The position numbers and the translations under genes were made by a program. A stretch of DNA of 64,000 nucleotides from Arenicola marina (lineage: Eukaryota; Annelida; Polychaeta; Arenicolidae). The stretch is from the NCBI GenBank assembly GCA_964019135.1, contig OZ025248.1:67834119-67898118 (forward strand), read 5' to 3'. How positions within the stretch are numbered: the stretch's first letter is position 1; each line of letters starts with the position of its first letter. Positions 1 through 64,000 of the stretch are shown in pieces. The notes beneath the pieces were generated by a model. It ran no database searches, was not told where the DNA came from, and saw nothing but the letters and a program-made list of their open reading frames with translations.

Positions 1-2368
1 CGGCTATATCGGCCCACATTTAACGCACGCGGAATCGGAGTCTGGATTCTCGGGAAGCCATCTCATCCCCGAAACACTTTTACATGGATCATCAGTTGCG
101 TTAAGGGGCGACAGTTCAGGGCCACGCCAGCGTTACAATAGAGCCCGCCGAGAGCCAGTCAAGCACGATATGATCCCCTTGTGATAATATTGACTCCCTG
201 CGTCCCTCTCCCTTGTGACGCGCTCGCCTCGTTTTCGTTCTGGGTTCGTAACGTGGGTGGGTGCACCGTATGTATGGTGACTGCGGCGGTATTTCTATTC
301 CGCGTACAAACCAAACCCATTGCGATAAATAGAATATGCCGTGTACCGGGCCACACAATATTTGCTTAATGGCATTCTGATATACGGAAAGCCTTTTTTT
401 TTTATTGTGTTCAAAGAAAGCTTGAATGAATTAATCATTTTCTGCAAGATTGTTAGTGTAAATGTAGGGAAATCTACTGAAACATTTAATATCTTTGTAT
501 GAAAGGATCCTTAATTTGCAAACGGTTTAAGAAAAGAAGTTTAGAATATTATATGTTTATATGAGACCAGAACAGCAGGGGTAGCGTGTGTGGTACGGAA
601 CGGCTGGGTTAGATGAGCGACCGCAAGTATCGCTCAGTCTTTCCATAGAAAGCCTCAGGAGTCTGTGGTGTTCCTGAGAAGCCCCCACCCACACCCCTAC
701 CCCGGATCTACCCCCACCCCCATCAACATCTAAACAGCAAACTTGCAAAGCATCGACCACCCAAGACAGATCATCCCAGTGCAAACAACATAACCATAAC
801 AACCACAACCAAACAACGACAGCGCGTGTTAACTTACAACTATGTACGAATGCGCCCGGCATCTAGTTTCCCTTCGTAGCATTGCTGCCCGCTGCCCTTC
901 AAACTCCTCTCGGACGAAGCCCCTGCCCCCCCCCCCCCCCCACCCCCTTCTACTCTCGTTCCCTCTCTCGTTCTCTCTCTCAATCTCTCTCCATCTCTCT
1001 CCTCCTCCTTCTCCTGGCAGCCATCTTAATCACCGCCTTTGCTAATGAAATGTGGCTGTTTCGTAGTGGTTCCCATCAGGCTGCAGACTTCGCCGCCAGG
1101 GGTTAGCAGAGCCAATAGAACCTCTCGCGCGGGGGCGCCACTGCCGCGAGACTTGACAACCCAGGGATAAAAAAACACGCCGGCATAACAGGAGAATGAA
1201 GAAACCACACACCGCGATACGACCACGTGACACGCATGCTTACACGGGTTGGTTACCTGGGAGGTAGAACGAAATGAACAGCTAAGATTGATGTTTTAAT
1301 AGTCCGTAGGTGGGGCTGTATCAGCTGTCACTTCACTCCAGCGTTTCTCCATATTGACATGCGGAGTGTTTTAAACAGTCTTGTGGCACATAAATCAACT
1401 TCAAAATTCTCAAGTTCGGGAAATATTGCATGCTGACAATATAAGTTGAGCTTGGTGCAATAGAAGACTAAAAAAGTAGGTGCCAAAATAGTTTTGCGAC
1501 ACGTCAAGTGAGCAAAACATGAGGAACGTCCCACTGGTGAGAGGTCTCGAGTGCCACTCCCTGGTCTCAGTCAACTCTCGTTTTGCCATCCATCGCCACA
1601 TGTTCTTGCGACACGCACATGCTATGCCGATAAGCATACACGGGCGCCATCTGGTGACGTGAGATTTTTGGATCCAGACTGATTATGTCAGTTGGACCAG
1701 TCGTGTGCCAAGGAGGAGGGGACTTGCGTCGTCACGAATGGGGCCAAGTGGTCTGACAGGAGGTGAAGGTTTTGTTTTGTAGCCTAGCTACTGGACCCAT
1801 CTCGTCGAATAAGGAGCTCAATTTAGTATAAGGCAATAAACATCTGGTGCATAGCTACATTTGAACAATAATCAATCCACAAAAGCTGATGAATCAATTT
1901 GCATTGTTATGGCGTACAAATGATATGCTGTGGTAGTAGATTGGTACAGAGTTTAGATATCAAAGGATAATTATTATTGATGGTAGCTGTAAATGTACTA
2001 CTCTCAACCCGGCTGTGGCTGGTGGCTGTGAACTATTAGCCTTCTGTCTTCCTGACAAGAGGCGTTTGTCCATGACTAGCGATCACGTGGTGCGAGATCC
2101 GATAACGAGGCATTTTACCCTTCCGCCATTTTCCATATTGGACCATTGGACACTGACTGATAAATCATCAGATCTCATCTTTATTACATTGATTATTGAG
2201 CTGGGTAACAGGAAACACTCATGGCGTGAGCTAATGTTTGTAACTCCAACAGAAATGGTGCAAATACTTGATTATGGGCAGAAAACTGCCTTTGGTTGCA
2301 AAGTATCTGTAATCCTCGACCTTTGGCTACGTTTCCTTTCTTCAACTGTACATTTAATAGTAAAACCC
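1..2368. other. No gene recognised
   Basis: Non-coding sequence with a run of 14 or so C (near 929-942), a CT-rich stretch (955-1015) and one CTCF-like motif. Short open frames show no protein-like signal. Confidence 0.55.
1642..1656 (-). promoter_or_regulatory. CTCF-core-like motif
   Basis: CACCAGATGGCGCCC on the minus strand. Confidence 0.42.
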
Positions 2369-2377
2369 CTTAAAGAG

Positions 2378-2489
2378 AGGAGCCGGCCCGGTAGCTCAGT
2401 GGGCTAGAGCGCTCGCCTTGAGTGTTCTGTTTGACGCGATATGACCAAAAGTGGTTAAAGCGTCCTGAATATACAACCCACCAACCAAT
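2378..2489 (+). mobile_element. tRNA-derived SINE, internally deleted copy
   Basis: Head with A box (TAGCTCAGTGGGC) joined directly to the 3' body (gacgcgatatgaccaaaag) with the middle, including the B box, missing. Flanked by the 9-bp duplication cttaaagag (2369-2377 and 2490-2498). The intact duplication suggests the deletion arose in the source element or after insertion without loss of the ends. Confidence 0.88.
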
Positions 2490-2498
2490 CTTAAAGAG

Positions 2499-5400
2499 TA
2501 CCGTTACTGTGCATCACACCAGCATTAAGTTATCCTGATAATCACTTTAAACAATCGAAGATATAATACATGTAGCCTGGGCTCGACTGAATAAAAAAAC
2601 CGGGAGAAACAGTGGGAGCATGCTACTTTTTTGTCGTCCGTATCATCACAAATATTCGTCATTATGCAATTTACCTACTCATTATGTACTTAACAGAGTA
2701 TCGCACGGTACATGGCGCAATTACTGAAATGTGCCCGTCGTTACAGAAGCCCGCGTACGGTGACTAAATGCTGAAATAACAAAAAACTACAGGGTAGGTC
2801 GAGTGCACGTTCTGTAGGCCTACACCGTAACCTTATGCAGTGTGTTATTGCGGGAGTGAATCACAAATATCCATGGTAATTACACCTTTGAGCTATTATA
2901 TACTATATTGGGATAACAGACTGAGCAATTTATCAGATATTTGCTTTTGGTGCGGTTACTTCAACAAAAAAATATCTAAAAGCAGATGCACATATATTAC
3001 TTAGTAGAGGTTTAATATTAACAGTCGATCTACCACCATTACCCAATTTAGTCTTCATGTGCACAAAAGCGGCATAAAACACCAGAGATCAGAATTAAGG
3101 CTTGACCGTCATCCTCTCACCAAGCAGCCCCCTCCCCGGTTATTGTGGCTGCAGCGATGTGCGGTTGGCCCACATGCCATCGTAACGGAGCAAGCCTATT
3201 AGTGGACACGATATGGTTAGTGGAGACAGTGGCGTGGGAAACCACATGGGAGGGTACGTCCCTGGGTTATTTAAGTCCTTCTCAAGGTCATCACTCAGGG
3301 CTTTGGGCTGGCTGGTTCCCTGAGACTTCAGCTGGGCACGTGAGGTCGTAGTGGTGTATGCCAACGTTAGACTCACTAATTATATTCCCAGCTAGGCTTG
3401 ATGTTCAGCGACATGTTGTCTCGTAATGTTACATTATGAATGCAAATTGGTGATGCTACAGAGAATGAGCAACATAGCTTCATATTAGTTCAATGGAAGC
3501 TTGTCCAATTTCTATGATACACAGCTTAACGTAGTTGCATATAAATATATAATTTAAAGTGTCATGCCATGAATGGTTTGATGTGCGCGTATTTTTGCTG
3601 GTTGTTCTTCCTCTGACCCTGTTAATGAACCAGGCTACCTTCATGGGGCTAATGGGCCAAGATTGTTTGTCCGGTGACGAAAGGAACAGGATGTGATGCT
3701 GTTGGGTTCTCCGTCGCCATCCTTTCCCTTCCGATCTCCCGACCTGGTATGATCCGCCATTTTTTGTTCCGCGTGTCCCGCTTTGGTTGTCCCTACCACA
3801 CGTTCCCTCCCGTACTTTAACACAGACAGTCAACGCTGCAAGTCGAAATTGGCTCCATTGTTTCCGATTGGGTAATCAATCTGGTTTTCCAGGCTGTCGG
3901 CGACAAAACCTACCAGTCATAGGCGTGAAAAGCCGGGAGTGGGACTCTTTACAGCAGGCTTTGTGAGTGTCTAACATGAGCGACCGACAAAACGATGTCA
4001 CGCGCGTGCAGGTCCAGACAAATCTTGCGCAATTCATAGCAAGGTGAAGGTCAAACGTTGTACCAATGGGAGCCGCAATGAAAATCACGTGGGTCACCCC
4101 CAGCCGTTAATTTAACTCTCTCTTCGTGGTTTTTGTGTGTCTGTGTTTGTCTGACGGCAAATTCTACAAACAACATCGCGTGCGGAAGGCCCGAAAACAT
4201 TAATGCTAACAGGGTTGGCGTGGGATGAGCTGCTACAGGACGCCGTGAACGACAGGACCAAAGATGGAGGACTGTGGCTGGTGCGGAGCGGTTCTTATCT
4301 AGAACAAAGAACCCAAGAACACCTCGTTTCCCGCCACGGAAAATAGTTGTCTCAGAAAAGGTTGTCCACCAGAATAAGACGAGACTGCTGGTGTGTCGCA
4401 TACTCCTGCAACCGGCTAACACACTCCTTCCTCTTGATGTATCGGACTATGACAATGGGGTTGAGGCATGATTATTAGCATTACGCCCAAAATGGCGCGC
4501 ACCGAGCGACTTTAATAGTGGAGCGTCACAAGAGAGCCGCCAGGACATCAATAGCGGACGGACTGGCCCTCAATAGCCCGGAGAGTGGCTCTACAAGCCA
4601 CCAGGAGGCGCCACAAGGACAAAAACAAAGCATCCCCACGTGGCAAGTAGAGTACGACAGAACACGCTATCTGGCTTTAATATACAAATGAATGGAATCT
4701 TGTAAATACGACCCCTGGCCCCCAACCCTCGTTGACTCCAGGCGACAATCTGACCTTCTACACGTCAACATATATGGCTTTAGAATTCAATCTACGAATA
4801 TGCGTTTTTCTTCCCGTTATCATATCGTTTGTGAGGGAGGCACAGACGGCAGTATAATGGGCCAACAAAAAGGCGGGGACGCCTTTGACCCGTGGCACAA
4901 CCATTGTCATACCAGTCCAACCCGAGACACAGTAAGTTATAAGAACGATTTCTTTTAATATTTACCACAAACGACACGAACTATCAAGTATGACATTGAG
5001 CCCTGGGGATCGTTTCTCTAGGAGGTCGTAACCTTATATTGTACATGCTAGTTTAAAGACTAAATGTAAATTTACGAGCAACAAAATTGAGCGCTATACA
5101 ACGGTTATTAGAGTTCAGCCATCTTCGTATGTCTTGCAAATATTATTCAAACGAATATTTCCAATAATTTTAGGATAAATGTGACACTTATCATACCATA
5201 CCAATGCAACATTTTACGAGCAAAACTAACGAGAAGTTAGTGCGCTGACCCTCAAGTTATCTGTCTTTTGCTCAAATGATGGAGATTTCTAAAATATATA
5301 GAACTTGAGAAGGAGTATTGACCGGATTATTTAGCGGTGGGGGGGAGGGGGTGGCTGAGGGGGTTGTAATGTTTCTAATTTATTGGATTCGAGCCTGATT

Positions 5401-5790
5401 TTTTGGGTTGCGTGGGGGGGATGGGCTCTTGGGGATATGGAGTGAGGGGGGGGGGTACGGTGTCCAGTTATCCATATAGGACATGCTGCATGCCTTACGT
5501 TTGTTACGTTGTTTTGTTCCTTGCCCGTATGGACATGAAGATGTCTTCTGATATGTGGATATAATATTGTCAGCTATAACCGTGCCACAAGGCTTCTAGC
5601 CGTCACTGTACGTTCGAACCCTCAGCGGGCGGCATGTCATCCTCAAACCGGTGGCGCCATCTATCTCTAACTAGCGGAGACTGGAATCATGCGCTGATGC
5701 ATTATGGGGCAGCCCTGGCGAACAATTCTCCATACATCAGGGACAGAGATGGTTGATAACAGAGCCCAATCGCACTGAAGTTCACCATTC
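2499..5790. other. No gene recognised
   Basis: Unassigned sequence. Contains G-rich runs at 5335-5460 (ggtgggggggaggggg type) and a weaker CTCF-like motif near 4599. Nothing else supportable. Confidence 0.5.
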
Positions 5791-5794
5791 TATG

Positions 5795-5962
5795 TTGTAT
5801 ATCAGATCGTGCAAAAAAAATCCAGTCATGTATCAAATATCTCGAAGTATTTTTAGATGTCCCATAGATGACCGTGGGCTTAGAAATATTTTGTGTGGGG
5901 CATCTGAAAATACTTCGTGATATTTGATACATGACTGGATTTATTGCCCGATCTGATATATT
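5795..5962. mobile_element. Long inverted repeat (fold-back element)
   Basis: Arms tccagtcatgtatcaaatat and the following 23 bases (5821-5863) pair with 5898-5940, with about four mismatches. The pairing continues outward as tatatcagatcg / cgatctgatata with a few gaps. About 34 bases form the loop. No coding capacity, so it is best read as a fold-back MITE. The target duplication is not clear. Confidence 0.82.
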
Positions 5963-6285
5963 GGATGCTATATCGTTTCCGGGATTGTCCAATTTCAAAA
6001 AGACCCATATATCCTTAGCGTTACCAAGCAAACACAGCATGAACTGTGCCTTTATTTACTAATAAATTGCTAGAAAAATAAGGAAACACGGCAAGCATCT
6101 TAGCCGGCCACTCCTTATACCACACTTGCCCCACTGACCCTGTTACACTGAGACAACTTAATAGGCCAATCACGTTGATTATTCCATTTGCTGCGGGGTA
6201 ATCGGAAGTGATGCACTTTGTGCCGGTCAAGGCAGATGCTGATACCTCTCTCTGCTTTGAGTGTCTGTATGTGGTGTGGGCCGAT

Positions 6286-6301
6286 GGGCGCCATCTGCCG
6301 G
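6286..6301 (-). promoter_or_regulatory. CTCF-core-like motif
   Basis: CCGGCAGATGGCGCCC on the minus strand. Similar cores lie nearby at 5653 and 6822, and a weaker one at 6531. Confidence 0.4.
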
Positions 6302-7526
6302 CAGCTAGTTACCACGGGATAATCTTGTCACAAATACCCACCCTGTGATTCTTCTCGGCTGAATTATGGGTCAGCCGTCTTGAGGAACCGGAAATAAGGG
6401 TGAAGAGGGTTCGAAAGGCCTTGACAAGTGGATCGTGGATTGAGTTTCATGCTGGAGCACCGGTCAGGGAGACTCCGGGCTGGCTGGGTACTCTCATCAA
6501 TGTGATCCATTTGCTCGGGGTGTGGACAGAGGGCGCCACCAGATCCCGCCAAGGAAAGGAAAATGCCATGTCATTGGTAACCGCTTCTTACGGGGACCAT
6601 CAATTATTCATTCGGAGCGGGTTTTGGTTTTGTGCACCCATGACATTCCTACTGGAAGTCCGGGGGGTGTGGTGGGGTTAGGGAGGGGAGGGAAGGGCAG
6701 GGGAAGGGAGGGGGCCAGTGGACCCAACTTTGACGTTAACCCCCCCAAGGGGGTACTACTCGGCCTCTAGAGTGAACCTCGAGGTCGCACAAAGGTCACC
6801 TAATGGAAATTAATTGCACCTGGCGCCCTCTGTTACGACGAGAATGACGCATCCGTACATCGATAGATTTATAGTATTGCCACATACAGCCGTAAAAAGT
6901 CGCGCCGGTGAAGGCGGCACTCATTTCACTCATTGTGGCAATGAGAGAATTGAGAGAAGAGATTAAGAGAATGGAAAGCTTCCTGGTTGTGGCTTATGGC
7001 CATGACAATGTCATTAGCGGGGACATTGCTCTATATATTTATCGTGTCTGTTTATTGTGATAGTGAGTCTCTCTCATTCAGGAACGCATGGCACGTACTC
7101 AGCCTTTAAAAGCTTTCCAGCGAAAGCTATTTTTATCAAATTGCGGAATTATTCATGTGGAGTGTTTTTACAATCTGCTCATTTGCTTCTACTTTGCTTT
7201 ACATGCTACCGGTTATTTGCATTGGTAAAAACGCTTTCCGCTGATAATATGTTTTTCACACCATATATCCATGAATCAAAAGGGATATTTTATCCGTAAT
7301 GAATCAACCAATGAGAAGAGGGAACTATACAACACAAATCACTCTCATCTATAATTCGCAGAATTTCACAAAACTTGATATATCACATTATACCCCTCGG
7401 GAATAATTCTAGTCGAAACTACTGCAGGCTAATTCGATTTTTGTGTACGTTCTACAACCCACAGCGGGAGACCTTCAGTTTCAAAAGGTTTCCCGCCGGC
7501 TCTCAGTCTATGCCAGATAAAGCACC

Positions 7527-7930
7527 GCTGGTGTAGTCGTTAGCGCACTAGACCGCAGAGCAATAGATCATTGGGGCCTCCCTCGTGTAGTGCCTAGGGC
7601 AATAGACCGCAGAGCAATAGATCATTGGGGCCTCCCTCGTGTAGTGCCTAGGGCAATAGACCGCAGAGCAATAGATCATTGGGGCCTCCTTGGTGTAGTG
7701 GCTAGCGCACTAGACGGCAGATCAATAGGTCCCGGGGCCTTCCTGGTGTAGTGGCTAGCGCACTAGACGGCAGATCAATAGGTCCCGGGGGCCTCCCTGG
7801 TGTGGTCGGTAGCGCACTAGACCGCAGAGCAATAGATCCTTGGAGTCTCTCTGGTGTAGTGGGTAACGCACTAGACCACGGATCAATAGATCCTTAGGGC
7901 CTCTATGATGTAGTGGTTAGCGCTGGTGCA
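7527..7930 (+). repeat. Tandem array of tRNA-head-like units, about 54 bp, 7-8 copies
   Basis: Each unit reads like cctccctggtgtagtggc tagcgcactagac followed by gcagagcaatagatc and a G-rich link. The first part resembles the acceptor and D-arm half of a tRNA or tRNA-derived SINE (tGGTGTAGTGGTTAGCGC contains an A-box-like core). No T-arm/B-box consensus is present. Three central copies share the variant gtgcctagggcaatag, showing local unit duplication. Confidence 0.8.
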
Positions 7931-8399
7931 TCTGTACAACCGGCATTTTCATGGAGAATAGATATCTCAAATATTTCTAGGATATGACATATCCTTTACA
8001 TGGTAGAAGTATAACCCTATAAAAATTAATGATTTCGGGGCATGACTTTGCAAACAAAGAAAATTGAGTCAAATAGATACAGTATGGCAAGACCGGAATG
8101 TTCCATAAAGCACAACAGGTATGTGGCCCGGATTACCAGATACGTGTCAAATTTGAGTCCGGCTAAAATAGTCACTTTGACAATATTTTAAACAGTGTTT
8201 TTGGTACTTAATTGGTAATTAAACAATTTGAATATATTATATAGACAATGATTATCAATAATTATACAAAGTCAGATCAAATATATATATGAAACATGAA
8301 AATTATAAAAGGATGATCCCATTATGCAATGTAAGGTTTTGAAAAAACAAGTTTATATGGTAAATTAAGCTGGTAAGACAATGTCATGCTAGTGTGCTA

Positions 8400-8430
8400 G
8401 TTTATAAAGCAATTGACTTGCTTTATAAAC
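8400..8430. other. Perfect 13-bp hairpin
   Basis: gtttataaagcaa, loop ttgac, ttgctttataaac. AT-rich stem with no flanking T-run or gene to suggest a terminator. Confidence 0.85.
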
Positions 8431-8723
8431 GATGATTTCCACATTGCTGGATACATCAAAATCACTTTTAAGACATGTGGTTAGTAGTAGTTTGACCAAA
8501 TCTCAGACCAAAAGAATTTCAAACCCTAAATGTAATTAACACCTCTGCAACTTACATGATATGCTGGAAGCCAATTAGATTGAGTAATAAGAAATAAAAG
8601 CACGGTAATTGGCAGAGCTGGATGTGACAACTACTCTAACCATGCTAACTGTCTGTAAAAATCATTTTACTATAGGTGATCAGCATCCATTAACTGCCAT
8701 TATATACAATACAAAATAAACAC

Positions 8724-9455
8724 ATGAAAACTTTGGCAAACGACAATCATATGTCTATTCACGTTGACAAGCCTACACGTGTCACTCCGACGACTCGATC
8801 CATTCTCGACCAATTTATCAGCTGCCCGTCACACCTTGTTCCATACATTTCGATAATGACACCAGTTACCACAAGTGACCATTCTGTGATAGCTTGTAAA
8901 TTGTGTTTTAAAACGACAAGAGCCATGTGTTATGAGCGTAAGATATGGTCCTACGATAAAACAGATTTCAAATTATTTCGCGAAGAGTTGTCACAAACTG
9001 AGTGGAGCGAGTGTTTCACTGGATCAGATCCAGACATGATGTGCGAAAAGTGGACTTCGCAGTTTATAACTATTTGCTCTAATCATATTCCAAACAAGAT
9101 GGCGACCATACGCCCAAATGACAAACCGTTCTATAATAACGGTCTTCGTTGTAAAAAAAGAATGTTAGACAGGGCCCAAAACAAGGCCACGAAATTTGGA
9201 AAGGACAGTGACTGGGCTTTTAGAAGGTTACATAATGAGTATATTTCTAACATTAGAGAGGCAAAAGCAGATTATCTAGGTGAATTAGAGCGGGTACTAA
9301 ATGAGTCGAGTAGTGTGTCACCAAAGAAATGGTTGAGTATATCTAAGAAAATGCTTGGCATAAACGAAAATCATGGGTATCCAGTGTTGCAGAATGATGG
9401 GCACGCAGAGGCTAACGCTGAAGCCAAAGCGAATATTTTTAACAATTACTTTTTA
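8724..9455 (+). mobile_element. LINE fragment (CR1/Jockey-type ORF2, end of endonuclease plus linker)
   Basis: An open frame of 262 codons runs 8724-9512. Residues about 8-60 match the C-terminal part of apurinic-type LINE endonucleases (PTRVTPTTRSILDQF and the catalytic-type SDHSVI). Residues 70-245 look like the linker before the reverse transcriptase (KPFYNNGLRCKKRMLDRAQ; ANIFNNYF). Both the N-terminal endonuclease and all of the reverse transcriptase are missing, and after about 9455 the translation is AT-rich noise. A non-mobile internal fragment whose frame has survived. Clade assignment is approximate. Confidence 0.8.
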
Positions 9456-9512
9456 TCTTTACATTTTTTACTTTTTACTTTATACCAGGTGACAGCACAA
9501 CCAATCAATTAG

Positions 9513-12500
9513 TTCATTTATGTCACACTTTTAATTTCTCTTATAGGACTAGGCTAAATTAACAGACAACAATGGATAAATGACATGCAGTTATTAAGTG
9601 CTTAACATATAACATGCTTAATATATAACACATATAATTTTTTAATACCTATGCATGGCTTATAATAAGCCTAAGGAATAATGTAATTATATGTATTAAA
9701 ATAAACTCCCTCTAACTTAAGGTACTGATTGATACTAATGGAATGCAAAAAAGGCTGATTTTCAGTCAAAAGTAATTTATTGGGAAAAAAATATTTTGTG
9801 ATAAGTTCAGTTTTCTTGTAAAATATCTTTCATTGAACTTTTGTTAATGTTTGTGATTGCACAGGTACCATCTTCAGTGATGGTGACCTAAAGTAAATTT
9901 GCCTTGATGACTTTATATATATAAATTGTAGAAAACCTGTAGCGAAAGGTTGTATAAATGGATAACTTTTTGATTGCAAGATTCTAGGCAAACTAAACTG
10001 ACTTTTACCAGCCTTTTACCGCTTGTGTAATCAGTCTATTGATAATTGACAATTGTTTATGAAAATGGGTTTTGGCATATCAATTGCCAATAGCATTATT
10101 TTTGTGTCACTCTTAGACTATGCATAATAATTATCCCAATGTTATACAGTAAAATTGCCAGGGTCAACTGTCACTCAGTGACATTGACGCAGTGACTGTG
10201 ATCGTTCTTTCATCACATTATTAGTTTCTGATCTGTTAATTTTCTTTGTGAAACGGCGATTTCAAGCAGTTTAAGTGAGCAGGTGAGCAAACCTAGCAGA
10301 CGACCAGCCATTTTGTTAAACGGAGACGCTCATAGTTTACGATGCCGCTAGGTGGCCTTCCGTTTACGGGGGCGACTGTGCATGTGAACGCGAACCAGTC
10401 AGTGAAAGCGGAAACAGTCAATTGCAGGTCGGGCACCAGTCTGACCAGTAGAACACAGCAAGAGCGCCCTCTGACGGGAGTGTGGCAAGGAATATTTAGC
10501 GCGGCGCGAATCGTTGAACTCATAAATGTATTGTAACTTAAAGCGTAAATGAAGTGTCAGCGTTTCAATAATTTATCAGTTACCTTTTTAAGGTAGATAA
10601 TTTAATTATGACTTGACTTGACATAACACATTTCGACCAGTGTTTTGGGGATAATTTTGTGGTGCCGCGAAAATTTGCTCTTTACTCAGAAACGTCTCAT
10701 GGGGGCTGTTACGCGAAATGAAAGTCCTAACCCTATGCTTGAAATAGACTTTGATTATGCATGCATGTTACCTTAAGAGCTCGCTTGCGCTCGCTGTAAC
10801 TGGCACAAACGGTCTAACTGGTATGAACGGTATAACTGGTACAAACGGTATAAACGGTCTAACCGGTATAAACCGTCTACCTGGTATAAACGGTACGATC
10901 GGCGCGTTGTTTACATTCTGAAAACGCTGTCTTACCTCTGCGATAACGTAAAACTTGATCAATCACCGAGTAAAGCTTTCTGGAATGTTATATCTTGACG
11001 GTGTCCTCCCCACCAGAATTGCGGTCTTTGTCGTGTGCCGAATATTATCCTACAATAAGCGACTCTTGATGTGACCGATGCAGCCGATGGGCAATGTCCG
11101 ATTCTTTCCCATGTGGCTCTGATGGCGCCGATTCCAATGTGGCGTAACCTGCACGCTGTATAGATACATACCATGCGACAACCGTATCATATCGACACTG
11201 TTTTTCTCCTGATCGAGGGCAGCGAATAGTACATATACAGATGTATATATGCACTCCTTCACTTACAATAAACGTTTCTAAAGGTCCTGCTCCATGGATG
11301 GACAACGAGGTCGTCCACTGAGCGTCAGGCGTCAGCGGTCCCTCTGTCGGGGTACGATGTTATACTCTGGATCGGCTAGACTTTGGGATCGAGACTCACA
11401 GCCGAACACTTCAAGTCGCCCATTACCCTGGACAAATAGAATAGCGTGGCACAGATCGCGGCAGATGGCGCTGTTCCGCGTTGTGGAATGAGAGCGTTTA
11501 GAAGGCGATGGATCCCTTTTAACTGTGGACAGAGACAGACTTGGTTTCCCAAGCAGATGCACCCTCACTCCATCCCCTCCCCACCATGCATTCCGCGGTT
11601 CACCCCGCTGTACGTCCTACCCTTCCGCTACCCACTCCCATCGCCAGGCACCGCCCATCGTGTTGAACTCCCCGTATATCTAACGCCGGTATTAATCTAT
11701 TTATCTGGGTCGACCTCTCTGGTGATTTTCAAACTATCCGTGAGCCTGAATCGTGCTTTAAGTGAGAATTACAACCCTTCGCTCAAATGGAGCTATAAGT
11801 CTTGTAAAGTGGCAGGTGAGGTGGGTGGGCCGGTGTGAAAGAGGGAGAGAGAGTCTTGTCGGTGGGGGGGAGAGAGGGGGGTACGCTGTGCTGCTGAAAT
11901 GGTATACACAGCAGCGCAAGGAAAAGTATGTTCGGATCTTCAAAATTACTCTCACCAGCCCCACCCCCCCCCCCCCACACGGGAACACACCCCGTTCTTC
12001 AGAATCACCCACAGTTTCTCGGCATCTGCCCCCCCCCCCCCCCACACACCCCCTTCCTCACCCGCCACGGCCCCCATTCGTGAGTCTATGCGCCAGCACC
12101 ACCTAGCGGGAGTTATATAGCGGGCAGCTGTTATCGCCACAATCAAGGTCACGGAAGGGAGAAACCCCTCCGCTGGGTTCGGCCTTCTCACTTCCGCCAC
12201 GAGTCGCACCTCCTGTAACCAATGACAACAGAGCGACCATAGAATAGGCGCGGGCGAGAAGATCACACCATCCCTCGCCCATCCACCCCGCCATCTCCCC
12301 TCGCCGTCTCCCACCCACTGCCGTCTCCCGCCCCCCACCCACTCAACCCTCTTCCCCTCTTCGTCTTCCAGCCGATCACAACTAGCAGGACCGGGAAAAG
12401 CGCCCGACCTCACCTTTCTCCACAGGGTCTCTGCTAACAAACAGCCCATTTGGCTTCCTGACTTTCACACACAAGGCTTATCCGACCCCAATTTTCACGT

Positions 12501-15480
12501 CGTACCCCCGCCCCCCTCTAACCCCTAACCCCTTTCCCTCATCCATCCACCCCACAGTACGCTTCCCTCGTGAAGTCCCCCCCCCCCGCCCTCACACACA
12601 CAGAGAGATACACATAGGTGGACGAGGCTAATGCATAATTCACCCTTCCATCAGGGGCTTAATTGACACCAGACAGGGTTAGAGACAGAACGCTAAATTT
12701 ACAATCGACCTCAATCTTGTCCGCGTAGTCTGCACGAAATTGTTGACATTCTTCGGGAGCCTCGATATGAAACACGACACACGTGATGTGGCATGACTGA
12801 CCCTGGGAGGGCGCTATCGATCCTGGAACCGACGGAAAGCCGAGGACCAGAGCTTCGACTTGGTGGATTGAAGAACTCACCAGGTTTAATCGCATGTTGA
12901 CATGCTCCGGTACCGAAGGGCAAACAGACTTTGCTGTCTGACGTAGGCGTCAACCATTGCGTATTGGGTTGCAACTTATTCCGAATTGATGAGACAATTA
13001 ATTTCAGACAAAAACAAAGCTACCTAGCTTTATTGGGCTCGAATAACAGCAAAGTTGGAGGGAAACATGACGTGACGTCACACTCTTCCTGGTAGAACAA
13101 GTCAGGAATAATTGTCACTCAAGTACCCGTCATTGTTTCGCACCCTCTCGGCTACCACTGGTGTCTAGAGGGTTGGTTTATCATCACGATCTTTTTGCAT
13201 GGGGCGGGGGGGGGGGCTATGTTCCATAGGTATGTTTTACGGTTTATCAACTCCTCCTTGCTGCACGTTTTAGGATAAAAATAAAGCTTCGATCAAGACA
13301 ATTCTGCCAAGCTGCAGGTAAAGTCTATTATGCCATAGAACAATTATCCCATGCTACAGATGTACTTTTTTTAAATTTCTTTCTTTATTTAAGCATCATT
13401 TTTTCAACGATATACTTTATGATAGAACTCTATGAACTTTATGATAGGGCTAGATGCAGATAAGTATAGATATAGATATAACTATCTTCCTTGCTACCAA
13501 CAAAACGTGTTTGATCGTGAAATCAGCTCTACCGTGCTACGGCTAAAGCCTTTTGTTTTACTATACACATAAACTTGTCCTGAGATAGATAAGTTCAGTT
13601 CTGCGATACACAAAACCCCGTCTGGGTCTCCATGAGTGTGATAAGTGGGTTCACTGTACCACTGCGGGCACAGCTAGCCGGGTACACTGAATGAAGGGCA
13701 CTTTGACGGAGTCGCAGAAATTGTTTCCGGCAAGTGTTTGTTTAAGCCGTAACGGCGAGTGGCTGACCTCCCCCCCCCCCTCCTCATTCCCCCACCGCTC
13801 ACCCCCATCACCCCACCGGCACCCCCCACATTCCCATCCTGTCAGCCACACGGAGCATTGTGAGTGCCTTCCAAGTGCATCAATCAATTAGCCCTCTAAA
13901 GAACGGCACGAGAGACAAAGATATGCTCGGCCAATGATTAAATTCCCCAGGTGACGCGTCGGCGGAAAACTGCATTCAACAGAGGTTTCCAATCAGCGAA
14001 TTCCCCAGACCCAAAGCAACAATTTAAGACAAGCGCTGCCAGCTGTTTTCCGTGTGTGTTTTTGTTCTATGTGTGCCATTCGCTTTTGCATTCGGGTGAT
14101 GTGTCCCTGGGTGCAGGTAGCAGACAATGCCTGGGAGGCTCAGGCGGTAGGGGTGCAGGTGTGGGGTTGTGGCGTGGTGGGGAGGTCGATCAAGGTCATT
14201 TGAGACGTTACAGTTAATGGGTTCGTTGTACCAGCTTCCAGGTACCAATAGTTCAAGAACCAAGCGTGGTCTAAAAACTCTTCAAGCCCGTAAACAAACT
14301 TGATCCAGGACATTTCAAATGCATTTTTTACCAAAGGGATTTTTCTGTCATTCAGCGCAGCCATTATGTGGGGTTTTTTTTCCAAACAAATACCTGAAGA
14401 CATTCTTTGCAATTAGAGTTTTAGCGTGAAGGTAGAAATGCGGCCGCCCTGGTGTTAAGGAAAAGCACCTATGCTCCCGCTCACCGACGTGTTGACTTTT
14501 CTGCTTGCGATCCCCAAAGACACAGAAGGCAAGGACACAGCTGCCAGTGAACCGGGGAAAACTGGCCATGACGTCACTGTTCCCACGAGGAGCAGATCAA
14601 ACATCCTGGTACTGGGCAGAATGAAGAGAAACCTAACGCCGTATATAGCGCATGCTCTGTCCGTCAAAGATAAGTGGGGAGTATCGTGTATAGGCCATAC
14701 CGTAAGAAGGAAGTCCCACAGGGCATGGCAGGACAGCAACGGACCACAAGGAGAAGACCCGGGAGATGTGAGTGACGTTCGACTTGTTTGATGAAACCGG
14801 AGGCGGGGCCTAGGGTACGACGGGTGGCATATCAATGCAGCACCAAAAACTGCTCTCGCACAGAGCTTTTACAGGTCAAGTGTCGCAAACTTAAGTCTGT
14901 CTTCCGCCATCCATGCTACCATCAAGGGGATGGATGACGGGTTAACCCGGCATCTTTATCAAGGAAACGAGTGGCTAGTGGGGGATCGGCAACGGTGACT
15001 GTAAAACGCAGTATACTTGATTTGAAATTAGGGCATTTTTTATTTTTGTTATATTTATTATTTCCAATATATTGACACATACAAATTAGGGCATTATAGT
15101 TTCCGCCGAAGTGTTCCCGCGCGCCGGCATGTCTTGAGATATGGCTCCATGAAAGCTGTCTCAGGACGGCAATAGGCCTACTGATTGGGGTTACACTGGT
15201 TCGATAAAGTCGCCTTCCAGGCCATTTTGGCGGTTCATTTACATAAGAAAGTCAAATTCTGTCACTCGGCAAGCTGTGCTGTCACCTACAATCGGCTTGG
15301 CCATAGAATTTAAGATTTAAAAGTACATAAATTGCAAGTCATTTGTGTCAAAATAAAAACAACAGGTTTTCTGCCACGAAAAACACTATTTCTTGAATGG
15401 ACGAGAAACTGGATTTCGCACATATGGACCGGTTTATCTGGCTCAAAACCTGGATTCTAGCACGACCGCCATAAATTTAA
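9513..15480. other. No gene recognised; C-rich tracts
   Basis: AT-rich to 10,300, then mixed. C-runs of 10-15 near 11962, 12030, 12580 and 13771 and a G-run near 13206. CTCF-like cores at 10463 and 11461. Open frames around 11.8-12.4 kb are Pro/Gly-rich shadows of these tracts. Confidence 0.5.
10796..10905. repeat. 18-bp tandem repeat
   Basis: Units of the type taactggtataaacggtc, with alternating aactgg/aaccgg and aaacgg, about six copies. Gives a Pro/Phe/Val-repeat frame on the minus strand that I do not regard as a gene. Confidence 0.85.
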
Positions 15481-15484
15481 GGGG

Positions 15485-15509
15485 AAATGTTATTCGTCGA
15501 ATAACATTT
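15485..15509. other. Perfect 12-bp palindrome with one central base
   Basis: aaatgttattcg t cgaataacattt. Twenty-five bases, fully symmetric apart from the centre. Could be a dimeric protein-binding site or a transposon scar. Confidence 0.85.
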
Positions 15510-15624
15510 TTCAAATTCCTTCCTGTTTTTCTCTTTGCTTTGTTTTTGGTAGAACATAGTTGACAGCTCATACTTTCGGCGAATGACATCTTGTCACCGT
15601 TAGGAGGGAAAAATGTTGTTATGA

Positions 15625-15925
15625 TCTTTAAAATGGCCGCGGCTGTACCTTACTTGCAATAATTTGGCTCAAAATAAACGTAGAGGAGAGCAACAAATTT
15701 AAAATCATAGTAGTGATTTATGTAGCTGAATCTAGTTTAGAATCTTGCGGAGAACAATATGCAATATCGTTGGTGTGACGAAATTTTAAATGGCCGCGGC
15801 TGTACCTTACTTGCAATAATTTGGCTCAAAACGAACCTAGAGGAGAATAGCAAATTTAAAATCATAACAGTGATTTATGTAGCTGAACTTATCTAGTTTA
15901 GAATCTTGCGGAGAATAACATGCAA
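15625..15925. repeat. Direct tandem duplication, about 155 bp, two copies
   Basis: aaaatggccgcggctgtacc through gaatcttgcggagaa occurs at about 15629-15760 and again at about 15787-15925, with scattered differences and a small insertion. No coding potential seen. Confidence 0.9.
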
Positions 15926-18590
15926 TGCAATTTTTATAAAGGTGGATAATCTTTATAAGCCCTACGTTGTGTATTTACATAAAACATTCCTTAATATTTT
16001 ATTCCACTGGATTCTTTGAGTAGAAAAATACATTTAATTTAGATTAATTTAGCTACAAAGATAATGATGTCCAGTTCATTATGGGCCAAATTATTCTTCA
16101 CACTGTTATTGGGTTGTTATTCAAACATCTTGAAATGTCGTCTTGCAAAGATATCTCCAACGGTGACAAGATGTTATTCGCCGTAAATAGGATCACGGGC
16201 ATCTCTGTACTACCAGAAACAGCAAAAATGTAACGTCGCTTACGCCCCAAAACCCCATTCGGCTCCTTGACTAGAACGTACAAAAAAGGCTTTAGACGAA
16301 TAAAAAGAAATTGCAAAAAAAGTATCACATTTTTCAACGTTGGGTATTCTATTCCCGCTGTCCAAGAACCCGCTACAAAAGAATGGCAATGTAGGCTTCT
16401 GTAAGGCACAAAATCGTTACTGCGAAGAAAAATCGGTAATTTTTCAGGAACTAATTAAATCGGTTGTCTTATGTGACGGTCACGTGCAAGGTGTGCTATT
16501 TATAGCATCTTCCGAGAAATAAATAGCTGTTCGTTACATTCCAGGGAAACATTTCAACGGTGAAATGGAGACAAATAGCTCTTGGCTTTGGCGCTGGTTT
16601 GGATACGCATGGTTGGGCGGCCGGGGGAGTGGGGGCGGGAGGGTGGATGGGTGGTGGGATGGGGATTTGCACCCATAGAAGCCTCTCTCCCATCACACCC
16701 AGAACTCGTTTTCTGAGAATCCATCTGAGTTCTCCTAAAGCCAGGTAGCTTAGTATGTATCCTCACCTTTAGAGGTATGCGGTAGACATGCGGTTGCAAC
16801 CCTGACCAGGGTTGTCTAGCACCGTTATCAATCACAGTGCCCCCCTCCCCTCCTCCCACCGACCTCCCCCCACGCCATCGAGCACATTGAGCAGAAAAAG
16901 TTCCGGCGCAGTCATGGTCTCACATCTCACATTCCCTCCTACAACACCCTCCTCACCTCCCTTCCCCCAACAGCAGCCGACAAAAACAGGCGCTTCTAAA
17001 ATGTTTCTTTGAATCATGACTGTCCAATTCCCTAACTGTTAGATTGGTCGACCCCTCGTGGGGGGTGTGGGGGGGCAGGGTAACCTTAACAGTAACGCCC
17101 CTATCCCCCCACTCGCAAAATAAACCACCCCCAGCCCCATAACACGCTTCGCACGCTTCTCTGCCACAAAACTACGAGATATACGGGGGACATATTTAAG
17201 AGAGGCGGTGTCTCACAGAGATGCAGTCCACAAACGCTCCCACTGTTTACCCATCCAAGCCCAGTATTCCCAGATTTCGTCCAAATGAAAACCAGACGTG
17301 CTACGGTTAATGCGGTTTGCTCTCAGGCAGTGCGATCTCCTACCACCAGATGGCGCCTTTCAAGTAGAATGTATACACAGAGAAGTCATTGTGTCTGTAC
17401 GACAACAAACCCATATTGTCTGAGTATTGTCACGCTACTAAGTGTTCGTGAATCCCTGATTATATCTGTTTCTGTGGGCATGATCCTCATCAAAATAATG
17501 TAGTCTTTACAGATCACCTATTATTATTAGGAATCATCCTGGAAAGAAGGAAAATCCGTAGTAGTGGTAGGGCTGAATTTGAACATATATACTGTAAAAT
17601 CTGGTTTGCCATCAAAGGTGGGTGGAACTCCCCCCCCCCCCCCAACTCCCCCTCCTCCATCAAGGAGATGTTAAGGACTGTGTCGACAGTCGACAGTTTT
17701 TCCATGACGCTTATTGCCCCCCCCCCCCCCGATCGCATGCTTTTTAGAGCAGAGACCACTCCCTCCCCCCTCTGTCGCACCCCCCCCCCCTTTTCCTAGA
17801 TCTGCTAATTCACATTAGTTATGTGCGACTCGGGTGTCTCATCCCGCATTTGGAGTTTGATTGATCTTCGATACTAAAAGTCGGATCTGAGTAACCGACA
17901 TATTAATTTGAGACTATACGCCATCTATCGACGAGCGACTGAACCGTAGTGACAAGAAATTAGGACGTTTAATGTGTGAACTTAGGGGGGGAAGGGGCGA
18001 GAGAAATCGTTCTCTCTAAGGCATCTTATAGTAGAATTAACCTCCCTCCCCCTTCTAAAATTAGTTGTTTCCTCGTAACATGGCGTGTGATATATGAAAG
18101 TGTATGAAGTAATTAAAAAGAGATAACCCGTGTGTTAACATTGCGGTTTCTAACGCTAAGAAACCCTGCAATCCATGTCGTAATGCAGACAGACGTGAAA
18201 CTAAAACGTGAGATAACAAAAGCGATATTGGGGTTGTAGTCAGCTCACATCCTATTTATATCTCCTCCAAAGATAATTTCATTGGGTCATCTTAACAGAC
18301 GCCCGTTCATATCTCAGCAAAACATCTCCTTGGCTACGGGCTTTACGACCTACAATCTGTTCCTCGGTCGTTTGCTAGATACTTGTGTTCCATATCTATG
18401 GTTGGTGAACGGGACCAAAGTCCCCGAGGGCGGCCATGCGACCACCGTTCAGAGCATCTCGCCATCAGCCAAACGGACGGATGTCTGAATCTCGAGATTT
18501 CATGAAAATGGGTCAATAGCAGCGTACGAATGAGTGTCGTTTCAGCCAGCCCAGACCGTCCAGCGCGTCGATAAAGGCAATGATTTTTTT
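15926..18590. other. No gene recognised; C-rich tracts
   Basis: C-runs near 17630, 17717 and 17780, and one strong CTCF-like motif. No coding signal. Confidence 0.5.
17343..17357 (+). promoter_or_regulatory. CTCF-core-like motif
   Basis: CCACCAGATGGCGCC, an excellent match to the bilaterian CTCF core (CCANNAGRKGGCGC). Binding is an inference. Confidence 0.45.
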
Positions 18591-18599
18591 AATTCTTTT

Positions 18600-18780
18600 T
18601 TTAAAGAAGTAGTCATGGTATTCGCAAACTGCTATAAAACAGATAATACAACATTACATCATCAGGTATATCCCATTATTCGATCAAGTAAAGTAGCAAT
18701 GTGATATTGCTTTAATATTCTAAAAACTTTAACTCTAAAATTTATTTCGGCATTAAAGAAACCATAACAATATTGCACTA
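18600..18780. repeat. Dispersed repeat, copy 1
   Basis: Starts after a T-rich run. gtcatggtattcgcaaactg and the following 150 bases match 32970-33125 closely. The T-run at the left suggests a retroelement tail on the minus strand, so it may be a LINE 3' end, but no coding sequence is attached. Confidence 0.75.
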
Positions 18781-19900
18781 TAAAGGCGATGATGATCACT
18801 CGATGAAGTGACCGTATAGAGTAAAACTCCAGGGGCGGATCCAGGGGGGGGGGAGGGGGCGAACCGGCCCCGGCCCCCAGATCCACACATGTGCGATCAC
18901 TGGGCGCTTTTAGGCCGTCCAGGGGACGGTCTATGCGTCCTGTGGTCGCCGGGGACAATCAACGCATTCCTCTGTTTGCCCTGGTGGACGATGTGGCCGT
19001 TTACGATGGCCCCAAACGCCGGCCGTTAACGCGGGGCCCGCGAGGAAGGACGCTTTGGACAGCTGCAGGTGGTTCGGCTGCTTCCTCTCCAAACATGGCT
19101 GCGCGTAACGACCCTCACGTCACGCCGCCCCCCCCCCCCCTACCCCTCCCCCCCCACCCCTCACTCCCTGCTCTCCTTGCACACCCATGCCATTCTCTAA
19201 CCTGCCCCATCCCCACCCAGCCGCAGCAAGCATGGTGGTAGATCCTAATAGTATTAGACCTATAAACAATGGCCACAAAAGCCCTACACAACCATACCTA
19301 CCCCCTCCCCTCCTCCTTCACACCAATTTACACCAGCAGCCTGACTACCACCTCCCCCACCCCCCCCTCAACATCATTCCACCCCCCACACCCCCACCCA
19401 TGCACCATGCACCCCCAACCACCGTGTTCTCTCGCAAGCCAAACACCGTGCCTGTACCACCCCCCCCCCCCCCTCCGCGCCCCATCCCAACGCACTCGAC
19501 ACATCAGGACATGAGCCGCCATTACAGACCCACAATAACCACGTGACCTTGTGCGACCAACGAGCGTCCTTGTCTCTGGGGGTTGGCGCCGCCATCCCGG
19601 GGTTCTCCAGAAGGCAATAAGCGGACACAGCTGAAGAGCGGCCGCCGGTGTAACCAACGGGAACCACACACAGCTTTACGGACCCCTCAGCTAACGGGTC
19701 ATCGTGGGACTGGCCGCCATTGCTGTGGCACAAATTAAGACCTTTGGCCGATCGCAAGGATGGTTTACACGGTCCCTTGACATTTTTCCCCAATTAGCCA
19801 AAGTTTAGTCAGTCAGTCAGTCCTTGATTGGGGGGGGGGGGTACCTTTTCCGATTGGCATCCAGGTGTTATAGACTCGATATTCGCGATATCATCATTAA

Positions 19901-20384
19901 AGCAATATATTCCGTAATTGTTTTTACTCTTCTCCATGTCAAATTAATATATTCTGTCTTGAATTTAAATCCTCAAAGCCCGTGGCTATCCGGAGAGATC
20001 GAATTTGTTTTCCGGAGCAGAAGAGTTGGTGGCCGGCTTTATATTCCTACGCGCCTGTTCGCTGTTCGGTTGGGTCATCAATAAAACGCGGAAAACTTCG
20101 GAAAACTTCTTCGCGACGGAAATTCCGAAGTTTTCCGCAGTATTTCGCAGGTATTCTGCAAGTATTCCGCGTTTTATTGAGGCCCCTTCGGTATTCTGTA
20201 TGATGTCGACCGCGGCTCGCCAGGATGTCTGCGCGCGATATAAATAAACCGCGTAGTTTTATGTTAAGATTGTTGTTTTACAGACTCAAAGAGATAAATA
20301 ATATATGCATCATAATTTTAAGATACTTTTAGTCTTGATGGTAAAGTGTAAAAAATCTAAGATGGCGCATGTTAGTATATTGCT
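19901..20384. mobile_element. Second copy of the TTAA-flanked MITE (with nested insertion)
   Basis: Same terminal sequence (ttaaAGCAATATA at the left, TATATTGCTttaa at the right) and same interior as the copy at 38350, in the same orientation. TTAA at 19897-19900 and 20385-20388. It is 484 bp because a 116-bp element plus a 6-bp duplication is nested in it. Without these it is 362 bp. Confidence 0.9.
20071..20186. mobile_element. Nested 116-bp palindromic MITE
   Basis: Near-perfect terminal inverted repeats containing TCAATAAAACGCGGA, with ttcggt duplicated on both sides (20065-20070 and 20187-20192). The other copy of the host MITE has a single ttcggt at the matching position (38522-38527), which is an empty-site confirmation. 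The interior (aaaacttcggaaaac...) is also partly palindromic. Confidence 0.92.
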
Positions 20385-20388
20385 TTAA

Positions 20389-22015
20389 GGCTTTTTGTCG
20401 CGCCCAGCTTTTAATGTCCTTATCTTGGAGATTCGATATTGCTCTCCCTAATTCTTTGGGATTCGCGATTCAGAGGGGGTATTCTCGCCACCCCCATCAG
20501 ATCAAACAGACTCAAATCATTATAAATTGTACAACTAATGTAACACACAATAAGATTTAGTACACATTTTGATTCTGCAACAGAACCGTTTACCTTATTT
20601 TTAAAATGTTCACGGAGATAATGGAATGACCCATAAAGCATTGTTCCCATAGGAAATGTGGCGCTGATACGCTTATAAGTAAGTATACAGTGTGCACGTG
20701 ACGCTCCCCCCCCCCCCCTCCCCCTCCACCCCCATTCCTATCTCCCCTATCACCATCCTATGGCTTCGTGTGAGCGCCATTAAGTCGTATATCATTATTT
20801 GCTGAAAACATGAAAACATCAAAAGGCATTCATTTTTATGCCGAATTTATGCTGCAAAATTTGATAATATACCCTGTAACTATCTTATTTTTGATATATA
20901 TTATAATTAATCATTTTATTCGTAGAAGACTTCTGAATGATAGGTTTTAATTAAACAACTAAAGACGCACGAGATTGCACTCAATAATCCTGGTTGCACT
21001 CGGGTTGACCGCGACACTTCAGGAAACAAAAACAGACAGGGTTCACAAAGGAGACGATAATATAACCAATCAGACTCGGACAGCATTTGGGGAGATGAGG
21101 ACGGATGGGGGGAGGGTGAAGGGGGTGGGTAAAGGGGGAGGGGGTTATTACATCGTTCCAATCATTGCATATTTCGAGATGAGATGGATTGACTGCATAT
21201 TGTGGCTGCCGCAGTATCTACGACGACGACAGGGTGATCTATCAGTCTCGTGGTCGACTGACTTCTCGGGGTCGACACGGGGTGGTGTCGGGGCGGGGGG
21301 GGGGGGCGTGGGGCTGTCCGCTGGCCACGGCTACATTACCTCTTAATGACACATCACATTGTAGTTGCATTGTATATGTGCGATCAGTTCTTTCCTCATG
21401 GCAGTTACCAATCTATTTACTGCACCCCCCCCCCCCCCACCTCCCCTTCCCATTACCGCGGGGTTTTTTTCTCCTAACTTGCTGATTATAATTACTAGGA
21501 AGATCTGGACGGAGCAACGGATTGCATGCCGCAAACCCTCGGAATTTAACACCCCACGTGACGGAATAGCCATGTCTCTCGCGATAAGGTGTCGTCGATC
21601 CTGGGTGTGACGTCACCGCCCCCAAGTGACCCCGCCCCCGTTGGGTGGAGCCACTGAAGCGCGGGATACAGGATTACCCGTCTCAGCGCACCACTTAACA
21701 AGGGTCACACGCCACGTGGCCCCCAGAACAAAGGCCACCCACCCCTCCCCACCACTCCCCATCCCCCCGTATCAATCTCCCGCCGCGGCGACCAGCCTAA
21801 AGAGGCCCGTACCGGGCGGGCCTGGTGGCTAAAATTAGAACCAAAGCCATAGGGTGAAAACTGTCCAACTGAGCGATATGTCGCCGGGTTCCCCTGGTGC
21901 TGGTCCGCGAGGTATGATCGGTGATTGTCGTTAAACACGTTCGCTCATCAACGGTATAAACTGTTATTTTCGTTGCTCCTATCTGAAACGGTACGTTGGT
22001 GTAATGTCAATTCAG
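20389..22015. other. No gene recognised; C- and G-rich tracts
   Basis: C-runs near 20706 and 21425 and a G-run near 21294. No exon-like open frame with splice sites that I trust. Confidence 0.5.
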
Positions 22016-22022
22016 GATTGAC

Positions 22023-22232
22023 ACCTGAAAGCCTAACGGCACGTGGATCCGCGGTTCGAGCCCCGCGCTGTGGCCATGTCTGTGTTGTCGCTGGATAAAG
22101 ATCCCATGTCCTTATTCGCAAAGAGTAGAGGGTTACCCCCGGGGACATGGCTCCACTCTCCCTTCCTTTTCCCATTGACGCTATATGACCAAAAGTGGTT
22201 AAAGCTTCCTGAATATACAACGAACCAATCGC
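22023..22232 (+). mobile_element. tRNA-derived SINE, 5'-truncated copy
   Basis: Begins inside the family consensus after the A box and keeps the B box (GGTTCGAGCCCC, 22053-22064), body and tail. Flanked by gattgac (22016-22022 and 22233-22239). A 49-bp minisatellite starts about 210 bases downstream. Confidence 0.88.
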
Positions 22233-22445
22233 GATTGACTAAAAAGACGCAGTGATTACACTCAAACTGACATGAAATGTCTTCAGAATCTCAAAAATTA
22301 TTCAACAGGCAAATGGCGATACCAAAATTACGACGTGCGAGACGGTAGCGATCAGAAAAATGACGAGACTTAATACACCAATGCAGCGTCTTCATAATGT
22401 TGTTGATTAAACAAGACTGATTACCGGGAGACATTCGGGTCAATA

Positions 22446-23392
22446 TACATACCGGATTCCGGTCGAGCCCCGGTACAAAGTTGGACTTGGGCTGTCGATA
22501 CCGGATTCCGGTCGAGCCCCGGTACAAAGTGGGACTTGGGCTGTCGATACCGGATTCCGGTCGAGCCCCGGTACAAAGATGGACTTGGGCTGTCGATACC
22601 GGATTCCGGTCGAGCCCCGGTACAAAGTTGGACTTGGGCTGTCGATACCGGATTCCGGTCGAGCCCCGGTACAAAGTTGGACTTGGGCTGTCGATACCGG
22701 ATTCCGGTCGAGCCCCGGTACAAAGTGGGACTTGGGCTGTCGATACCGGATTCCGGTCGAGCCCCGGTACAAAGATGGACTTGGGCTGTCGATACCGGAT
22801 TCCGGTCGAGCCCCGGTACAAAGTTGGACTTGGGCTGTCGATATCGGATTCCGGTCGAGCCCCGGTACAAAGTTGGACTTGGGCTGTCGATACCGGATTC
22901 CGGTCGAGCCCCGATACAAAGTTGGACTTGGGATGTCGATACCTGACTCCGGTCGAGCCCCGGTACAAAGTTGGACTTGGGCTGTCGATACCGGATTCCG
23001 GTCGAGCCCCGGTACAAAGTTGGACTTGGGCTGTCGATACCGGATTCCGGTCGAGCCCCGGTACAAAGTTGGACTTGGGCTGTCGATACCGGATTCCGGT
23101 CGAGCCCCGGTACAAAGTTGGACTTGGGCTGTCGATACCGGATTCCGGTCGAGCCCCGGTACAAAGTTGGACTTGGGCTGTCGATACCGGATTCCGGTCG
23201 AGCCCCGGTACAAAGTTGGACTTGGGATGTCGATACCGGATTCCGGTCGAGCCCCGGTACAAAGTGGGACTTGGGCTGTCGATACCTGATTCCGGTCGAC
23301 CCCCCGGCCCCCTCCCCCCCCCCCCAGGCACAAAGTGGGAATTGGGCTGTCGATACCGGATTCTGGTCAAGCCCCGGTACAAAGTGGGACAC
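22446..23392. repeat. 49-bp minisatellite, about 19 units
   Basis: Unit tcgataccggattccggtcg then agccccggtacaaagttgg and acttgggctg. Each unit contains TACCGG...CCGGTA and can fold into a small hairpin. Units are nearly identical (differences gttgg/gtggg/gatgg, gggctg/gggatg), so the array is young or homogenised. One unit near 23300 is replaced by a C-rich tract. Because 49 is not a multiple of three and the units lack stops, all frames are open for up to 374 codons. These are artefacts. Confidence 0.96.
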
Positions 23393-25322
23393 CAGGATCC
23401 GCGCGCCTGAGGCATCAGTTCGGAGCCTGCTTTTCTGATCCCGAAGACATGTACGACGAGGAGGAAGCCGACGTTGGAATCCCGACGGCGCGGTTGTCGG
23501 CGGCCTACCGTCGTGTCTGCTGACCTGAACTCTCTGAGAACGCTACTAACAGTTTTGTGGTATTTACAGGGTTGGTGCCTCCCGCCTCCTCCTCCTCCTC
23601 CTCCTCCTCCTCCCTGGTTACCGTAGCACTACGCACGACGCGTAGTACGTAACATAAGGGCGCGGGTTTAGTATGTCAGACAGCTGCAGCCACGCGCCCG
23701 CCCCCCTGGGAGCCGTCATGTCACGCAGCGGAACATACATCTTCACAAACTGACGTGGGACAAACGGGCTGGAAAAACAACTATGTTACTTCCAGATGGT
23801 GGGTCGATGAGGGTTAGCATGAAGGGAAAGTAGAATTGTTTCAACGCAGGGTTAAGATTGGCCTATTTATGCCAAGTTGGTATTGCTAAAAGCTAGAGAA
23901 TGGTGAATCAATTGGCAGGTTATGCCGTCATTCAATTTGTTTTCCTCGATGTATTTTCGTTCTTCGTCATTCATTCTAGAGGTAGCCTTTACATTATCAA
24001 ATTGAATATCAAAAATTGTTTTTAATTTCACGGTAATAGCACATAACAGCCTTGACCACACATCACCACGGTATACACAAGATGATTGCTTGTGCAGAGT
24101 CCCTACAGACCGAGTCTGCTGCAGGCTGACCACAAATATAACATGAAATGACTTGCGACCCTGCCTAAACCGCGTTTGCAGCACCTAGTACTGGACGATC
24201 GACATATATCAGCTTGAGAATCGCTCAGCAACACATAATTAATTAAATATCGACCCTTTTCGATAACTTCCATCACCTTTTAACCCCGTGTAACATCAAT
24301 AGACGATCGGCCAAATAAGCAAATATTGTGGGACGCAGTTGGCTTTTTCATCGACGGAAAAGGATAAATTGCTCCATGAGAACCTAGATATAGGTTACAT
24401 AGTAACATAGCGGCATGTTACTCCAATACATTGTCAATTTATTTCCTATATATCCCACCTTGGAGAAAAAAATCTTTCATAATATATAACAATGTTATAT
24501 TATTCATCAACAAGGAGTAGTAATATTCATATGAGAGCTACAATAAAGATATAGTCACGGTTATAAAGTTGTGAGATGATAATTGGAAGCAATACGGAGC
24601 CCCGGTATTTCCATTGTGCGCAGCAACAAGTTTCCTACGCCCCACCACAATATGGCCGCCGAGACATCTTAATAAACATGTCATCGCCGACAACACGTGC
24701 CACGAATCATGTAAACAAGACTGGTACCAAAACTGATAGAGCATTAATAACATGTTTCACAAACAAAAGTGCGCTGTTATATTCCATGGTGACCACGGTG
24801 CCTGGTGACGCAGATGAAGGACATTAAAACGAGTCCCATTTCAGACAAAAATAAAGAGGCCGTGCCTAAACAGTTATGTGTAAAATTGTAGTGACGTATA
24901 TTTGACATCCATCCAGGCTTTTGAAGATAACCTCAGCCACTCTGAAAGGCCCCCAGCGCCAAGGTTCTAAAGGGAAGGGATGAGCTGTGGATATGAATGG
25001 CGGGCTGGCGTCAATGCCCGCCCGTCGCTGCGAGTTGTCAGGTGCTGCCCGCCCCGTCCATTCACCGAGACAATGTGGCGGTGGGTGATAGGAGGCGACG
25101 GAAAGATCACTGCCCCCCCCCACCCCTTCCCCAACCCCCCCTCAAGCTCTGTGGCCCTAGCGGAAATAGCTGCCCGACTGACCCCCGTTGGAATCGGAAG
25201 GGACACATCCAGAGCCATTTGGTCTCCAGGGGGCGCCTCCAGGACCAATATTTGTCGTCGACGACTGGCTGGAGCGTAGTTCCGAACCCGGGGGTCCGAA
25301 CAGCGTCTGTATGTAGGCCCAC

Positions 25323-25384
25323 CACGCCAGCGGCCCACCACCACGCCAGCGGCCCACCACCACGCCAGCGGCCCACCACGCCGG
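25323..25384. repeat. 19-bp tandem repeat
   Basis: Three to four copies of cacgccagcggcccaccac. Confidence 0.88.
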
Positions 25385-27064
25385 CGGCGCCGAGTGAAAA
25401 CACGCCAGCAACAGCACGTGTGATGTTAGCGATAATAAGGGAATTGTGACTGATAATAACAGGGTTCCTTTTTTTGCATCCTTGGCGAATAATCAGCTGA
25501 TGAGAATGAGAGGCTGATTCCATCTGGCGACTGGCACAACAACATATACATAGCTTCATATAAACAACCTAAAATATATATATATATATGCGTCGCATGC
25601 ACCATAGATAGCTGGCAAGACTTATATTTGGCATTGCCGTGGAGTTACCTACAATAGTTTCCCGTTCAATTAGGCGAAATGACAGGATATGTAAAACCTG
25701 TTGACGAAGACATATCATCACGAAGGATGCGCTCACCTATATCCGTAGCTTTGATGATGTAATAAGTCTTTGATTCTTCTTTGTGCAATTGCATAGTCTA
25801 ACATGTAACAACCATGCCTCCAATAGATTGTTTACAATACCCAAATGTGCCTCACACACATTAATGCATTCACATTGTCAATACCTCCACCCTCTACCCC
25901 CCCCCCCCCCGACCCCTCCTCTCGGTTCTATACGTATCCTTGTCACGTGACTCTGGCGCGTGACCTTGATTTCACCTCCACCTCGCCTCATCAAAGTGCG
26001 CGTGCCGCTGACATTCACTTTGAAATGTCAATCATTATTGATTGCATCAACTGTTGATTTGTTGACCAGGATCCCAGATTGGTCAGTTGCTCTATCTAGG
26101 CCTGCATGGCACACGGTACAGACGACCTATAATGCATAGGCCACCCGACCACGAAGAGCGAGTATCGAACAACGATAATCGTTTTCCTGATCGGTCGAAT
26201 CGTGTGCCATTCAACCATGCTATGTCGACAAAACACCGGTAGCTACCGGTCTCTTACATCTCAGGTATCTTTGTGACCTTATAGAGATCGAATATGGCGT
26301 CTAAACTGCATGGTAACATACTGAATAAACCGTTAGTGGCCATTTCTAAGCCCCATTGGGGTAAACAGGAATTTTGCAGAAGTGTACTGCGTCCTGATAC
26401 TGCCAGAATGTCAAATTCCTGACTTTGAGTCGGGACAGTTATGAAAATCAAATAACTAATTGTGTTTATACAGGACATACCGGAAGTGTAAGCATTGGCA
26501 TACGCCAGGACACCGACCCTTGACAGGGAAAAGATCTGCTGTTAGTTGCTGATATTATTAATGTCGTAATTGTCAGAATAAAAACACATTAAAGGTAACA
26601 TAAGAATGCAAGTAATGTTAGTCGACATGGTCCTAATGCAAGCATTCTACTATTGTACGTGAAGCCCTCTCACCTGTACAGCAAGTAGAAAGTAACCGCA
26701 ATTGTCGGTAGCTGAAGTTATTTTCGTGATGATTCTCTTACTCCTTTTCTGTGAAGCCAGAGATGAACTACTGAGCTGAAGAGAGGGTCTGCTGTTTCAA
26801 CTCCGGCTTTGAGGCGATGAAGCAGGGGGGTCGTGTGTCTGTCAGCGCCAACTTTAGTTTATAAGCTGGAGTGGGGGTACTCAAGGCAAGCCTCTGTTTT
26901 GTGGGCGCAAGGTTCGCGCAGCTTTACCCACGATGCATCGCGCTGCAGTAAAGCGCTCTCGCTTCCCCGCCACGCAAACCGGAAGTGCCAGCCCATAGGT
27001 GACTTTCACGCGAGGGCCTTGTTTATTAGGACCGCGGAGGGAGATGTTGTCGGGTCCTTCATCC

Positions 27065-27079
27065 GGCGCCCTCTGGCGG
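27065..27079 (-). promoter_or_regulatory. CTCF-core-like motif
   Basis: CCGCCAGAGGGCGCC on the minus strand, the closest match in the window to the vertebrate CTCF consensus. Confidence 0.45.
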
Positions 27080-30000
27080 TCATATCACGGCATGTAAATC
27101 AAATCTCCGCCTCTTCCGCGCAAAGCGAGGCCTTCATATCACTATGGGCGTGTATGTATGTTGGAGGCAGTGCAGTTCTAGATCAGGAGGGTTCGATGAT
27201 CTCTCTACTCCTGTTACACGCAACCTCACCCCCTCGTCATCATCCTCTCTCACCTTGTTTTGTAAACATGATCCGGTTTTGTTTCAGTTCTCCGCTCTGT
27301 CTCGGTGGGCTATACGATGGATGCGAATTGTCCGTAGTACAGTGTTGGCGCCCGTGAACGAAGCGGTCTAAGTGCGCCAGAGCCGCCGGCGAGGACAAAT
27401 CCACTGGGGTTGTTGATCCAGCACTACCCCCCAGAAATACGCTGAGCTTTCGGTCTCCCGCAGAAATATTGTCCGTCAATCTGTTGACATTCACAACAAC
27501 TTTTTGTCAAAACGTTGCCTCTGGTTGATTTGCGAGTGTTTTTTCGCCATTTGGTTATTCAGATTTATGTATATGACGCTTCCCCGGTAGAGGCGCTGCC
27601 TATTTTCATTGTTTTCATTCGGCGTACGGGAACGTAACTTTGCACATCATTACTTGGCCCTCGGCATTGGTTCTTCATGCAGAATGCGTCATGACTGGCC
27701 CCGCAGCTACCATCACCAGTGAGTCTGTGACAGACGTGATGGTTGTCTGCTTTAGCCTGTGTAACTTGAACACATCAATGTGCCATACACGTATGTATTA
27801 CGCCCTGTGCACGCGCCGAGATGACGAGAGGGTGAGCCTACGGTGTACGGTTACCACACACGCGTAAACAGAACACCCGCAGACACAACAACACACACAC
27901 AACACGACAACAGAGACAACACAAAATCAGATACAAGTCAAACGGCCAGCTTCCTAAACTCGTCAACGCAACGTAGAATTACGTAACCGTTATTATGTTA
28001 ATACTTCTACAGCATATGGTTTGTGTTATTGCCGGAAGCTATCTACGTCATATTTAAATGGGTAAACAATGTATGCGTTACATCGGATGGAACAGGTGAC
28101 TCATCTGTTCCATGAAATAGTCTTGATTCTTGAGAACATATGAATGTGGCAAAATATTGTTAAGTCGTGAAAAGGAAAAATCGGGATTTCAGGGGTTATT
28201 TTTCGTTATAAACCCGATAATAAGTGAGGCCCGGCCACACTGAGACGCTGGGCTGGCTGACCATTCGATGACAACATGTTGATAACGAAATGCACCCGAG
28301 TCTCCATAAAGATATTTTATTGTAGTGCGTTCTGGCAATGATGTGGCTTTTCTCTGTAATGTTCTGCGTCTGTTTACTTTACGATGGCACCCCATTAAAC
28401 AGTACGATCCACCCCCGTGTAACACGCTACGCACGGTATGTGCCCATTGTCCTCACTGGCTAGGCTCGATCCTGTAACACAGTGACTCACTGAATCTATT
28501 TAATATTACAACGTATCGCCCTAGTAACCTATACTATAGATGTATTGTAGTAGCTCCGGCCCCAGGTCTGAATGGACGCCGAACAGTTTACACCCCAAAC
28601 CAACGGGCTTCGACCCGGCGACCCTTCGCATCCAGGGCGAACACAAACCGCATTGGGCAAGATGTGTGAAAGACAATGTCCAGTGAATCAGGTGTGGGTT
28701 GGGAGGTGAGGAGGGGGGGGGGGAGGGGTGGGGAGGGTTGTCAATCCGTCCGGCCCCCTCCCCCATGTTGAGCGTGGAGACGCGTTTTGAATGCAAATTG
28801 TACTCCCTTTATGTGGACTTGTGGATCTCCCCTCCGCCACTTCCATTGTGGACCCCTTCACTTGTAATGTTATAATATATCAGCATTCAGAACGACTGGA
28901 TTCCATACACGTGGGGCCAGTTATTATAATACAATGCGCCGAGACCCACTTTCGGCCGCGCGGTGGCGCCACTGGTAAGGAGTATTCTCTCTTACGTAAT
29001 CACGCCAGTTGGGTATGGAACCTGTCATCAGACACATCGCGTATGAACATGCATACGGGTCCCCACAAAGGGCTGTTGATGGAGAGCTGGGAGACCAAGC
29101 CGCAACTAACCCGGTGCGATGTCCTCTTCATGTCGCAATAGATTTATAACAGGGATGAAGTCTGCCTCGAGGTCCAAATAACACATGGTAAGACATATGC
29201 ATTCGTCTCCCAGCCACAAATCACTCCATACGCAGGTACCATTAACTATGGGTCTTTCACCAAGTTTCACCTAATGGGCCGGTGTATGGGTCCCTCAGTG
29301 GCTGCTCTTATCGACATCAAGGGCAACAGGTTTTTGTTTCGCCCGCGTTTTTGTCAAAGGCTGCACATACGAACTCTCGCGAGAACAAACGCCTCGTTAA
29401 AGGTGAACGAGACCGGCATATAAAGAATACACCGGGAACATATGCTGCTGAGAAAGCGCCGATCCAGGAACTTGTCGAAGGAATGTTGTGACGTCATACG
29501 CCGTGCCATTTCTTCAAGGAAGCAGGGGCGGCATTCATAAACCATACTTAGGGCTACGTAAGTCTAGACTTAACGCTAACATTTACCAATCGTTTTACCG
29601 GCATAGAACAGAAAAATACCAATACCGCTCACTAAAAACCGTTTTGGTTAACGGTGAGTACATTTCCAAAATTGAAGTCCACACCTTATCGCCATACTGA
29701 ATACTACTTTCCGTGACTTGAAAACTTATGACGAAAAGGCTTTTTGCGCGTATTTTTGTTACTCCATTTCTTTACTCCCCTGGACTATAGGTCGTGGTAC
29801 AGTTTGAAATTGACAAGTAAGGTACATAGTATTAGGGTGTGTATCGCAAAAAGACATCTTCATCTAGTTAGGTTTTTTTTTTTATCATGACAGTTATTTC
29901 TTGTGCTGTGTCTATATTGTAACGCTGCGATAGAGCAGCGACCTACTGGTAGTAGAGGGGAGGGGAAGGGGGGAGGGGAAGGGGGAGGCATGTACCCCCA

Positions 30001-30397
30001 TCTTCCGGCTAAGCACAACAAGGTGTATGGGGGGGGGGTAGTATAAGTGGGGGGACATCTGCCACCCGGTTGGTGGGGTTTGGTGGAAGGGGGGTAGCAG
30101 CGACATAGTGAAAAGAACACGGAAATGATGTAGAAGCGGTGAGAGAGGCAAGAGGGAGAGAGAGGGAGGGGGTGGGGAGGTCTGGCATCGATAGGGTGGA
30201 AACTGCACAACAGCCCGAATGGGTTAGGCCAGAAAGAAAGTGTGGTGGGGGGGTGGGGGGGGGGGTGCAGACGAGAGCGTTGGCTTCAGGCATCGACAGT
30301 GAGTGCTGCTATTGTCATGGTCTATTAGTTTGCTTGTCTTCAGCCGGACCCACAAAACAAACGCAATGGGTAAATAAATGTCTTCTGTTTGACTCAA

Positions 30398-30868
30398 ATA
30401 CTTGCCTGTGCTCTTTGCCTATGCTGTTTGCCTGCGCTCTTTGCCTATGCTGTTTGCCTTTGCTCGTTGCCTATGCTGTTTGCCTGTGCTCTTTGCCTAT
30501 GCTGTTTGCATGCGCTCTTTGCAAATGCTGTTTGCCTTTGCTCGTTGCCTATGCTGTTTGCCTTTGCTCGTTGCCTATGCTGTTTGATTGTGCAGATTGT
30601 CTGTGCTCGTTGCCTTCTATGGCGTCGTTTAACGTATTGGTCTGTGCTATGTATCTATGGGGTTTGCCCGTGTTGTGTGCATGTGCTTTTTGCCTATGAT
30701 GTTTGCCTGTGCTGTTTGCCTGTGCTGTTTGCCTATGGCATCGTTTAAGGTACTGTGTTGTGTATCTGTAATGTTTGCCTGTGCTGTTTGCCTGTGCTGT
30801 TTGCCTGTGCTGTTTGCCTATGGCATCGTTTAAGGTACTGTGTTGTGTATCTGTAATGTTTGCCTGTG
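30398..30868. repeat. 15-bp tandem repeat with an 88-bp duplication
   Basis: Alternating tgcctatgctgttt, gcctgtgctcttt and close variants, period 15 or 30. At the right end a block from tgcctatggcatcgtttaag to tgtaatgtttgcctgtg is present twice (about 30728 and 30816). Fifteen is a multiple of three, hence the Cys/Leu-rich open frames up to 186 codons, which are artefacts. Confidence 0.9.
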
Positions 30869-30869
30869 A

Positions 30870-32935
30870 CGCCCAGAAAACGACAGAAACCACGACAGAA
30901 GCGTTCTTCTCCGCTGTACATGTACTTACATCCAGGACTCCTCCGGTAAAAAAAATCGTTTCTTTTCGGATCTAAGAGTGGTATTCCCGAAGAGGACTCT
31001 TTGAGTTGAGCTGACCATAGCACTCTCATGCCCATCTTTTGCATACTTTGTTACCAATAAATACATTTTACAACAGCTAATGATTGAAATAATGCGACGA
31101 TTAACCCATGATGAATTTTCTTCCGATTGTTGTTGCTACTACATACAAGTCGCTGTTCCATTTCTTGTTTTTCTCGTTGATGCTCGTTCCTTTGTTCGTG
31201 CCGACGGAACACACGGGAGGTGCCGGGCCGCCCTGGTACAGTAACCACACCCTCAGCGGGCACCCACGAAGGGGTTCAGGGAGGCCCTCGGGGCAAGGGT
31301 ACACTGAAGGGTCGGGGTGGAGGCATGGAATATGTCAATACTCCTGTTGGCGGATTGTTGGAGTGCTGGGAGGACAATGAAAGCCAAACAAACTAGGAGC
31401 GGCGATTTAGTGCTTTAGTAGGAATAAAACACATCCCGATTTTCCCAAATCGGCAGCCTTTCCGCCACAGCCCTTGCCCTCCACCCCCCGCCCCTGACAC
31501 CCCCCCCCCCCCCCACACGCACCCCCCCCCCCCTCCCCCCCACCACCACCACCACAAACCACACGCACCTCCTACTCTATTCTAACCCATAGATGCTGAT
31601 GCCCAGCTATGTAATTTCGGGGAAGTTACAACTTCCAGTTCTTCTCCTGCAAACGTCTTTCTGGGGTAATGATTGCCTCTGATTCATAACAGAGGGTGAT
31701 GACAGCTTTTCGGCTTTCCTGCTTTTTTACCTCCCTCCATGTCGCCTGCACCCCCATCGGTCTCCCCACAGGGGTCTGCTGCCAAGCGGGGCGGGGGGTG
31801 GGGGGGGGCGGGGTGATGGCGAGTGAAGGTGTCAGATGGTGAAGAAAAAGTACGGCGAGGGTTTGGGGCCAGGTGGGAGGGGGAGGGGAGGGAGATACTG
31901 CGGCTCGCCGGTTGTAGCCACACTCTCGGGGCGCATGGCAAGCTAAGGAATCGTTTCGCCGAAGATTTTCTGGTACCTGTCAAACTCGTAGATGTTAAAG
32001 TGGAAGAAAGTATACATTCTTTGTGTTTAGACATAAGCACATTTTAGTTGCTTGCAATGAGTATTTTTGTCGCTTTGGTTTATATTGTAGCGGTAAATAC
32101 TGGGTTTATAACCCGGAGCCGGTTTTATTCCTCCGTGCAACTTTTAGGTGTTATTTACCAGAATTTTTTTCCCCAGAATGCACTGCGGACAGCTGAAGGG
32201 ACGCTGTTTTATATCCGTGTTTGTCGATTCAGAGAGCTCGGGATCCGCCAGCCTTCGGGATCTTGGACACTGTGTACTCAATGCCCCCACAGCTACTGTC
32301 AAGGTTGGGAAAAAACGTCTGGAATTTGGTCTCGGCGTCGGCTGGAAGGAAGATACGCTTGTTGGCTCTTTCCGGAGCTGTTTATCTTGACACCTGCGGA
32401 AGCGGGGGCCACGGAGACGGTGGTTGACGACCGACCCCCCCGAGGATAGGATGTCAACGGCAGATTACCTGGCATTGAATCAGGCGCCACCTAGTGATAT
32501 GTACCGCACCAGCGAGGCTGGCTCCCTGTTGGTAGCGTACGGACGGCCAGGAGCGAGCAAAACAAGGTCTCGCGCCGCGAGATTTCCCGAGATTTATCAT
32601 GTAATTCAACACCAAATCACCTCCTTTCTTCCTGGAATAGAATACAATGTTTATATCAAAGGGGGCCGAATTTAGCACTTTGTCTGTTTGGATAGAAGGT
32701 AACTACTATCAGAGATCCGGTACCGTGCCAGCAAAGGGGATTGAAATAACCTGCAACGAGCCTGTGAACCTTGTGAACCTTGACTGAGTGAATTACCCGG
32801 TCCCGATTGAATCGTCCGTAAATAGATCATGAAAGCGCTACGTATGTATGACGTCATATCCGTTTAAAGGACTTCAACGGTCTTGGCTTGTTAGTTCCCA
32901 AAAAGTCCCAGGCAATGTACGATCCTCCGTGAAGA
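30870..32935. other. No gene recognised; extreme C-rich block
   Basis: 31490-31560 is almost pure C with CA/CAC. A G-rich block lies at 31785-31820. The open frame of 133 codons at 32048 has no protein-like features. Confidence 0.5.
32483..32496 (-). promoter_or_regulatory. CTCF-core-like motif
   Basis: CACTAGGTGGCGCC on the minus strand. Confidence 0.42.
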
Positions 32936-32939
32936 GTTT

Positions 32940-33125
32940 TTTTTTTTTTTTCACGTTTATTTCAAAGAAGAAGTCATGGTATTCGCAAACTGCGATACAA
33001 CAGATCATAAAACATTACGTCATCCGGCGTATGCCATTATTCGGTCAAGTAAAGTAGCAATGTGATATTGCTTTAATATTCCTAAAAATGTCACTAAAAT
33101 TCGGCATTAAAGAACATAATTGCAC
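32940..33125. repeat. Dispersed repeat, copy 2
   Basis: Matches the copy at 18600-18780 from aaagaagtcatggtattcgc to about 33125. Preceded by a run of some 16 T, read as a poly(A) tail on the minus strand. Same orientation as copy 1. Confidence 0.75.
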
Positions 33126-34530
33126 GTGCGTTCGTTTGGATGATTATTTCGTATTAACCAATCTTTGTATATAAGGTAAGCTCTCCTTGAAGGTCGCTAA
33201 ATTCTTGTAAAACGTGTCTACGCATAACTAATTCTCTTCATGGAAACCGAAGTGCAAGAGTGATATTATGACAGCATTACGACGAAAGCTACCTGGATAT
33301 AGTAGTAGATAACCACGTTATCTTTCCACGGCGATGCCCGCAACTCTTATACCAGCAACGCAATTTCCTGGTCATTATCGAGTGCGTTGTCGGCGAGGGG
33401 ATGCCGAGGCCTCCCCAGTGATACCTCCCCCCTGAGGCCTCCCAAGCGAGCTGGTGAGCGGTCGAGGCGTCTGCTGGCCGCCTGTTAATTGATCGTGACA
33501 CTTCTGGGGGTTCTGGGAGCTCCCGTGGCACTAAAACACGGAGGCTAAGTCATAAAATGGGAGTCGGGGGGGTCAAGAGTAATTCGCGTGTTCCGCCTTC
33601 TTCTTGAAATGTCAAACAACGGTGGAGTTCGGGCTGACAGCAGACAGGGTTCTGTCTTGCCGACTCACCGGCGGGGCGGTGGTAGTGAGGGGAGGAGTAG
33701 GGGGCGGGGGAGGAGGACGGGGCAGCCAGGTTTGGAGGGCGGGGGGGGGGGGGTGTTCATGTAAATCTGGAGGCTTTAACAGAAAACGTGTTGCGGCGGA
33801 TGGCGGTCGATTTCTAATTAAATTAAATCCATTAGAGACCCCTGGAGCGAGAGCACAATAACACCAGTCAGAGAGAGAGCGGTTCTGCCCCGACACTAGC
33901 CCCCCCCCCACATGTTCCGGGAATGGTCCGTGGCGACCTACCAGCAGGTTCTCCAGGTCCCCCCACCTAAAAAGAGGCTAAAAAGTAGGTTTGAGTTCGA
34001 GGAGTGCACTTAGGGGGGAGGGGTTTTAAATGCGTGCACCCCCCCCCCCCCCCCAAACAATAAACATGGATCCGCCTTTGACGCATGGTACAAGATGACC
34101 TTTTCCTTCGACAAATTGGCGATGAACTGATTGGTTCACAGACACAAGATACTAAAACCGGTAAATGCTTAAATTCTCGTTGTTGATGAAATTCAGGCCG
34201 ATCGTAAAGATATTGGCCTACAATTAATGAGGGTAATTTGCTGCCCCCCCCCGTCCCCGGCCACGCCCCCATTCCGATGTATTCAACACCTGGGGTTGTG
34301 TTGTGTTTATTGTGACGCGTCATGTTTGGTTGTACCAGTTTACTCAGTGCCACCCGCATAAAGGTTCAGACTCTCACCACTCTTTCTCCAACGCACCCTT
34401 GTTGGTGCAAGTTGCACCATTTTAGGCATGGACTGTCGACTACTCACCCTTTGGATGAGATTTCGGAACGATCCCCCCCCCCCTCCACCTCCTTCGTCAG
34501 TATTGGAAAGAACTATTATCTAGTTAGAGA

Positions 34531-35050
34531 AATGTGTTTTCAACCCTGACTTTAAGAGGACTGTTGTGAATGTGTTTTGGACCCTGACTTTAAGAGGACT
34601 GTTGTTAATGTGTTTTCAACCCTGACTTTAAGAGGACTGCTGTGAATGTGTTTGCAACCCTGACTTTAAGAGGACTGTTGTGAATGTGTTTTGGACCCTG
34701 ACTTTAAGAGGACTGTTGTTACTGTGTTTGCAACCCTGACTTTAAGAGGACTGTTGTGAATGTGTTTTCAACCCTGACTTTAAGAGGACTGTTGTGAATG
34801 TGTTTTCAACCCTGACTTGAAGAGGACTATTGTGAATATGTTTTCGACCCTAACTTCAAGAGGACTGTTGTGAATGTGGTTCGACCCTGACTTTAAGAGG
34901 ACTGTTGTGAATGTGTTTTCGACTCTGACTTTAAGAGGACTATTGTGAATGTGTTTTCGATCCTAACTGCAAGAGGACTGTTGTGAATGTGTTTCAACCC
35001 TGACTTTGAGAGGACTGCTGTGAATGTGTTTTCAACCATAACTTTAGGAG
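34531..35050. repeat. 38-bp minisatellite, about 13-14 units
   Basis: Unit aaccctgactttaagaggac followed by tgttgtgaatgtgttttc. Copies vary more toward the right end (cgaccctaacttcaagagg). A degenerate last unit ends near 35050. Confidence 0.93.
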
Positions 35051-35589
35051 GACGTTGGACGTTGGAGAATATTTTAGACCCCAGTTTGCTGAAAATAACG
35101 GTTGTGATTTGGGGTTTTTCAATCCCAGTTTTTCAGAGAGGACAGCCGCGATGGAGTAAATGGCGCTATTGTCAGCCTCTTCGGTCCTGGTGGGTAGAGG
35201 GAGAAGGGGGTGAGGGTGGGGGTGGGGGTGGGGGTGACACTGTCTTTTCCTTATGGCATGTGGCGGCGCCACCGGTGGTGCTGTCAGGCGACATCGCCGC
35301 CGGCACCGTGACATGACTGGAGGAGGGGGAGGGATAGGAAGGCGGGGGCGGGGGGGGGAGGGGTAGGGTGAACGGGGATAGAGACACGGGTCATGGGGAC
35401 AAGGGAGGGTGACAGGGGGGATGGAAGAGGAGAATCAGGGCCGGGGGGGGGGGGATGGAAGAAGGCAATGTAACTGGGAGAGCTGTATTTGTAGGGAGCC
35501 GGGATAGAGGAAGGGGGATTGGGAGGAGGGCGTGAGGGGTGGGGAGGGTGACAGGCGACCCAGATAAAGGACAGCGGAGATTGGCAGGG

Positions 35590-36570
35590 GAGGGTTGATG
35601 GCGAGAAGGAAGGGTCGACGGTGGAAGGGAGAGGTGAGGGTGGTAGGGAAGGGGAGACGGTGGGACGGAGGGTGGACGGTATGCGGGAGTGGTAACGGTG
35701 GGAGTAAAGGAGCGAGGGTGAGAGGGAGGGGTGACAGTTGGAGGGAGGGGTTTGGGTGGGAGGGAGGTGTGAGGGTAGGAGGGAATGAGTGACAGTGGTT
35801 AGGAAATAGTGAAGGTGGTAGGGAGGGGTGAGGATGGGAGGGAGGTGTGAGGGTAGGAGGGAATGAGTGACAGTGGTAAGGAAATAGTGAAGGTATTAGG
35901 GAGGGGTGAGGATGGGAGGAAGGTGTGAGGGTAGGATGGAATGAGTGACGCTGAGAGGGAAATAGTGAAGGTGGTAGGAATGGGTGAGGATGGGAGTAAA
36001 GGAGTGATGGGGGGAGGGGAGGAGTGAAGGTGGTAGGGAAGGAGTGAGGTATTACGGGCGGGGTGATGGTGGGAGGGTAGGGGTGAGGGTGGTAGGAACG
36101 GAGTGGGGTATTACGGGCGGGGTGATGATGGGGGGTAGGGGTGAGGGTGGTAGGAAAGGAGTGAGGTGGTACGGGCGGGGTGATGGTGGGAGGGAAGGGG
36201 TGAGGGTGGTAGGGAAGGAGTGAGGTGGTACGGGCGGGGTGATGGTGGGAGGGTAGGGGTGAGGGTGGTAGGAACGGAGTGGGGTATTACGGGCGGGGTG
36301 ATGATGGGGGGTAGGGGTGAGGGTGGTAGGAAAGGAGTGAGGTGGTACGGGCGGGGTGATGGTGGGAGGGAAGGGGTGAGGGTGGTAGGGAAGGAGTGAG
36401 GTGGTACGGGCGGGGTGATGGTGGTAGGGGAGGGATGAGGGTGGTAGGAAAGGAGTGAGGTGGTACGGGCGGGGTGATGGTGGGAGGGAAGGGGTGAGGG
36501 TGGGAGGGAAGGGGTGAGGGTGGTAGGGAAGGGGTGAGGGTGGTAGGGAGTGGGTGATGGTGGTAGGGAG
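35590..36570. repeat. G-rich tandem repeat region with 176-bp higher-order unit
   Basis: The plus strand is built from gggagggaaggggtgagggtgg and related blocks with ggtacgggcggggtgatgg. A segment starting at 36071 recurs at 36247 (period 176). The minus-strand open frame of 185 codons (Pro/His/Thr-rich) is an artefact of the stop-free repeat. Strong G/C strand asymmetry and many runs of three or more G give it quadruplex potential. Confidence 0.88.
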
Positions 36571-37156
36571 AGGGGAGACGATGTGCCCCGTATTTTGGGG
36601 ACGCTTCATTAGAGCCTCATTGTGAGCTGGGGGTACGCCCGACCCTGACCGTTAACATCTGGTGGGATCACTGGCGTTCATATCCTCGCCACCAGGGGAC
36701 CGCCGGGGAATGCTTAATGAGAAGAGCCATGTGCCGGGGTCACCTAACTGTATTCTGTCCTGTATGCCTCAGTGAACCGTCGGAAGAGATAACTGGGAAT
36801 GGTCAGGGTAGGAGATGAGGGCAGGGGCAGGGACATCGACATCCAGAATGCTGAGGGGGGGAGGAGCGAGGGGGGGGGGGGGGCAGGATAAAAAGGCTGA
36901 GAAGAGATTGATCGGGATAACAATTAATGAGAAGAATAAACCGGTGCCTGAGGGGGACAGTACGATGAGCGATGGTGCGTGTGTGTGTGGTGGTTGAGGG
37001 AGGCGGAGGGCGGGGGTGGGGGGACCTAATGATTGAGTGAAGATGAAAAAGGAGACAAGTATCGTCATGACAACCGTATTCTGCAGCTAGCCCGGGGAGT
37101 AGACCTTATTGGACCCAAGCCCGAGACCTGTAGTCAGCGAGTCCCACTCTCCCAAT

Positions 37157-37176
37157 GCAGATGGCGCCATCTAACG
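37157..37176. promoter_or_regulatory. Back-to-back CTCF-core-like motifs
   Basis: GCAGATGGCGCCATCTAACG carries AGATGGCGC on both strands, overlapping in the GGCGCC centre. Confidence 0.4.
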
Positions 37177-37309
37177 ACAAACCACCGACACCCCAATTGC
37201 CAAACTAATATTAAAGGAGTCACTATAAATAGCCCCAGGGCAGCTTCGACGTCTATTAAACATCTAAAAACCGGATAGACCTATGGGTGTCCATTGAGAG
37301 TGGGCGGGG

Positions 37310-37479
37310 GGGTGGGGGGGAGAAAGACAGGGAGACAAATACAGATATAGATGTAAATGTGGAGAAGAAGATATAAGGATAAGGGGACGAAATGCATAAG
37401 GACCGAGGGAGAGAAACATAAGGATAGAGAGAGAGAAAGATACAGGATAGAGACAGAAACACATAAGGATAGAGTGAGA
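37310..37479. repeat. GA-rich simple sequence, left flank of the LINE
   Basis: Loose array of ggatagagagagagaaagat, cataaggatagag and similar. Its last 36 bases (37444-37479) are repeated at 39153-39188 with one difference, on the other side of the LINE. It is either the target-site duplication or neighbouring units of one array that the LINE entered. Confidence 0.8.
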
Positions 37480-37702
37480 TTTTCTTATTGCATCACAGCG
37501 ATCTCATATACATAATATACAATATGAACTACAGAGGATTCAAATCTAGCGACATACACAGCAACATTTAGAAGGACAGAATATGATGTGGCGTTTATAA
37601 GAAAGAATTCCATTGGCCGAGGAAGTCTATCATTCGATTATTCCTTGTGGCAATATCTTCCTCAAAGCGAAGTATACTCTCGAAATGAAATTTAAAACCA
37701 TA

Positions 37703-38349
37703 CTAGATTGGAAACTTTGTTTGAGTTTTACAGCTATAAATATATTCTCGAGCAATAAGGCATACACAATCTAGGCTATATCCATATCCACCGATAATTA
37801 ATCTTGTTGGCTCATACGATAATTCTTGACCGGTTTTCTGACCATACCAGAACACTAAACTCTTCCAAAACAGTTTAATAATCTCACATTCCATAAAGGC
37901 GTGTTGGATATTGTCAATGCTTTCATCCCAGAAGTCACATATATCGGTATTCCTGATTTTGCAGATGAATAATTTCTCATTTGTAAACAGTATTCGATGT
38001 AGAAGACGAAATTGAAAACAGTGATACTTTACGCATTTTGTAATAGTATATATTCTCTTAAAACTAGCAAAATATTCAGTTAGCGTGAGATGCCCACCTA
38101 AATCGCGTTTCCATTTCTCATAAGTAGATTCAGGTTCTGCGATAACATGAGTAATTACTTTCTTATAGACGTGTTGACAGGCACTTCTTATTATACAGTA
38201 GTACTGTAGTATGTTGACATGAATATTATACTTCCTGCATAACTCATCATACGATAAGAAGGAATTATCTGTTCCAACAAGGTCTCTTACGGTCAGTACA
38301 CCTGCAGCATGCCACTTTAGAAAATAAATCATCCTGCCCCCTACTTTAA
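37703..38349 (-). pseudogene. LINE ORF2 C-terminal fragment (part of the 37480-39152 element)
   Basis: Open frame reading GGRMIYFLKWHAAGVLTVRD and on to a CCHC-like knuckle and stop at 37703. The first 20 or so codons of the longer open frame (38350-38410) are MITE sequence and not LINE. Typical of the C-terminal domain of L1-clade ORF2 proteins. Lacks the reverse transcriptase, so it is dead. Confidence 0.82.
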
Positions 38350-38721
38350 AGCAATATATTCCATAATTTTTTTGTATTACCAACTTTTTGTCCATGTCAA
38401 GTAAGTACATTCTGTCTTGAATTTAAATCATGAAAGCCTGTGGGCTATCCGGAGAGATGTATTTTGGTCAACGGAGCAGAAGTTGGTGGCCGGCTTTATA
38501 TCCCTGCGCGCCTGTTCGCTGTTCGGTATTTTGTGTATGATGTCGACCGCACCTCGCTATCACGTCCGCGCGCGATAAAAATAGACCGCGCAGTTTTATG
38601 TTGAAATGTTTGTTTTACAGAATCAAAGAGATATAAAACATATGCATCATAATTTTTGAGATACTTTTAGTCTTGATCCTAAAATTTAAAAATCTAAGAT
38701 GGCGCATGTAAGTATATTGCT
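38350..38721. mobile_element. TTAA-flanked MITE, 372 bp, inserted in the LINE
   Basis: Bounded by TTAA on each side (38346-38349 and 38722-38725) with terminal inverted repeats AGCAATATA. Deleting the element and one TTAA restores the LINE reading frame, which proves the boundaries. A TTAA target duplication is typical of the piggyBac superfamily. No transposase is encoded. Confidence 0.9.
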
Positions 38722-38727
38722 TTAATC

Positions 38728-39145
38728 CACGAGTTAAACCAAATGGTCTCATTGAGAACTTCAGTCTTTGAGTCTATATCGTGAAAGTAAAAAAGACACC
38801 ATGCTTCAATTACGCAGTGTATAAAATTGTTTCCTACATATCTCAACGGGAGTTCCTTGACATTATCCTCACATTAGGCCTACATTTCCACATAATGTCC
38901 TTCATTTGTCCGAGGTAATATGAAACTAGGTAGGACAGCGTATTTTCTTTTTGCCAGCTCTTAACCCATGAGGCTTTGACGGCCTTATCTCTTATTGATA
39001 CATTTATAATGTTCATGCCGCCGTGGTTTCTGTCGTTATACATCACGGTTCTCTTTATACCTTCTGGTTTGCCATTCCATATAAATTTGAATATATCTTT
39101 TTGCAAAGCGTTATAATAGTTCTCGTCGACCGTCGGTAAGACTGA
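38728..39145 (-). pseudogene. LINE ORF2 fragment upstream of the MITE insertion
   Basis: Minus-strand sequence encoding NYYNALQKDIFKFIWNGK, then GGMNIINVSIRDKAVKASW and, in a shifted frame, RYVGNNFIHCVIEAWCLFYF ending at NETIWFNSWIK. At least one frameshift (near 38860) divides it. It joins the 37703-38349 fragment across the TTAA site. Confidence 0.78.
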
Positions 39146-39152
39146 GGAATAT

Positions 39153-39370
39153 AGGATAGAGACAGAAATACATAAGGATAGAGTGAGAAAAAAAAAGGTA
39201 GAGATATTACATATATGGATATAGATAGGGGCGGAGAGAGATAAGGATCGAGGGAGTGAAAAACCGAGAGCGAGAAATTATATAGTTATAAGAGAGAGGG
39301 GTAGAAATAGAGAGGAATAGGGAGAAAGAGAGAGGAGACAGGGAGGAGAGAGGGATGAGTGAGGGAGGGA
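39153..39370. repeat. GA-rich simple sequence, right flank of the LINE
   Basis: Continuation of the same purine-rich array as 37310-37479 (gggagaaagagagaggagac, gatagggg). The first 36 bases match the left flank of the LINE. Confidence 0.8.
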
Positions 39371-41427
39371 TGTCAATGATTGTGCCATAAACCTCCACAC
39401 TTTACTGCCCGGACGTCCAATCGCCGCCCGACTACACGTTCGGGTCCGCCACAGTCACCAGACCAAAAGCCAGAAGAAAAAAATCATCAAAAAACCGTCA
39501 AAGAACATTCCACAAGAAGAGCGAAATAACCCGTTCGCTGGAATAAGGGCCCTCGACTGTGTTCGAAGCGAGGTCATTTCCTGATGCGGCACCCTCGTTA
39601 AAAGTCCGAAGTAACCAGACGATCGTCGAGAACGTTCTGTGGAAGGCGTGAAACAATGTCGTAAGAAGCCACCGAGGGCTTCACTTGAAAGGTTTTGCGG
39701 TGTTTAGCAGGCTGCAGCCCGGACCAATAACGGTTGGAACAGGTCCTTCTGGTAGGATGTTGATAAGGCGACAATCGGCTGAGAGTTCTTCTCGTAGAAC
39801 GCCAAATTTACATTTCGAGTTGATTTGCTATTTTTGAATGTCGATTTTGCGCATTAGAACACAAACCGAAGGCCTCAAGATTCATTACAAGCTATAAACA
39901 CCTACCATATGCCGCACCAATTATTTGCCAATAACCCAAAACTATCCAACTTCTTGAATGTTCCCCCCGAGAGTCAAAACTTGTGCCTGTGATGAAAAGT
40001 CATAAACGTGTGCACATGTCGTTTTCCGATCCCACCGACAGGGGGCGCCCTAGTACTAAACAATTTCTGACTGCAGAAGCATCCAGAGCGCCCGCAGCCC
40101 GTCCCAAGTTCGCCTGAAGGTCAAGCTAACAGTGCCATGTGAGCTGTAGGTGTTGTACATTGAAGACATTATTTGTTTACTGTGTCATTGTAGTCCATAA
40201 TGCATTTATTCTCTTTGTTCTCTACTCTCGTAGAGATTTTTGTTCCTGTATATACAAGTCCAGCTCAACTTAATATGATAAGCGACTTGTATCTCTGTGA
40301 TGTGCGCCGTCGGTGGATGGAATGTGCAGATTGTGTATAGCAGTAAGATCGCTTCAGAACGCCATAATATTAGGGGGGGGGGGTGGTACCTTATTTTAAA
40401 ATTATTAAGAGATTTATCTGAATAGGATAGTATTGTGCGCCACGTTATCCCTCATCATGAGGGCCTCTGGCCCATTGTTGAACTAAAATAATTCAATATT
40501 TCATTATTCAGACCGCAGGCTGGTTTGAGAGGTATCAATGTATGTGGCTATATGACTTACAGTGCCATGCAATGTATACGGCAGCAGATTTTGTTCTTCA
40601 TGTCTATGGCAGACATAGAGCGCTCCAGAGACCTAGCTCCGCCTCTTGAAAGTTTCTAAAAGACTAAAAGGAGAAAACTCAGTACGTATGCTCTTCAACA
40701 AACTTTATTACAAGCCAAATGGCCATTCGTCAAGCTTCAATCTAGCACCAAATATAGAAGCTACATTATGTGTGTAAGGCAGCAGTGTTTGCCAGACGAA
40801 TACTGACAGTAGTTCTGTACCACTGACGGAACGGAATAGTTAATTAACACGGCCGTAATAGTGCGCAAAGACAAAGCGAGGGGCTGATAAGTGCGATCAC
40901 TTCATATTTAGTAGTTCCCATATATATTTACTTGTTGATTTATCACAGCTTTATACGATCATCATTGGAATCTCAGTGGAATCATTCTATAGACGTAAGC
41001 AAAACATATCGCACATTTCTCACAAACATTGGGCGAAGGCTGGTGAAGGTCACACTTCTTTTAGCGAGTGTTATACGTAAATAAACCCTGACACCCGCCG
41101 ATAACAAAGTTCCTGTCAACTAGTCCGTCCAAACATATAGCCACATAGCGGTTTGTATATTGTCAGCACGCTAATCGCCCTCTGGATTCACATTGTCAAT
41201 AACTACCTGTTCATATAAGAAGCAAACTGCCCAGACCGTTCAAAACACAAGGACATAAATTAAAAATCGACGGATGCAAGGCCACCTATCGGAGACATTG
41301 ATCAAGACTTGATGGCGTATCTCATAATGACGTCACTCTCCTTGCTTGAGATCAGATGGCCAAATCGAGCGATAATTGGTAACTCCTAGGCCAGCTCTTG
41401 GCCAATATGAGTAGAGTTCACTGCATC
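39371..41427. other. 3' flank of the EF-hand gene, including its 3' UTR
   Basis: The 3' UTR is likely about 40690-41427. Beyond it lies unassigned sequence with a G-run near 40373 and a CTCF-like core (about 40037-40050). Confidence 0.5.
40704..40709 (-). promoter_or_regulatory. Polyadenylation signal AATAAA of the EF-hand gene
   Basis: The first clear AATAAA on the minus strand downstream of the stop codon, giving a 3' UTR of about 0.7 kb. A GT-rich stretch follows it. A further candidate lies near 40205. Confidence 0.5.
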
Positions 41428-41517
41428 TTAGTTCTTCTCGTGATCCTCCTCCATGGAAAGTAGAACGGGCAGAATGGCCAGGAAACTGATCTTATCAAGG
41501 CTGTCGCTGTCAGCCAC
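41428..41517 (-). CDS. Exon 16 (residues 721-749), stop codon
   Basis: Acceptor CTTTTCCAG, then [20 protein letters not shown] and SMEEDHEKN before [15 protein letters not shown] is a degenerate fourth EF-hand loop with Ile at position 8. The acidic tail then ends the protein. Confidence 0.87.
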   Translation of the reverse strand: MADSDSLDKISFLAILPVLLSMEEDHEKN

Positions 41518-44500
41518 CTGGAAAAGAAATCATTTGCTGGTTATATCCTATTACATTACAGCGCGCATAGGTTAGGGGCGGTTGCAAACTTAGAGCTAGT
41601 GAGCGTTACGCGGACAGTGCATAACTCCATGTTATATTATCGGCTTAGCCACACCCTACTAACCGTGTCCATGATGGTCTGAGAGACGGTATCGGGGTCA
41701 ACAGAGGGCATCTGAAGGGCGATAATTTCTCGCAGTGCAGTCTGGGATAGCTGCCCTGACCCCATCCTGTCAAACGACTGGAACAGCGCCTGAAGAGCAA
41801 CCAATCATAATCCCACTCATATTATTGTTCGTTGATAATTGACAAGGGAAAATAGCAAGTCAAAGAATTGGTAGCAAAATGTCGCTGTCTGTGTGCATAT
41901 ATTATAACAATGTCGTACATTTGGTTCATGTAGGGCGCCCTATTTATGGCATTGGGATGAATGACGGCTATGACGTCACCCCGCGATATACAGACCATAT
42001 AGCTGCTGAGTCGGTTCGCCGAGGCGCTTAAAGTGATGTTCTCGCTCGTACATCTCCTGTCCTTCCTAAACAGAGAGAGACAGAGAGGTAACGATGTAGA
42101 GTCATAGGTCTGGCCAAGCGACGCAATAACTTGAACAGATGTGTCATAAATTAATGTGAAATAGACGTGACATATGGGACATTTACTATATGTTATTTTA
42201 ACCTGTGGTGGCGATCACTGCCGGGGGGGGGGGGGGTGGGGCGGAAATCACGGCGGTAATAAACGTGGTACATTTGCATTTAATAATGTCCACGCATGAC
42301 AAATTGGTTGATCTGCCATAAACGAGTAATGAGAATATCCCACTATGCGCGCAACCTTCGCTCTCTGCCTTATACATCAACGGAAAGGAGGGGCGAAGCG
42401 CCACCTGGCGAATGGGGCGGTGGTTATGTTTTAACTCTGCTTGCTCTGCTGTCCCCCACCCCCTCCCTCCCTTCACGCCCTACCCGCCAGCCCATCCCTC
42501 CCCGCCATCCCCTCCCTCACTCCCTCCCCTCACGCCCTACCCGTCACTCCTCCCTTCCTACCTCCCTCCCTCCCTCCACGCCCTACCCGCCACCCCCTCC
42601 CACCCTGCCCTCCCATCCCTCACTCCCTCATTCCCTCACCCCCTCCCTTCGCGCCCTCTCTCCACACGATACTTACGGTAATGAGAGCATCTTGTCGCAC
42701 ACACACATCAGCGTGCTGAACTCGGACAAACCGAAGAACGTGGCGGAAGTGCTCAAGTCATACACCTGCCAACAAGCAAAGAAATATGCACTTAGTAAAA
42801 TAAGATAGCCGAAAAATCCAGTTCATGATGTGGGGTATTGGATAACTAAAAGCCGACCTGATGTTTGGTATCTGTTGTGGGGCGCTGTTTGCCAGCGTTG
42901 GATTATAATGTCACTATGGCGCAATTCATACTTCCACAATAGATGCCTTAAATCCCCGACTCTTGGATTTATGTATTAATCAGGAGACATACCTGGAAAC
43001 ACGTTGCAAGGCAGAAATTTGCATGAGCACGCTATGACGTATAAAGCATGTTGTATATGACGGACCGTTTGCCACGTGGACGTTATGAAGCCGCATTCGC
43101 GTTCGATGTGATATATAGTTATATTCCACTATGCAAATAGCAGGGCAATTATTACATCATTTGTGGCTAGTGTTTTCCGAAGTCATTGCTTGAATGAGTT
43201 AGTTCATCCCCTTCTTTACCATGGTGACTGCGCGCGCAATAAATATATCGCCGATAGTGCTAGTCGTGAGTAATACGTGAGTAATACTTGATAGCAATTA
43301 CGATCGGTCAAGCTGCCATAACGAAACGAAAAGGTAGGAAGATTAAATATTAAATAAATCGTCGATTGACATCACGTTGCTGCGCACTCATTGCACTCAT
43401 CTCACCCACAGCGTTCATCGCATGCTCCTAGGACGTTCCTTTAACCGTCTTAGCAAATGGGCATAAAAGGCTAAATTATTCAAACAGACTGACGGGAAGC
43501 TGAATGTACCTGTTTGATGAACCTCTCCTCGTGTTGCCGCAATCCCTCGGGAAGCGCAGAGAAGAACTGGTGGTACTTCAGGTGTCTGTGGGAGAAGACA
43601 CGTTATGAGAACGTTATGAGAACGTTACCATGCAGCCTGGCAGCCTATTCCAATCATAACGTTTCCCACGTAATTTATTCGCATGAAGTGGTCGGGAATA
43701 GATTATTACCGTGACCGTAGGAAATATTGTTTTTCCCTATAGAGCGGACATTCGCCATAGAAAAGATACCCCAATAGAGCGGAAATTTGCCATGCAAAGA
43801 TACCCCAATAGAGCGGACATTTGCCATGCAAAGATACCCCTATAGAGCGGACGTTTGCCATGAAAAATTTACCCCAATAGAGCGGGCATTCGGCATAGAA
43901 AAGCTACCCCTATACAGCGGACATTCGCCATAGAAAAAATACCCCAATAGAGCGGAAATTTGCCATGAAAAGATACCCCTATAGAGCGGACATTTGCCAT
44001 GAAAAGATACCCCTATAGAGTGAACACTTCTGATGAATAAGATAAAACTGATATTTCAACACATAGAGCGGCGACATAGAGCGGGTCAATGAAAAGAAGA
44101 CACCCCTGCCGAGCGGATTATGGAGCTGAAATATCCCTGCCGAGCGGATTTTGGAGGTGAAAACGGGGATGAGCGGCTTTAACGCGGAATTCGCCGAAAC
44201 CCAATATTGTATTAAGTACCCCCGGGGAAGGCTTATTCAAATCATTTGTTGCACCATATCCGGGATGATTTATTGTACATGATCCTATCTTACCCGTCAT
44301 TGTCCGTGTCCAGCCTACGAAATATCTCCGCCATCTCACGGAAACGGTCTTTATCAACCAGTCGCCGCACAGAATCTTCCTACACAACGAGTAACAAACA
44401 TGTCAATGAACAAAATTTCCTCTCACAGTATTAACTATGGCAATGTAGAAATGGCTCAATGTAGACTTCATGTGCGAAAAAATCGCTTAAGCGATAAGGT

Positions 44501-47500
44501 TTTGATCAGCAAAATCTGTAACCATGAGCTTATAATATAAGGCTGGACACGGTATAGTTCGGTAGTTCGGCCCGGTATACAGTTTTTTATATACTTGCCG
44601 ACAGAAGCAGTGATGACGTCACGGCGGCCTGGGTGTCACATCGCTTCGCCTCCTCAACAGCCTTGGATTTCTCTTCCTCTTCAAACACGTCGTCATTGTC
44701 CAATGGGTCCGGTCTGTGAAGAATGGTAGGGGTACTAACTGGCTAATAACCCCTCTAGCCCAACCCCCTTTCTTCTCTCTTACCTAAGGACAACCATCGA
44801 AGCCGCTCTCTGTTGTTATTTACTGAAACTGGTGATACACCTAAAAATATCTTAAAATATCATCTTTACCCTGTGTGAAGAGATGTGCACTCTAGGTTAG
44901 AGGATTGGTTCTATACATACTGGTCTAGGTTAGAGGACTGGGTCTATACACATCGGTCTATGTTAGACTGGGTCTATACACTCTGGTCTAGGTTAGAGAA
45001 TTGGGTCTATACACATTGGTCTATGTTAGAGAACTGAGTCTATACATACTTCTGAATCTATGCACACTGGTCTAGGTTAGAGGGCTGGGCCTATACATAC
45101 TGGTCTAGGTTAGAGGACTGGGTCTATACATACTGGTCTAGGTTAGAAGACTGGGTCTATACATACTGGTCTAGGTTAGAGGACTGGGTCTATACATACT
45201 GATCTAGGTTAGAGGACTGGGTCTATACATACTGGTCTGGGTTAGAGGACTGGGTCTATATATACTGGTCTAGGTTAGAGGGCTGGGTCTATACATACTG
45301 ATCTAGGTTAGAGGACTGGGTCTATACATACTGGTCTGGGTTAGAGGACTGGGTCTATACATACTGATCTAGGTTAGAGGACTGGGTCTATACATACTGG
45401 TCTGGGTTAGAGGACTGGGTCTATACATACTGGTCTGGGTTAGAGGACTGGGTCTATACATACTGATCTAGGTTAGAGGACTGGGTCTATACATACTGGT
45501 CTGGGTTAGAGGACTGGGTCTATACATACTGGTCTGGGTTAGAGGACTGGGTCTATATATACTGGTCTAGGTTAGAGGACTGGGTCTATACATACTGATC
45601 TAGGTTAGAGGACTGGGTCTATACATACTGGTCTGGGTTAGAGGACTGGGTCTATATATACTGGTCTAGGTTAGAGGACTGGCTCTATACATACTGGTTT
45701 AGGTTAGGGTTACAGGACTGGGTCTATACATACTGGTCTGGGTTAGAGGACTGGGTCTATACATACTGGTCTGGGTTAGAGGACTGGGTCTATATATACT
45801 GGTCTAGGTTAGAGGACTGGGTCTATACATACTGGTCTGGGTTAGAGGACTGGGTCTATACATACTGATCTAGGTTAGAGGACTGGGTCTATACATACTG
45901 GTCTGGGTTAGAGGACTGGGTCTATACATACTGGTCTGGGTTAGAGGACTGGGTCTATATATACTGGTCTAGGTTAGAGGACTGGGTCTATACATACTGA
46001 TCTAGGTTAGAGGACTGGGTCTATACATACTGGTCTGGGTTAGAGGACTGGGTCTATATATACTGGTCTAGGTTAGAGGACTGGCTCTATACATACTGGT
46101 TTAGGTTAGGGTTACAGGACTGGGTCTATACATACTGGTCTAGGTTAGAGGACTCAATCTATGCAAACTGGTTTAGGTTAGAGGGCTGGGTCTATAAATA
46201 CTGGTCTAGGTTAGAGGGCTGGGTCTCTACATACTGGTCTAGGTTAGAGGACTGGTTCTATACATACTGGTTTAGGTTAGGGTTACAGGACTGGGTCTAT
46301 ACATACTGGTCTAGGTTAGAGGACTGGGTCTATATATACTGGTCTAGGTTAGAAGACTGGGTCTATACATACTGGTCTAGGTTAGAGGACTGGGTCTATA
46401 CATACTGGTCTAGGTTAGAGGACTGGCTCTATACATACTGGTTTAGGTTAGGGTTACAGGACTGGGTTTATACATACTGGTCTAGGTTAGAAGACTGGGT
46501 CTATACATACTGGTCTAGGTTAGAGGACTGGGTCTATACATACTGGTCTAGGTTAGAGGACTGGGTCTATACATACTGGTCTGGGTTAGAGGACTGGGCC
46601 TATGCACACTGGTCTAGGTTAGAGGGCTGGGTCTGTATATACTGGTTTAGGTTAGAGGACTCAATCTTTGCAAACTGGTTTAGGTTAGAGGGCTGGGTCT
46701 ATAAATACTGGTCTAGGTTAGAGGGCTGGGTCTATACATACTGGTCTATGTTTGAGGACTGGGTCCATACATACTGGTCTGGGTTACAGGACTGGGTCTA
46801 TACATACTGGTCTGAGTGATAGGTACGCTCGATTGGTGATTGTTGTCTCGCGGTCCGGTCAGCTTCCTCGTCTCGCCGCACTACCGTGGGGGCGCCACCA
46901 TTGCCTGCGTCAACAGAACGGTGTGAGACACGTGACTTGTAGAGGCGCAGGGCGGCGGCGTTGTGGAAGTCCGCGGAGGAGGAAGAGTCGGAGGAATGGG
47001 AGGGCTGGGGGTGTCGGGGCGGCGAGGTCGACGGCACCCCGACCCGCACGGCTGCTGACGGCGACAGCGCTGGGACAAGTGACACGAGAGCCACCGACGT
47101 CAGACAGCTGACGATGGCACCGGCGCCATGGGTGGGGCCGCCGTGGGCCGCCTGTGGGGCTGAGAGGGGAAGAGAAGGCATCTAGCTAAGTAAGCAGTCT
47201 AAGTGCTGGGTCTGATTAACAAAAAGCGTCTAAGTGCAGTCTAATTACTTGAGCGGTTTAAGTGCAGAGTATAACTAAGAAAATGGTCTAAATACATGAT
47301 ATATTTAAGTGAGGGGTCTAAGTGTCTAATTAAGTGAGCGACTTAGTAATGATTTAATTTAAGTATTTGGTTTACGTACATGGTCTAATTAAGTGTATGA
47401 TCCAAGCAACGGTTTAAGTGCATGTTATAACGAAGTTAAGCGGACTAGGGGCATGATATAATTACGTAAACTGTGTCTAACTACATGGTAAACTGTGTCT

Positions 47501-50500
47501 AAGCAACGATTTAAGTGCATAGTATAACGAAGTTAAGCGGACTAGGGACATGATCTAATTTCGTAAACTGTGTCTAAGTACGTGGTCTAATTAAAAGTAA
47601 GCGGTCTAAGAAATGTAAAGAAATGTAAAGCTACTGTAATAATATGCAAATATCATTAAGTAAGCAATGAGATAAATCAAGCAGAAATGTAAACTACGTA
47701 TGTACACATTTTTGTAAACGTTTTGTATATTTTCATCGGGGCTAACTTATTACACCATTGATAGATCAAATAAGGAGAGGCAAAGATACAAAAGATACCA
47801 TCAATGTGAGACACAAGCTACGCAGCTGTATCGTGCTATACTATTTGTGAGTAACCACAGAGTAAACTCAAACATCAGACATCAAACAAACCGTGTGCCA
47901 TTGGTTACTGCGAAGGACATGTATGACAGTATGTTGCAAAAACAAGCTTTAGGCGGAAATACTAAGCCTAAGTAAGACATTGAACGTTTATTAACTAGAA
48001 TCCATTGACGAATGTACAAACAGAAGGCCACTCTGCTAGAAGAGGTAGCTCGTTCATCACATCGCCTCTGCCCCACGTGATTGACACATAACCAAAGGGG
48101 GCTGGGGTCACTGAGCCTTTTAGAACGTCGTGGAGACAAAAGGAGTATTCCCCATGCAGAATTTGAAATATAGACATTCCGTTGTCGTACGATCACAATG
48201 GAAGAAGTAAGCGAGAACATCTTTTAAAACAGCAAGGGGTCAAACTGTAAAGCGTTTCACGCCTATGACCTCGATCGAACTCGAAAACATAGTAACTTGG
48301 CTTCTAATTAATCAAAATCGAATAAATTCGTCCAGTACCGTACCAGTACCCCAGTAAATGCTGAACGGTGGTGTATCTGATACAAAAATTGCGAATATCT
48401 TTGATAATATTCATTTTCAATTTTCGCGTATGAAGGATAATTCTTTTGATTAAATTTGACTTGGAGCATATGGACTATAGCGTAACCGGCACGCCCTCTG
48501 TCGGAAGATCGCCAGATAGTACCACAACGTCGAACAACAGTAAGCGTTTTCCCCACAAGTTACAAACCGCAAACGCACACAAAATAAATAAGTAACATCT
48601 AAGTTTATCGTTCCAAAATTGAGAACTAAATTTGAGAACAGAGAGAAACATATAATTACGCGTTGTTAGTTCTCGCGATTTGAGATGATTAATCCGGCAA
48701 TGGAAGTGGGTAACAGCCGGAGGACATGGCAGAGGCAGGAGTGTTAAAATGGTGACAGCGAATGTACACACGTGTTTATAAATCCACAGACACTGATCAC
48801 GACTAGACGACGGAAGGTTATCGCTATACCTTTGTTGTCATGACACTGGTAGGCCGGACGGCCGTCCTTGATGTCGCCAGTCGATTTAATTAGCCTGCGG
48901 TGTCTTTTCGTTGACAGCGACTTGTCATGAGTAGTGTTTAAGTGGGACTGACGACCGGTCTTGACAACGTGGACATTATTGTTGTTGTTATTATTATTGT
49001 TGTTGTTGTTGTCGTCGTCATCCATGTCATTTTTCACGTGTGCAGTGGGCGGATCCGTTGCCGCGGAGTCAGGGTTTATGGTGTCGGGTTGGATGACGTC
49101 ATTCGAATTGATGACGTCATCATCCTGTGATAGCGTTCGTGGCACGTCGCCTGTGTCCTTGGGCGCGGGTTTTGACTTTTCCGTCATAACCCGCTTTGCG
49201 TCACCATTTGCTGAAAATCGTGCGTCCATTTGTATCGTACCGTTATATCGTACATTTGTATCGGACCTGAATTGCTTTGGTAATCCATGTTTAATACCTT
49301 CAATATGGCGGGGTGGGGGGGGGGGGGCTAAGCTCCCCTAAAACAAAACAAAAATGCAGGCCGCTGGACCACTATAACGTACGCCGTAATGCATATGTGC
49401 ATATTATTTCCCACTCTTTTTTAAATAAGCAGACGACATTTAACCGCACATGTTTTATGAATTCGAGATAAGGACAAAAAAAATATCAAGACGTATAAAG
49501 GGTGAGGCAATGAACCTGACGTACTGGCAATAACGGCTCAGCTTATTGACATGCATGTATAGGACGACATCATGGGGGATTATTGCCACAATTTGACGTT
49601 TGGCGTGCACAAGGTTTGTTTTTGTCCAGGTTTGGTGTAAGCGACAGACATTAGCTGCTGAAATATCTAATGTACTCCCTACAGCTATGGAACTAACTCT
49701 ACTAAATTTACAATCTGACCAACCTCGAGGTCATCGCAAACTCTCATTCCAACAGCCCAAGAAAGGGTCGAACGAAAGCATGTTCATACTGTTTTACTTT
49801 ATTTATTTCATTTCCACATTTATTAAAAAAAAACAATCTTCATGACGCATGCAATAACATAATAGCATCCATTACCGTCATTTCACCACAACAATTAGTA
49901 GTCCAACTTATGAACAAGGCAGTCTGCGGCATACGATGCATATGTAATGTTAATTTTCAAATAAAATACCTCTCTGTGACGGTCGGCGGCGGGGCTTGTT
50001 CAGGTTGTGATTTCTGCAATAGATCAGTAGGTCTCATAATTACATGACATTTTTTGGCCTTGCAAAATTATAATACGGTACCATGTAAATCGATTGTATA
50101 GAGAAAAATTACCAAATAGGTTAAGCGGGTCGACTCACCCCGGCAGCTTGAAGCCCCGCCCCACGTACAGGTCCTTGGCGCGAGTCGGCAGCAGGACTCC
50201 CTTCAGACTCCGGATCTCTGTCATGACGTCATCTCTGGAGCCACAAGGCACACACGTCCAGTGGATTGCGCAGTTACACACACACAGGGCATGACCCGGG
50301 TGATGCCATATTTATCAGGATCTCTACTATTAATTGGCACTATAATAATAACAATAATCCGTCATCATTTTACAGTTTACTATTCGCTCAGTGGGCCCAA
50401 CCATAGGTTTAACCGCACACGTTTTATAGACACATCTCTTACAATAACCTGTAAAACCCACATGGCTTCAACAATAACGGGGAAAATAATTGAAAGAGGA

Positions 50501-53500
50501 CAATGAAAAAACAAGGAACAATAACAAAGAGAGCATAGAGGACCATAATGAAGATAATGTGAAGGACAATAAGGATGACAATAAGGATGACAATAAGGAT
50601 GGCAATAAGGATGACAATAAGGATGACAATATACCGCTAACAATAACAAAGACCTCAGGACGGACGCAATAACGAAGACAATCGGACGGATGGTAACCAT
50701 GACAAGTAACAAAGGACGATACTGAGAGCAAAAGACAGACAACACGGGGGACAATGTTTTAAGGACAATATGGGCGACAATATGGGCGACATCAAAACAA
50801 TGATGAAAACCACAAGGAAAAAACATAAAGGACCATAAAAAGAAAGTCAACAATGATGAAAAACTATCTGACCCAGCCTGAACAAAGAATGTATTAATAT
50901 CTTGGCCTGATACAGCTGTATCAATCGCTCGGGGCCGACCCGTTAGCTCAGTGGGCTAGAGCGCTCGCATTGAGTGCTCTATTGGCCACCTGAGAGCCTA
51001 ACGGCACGTGGATCTGTGGTTCGAGCCCTGCTGTGGTCATGTCTGTGTGGTCGCAGGATAAAGATCCCATGTCTTTCTTCGTAAAGAGTAGGGGGTTACC
51101 CCCGGGGACATGGCTCCACTCTCCCTTCCTTCTCCATCATTGACGCGATATGACCAAAAGTGGTTAAAGCGTCCTGAGTAACCAACCAACCAACTGTATC
51201 AACCTTTCAAACGTGACGAGTGAATAGCCTGACGCATCTGTACGAACCTCTCAAACATGACTATCTTGGTTCCGCCCAGCAGGAAGTTCTCGTTGGCTCG
51301 ATGCTGGGCCGGCGGCCGGTTCTTCCGGACATCCTGTGCCTGGTCCTGATAGCTGGACTCCAACTCCAGACGATCGCGCTGAGACAAACTGGGACAAAGT
51401 ACCGTACAAAATGAAGGCCAAAGTACAAGATTTTCGGTGTGAGGCTTCGGCGCGGTCTGTTGGTGACGCCATTGCAAGATGTGGGTTTAGTTTACCGCAC
51501 TGGCTGTCTCTATACTTGCGCTGATCTAAAGCTTCGTATCATTCATAAGCTTCATTGCATGTGTATTCAAACGATATAACTGAATTCACGTTTAATGCGG
51601 ACAACGCAAGCTTCCATAATAATCACAAAAAATTGAGGAAAGGCATTATTTATATAACGAGCGAAATTTGCGCTGCGTCTGTCAACAAAATAATGGACAA
51701 TATGAAATGAAACGCATTTGACCGAACCAATTCATTATACATCGCCGAAGAAAAATGCAGAAATACGTTCTGACATACGGAACAGAACTGTCAGATCAAA
51801 TGAACAGGTTTCGGTTAGTGGTCAGTTGTTACTTCAAGCACATGGAGACATTCAAGAAAAGACATGAGGCGGCGGCCAACCAGTGATATGATATACAGCG
51901 ATGGCTAATCACTAGAAGCTTCCTACACAATCTACACAAACAAAGCAGAATTACTACTGCAGGCCGAATTGAGTCGTACAGAGTGGGTGATCCGCATTTA
52001 CATGAGCTGCAAACCGCAATGTTTCCAACTGAAAAACACTTTCTTTTTCATGGGGAGTGATGTAATTGGGTCGCTATGGCATAAACATATCGTGAACAAT
52101 ACATTCAAGGCACGTGGCTAAAGACACTAATTACCAGAGTGGCGCATTTCGTTCGGAATAGCAGGGGCGGAATTTGGAATTTGCCAAGGGGGCGGGGTTG
52201 CTTTGAAAACTTGCCATCCGGGGGGGGGGGGGTGCTAGGAGAACCTGATTTAACAGTGTATGTTCAAGTTCCCAAGGGGGGGGGGTTGCAACCCCCCTAC
52301 TCGCCCCCCCCCCCGCCCCCTAAACCCGCCCCTGAATAGTAGGACTTTTTTCTATACCATACAAATTCACATTTTTGACGTGTTGACATGGAGATAAATA
52401 TAATAAGACAATTTCTGAAAGTGTTCAAACTAACAGAAACAGACAACACGTATAGTATATCTATATACAATATGGAAGTAATTATATTACTACATAGGTG
52501 AAAACTGCGATGTCGCATAGCATTCTGCGTAGAATGTTGCACAGGATGTGACACAATATGTCACAGAGGGTGTGCCACGGGATGGCAAATGATGTCGCAG
52601 TGAGTGTGCTAGGAGATGGCAAATGATGTCGCAGTGATTGTGCCACGAGATGGCAAAGGGTGTCGCAGTGAGTGTGTCACGAGCTGGCAAAGGATGTCGC
52701 AGTGAGTGTGTCACGAGATGGCAAAGGATGTCGCAGTGAGTGTGCTACGAGATGGCAAATGATGTCGCAGTGAGTGTGCCACGAGATGGCAAATGATGTC
52801 GCAGTGAGTGTGTCATGAGATGGCAAAGGATGTCGCAGTGTGTCACGAGATGGCAAAGGATGTCGCAGTGAGTGTGCCACGAGATGGCAAAGGATGTCGC
52901 AGTGAGTGTGCCACGAGATGGCAAAGGATGTCGCAGTAAGTGTGCCACGAGATGGTAAAGGATGTCGCAGTGAGTGTGCCACGAGCTGGCAAAGGATGTC
53001 GCAGTGAGTGTGCCACGAGCTGGCAAAGGATGTCGCTGTGAGTGTGTCACGAGATGGCAAAGGATGTCGCAGTGAGTGTGTCACGAGATGGCAAAGGATG
53101 TCGCAGTGAGTGTGCTACGAGATGGCAAAGGATGTCGCAGTGAGTGTGCCACGAGATGGTAAAGGATGTCGCAGTGAGTGTGCCACGAGCTGGCAAAGGA
53201 TGTCGCAGTGAGTGTGCCACGAGATGGCAAAGGATGTCGCAGTGAGTGTGTCATGAGATGGCAAAGGATGTCGCAGTGAGTGTGCTACGAGATGGCAAAG
53301 GATGTCGCAGTGAGTGTGCCACGAGATGGTAAAGAATGTCGCAGAGAGTGTGCCACGAGATGGCAAAGGATGTCGCAGTGAGTGTGCCACGAGCTGGCAA
53401 AGGATGTCGCAGTGAGTGTGCCACGAGCTGGCAAAGGATGTCGCAGTGAGTGTGTCACGAGATGGCAAAGGGTGCCGCAGTGAGTGTGTCACGAGATGGC

Positions 53501-56500
53501 AAAGGATGTCGCAGTGAGTGTGCTACGAGATGGCAAAGGATGTCGCAGTGAGTGTGCCACGAGATGGTAAAGGATGTCGCAGAGAGTGTGCCACGAGATG
53601 GCAAAGGATGTCGCAGAGAGTGTGTCACGAGATGGCAAAGGATGTCGCAGTGAGTGTGCCACGAGATGGTAAAGGATGTCGCAGTGAGTGTGCCACGAGA
53701 TGGCAAAGGATGTCGCAGTGAGTGTGCCACGAGATGGCAAAGGCTGTCGCAGTGAGTGTGTCATGAGATGGCAAAGGATGTCGCAGTGAGTGTGCTACGA
53801 GATGGCAAAGGCTGTCGCAGTGACTGTGTCATGAGATGGTAAAGGATGTCGCAGAGAGTGTGTCACGAGATGGCAAAGGATGTCGCAGTGAGTGTGCTAC
53901 GAGATGGTAAAGGATGTCGCAGTGAGTGTGCCACGAGATGGCAAAGGATGTCGCAGTGAGTGTGCTACGAGATGGCAAAGGATGTTGCAGTGAGTGTGCC
54001 ACGAGATGGCAAAGGATGTCGCAGTGAGTGTGCCACGAGATGGCAAAGGCTGTCGCAGTGAGTGTGTCATGAGATGGCAAAGGATGTCGCAGTGAGTGTG
54101 CTACGAGATGGCAAAGGATGTCGCAGTGAGTGTGCCACGAGATGGCAAAGGATGTCGCAGTGAGTGTGCCACGAGATGGCAAAGGATGTCGCAGACAGTG
54201 TGCCACGAGATGGCAAAGGATGTCGCAGTGAGTGTGTCACGAGCTGGCAAAGGATGTCGCAGTGAGTGTGTCATGAGATGGCAAAGGATGTCGCAGTGAG
54301 TGTGCTACGAGATGGCAAAGGATGTCGCAGTGAGTGTGCCACGAGATGGCAAAGGATGTCGCAGTGAGTGTGTCACGAGGTGGCAAAGGATGTCGCAGTG
54401 AGTGTGCCACGAGATGTGACACAGTACGTCGCAGAGAGTGTGTCACGAGATGTCGCACAAGATGACAATCATGATACCCAGAGCAAAGTGTGATGCTACG
54501 AAGCTACCTATTGTCTACATTTCCTAAGTAGAAGTCTTACCTGAAGCTGGTGAACACATCTGGTAACTGTAAGACGAGTACCGTGTCAGACCTTACTATA
54601 ATCCAAGCTACGGCCGACCACAACACAGAAAGTTCACCCCAAGCCTAGACTATGTATCTGCCAGGCAAGGCCGCCATTTGACCTTCAGAAGGGTAACATA
54701 CTCGCCAAGCACGACAGTTAAGCCTTACAATTACCAATGGATATGAAACTTGTCTTGAGTCTTCAGCATCTTAATGTATTTATGTTATTTAGATGCTATT
54801 TCTCATTCGGGGGAAGGCGTAGTGTTTCGGGTACCTGTAAACTGTCATGGTGCACGAGGCAGCGTTTGGGCTGGCGTCGCCTGTAACTCATGTCTAGCGC
54901 TGACTCCGACCAAAGGCGCCTCGGTGTGACGAGCTTCTTTAAGACATAGCAAGACCTGAGAAAACATATGGCATCTTGTGATCGAGGAAGGCCAACAGTC
55001 TAATAGATGCATCAATGGGACCAATATTCTGATGCAGATTCGTCGGTAGGTGCCTTTGCGACGGGGTGGTGACCCCGGGGTGGTTGGTGACCCCATGGTG
55101 ACACGACAGACGGGTTGTGTAAGCCAAAAACACAGCACAACAAGTCAGATTGCTTAAAGCAAGACCACTGCACATATATATGTATGTGACAATTACAATT
55201 GAGTGAAATAGAAAAGGAGAACTTGTTGTGGTGCAAGTCACATCGTTAGAAGGTTTAGGTGAGAGACAAAAGGAAGTTGGCGTAGACAATCTGGGGAAGA
55301 AGTCAATGTTTTATATCAAGTCGACTGGTTTATTTAAAGCTGGGGATAGCGACTAAATGCTTTGTTTTCCACACTTTCCATCAACCGTGTCTCGACCAGC
55401 GATCATTCTGACGGATTTCTGGCAAAGGTAAAAAGATGCATCCCACATTTCATCATAATTAGATGTTACCATCTAATTCAGTTTCGAAACAAAATCCAAA
55501 TCCAATGATAATGTTCATTGACGCTCGGTTGACGAATCACAATGCATTCTGCTACCAGAGGGGGTGAGTTCGCAAACAGTAAGAGCTTGGCTTACCCGGC
55601 CCCGTTGCTAGGGCAATAAGGACGGAAGGTGGAAAAAACACGAGGCGCGAACGGCAGCCCCTGGACAGTCACCTTGTCCAAGGGGTCACTACGGACAGGA
55701 CAGAAACAGGCCACGGTCAAGGTCAAGGACAACGCTTATCCCTGGATAATTAAACGGGATGCGTGAAATTATTGCAGAATTATCTAATGTAATTTAGTTC
55801 AACAATAAAATATATTTGGAAACATTAAGACTAAAAGTCTAGCTTAATTGACGGTGAACAGAACATTTACCAGATACCATTGACTTGCTTGGCGGAAGTG
55901 TACGTGTAGGAGATGCATTGAACTAGCGACTCGACATAGATAACTACACGCCATCAAGTATTACGATTCCATTCGCTGGAAGGGTGATATTTGTTTGAGA
56001 AAATATCACCAATATGACTGAACAGAAGGAGGTATTTATGGTTGGTATAGGTCAAAGCGCTCAAATGTCATAATAACTGTATTTATTTATTTGTAAAACG
56101 AACTGCTGAGTTTCGCATATATCGTACAATTCGTACAGGTAATACAATATAATACACATGTATAATAAAGGTCACGATTGCATAAATATATCACTCAATC
56201 AATTTAACTATTTTACTGATCTGATTAGGGCAAAGCGGAGAGTCGTGTATATAAGACGTTGATCAAAACAAGACATCCACCCAGTATATGACACAAACAA
56301 ATAGGTGCGTCACATGAAAACAATGCATCATTTTGTGGTGACCGTTAAAAACGCAACAGGATAGAACAACATCGATCCGTTGCATCAGCATAGCTCACGT
56401 ATGCCTCACGACTTGCTGAAAACAATCGTCGATAGACTGGAGGTGGCTTAGGCCATCTTTGTGTACACATCGGCTAAACCGGATCAAGCAACCCCATTGG

Positions 56501-58705
56501 ATGAATGAGGGGAGCGATATGGGAACAATATAGATTAATACATCGCCCACCATCTCACCATCTAGGTCGCTAGGTCTGAAGCTCAGTGTGATAACAACTG
56601 AGCTGTGGAGGTTCTAGTAAACTAGTAAAAAAAATGCCCAGCCATCACCTACTCATGTCCCCCGCCCTCTGCTGCACCACACCCATTTAGCACCCCCCCC
56701 CCCACCGAGTGTTGGGGTATGAAACTAACCTGAACTCCCTGGAGTGAAAGGGAAGGGGCTCGGGGTTGAAAACCTTGGGGCGGTCATCCACCAGACTGTT
56801 GACACTCTTTGAGAGAGACATCCCGTGACCCCGAACTTGACCCTGCGGGAAAAACACTCAATGTTCAATAGGTTAAGACCAGACCAGAAACGAAAATAGG
56901 GTGAGGGGGGGGGGTACAGGTGGGGGGGCAAAATAATCGTTATTGTTCTCACAATGACAATGACCGAATTAGATTTATTTCAAAATTCGAGGCCTTCAGG
57001 CCCATAATACAAAAGAATTATCACGTAAACGTTTCGCAAGGTGCGCACAACAACAGCAGAATCATAACTTATTACGAAACTTCATGTCTAATTTCATTTA
57101 ACATTTTTGAGCGCGTTTTTCAACAGTGTATACAAACATGGCTACCCCTCGCTGAGTAATGGCATAATTTGAAGTCATCATCAGGTGCATGAAATTTATA
57201 TTTATATAAATATAATTTATATTTATATAATGACCATATCTCATACGACCATATGACCATATTATTAATGAGCCAATAACGCGACAATATGAAGACATGT
57301 AAGGAATATGTTTCACCCCACCAAAGTATCACCCTGTACAGACCTAACCCCATACAGGCCCACCCCATCAAAGAGAGTGTATGTTCTGTAAATTCGTTGA
57401 CCCCATACAGAGATCTAAAGACCGTACCCCATACAAACCTCACCCTATACAGACCTTACCACCCCATAAATACCGCACCCTACAGCTACCTTACCCCATA
57501 GAGGTCACACCATACACATCTCACCCCATACAGACCTCACCCAACAGAGACCTCACCCCACAGCGACCTCCCTCCACAGCGACCTCACCCCACAGAGACT
57601 TCACCCCATATTGACCCAGCACAGCGCCCAATGAACACAGACAACCACCAGCCGACCAGTTATAAGAGGTAACCTTGAAGACGCGAGGGTTTTGAATTTG
57701 GACCCCTTCTCCGTTGGAAACAGGGGCCGGCCCGATGGCTCAGTGTACTAGGGCGCTCGCCTTGAGTGCTCTGGTCACCGGAGAGCCTAACGGCAAGTAG
57801 ATCGGTGGTTCGCGAGAGTAAGGGTTTACCCCTGGGGACATGGCTCCGCTCTTCCCTTCTTGCTCCCATTGACGCGATATAAGCAAAAGTGATTAAAGCG
57901 TCCTGAATATACCACCAACCAACCAACTGCTGGAACTATATACCCGGGGAAACACCCCAGACATCTGAGCGTGTACACTACTGTATAGCCATGTGTTCAA
58001 GCAAACAGACGGTATATTAACCAAGACAAGTCGAGTCATACACCATTAAAGTTTCTCATTCAGCATTATTTTTCCTGAGAAACTTGTGTATGCATGTTGT
58101 TAACGTTTTTTTTGAAGAGGTATGGGAGGGGGGCAAACTGGTACACATCATGTGGGAAAGAGCGGCCTTCTTGTGTCTTACGTCATCCAAATGCTGACAC
58201 AACTGCTGTTCTTGTTACCATTTTAACATGGAACAAAATGATAACGTAGGTGAAAATCTGTTGCATGGGCACATTTAACCCCAAAGCCATACCATTATAC
58301 GTTACTATAGGTTAATCTGCTTAGCGGTTAGAGTTCCTTCTGCTGTGGTGGCAGTAAAACTAGTATACGACCAGCGGCTCAGAGTGCAATACCCTCCCCC
58401 CCCCCCTCAGTCCCCCACTCCCCCCTGCAATATGGCGACCACATTTAAGCCCCTTAACACGGCAATAACCCGGCGCACCCTTCGAGGTGTGGGGACACGC
58501 TTAATTGACCCTCTCATACAAAAACTGGCCATATTTGAATATTGGTTTACGGCTTTGAGGTCGAGACGTGCAAACGATGGAGCCTACAGTGACAACGAGA
58601 GCTATTTGCTAGCTGGTACGGACCACGGTGACCGCTGGCCAAGACAGCGCCCCCTGGGGCAGAGAGACAGGTCACTGGGGTCCCGAACGTACGCTTTAGC
58701 TGGAA

Positions 58706-58786
<81 letters not shown>

Positions 58787-59929
58787 CATACATATATATA
58801 TTGTGGATTAGGTACACACACACACATATATATATATTTATATATATACATCCCGCCGCCTAATGTCTAAATACCGAATAAGCCGTCTATAAATCTATTA
58901 GCAGATTGTCAATTGGAACAGTTCGCTAATGGATTTTGACCACATGAAAAACTCGATGTTATTAATTACAGGGTTGTAAAAAAAATTGAGACGCAAATCT
59001 GATGTGGACTGATATAATGTGCAATATATATATTATTCTTAATTGCAATCTTGGTTTAAAAAAAAAGAGAACTAAAAAAAACGGGGACCGCGGGGCGTGA
59101 CCAAATATTGAGGGGGTTGACCTTAGGATCCCGTTACTACGACTATGGCATTGGCTTGTTCTAGCGGGGCAGGGGGGGGGGGGGCAATACAGGGGCGTAT
59201 CCAAGGAGGGGGGGGGGGAACACCCTGCTATGGTGTATTGTATTCGCTTATGAAGCTTAAATCACCCTCAATCTTAAACGAGATAACGCGAGACGTGATT
59301 TTGAGCAGGTCTCACTAAATGTCTCTTGTAAAAATACACACATCAACCAACGTATGAGCTATCAACTAAAGGATTCTACTATAGCTGCAAAAAATAATTT
59401 ACTATCACCAGGGGCCTATTTCACGTAATAGTTTAGCCGGCTACGGGGCTTAGCCGACTAAAATCGCCCATCTTTTACATGGTAACTTTAGTCGACTAAG
59501 CCCCGTAGCCGGCTAAACTGCGTTCGTGAAATCCGCCACAGGTTGCACAATTTCAATATGAATTTAAATACTGTTAAATAAAAAGATTTGTAAAACAAAA
59601 GTTTACTTTTTGTTCAATGCACACCTTCCATACAGCACTGTACTCACAGAAGCAGCGCCACCTACTTGGAGCCGCCAGTCGTCCACTTCCTGTCGGGACC
59701 CGGAATCAGCGAACTTCCGGCTGCTGATGGAGGGAAGCGGGGAGCCTACGCGCAAAGGCTCACGGGAAGGCCCCTCCTGCGGGGTGCGGTGGGTCTGGAC
59801 TCCCTTCACGGGCTCCAGCCGCGGAAGTTTGGTCGGACTGGCCGCTTGGGGTGCCACTGGTCCCCCCGGTGACGTCCTTTGTGGTCCGAATGATCCAGAC
59901 ATGCTCAACAAGTTCAGACCGCCGTCCAT
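41428..59929 (-). CDS. EF-hand domain protein, 16-exon gene, 749 aa (family not recognised)
   Basis: Assembled by hand from 16 exons on the minus strand. The coding exon lengths sum to 2250 nt and every phase matches across every intron, which is strong evidence for a real gene. Residues 1-290 are mostly polar and Pro/Ser-rich. Residues 181-288 include a better-ordered stretch ([19 protein letters not shown]). Residues 289-532 are low complexity with an Asn-12 run. Residues 572-749 form an EF-hand module: EF1 loop DTDNDGHLKYHQ (595-606) has Asp at positions 1, 3 and 5 and Gly at 6 but Gln instead of Glu at 12. Three further helix-loop-helix units (about 613-650, 679-705, 712-740) have degenerate loops. 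No signal peptide or membrane segment is evident. A calcium sensor or structural EF-hand role is an inference. Alternative first exons upstream cannot be excluded. Confidence 0.85.
41664..41789 (-). CDS. Exon 15 (residues 679-720), EF-hand 3-like
   Basis: Acceptor GTTGCTCTTCAG, donor ACACG|GTTAGT. Encodes [20 protein letters not shown] followed by [20 protein letters not shown]: an EF-hand-shaped helix-loop-helix ([10 protein letters not shown]) that keeps Gly-6 and Leu-8 but lacks the position 12 acid. Confidence 0.86.
41996..42065 (-). CDS. Exon 14 (residues 655-678)
   Basis: Acceptor CTCTCTCTGTTTAG, donor TATATG|GTCTGT (weak). A second frame is open through this exon, but only [20 protein letters not shown] plus SYM joins exon 13 (phase 2) and exon 15 (phase 0). 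Links the two EF-hand pairs. Confidence 0.78.
42398..42410 (-). promoter_or_regulatory. CTCF-core-like motif in intron 13
   Basis: CGCCAGGTGGCGC on the minus strand. Confidence 0.42.
42677..42765 (-). CDS. Exon 13 (residues 626-655), degenerate EF-hand 2
   Basis: Acceptor TTGGCAG, donor TTACC|GTAAGT (strong). Encodes [20 protein letters not shown] and CVCDKMLSL. The helix-loop-helix pattern is kept but the loop lacks the acidic ligands, so calcium binding here is unlikely. Confidence 0.84.
43510..43585 (-). CDS. Exon 12 (residues 600-625), second half of EF-hand 1
   Basis: Acceptor TTCTCCCACAG, donor CAAACAG|GTACAT. Encodes [20 protein letters not shown] and RFIKQ: completion of the loop (Gln at the position usually held by Glu), exiting helix, and the start of the next helix. 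Confidence 0.86.
43734..44185. repeat. 34-bp degenerate tandem repeat in intron 11
   Basis: About nine recognisable units of the type ccctatagagcggacatt plus tgccatgaaaagatac from 43734 to 44020. Only the tagagcgg / ccgagcgg core persists to 44185. The core resembles the end sequences of some pogo/Tigger elements, but that is a guess. Confidence 0.85.
44294..44379 (-). CDS. Exon 11 (residues 572-600), first half of EF-hand 1
   Basis: Acceptor GTTGTGTAG, donor GACGG|GTAAGA. Encodes [20 protein letters not shown] and then RRLDTDND: the entering helix and first half of a canonical EF-hand loop. The intron interrupts the loop after its fifth residue, with Gly-6 split across the junction. Confidence 0.87.
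44599..44713 (-). CDS. Exon 10 (residues 533-571), GC donor
   Basis: Acceptor TTCTTCACAG. Encodes [20 protein letters not shown] and a further acidic or helical stretch, likely a linker or coiled segment before the EF-hands. The only donor that keeps the frame with exon 11 is the non-canonical GC in TCG|GCAAGT. The nearby GT (GCAA|GTATAT) would shift the frame into a stop. Confidence 0.78.
44891..46814. repeat. 33-bp minisatellite filling intron 9, about 58 units
   Basis: Unit on the plus strand begins ctaggttagaggactggg and continues tctatacatactggt. Variants (gtctggg, tgatcta, tatatatact) recur in blocks, and a longer unit with gggttacagg recurs near 45705, 46095, 46270 and 46447, so there is higher-order structure (about 390 bp and 176 bp). 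In the gene's sense every unit carries CCA|GTATGTATAG, the same sequence as the functional donor of exon 9. Confidence 0.95.
46808..47159 (-). CDS. Exon 9 (residues 416-533)
   Basis: Acceptor follows the pyrimidine tract CCTTCTCTTCCCCTCTCAG. A second AG nine bases downstream (CCCCACAG) is out of phase with exon 8. Donor ACCA|GTATGT. Encodes an Ala/Ser/Pro-rich region with a Ser run and ends [11 protein letters not shown]. The final ten bases and the donor belong to the first unit of the 33-bp minisatellite that fills intron 9. Confidence 0.78.
47190..47620. repeat. Degenerate tandem repeat next to the exon 9 acceptor (intron 8)
   Basis: Loose units of about 28-30 bp built from ctaattaagtgagc, ggtctaagtgcatgg and close variants. 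The array ends about 20 bases before the pyrimidine tract of exon 9. Confidence 0.7.
48830..49210 (-). CDS. Exon 8 (residues 289-415), Asp/Asn-rich
   Basis: Acceptor CGATTTTCAG, donor AACAAAG|GTATAG. Encodes a polar, probably disordered region with four Asp followed by twelve Asn at about residues 352-367. The Asn run uses a mixture of AAC and AAT codons rather than one pure codon repeat. The open frame extends past both splice sites, so the exact acceptor is set by phase with exon 7. Confidence 0.78.
49970..50013 (-). CDS. Exon 7, 44 nt (residues 274-288)
   Basis: Acceptor CTATTGCAG, donor GAGAG|GTATTT. Encodes the basic peptide [14 protein letters not shown]. Phase 2 in and phase 1 out agree with both neighbours, and the other frames contain stops. 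Confidence 0.78.
50139..50232 (-). CDS. Exon 6 (residues 243-274)
   Basis: Uses the second AG of GGCTCCAGAG|AT. The first AG would put a TGA in frame after exon 5. Donor CCGGG|GTGAGT is strong. Encodes [20 protein letters not shown] and then [12 protein letters not shown], which reads like folded protein. Confidence 0.83.
50558..50632. repeat. 12-bp tandem repeat in intron 5
   Basis: Six copies of gacaataaggat or ggcaataaggat. Confidence 0.9.
50925..51193 (+). mobile_element. tRNA-derived SINE, near full-length copy, in intron 5
   Basis: Contains a pol III A box (TAGCTCAGTGGGC, 50944-50956) and B box (GGTTCGAGCCC, 51018-51028), a unique central body and a short tail of AACC repeats. Flanked by the 9-bp target-site duplication ctgtatcaa (50916-50924 and 51194-51202). 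It lies antisense to the host gene, and its 3' duplication overlaps the splice donor of exon 5. Best copy of a family with three other members in the window. Confidence 0.92.
51204..51388 (-). CDS. Exon 5 (residues 181-243)
   Basis: Acceptor TACTTTGTCCCAG (a second AG ten bases on, TTTGTCTCAG, is out of phase with exon 4). Donor AAAG|GTTGAT, phase 1 out. Encodes [18 protein letters not shown] followed by a more ordered, conserved-looking stretch ending [18 protein letters not shown] begins about ten bases inside the following intron. Confidence 0.83.
52536..54466. repeat. 34-bp minisatellite in intron 4, about 57 units
   Basis: Unit gatggcaaaggatgtcgcag followed by tgagtgtgccacga. Units differ at a few positions (tgtcac/tgccac/tgctac, gatgg/gctgg). 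Thirty-four is not a multiple of three and the units lack stops in some frames, which explains the 90-135 codon open frames here. These are not genes. Confidence 0.95.
54541..54566 (-). CDS. Exon 4, 26-nt microexon (residues 173-181)
   Basis: Twenty-six bases between CGTCTTACAG and a canonical donor, CAG|GTAAGA. Encodes LPDVFTSF plus two bases that complete Ser with exon 5. It is supported only by its strong splice sites and by phase, so RNA evidence would be decisive. Its donor lies about 70 bases from the 34-bp minisatellite in intron 4. Confidence 0.65.
54835..54955 (-). CDS. Exon 3 (residues 132-172)
   Basis: Acceptor GTTTTCTCAG, donor TTACAG|GTACCC. Encodes a basic segment ([14 protein letters not shown], then [17 protein letters not shown]). 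Another frame across this exon is also open, but only this one joins exon 2 in phase 2 and exon 4 in phase 0. Confidence 0.75.
55983..56010. other. 10-bp inverted repeat in intron 2
   Basis: ggtgatattt and aaatatcacc separated by eight bases. No other context. Confidence 0.7.
56730..56842 (-). CDS. Exon 2 (residues 95-131)
   Basis: Acceptor TTTTTCCCGCAG, donor TTCAG|GTTAGT, phase 0 in and phase 2 out. Encodes [20 protein letters not shown] and continues with [17 protein letters not shown]. The polypyrimidine tract and the matching phases with exons 1 and 3 support it. Confidence 0.85.
57310..57615. repeat. 16-bp degenerate tandem repeat in intron 1
   Basis: Units of cctcaccccatacaga with variants (cctaaccccatacagg, cctcaccccacagcga), about 17 copies. 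On the sense strand of the gene this is TG/GGGGTGAGG-rich. Confidence 0.85.
57724..57930 (+). mobile_element. tRNA-derived SINE, copy with disrupted B box, in intron 1
   Basis: Same family as the copy at 50925: matching head with A box (TGGCTCAGTG), matching body and AACC-type tail. A deletion runs through the B box (GGTTCGCGAGAG), so it is probably inactive. Short flanking duplication tggaa at each side. Confidence 0.88.
58711..58851. repeat. TA dinucleotide microsatellite in intron 1
   Basis: Long tatata tract with single-base interruptions and a short cacacaca insert near 58815. Explains the Tyr/Ile-repeat open frames here. Confidence 0.97.
59418..59532. mobile_element. Palindromic MITE in intron 1 of the EF-hand gene
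   Basis: Arms of about 45 bases around gtttagccggctacggggc (59418-59465 and 59485-59532) with a 19-base loop, differing at only a few positions. The ends carry atttcacg / cgtgaaat. No open frame. The two arms are more alike than expected of an old element. Confidence 0.85.
59648..59929 (-). CDS. Exon 1 (residues 1-94), start codon
   Basis: Opens with ATG at 59929 in the context TACCATGG (A at -3, G at +4), with an in-frame TGA 42 nt upstream of the ATG, so this is a good initiator. It ends at a strong donor, GCTTCT|GTGAGT, in phase 0. The encoded segment is Pro/Ser/Gly-rich and probably disordered, ending [10 protein letters not shown]. The last 22 bases contain a CTCF-core-like motif. A non-coding 5' exon further upstream is possible and was not found. 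Confidence 0.82.
59655..59669 (-). promoter_or_regulatory. CTCF-core-like motif inside exon 1
   Basis: CCAAGTAGGTGGCGC on the minus strand, in the coding part of exon 1 seven bases before its splice donor. A second core lies in intron 1 (58647-58660, GCCCCAGGGGGCGC). Confidence 0.4.
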
Positions 59930-62020
59930 GGTACGCGGCGTCCTTCTCGCGATATCCTTAGGTCTCCGTCATGCATTTAATAAACATTACCATTAAAACT
60001 TCTTCTATATTTCTTCACAAATTAAAGATCCATTAATGACAGTTTACATTGTGGGTAAACTTCAAAAACACGCAAGGAATCTGCAGTATATCGTCCAGGC
60101 TGTCAATGATGGATTAGACCTAATCGCGCTCCACTGAGTTGCGAGGCGTCAGTCCTCCTACACCAGGATTAAACCCTGAATCCAATCACGGCAATATTAA
60201 AGACAACATTAACGGTATCTATGACCGGTGCTCAGGGTCGGTGTCGATCGGTTCTGATGACTTCTCTGACCAGTTGACACCAATCAGGTCCCCCATCGAC
60301 TCTGCTGTGGGGTGCTAGCGCCACTTCAGGTCGCCCGAGTGGCCGTATCGATCCCTGGTCGATGGCTAGCTGTGGCAGCCCGGAAGGCGGGTCCACGGGG
60401 ACCAGGTGGGGGGGAGGGCACCAATAGCCCCACGCCCGCAGCCAGGTGAGATGTCTTGACGTCTGAGGCGGGTGACAAGACGGGCCACTCTGAGTTTTGT
60501 TCTCTTCACGATTGGCGCGATTCAATTCAGCCGGGACGACTTCTGTAGACTGTAGACCACTTCGAAGGTGTCAAGAGGGTCATACCGTTTGAGGATGACA
60601 GCAGGTCTGGTTTGGTGGGCAGCTATAGCGAAAGGTCTGGCTATATTGGCCATGCACACCGCTCACTGTTGTCAGCTGTAGGCCTATGCGCTATAAGTCT
60701 CTATGCGTTTCTATGTAATCCTGGTGAACTCGTTCTGTGAAATTATCAACAGTTTGGCTCGCACGCGGAAGCCAATGGTTGTCCGGAGAAAACTTTCTTC
60801 AGTAATTGGAAACACAACACGGTGCACGTGGACCGCTAGGGGGCGTGTTTATGCATGCATGCCCCCGGAATAACAGCCCGTGAGAGGGCGCTATGAGCAA
60901 GAGCGGTCGGTCTGTTGCCTCGCTGCGCAATAAACTGGCAATCAAAATGACGACTGTGTCGTCACTCTATTGCTCTAAAGCTAGACTACCTTTTCGGCTT
61001 GTCTTTAGGGGCCAGTATGATCACTCCTGTCAACTTCGCAACCCATGTGTGCATATAGCGAATTCGTCGTCTTCGTACAGTGTTCAACTCTAATTTGTGT
61101 CTTTAATCGGCCGTTTCGTCCGTATGTCTTTTCAGCCGGGTCTCAAACAAAGCCACACTACAGCCCACCCCCCACCAACCGACCACCACACACACACACA
61201 CCCAACCTGACCCCCGACCCTAATCCCCACACAACACACAGTTGAACGTCGTTGGAAACCACGTGGCCCCGTGTCCCTCTGAAGGGTTACTCGCGGACCC
61301 CACAAACAAGGCCCCGTAAAAAGGTTGTCCTTGACAACGGTATTGGATTAGCCGCCAGTCTGCCTGCTCGGTAGATTACTCGCCCTTACACTGAGCGCTA
61401 ATACCAGAAAGCGTTCACCTTCGCTATGTCGGCGCTTGTAAATCTATAATCGGCTTTTTGGTCTCGGATTGGTCGCTCAACTGTCTCGGATAAACAACTA
61501 TACTAGCGTATACCATAAGTCCCTACCGCATACCTTTACCACCGCCACACACCATCTATCGTTATTTTATGTTAGCGCGAACCATGTCAGTATAGCTTAC
61601 GTATTACTCAAGTCTCGCACGTACTGCCATGATCACAGATAGATCCACCTAATTGCCTCCAAATGGCTCAATCTGCAAACATACGTGGCAGTGCGCAACC
61701 CACATATCCCCGGGTGTATCGAGGCATATGTTATCACAATCACATATTTCTGCGACCAATCGCTGTAACTTTAACGAACTTATTAAGCTGTTGTAAGAAA
61801 GCATTAGGTTATGATTTATGAGGTCCATTTTCCACGTTACGACCCAGGATATTGATTATTAGGAATTGCACTGCTCGAGAAACACATGACATGAGTTAGG
61901 GAAACAGCGGCAATAAAAGCAGCACCAATCACCCCCTCTAATTAACGTTCATCATATTGCCATTGTTTGTAATGCAAGTTCAGTTAATACAATGGCAGCT
62001 AAGCTGGCTCGCATTAGCTA
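59930..62020. other. 5' flank of the EF-hand gene; promoter not resolved
   Basis: Must contain the promoter and any 5' UTR exon. No convincing TATA box or initiator seen. Two GGCGC-type motifs at 60833 and 60883. A CACA-rich stretch at 61185-61240. Confidence 0.45.
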
Positions 62021-62022
62021 TA

Positions 62023-62899
62023 TCATGGTCCCTGCATTATACGGTCCCTTCATTATACGACTCCCTCCCTTATCCGGTCGTTTCGCTGAGGACGGAACGT
62101 TGTTAACTCGCTGCATGGCGGCGAGACTTGGCGTACGTGGCAGCTAGTCGACCCGATCGGCTCTGCAAACTAAACATTACGCTAATCTGACTGGTTCTTA
62201 ATTGAGGAGGAGACGTCTAATTGCGCATCAATGTTATTCACACCTTTTGTGTACATTTGATGTAAGTATGGCTGTCTTAATATTAGCATATTAAGTTGGA
62301 AAAAGAAGCCAGAGCTGCATCAAAAATTGAAGCTTAGGAAAAACATTATAGAATGAGATTAACAGACTGACGTTTGACTGGTTTAGCACTGCACGATCCA
62401 AGAACATGCCTCTGACGAGAATTCTCTTACAGGAGAAGTCATTGCTCTTCTCACTTGACCCAGGCTGAGACGATTTCTCCGCTGCCAATGGGTGGCTGTA
62501 CAGCTTTCGGGGACGCCACAATATAAAAGCATCAGTGCTGAGTGGAGAGTCGGTCGAAGTTAACCCGGAGATGGTCATACTGATTGATGTTCGCGGCTGT
62601 CCAACATATGTGAAGGCTACGAGCTACGAGACATCTTTAAACCCGACGAAATGTGGAAAGCCGCCACTAAAGATTGTTGGACAGGCGCAGCAGAGAAGCA
62701 CTGCTGCATACTTTTGATGATCACACTCGATGTTCTGTTTGTCCTTGTAATAAACATTTTGTGGTGACGTTATGACAGTGTCTTATAGTGCCACTGGAGT
62801 GCGTTATGAAACTTGAGCGAAAATCCCTCTATAATGCGACTCCGTTAAACGGTCTTTTCGGGCTGGCAGAACAGAATTCGTATAACAGAGGGACCTCTG
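62023..62899 (+). mobile_element. Decayed Tigger/pogo-like DNA transposon, 877 bp
   Basis: Ends are related inverted repeats (GGTCCCTGCATTATACG near 62027; GGTCCCTCTGTTATACG on the minus strand at 62879-62895) with TA on each side (62021-62022 and 62900-62901), as expected for the Tc1/mariner-pogo group. The interior holds CENP-B-type DNA-binding sequence and an AATAAA at 62749-62754. The catalytic DDE part is missing, so it is a deletion derivative. Confidence 0.72.
62364..62717 (+). pseudogene. Tigger/pogo transposase remnant, CENP-B-type HTH
   Basis: One frame reads LTFDWFSTARSKNMPLTRIL LQEKSLL, then an in-frame TGA at 62466-62468, then DFSAANGWLYSFRGRHNIK and SVLSGESVEVNPE. This order (WF...AR..N.P....QEK...F.A.NGWL..F..RH.I....GES) is the signature of the CENP-B/Tc5-type HTH of Tigger transposases. 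After about 62580 the frame stays open to 62717, but I see no transposase match. The stop and the lack of a catalytic core make it a pseudogene. Confidence 0.78.
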
Positions 62900-63368
62900 T
62901 ACCGATTGCATCGTGACATGTAGATGAATCAAGCGAGTCGATCTACAAGGAATAATAAACTTAGTATCAATCGTTTTTTAAGATTACGGACTGCTTCGCG
63001 GGTCATTATGTAAAGAACGATCACCTGCGTTACAAATGGACGGCTAGATCTGGAATATAGGCTGTTGTCAGTTTCCTGGTGCATTTATATAAATAATGAA
63101 CACTTTAAGTTACACATCAAGCTTATTTTTCCTCTGATGAATATTTTCGATCTTTTAAATAGGAACGATATATTTAGATCCTTCTTGCATAGATACAAAT
63201 ATGTAATGGGCAATAAATAAAACTCATTTTCGCCCGAATGGTGTGGGGAAGTGTGGCTTTTTGCGTCCCACGCCATCAAACTTCTTTAGCAAATGGTTCT
63301 TACAATATCAGACAATATGTCTAGTAAGTTTGTAAAAACTGTTTTGAAAGTCATGAATATGTGGAAAA

Positions 63369-63432
63369 TTGCGGCATGAGTAGCTTTAAGAAATGAGGCG
63401 GCATGAGCAGCTTTAAGAGATAAGGCGGCATG
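63369..63432. repeat. Short tandem repeat, about 32 bp, two to three copies
   Basis: gcggcatgagtagctttaag, gcggcatgagcagctttaag, then gcggcatgtc, with aaatgag/agataag links. Confidence 0.8.
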
Positions 63433-63654
63433 TCACACCATTTTTAAGAAAAGACCTCGCAACAATCCCTGATGTTAGGCACTGATATCCCACCAAGATT
63501 GGGACATGGTAGGGGAGCTATTAGACACGTCAATGGTGAGAACCTTTGAGGGAGGCGGATGTCTTGTGGGAAAACGGGCCTTCTTCAGTAAACACAGTGT
63601 TCTGTATCGTGAATTACAGCACGATCTGCAGCGAGGCGAGATCGTATTTCGTCG

Positions 63655-63790
63655 GGCGCAAGTCGTAATTGCGCGAACGCGAGGGCGAGAAGGCGCGAAG
63701 CGACAATGCGCGAAGCGAGAATGCAGGAGAACGCGCGAGGCGAGAAAGCACAAGGCGAGGTCGCCAGAAGGCGCGAAGCGAGATCGCATC
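63655..63790. repeat. GC-rich imperfect repeat (gcgcgaagcgaga type)
   Basis: Repeated gcgcgaagcgagaatgc, gcgcgaggcgagaaagc and gcgcgaagcgagatcgc. Gives an Arg/Glu-rich frame that is probably not a gene. Confidence 0.75.
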
Positions 63791-63904
63791 AGAGAACGAG
63801 CTTGATTGATTAACCTTGATTAACCTGTGTAGGTCATATCGCGATAATGGAAAGGGTCAAGGAAAAGGGAAGCCATGTTTTCGGGAGAAGCGCCCTACTC
63901 GTTG

Positions 63905-64000
63905 CGAAGAATCTCATTTGAACATGAGGGAGTTGATCCCCACACCAACCGCTTTGGCTGGCCTAACCGAGCACACTGAACAGCCGAACGCGCTACCCAA
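63905..64000 (-). repeat. tRNA-Asn-like sequence cut by the window end (SINE head or pseudogene)
   Basis: On the minus strand, GGTAGCGCGTTCGGCTGTT matches the D-arm and anticodon-arm region of animal tRNA-Asn(GTT). About 22 extra bases interrupt it, then AAAGCGGTTGGTG and a weak B-box-like GGGGATCAACTCCC follow. The insertion rules out a functional tRNA. It could be the head of another SINE family. Confidence 0.5.

Follow-up and report, generated by a model that had tools for sequence, protein, structure and literature searches.

A 33-bp minisatellite that likely takes in an exon end and its splice donor in an annelid EF-hand gene

On the minus strand of a 64,000-nt stretch of the Arenicola marina genome (contig OZ025248.1; the whole stretch is hereafter the window) we found a minisatellite with a unit of about 33 bp that runs from within exon 8 of an EF-hand gene model to near the end of intron 8. 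The 58-unit array as such is real, and it very probably lies inside an intron of a genuine gene. The explanation we favor, as probable rather than secure, is that it is a boundary-spanning minisatellite, or 'mirage', whose outermost donor is the one used, in a minisatellite-rich annelid genome. The locus is likely a mirage in a new phylum, of a kind known from amphioxus.

The array and its host gene

Wraparound alignment along the minus strand resolved 58 head-to-tail units between 46807 and 44891, an array of 1917 nt, the limits being 46822 and 44891 when the partial unit belonging to the exon was included. Overlapping TRF rows spanned 44891-46813, the largest (45057-46813) holding 52.5 copies of 33 bp. 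TRF and alignment together bear out the 33-bp minisatellite that a first-pass annotation, made from the sequence before our analysis, had placed at an exon edge. That annotation had the array filling the intron with about 58 copies; the number of units stands, but they cover only 1917 of the 2094 nt of intron 8, and the remaining 177 nt, acceptor included, lie outside the array (none of the 13-mers of these last 177 nt recurs elsewhere in the window). The intron is a minus-strand intron of a gene, as had been described, but it and the exon before it had been numbered 9, and in our 15-exon model the intron is intron 8. The description of every unit as a copy of the donor was too strong: CCA/GTATGT (the slash marks the putative junction) is exact in 33 of the 58 units and the GT is kept in 55, but 25 units are not exact copies. 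TCA/GTATGT occurs in seven units and CCA/GTATAT in eight. The CTAAC motif, rightly reported as carried in the units, occurs 55 times within the array, and AGs are also present in the units.

With four longer 39-bp units set aside, unit divergence was higher toward both edges of the array, and the middle holds higher-order copies in which several units were copied together (a run of 335 nt is repeated exactly at an offset of 402). When the genome was searched with 210 nt from the array's 3' end, at least 12 places matched, all inside the focal array; counts from this search are lower bounds, very common words having been skipped, and no second allele was among its matches in this one assembly. 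As far as sequence goes, a piece that matches only the focal array is compatible with an array that grew out of the 5' end of the intron itself, as the first-pass annotation had suggested.

Table 1. Features of the focal locus (window positions) and the four myosin exons whose donor lies inside an array
Feature	Position	Strand	Description	Basis
Whole gene model	41428..59929	-	15 exons, 717-aa EF-hand protein	homologues P0001-P0003, EF-hand_6
Exon 8	46808..47159	-	352 nt, phase 1 in/2 out, likely ending TCA GAC CA/gtatgt; unconserved linker	open frame, strong acceptor, phases
Partial repeat unit	46808..46822	-	15 nt, equal to the likely end of exon 8	wraparound alignment
First, putatively functional donor	46802..46807	-	GTATGT, intronic half	generic score, phase 2; U1 duplex -3.7 kcal/mol
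In-frame TAG	46798..46800	-	reached by any deeper donor	sequence and frame
Array	44891..46807	-	58 units of ~33 bp	TRF and alignment
Non-repeat 3' part of intron 8	44714..44890	-	polypyrimidine tract and CACAG acceptor	sequence
Exon 9	44599..44713	-	phase 2 in, GC donor TCG/gcaagt	gene model; codon score z 3.4
L054			62 bp, at least 25 copies, 49 exonic nt; array reaches end of fetched stretch	
L061			37 bp, 6.6 copies, 13 exonic nt	
L074			100 bp, at least 15 copies, 51 exonic nt; array reaches end of fetched stretch	
L075			126 bp, 2.9 copies, 58 exonic nt	

The gene model maintains its frame across all 14 introns, and an EF-hand_6 domain in the part of the protein encoded below the array scored 31 bits against a Pfam cut-off of 25. 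Homologues were found in three species, all annelid (Lamellibrachia satsuma, Ridgeia piscesae and Dimorphilus gyrociliatus). Collinearly and on the minus strand, the L. satsuma protein matched two exons above the array, 4 and 5 (E-values 9e-4 and 6e-10), and three below it, 11, 12 and 14 (3.0, 0.017 and 1.3). Stronger evidence for the lower part of the gene came from adding exons 10-15 to the query, in which exon 8 and most of exon 7 were masked: the score of the L. satsuma protein went from 80 to 152 bits, in query set-ups that differed, and the two further homologues came in. By codon usage, trained on 42 loci (5507 codons), the true frame outscored the other five in 11 of the 15 exons, exon 8 (z 2.4) among them. 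Other searches added little: Pfam matches to the minus frames and to a first model were below curated cut-offs (RIIa 0.04, PRC2_EED_ins 0.008, DUF4612 1.7) or absent, solved structures gave no match at E 0.5, and of two ab initio exon scans one found no exons and the other recovered three of the 15 model exons (2, 3 and 10). A gene end at 44588 was considered and ruled out, as the homologue matches EF-hand segments beyond that point. The donor of exon 9 (44598-44593) is apparently a GC site, TCG/gcaagt, with phase kept into exon 10. Two 34-bp arrays, at 52558-54452 and 43735-44020, lie in introns 3 and 10 of the model, off the junctions.

The end of exon 8 and the choice of donor

In our judgement exon 8 likely ends at the unit-1 donor of the array, which we treat as putative. 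The tail of the exon agrees with the repeat at 7 of 7, 9 of 10 and 12 of 15 bases, and no other window in exon 8 matched the repeat equally well (0 of 340, 0 of 337 and 0 of 332 windows of 7, 10 and 15 nt, respectively). Among 24 GTs examined in exon 8, that of unit 1 alone had a positive generic score, and it is in the phase that exon 9 requires. The first-pass annotation had put the last ten exon bases inside the repeat and had taken unit 1 as the functional donor. For the first statement nine of the ten bases match, but the exon end at 46808 is itself only likely; for the second, a phase-2 junction, CA/GTATGT, and consistent phases speak in its favor, but exon 8 is unconserved and a corrected parse does as well or better with a site upstream. 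The in-frame TAG that had been predicted beyond unit 1 is there, at 46800-46798, where the unspliced frame reads TCA GAC CAG TAT GTA TAG.

It is possible, although on balance we doubt it, that exon 8 instead ends upstream of the array, either at 46937 or at 46885 with a 26-nt microexon following. The array would then be an ordinary intronic minisatellite starting about 60-115 nt past the donor, and its GTs would be unused decoys. Exon 8 falls in a linker region that has no conserved counterpart in the homologues, and the codon score drops in its final 129 nt. Of the three forward frames there, the open one scores lowest for synonymous codons (-8.5 vs -0.2 and 7.0), although the other two hold two stops and one stop; the drop in codon score fits an upstream end. 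So does the weakness of the array donor, CCA/GTATGT being, at -3.7, the weakest by computed U1 pairing of 42 donors (the gene's other 13 donors range from -5.7 to -10.4 and 28 myosin donors from -5.3 to -13.3). The corrected simple parse favors 46937; its margin is about 0.6 bits under a generic donor matrix and about 5 under a genome-adjusted one. The 46885 route scored 21.7 vs 22.9 in a parse that favored the array donor but was trained on mis-oriented minus-strand loci. Intronic arrays are moreover common, making up 28.4% of intronic and flanking bases at 28 myosin loci. Against this, the donor at 46937 (CAA/GTCACG) is without a G at +5 and has a U1 pairing of only -1.4, no stop interrupts the frame before 46808, where the phase suits exon 9, and an exon end lies within an array in 4 of 28 myosin exons, which are described below.

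If the array does span the boundary and its outermost donor is used, it may have begun with a tandem duplication of about 15 nt of exon and the first ~18 nt of intron, which slippage or unequal exchange would have expanded. Selection on the protein would keep only the outermost copy in place, and the inner copies would drift and homogenise inside the intron; as long as the outermost copy is intact and used, the protein would be unharmed. The introns flanking exon 8 are long (1670 and 2094 nt), which suggests exon definition, and under exon definition the spliceosome would pick the first copy, as the donor closest to the acceptor of the same exon. Exon definition with near-equal donors fits use of the outermost donor. 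According to PMC9225289, where alternative donors are near-equal, exons between long introns favor the upstream donor, nearest their own acceptor; the same paper gives the stronger site as dominant in 86% of evaluated events, which counts against a preference for the outermost donor. Splicing at a deeper donor would lead to the in-frame TAG, and so to a truncated product or mRNA decay. Such arrays may be tolerated because the preferred donor is the one nearest the exon's own acceptor and the inner donors mostly run into stop codons. The donor used, the route of array growth and the choice made by the spliceosome are what we infer here, and the best explanation of the arrays is, we believe, that they are by-products, for which we propose no function.

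Two readings would give the units a role. In the one, the array is a length-variable rheostat, in which more inner donors yield more products with premature stops and the level of EF-hand protein is governed by copy number. The in-frame TAG after unit 1, the many identical donors and the higher-order duplication, which suggests changes in length, all suit such a device; we nevertheless think it very unlikely, as donors of near-equal strength under exon definition favor the upstream site (PMC9225289) and amphioxus mirages are said, in PMC3087553 and PMC3902484, not to disturb regular splicing. In the other, the CTAAC and AG of the units let them serve in recursive or microexon splicing, and we give this scarcely any credence: the array does hold 55 CTAACs, and AGs within its units, but the consensus unit is without a juxtaposed AG/GT, its pyrimidine run is short (TCCTCT), and several AGs stand between CTAAC and the next possible acceptor.

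Arrays at myosin junctions and across the genome

We examined 30 myosin-head loci, of which 28 had both junctions set (L066 and L070 were dropped for an ambiguous edge); junctions were called from the sequence, by splice scores in the neighbourhood of the Pfam match, and the donor of L071 was placed by hand. Another 30 kinase loci were scanned for arrays, and the junction counts given here cover the myosin loci. Four of the 28 myosin exons have their donor within an array whose units repeat it together with the exon end, 13-58 exonic nt being included (Table 1); no acceptor was inside such an array (0 of 28). The 14-base junction recurs exactly 15 times in L054, 6 times in L061, 12 times in L074 and 3 times in L075; L054 and L075 are within 20 kb of each other on contig C12 and may be a single gene. 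An in-frame stop precedes the next junction copy in L054, L074 and L075, but not in L061. U1 pairing of these four array donors is ordinary (-6.4 to -11.4; the other 24 have a median of -7.65), and the residues at the ends of the four exons are ones that we take to be conserved in myosins. Judged from sequence, the mirage feature is firmer at these four exons than at the focal locus.

The difference between donors and acceptors inside arrays (4/28 vs 0/28) has p = 0.11, and with the focal gene counted in (5/42 vs 0/42) p = 0.055; for arrays touching within 30 nt, the counts are 8/28 donors and 1/28 acceptors (p = 0.025). The 28 donors gave no support for an array hot spot, coverage 5-50 nt downstream (5-8 of 28) being equal to the 28.4% background. 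Acceptors are array-poor, with 0-1 of 28 having an array within 30 nt and arrays sparse to about 50 nt. The plain reading is that acceptors, with their branch point and pyrimidine tract, are protected and that donors tolerate arrays.

Genome-wide, the triple tandem pattern CAGGTAAGT gave 1816 matches, compared to 447 for the backward pattern, and AAGGTGAGT gave 1510 compared to 185 for its backward control. The acceptor-like pattern TTTTACAGG was also in excess (589 vs 101 for the control). Pattern matches are clustered, one array yielding many, and these counts are indications to which we attach no p-values. A broader proposal would be that donor-spanning arrays are pervasive, at perhaps a tenth of donors, and absent at acceptors, since the first-transcribed, outermost donor wins, and that copy number may tune the productive share; we hold this to be rather unlikely.

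Two other features of these loci were noted. Myosin loci L047, L050, L056, L057, L060, L063 and L076 have C at +3 of the donor (gtcagt-like), which makes 7 of 27 GT donors, seemingly many. In the kinase locus L030, in what is apparently the last exon, an array at 2238-3663 (107 bp x 13.6) starts near the stop codon and carries the coding end into the 3' flank, the same arrangement with a stop codon in place of a donor.

Known systems and other observations on the assembly

The first-pass annotation had mentioned splice-junction minisatellites in amphioxus, and these are real: PMC3087553 and PMC3902484 describe 'mirages', minisatellites that span exon-intron boundaries, in the globin genes BflGb6 and BflGb9, in Adh3 and in TnC, with similar repeats in PGBD5. 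Units are 10-72 bp in Adh3 and 150-160 bp in the globins; regular splicing is stated, and somatic instability is described at Adh3. The arrays found here resemble them in the tandem duplication of an exon-intron boundary, at the focal locus a likely one, and in carrying splice signals in many units. They differ in coming from an annelid, in the 58 x 33 bp of the focal array and in that all four myosin cases are at donors; the duplications in amphioxus involve 5' as well as 3' boundaries, according to the same papers. In unit length, homogenised middle, diverged edges and higher-order copies the focal array is like ordinary intronic minisatellites or VNTRs, but unlike them it takes in a presumed exon end and donor. 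It is also like the competing 5' splice sites of PMC9225289 in presenting near-equal donors after one exon, with the difference that here there are dozens of natural local copies and there few. A full-text search of open-licence papers found no boundary-spanning arrays in annelids, and earlier reports are possible; an earthworm metallothionein paper (PMC12783039) reportedly mentions minisatellites and splice donors.

Donor choice among equals is usually studied with few sites, and here many near-identical donors seemingly follow single exons. The recurrence reaches genes as conserved as the myosins, and RNA could test donor choice directly. The arrays also bear on the proposal, made in PMC3087553, that such repeats may seed new introns.

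Several further observations concern the assembly at large. Contig C762 (15,942 bp) is mitochondrial and carries, on one strand, cox1-cox2-atp8-cox3-nad6-cob-atp6-nad5-nad4L-nad4-rRNAs-nad1-nad3-nad2, the genes having been named by eye and the rRNAs by gap; this gene order is typical of annelids. The frame of its COX1 stays open when AGR is translated as Ser, but the vertebrate code puts stops into it. Among the 120 best of 7999 COX1 matches the nearest is Pilargis wolfi, an annelid of the order Phyllodocida, at 91%, and the named matches ranking next are likewise annelid. Together with the annelid homologues of the focal gene this rules out an amphioxus source and points to an annelid, perhaps one in or close to Phyllodocida. 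Contigs C443, C465, C504, C330, C652, C390, C536 and others hold kinase or kinesin matches with in-frame TAG and TAA and no TGA, which suggests contamination from an organism that translates TAR into an amino acid, such as a ciliate. At L012-L015, 40 kb past the right end of the window, tandem repeats of period at least 9 make up 46% of the bases, compared to 13.6% in the window. On C3, at about 14-57 Mb, kinase-like matches occur by the dozen, in open frames some 250-380 residues long. Five equally scoring kinase matches at C5:5402476-5437356 (L037-L041) are spaced at about 8.5 kb, perhaps a recent tandem gene array.
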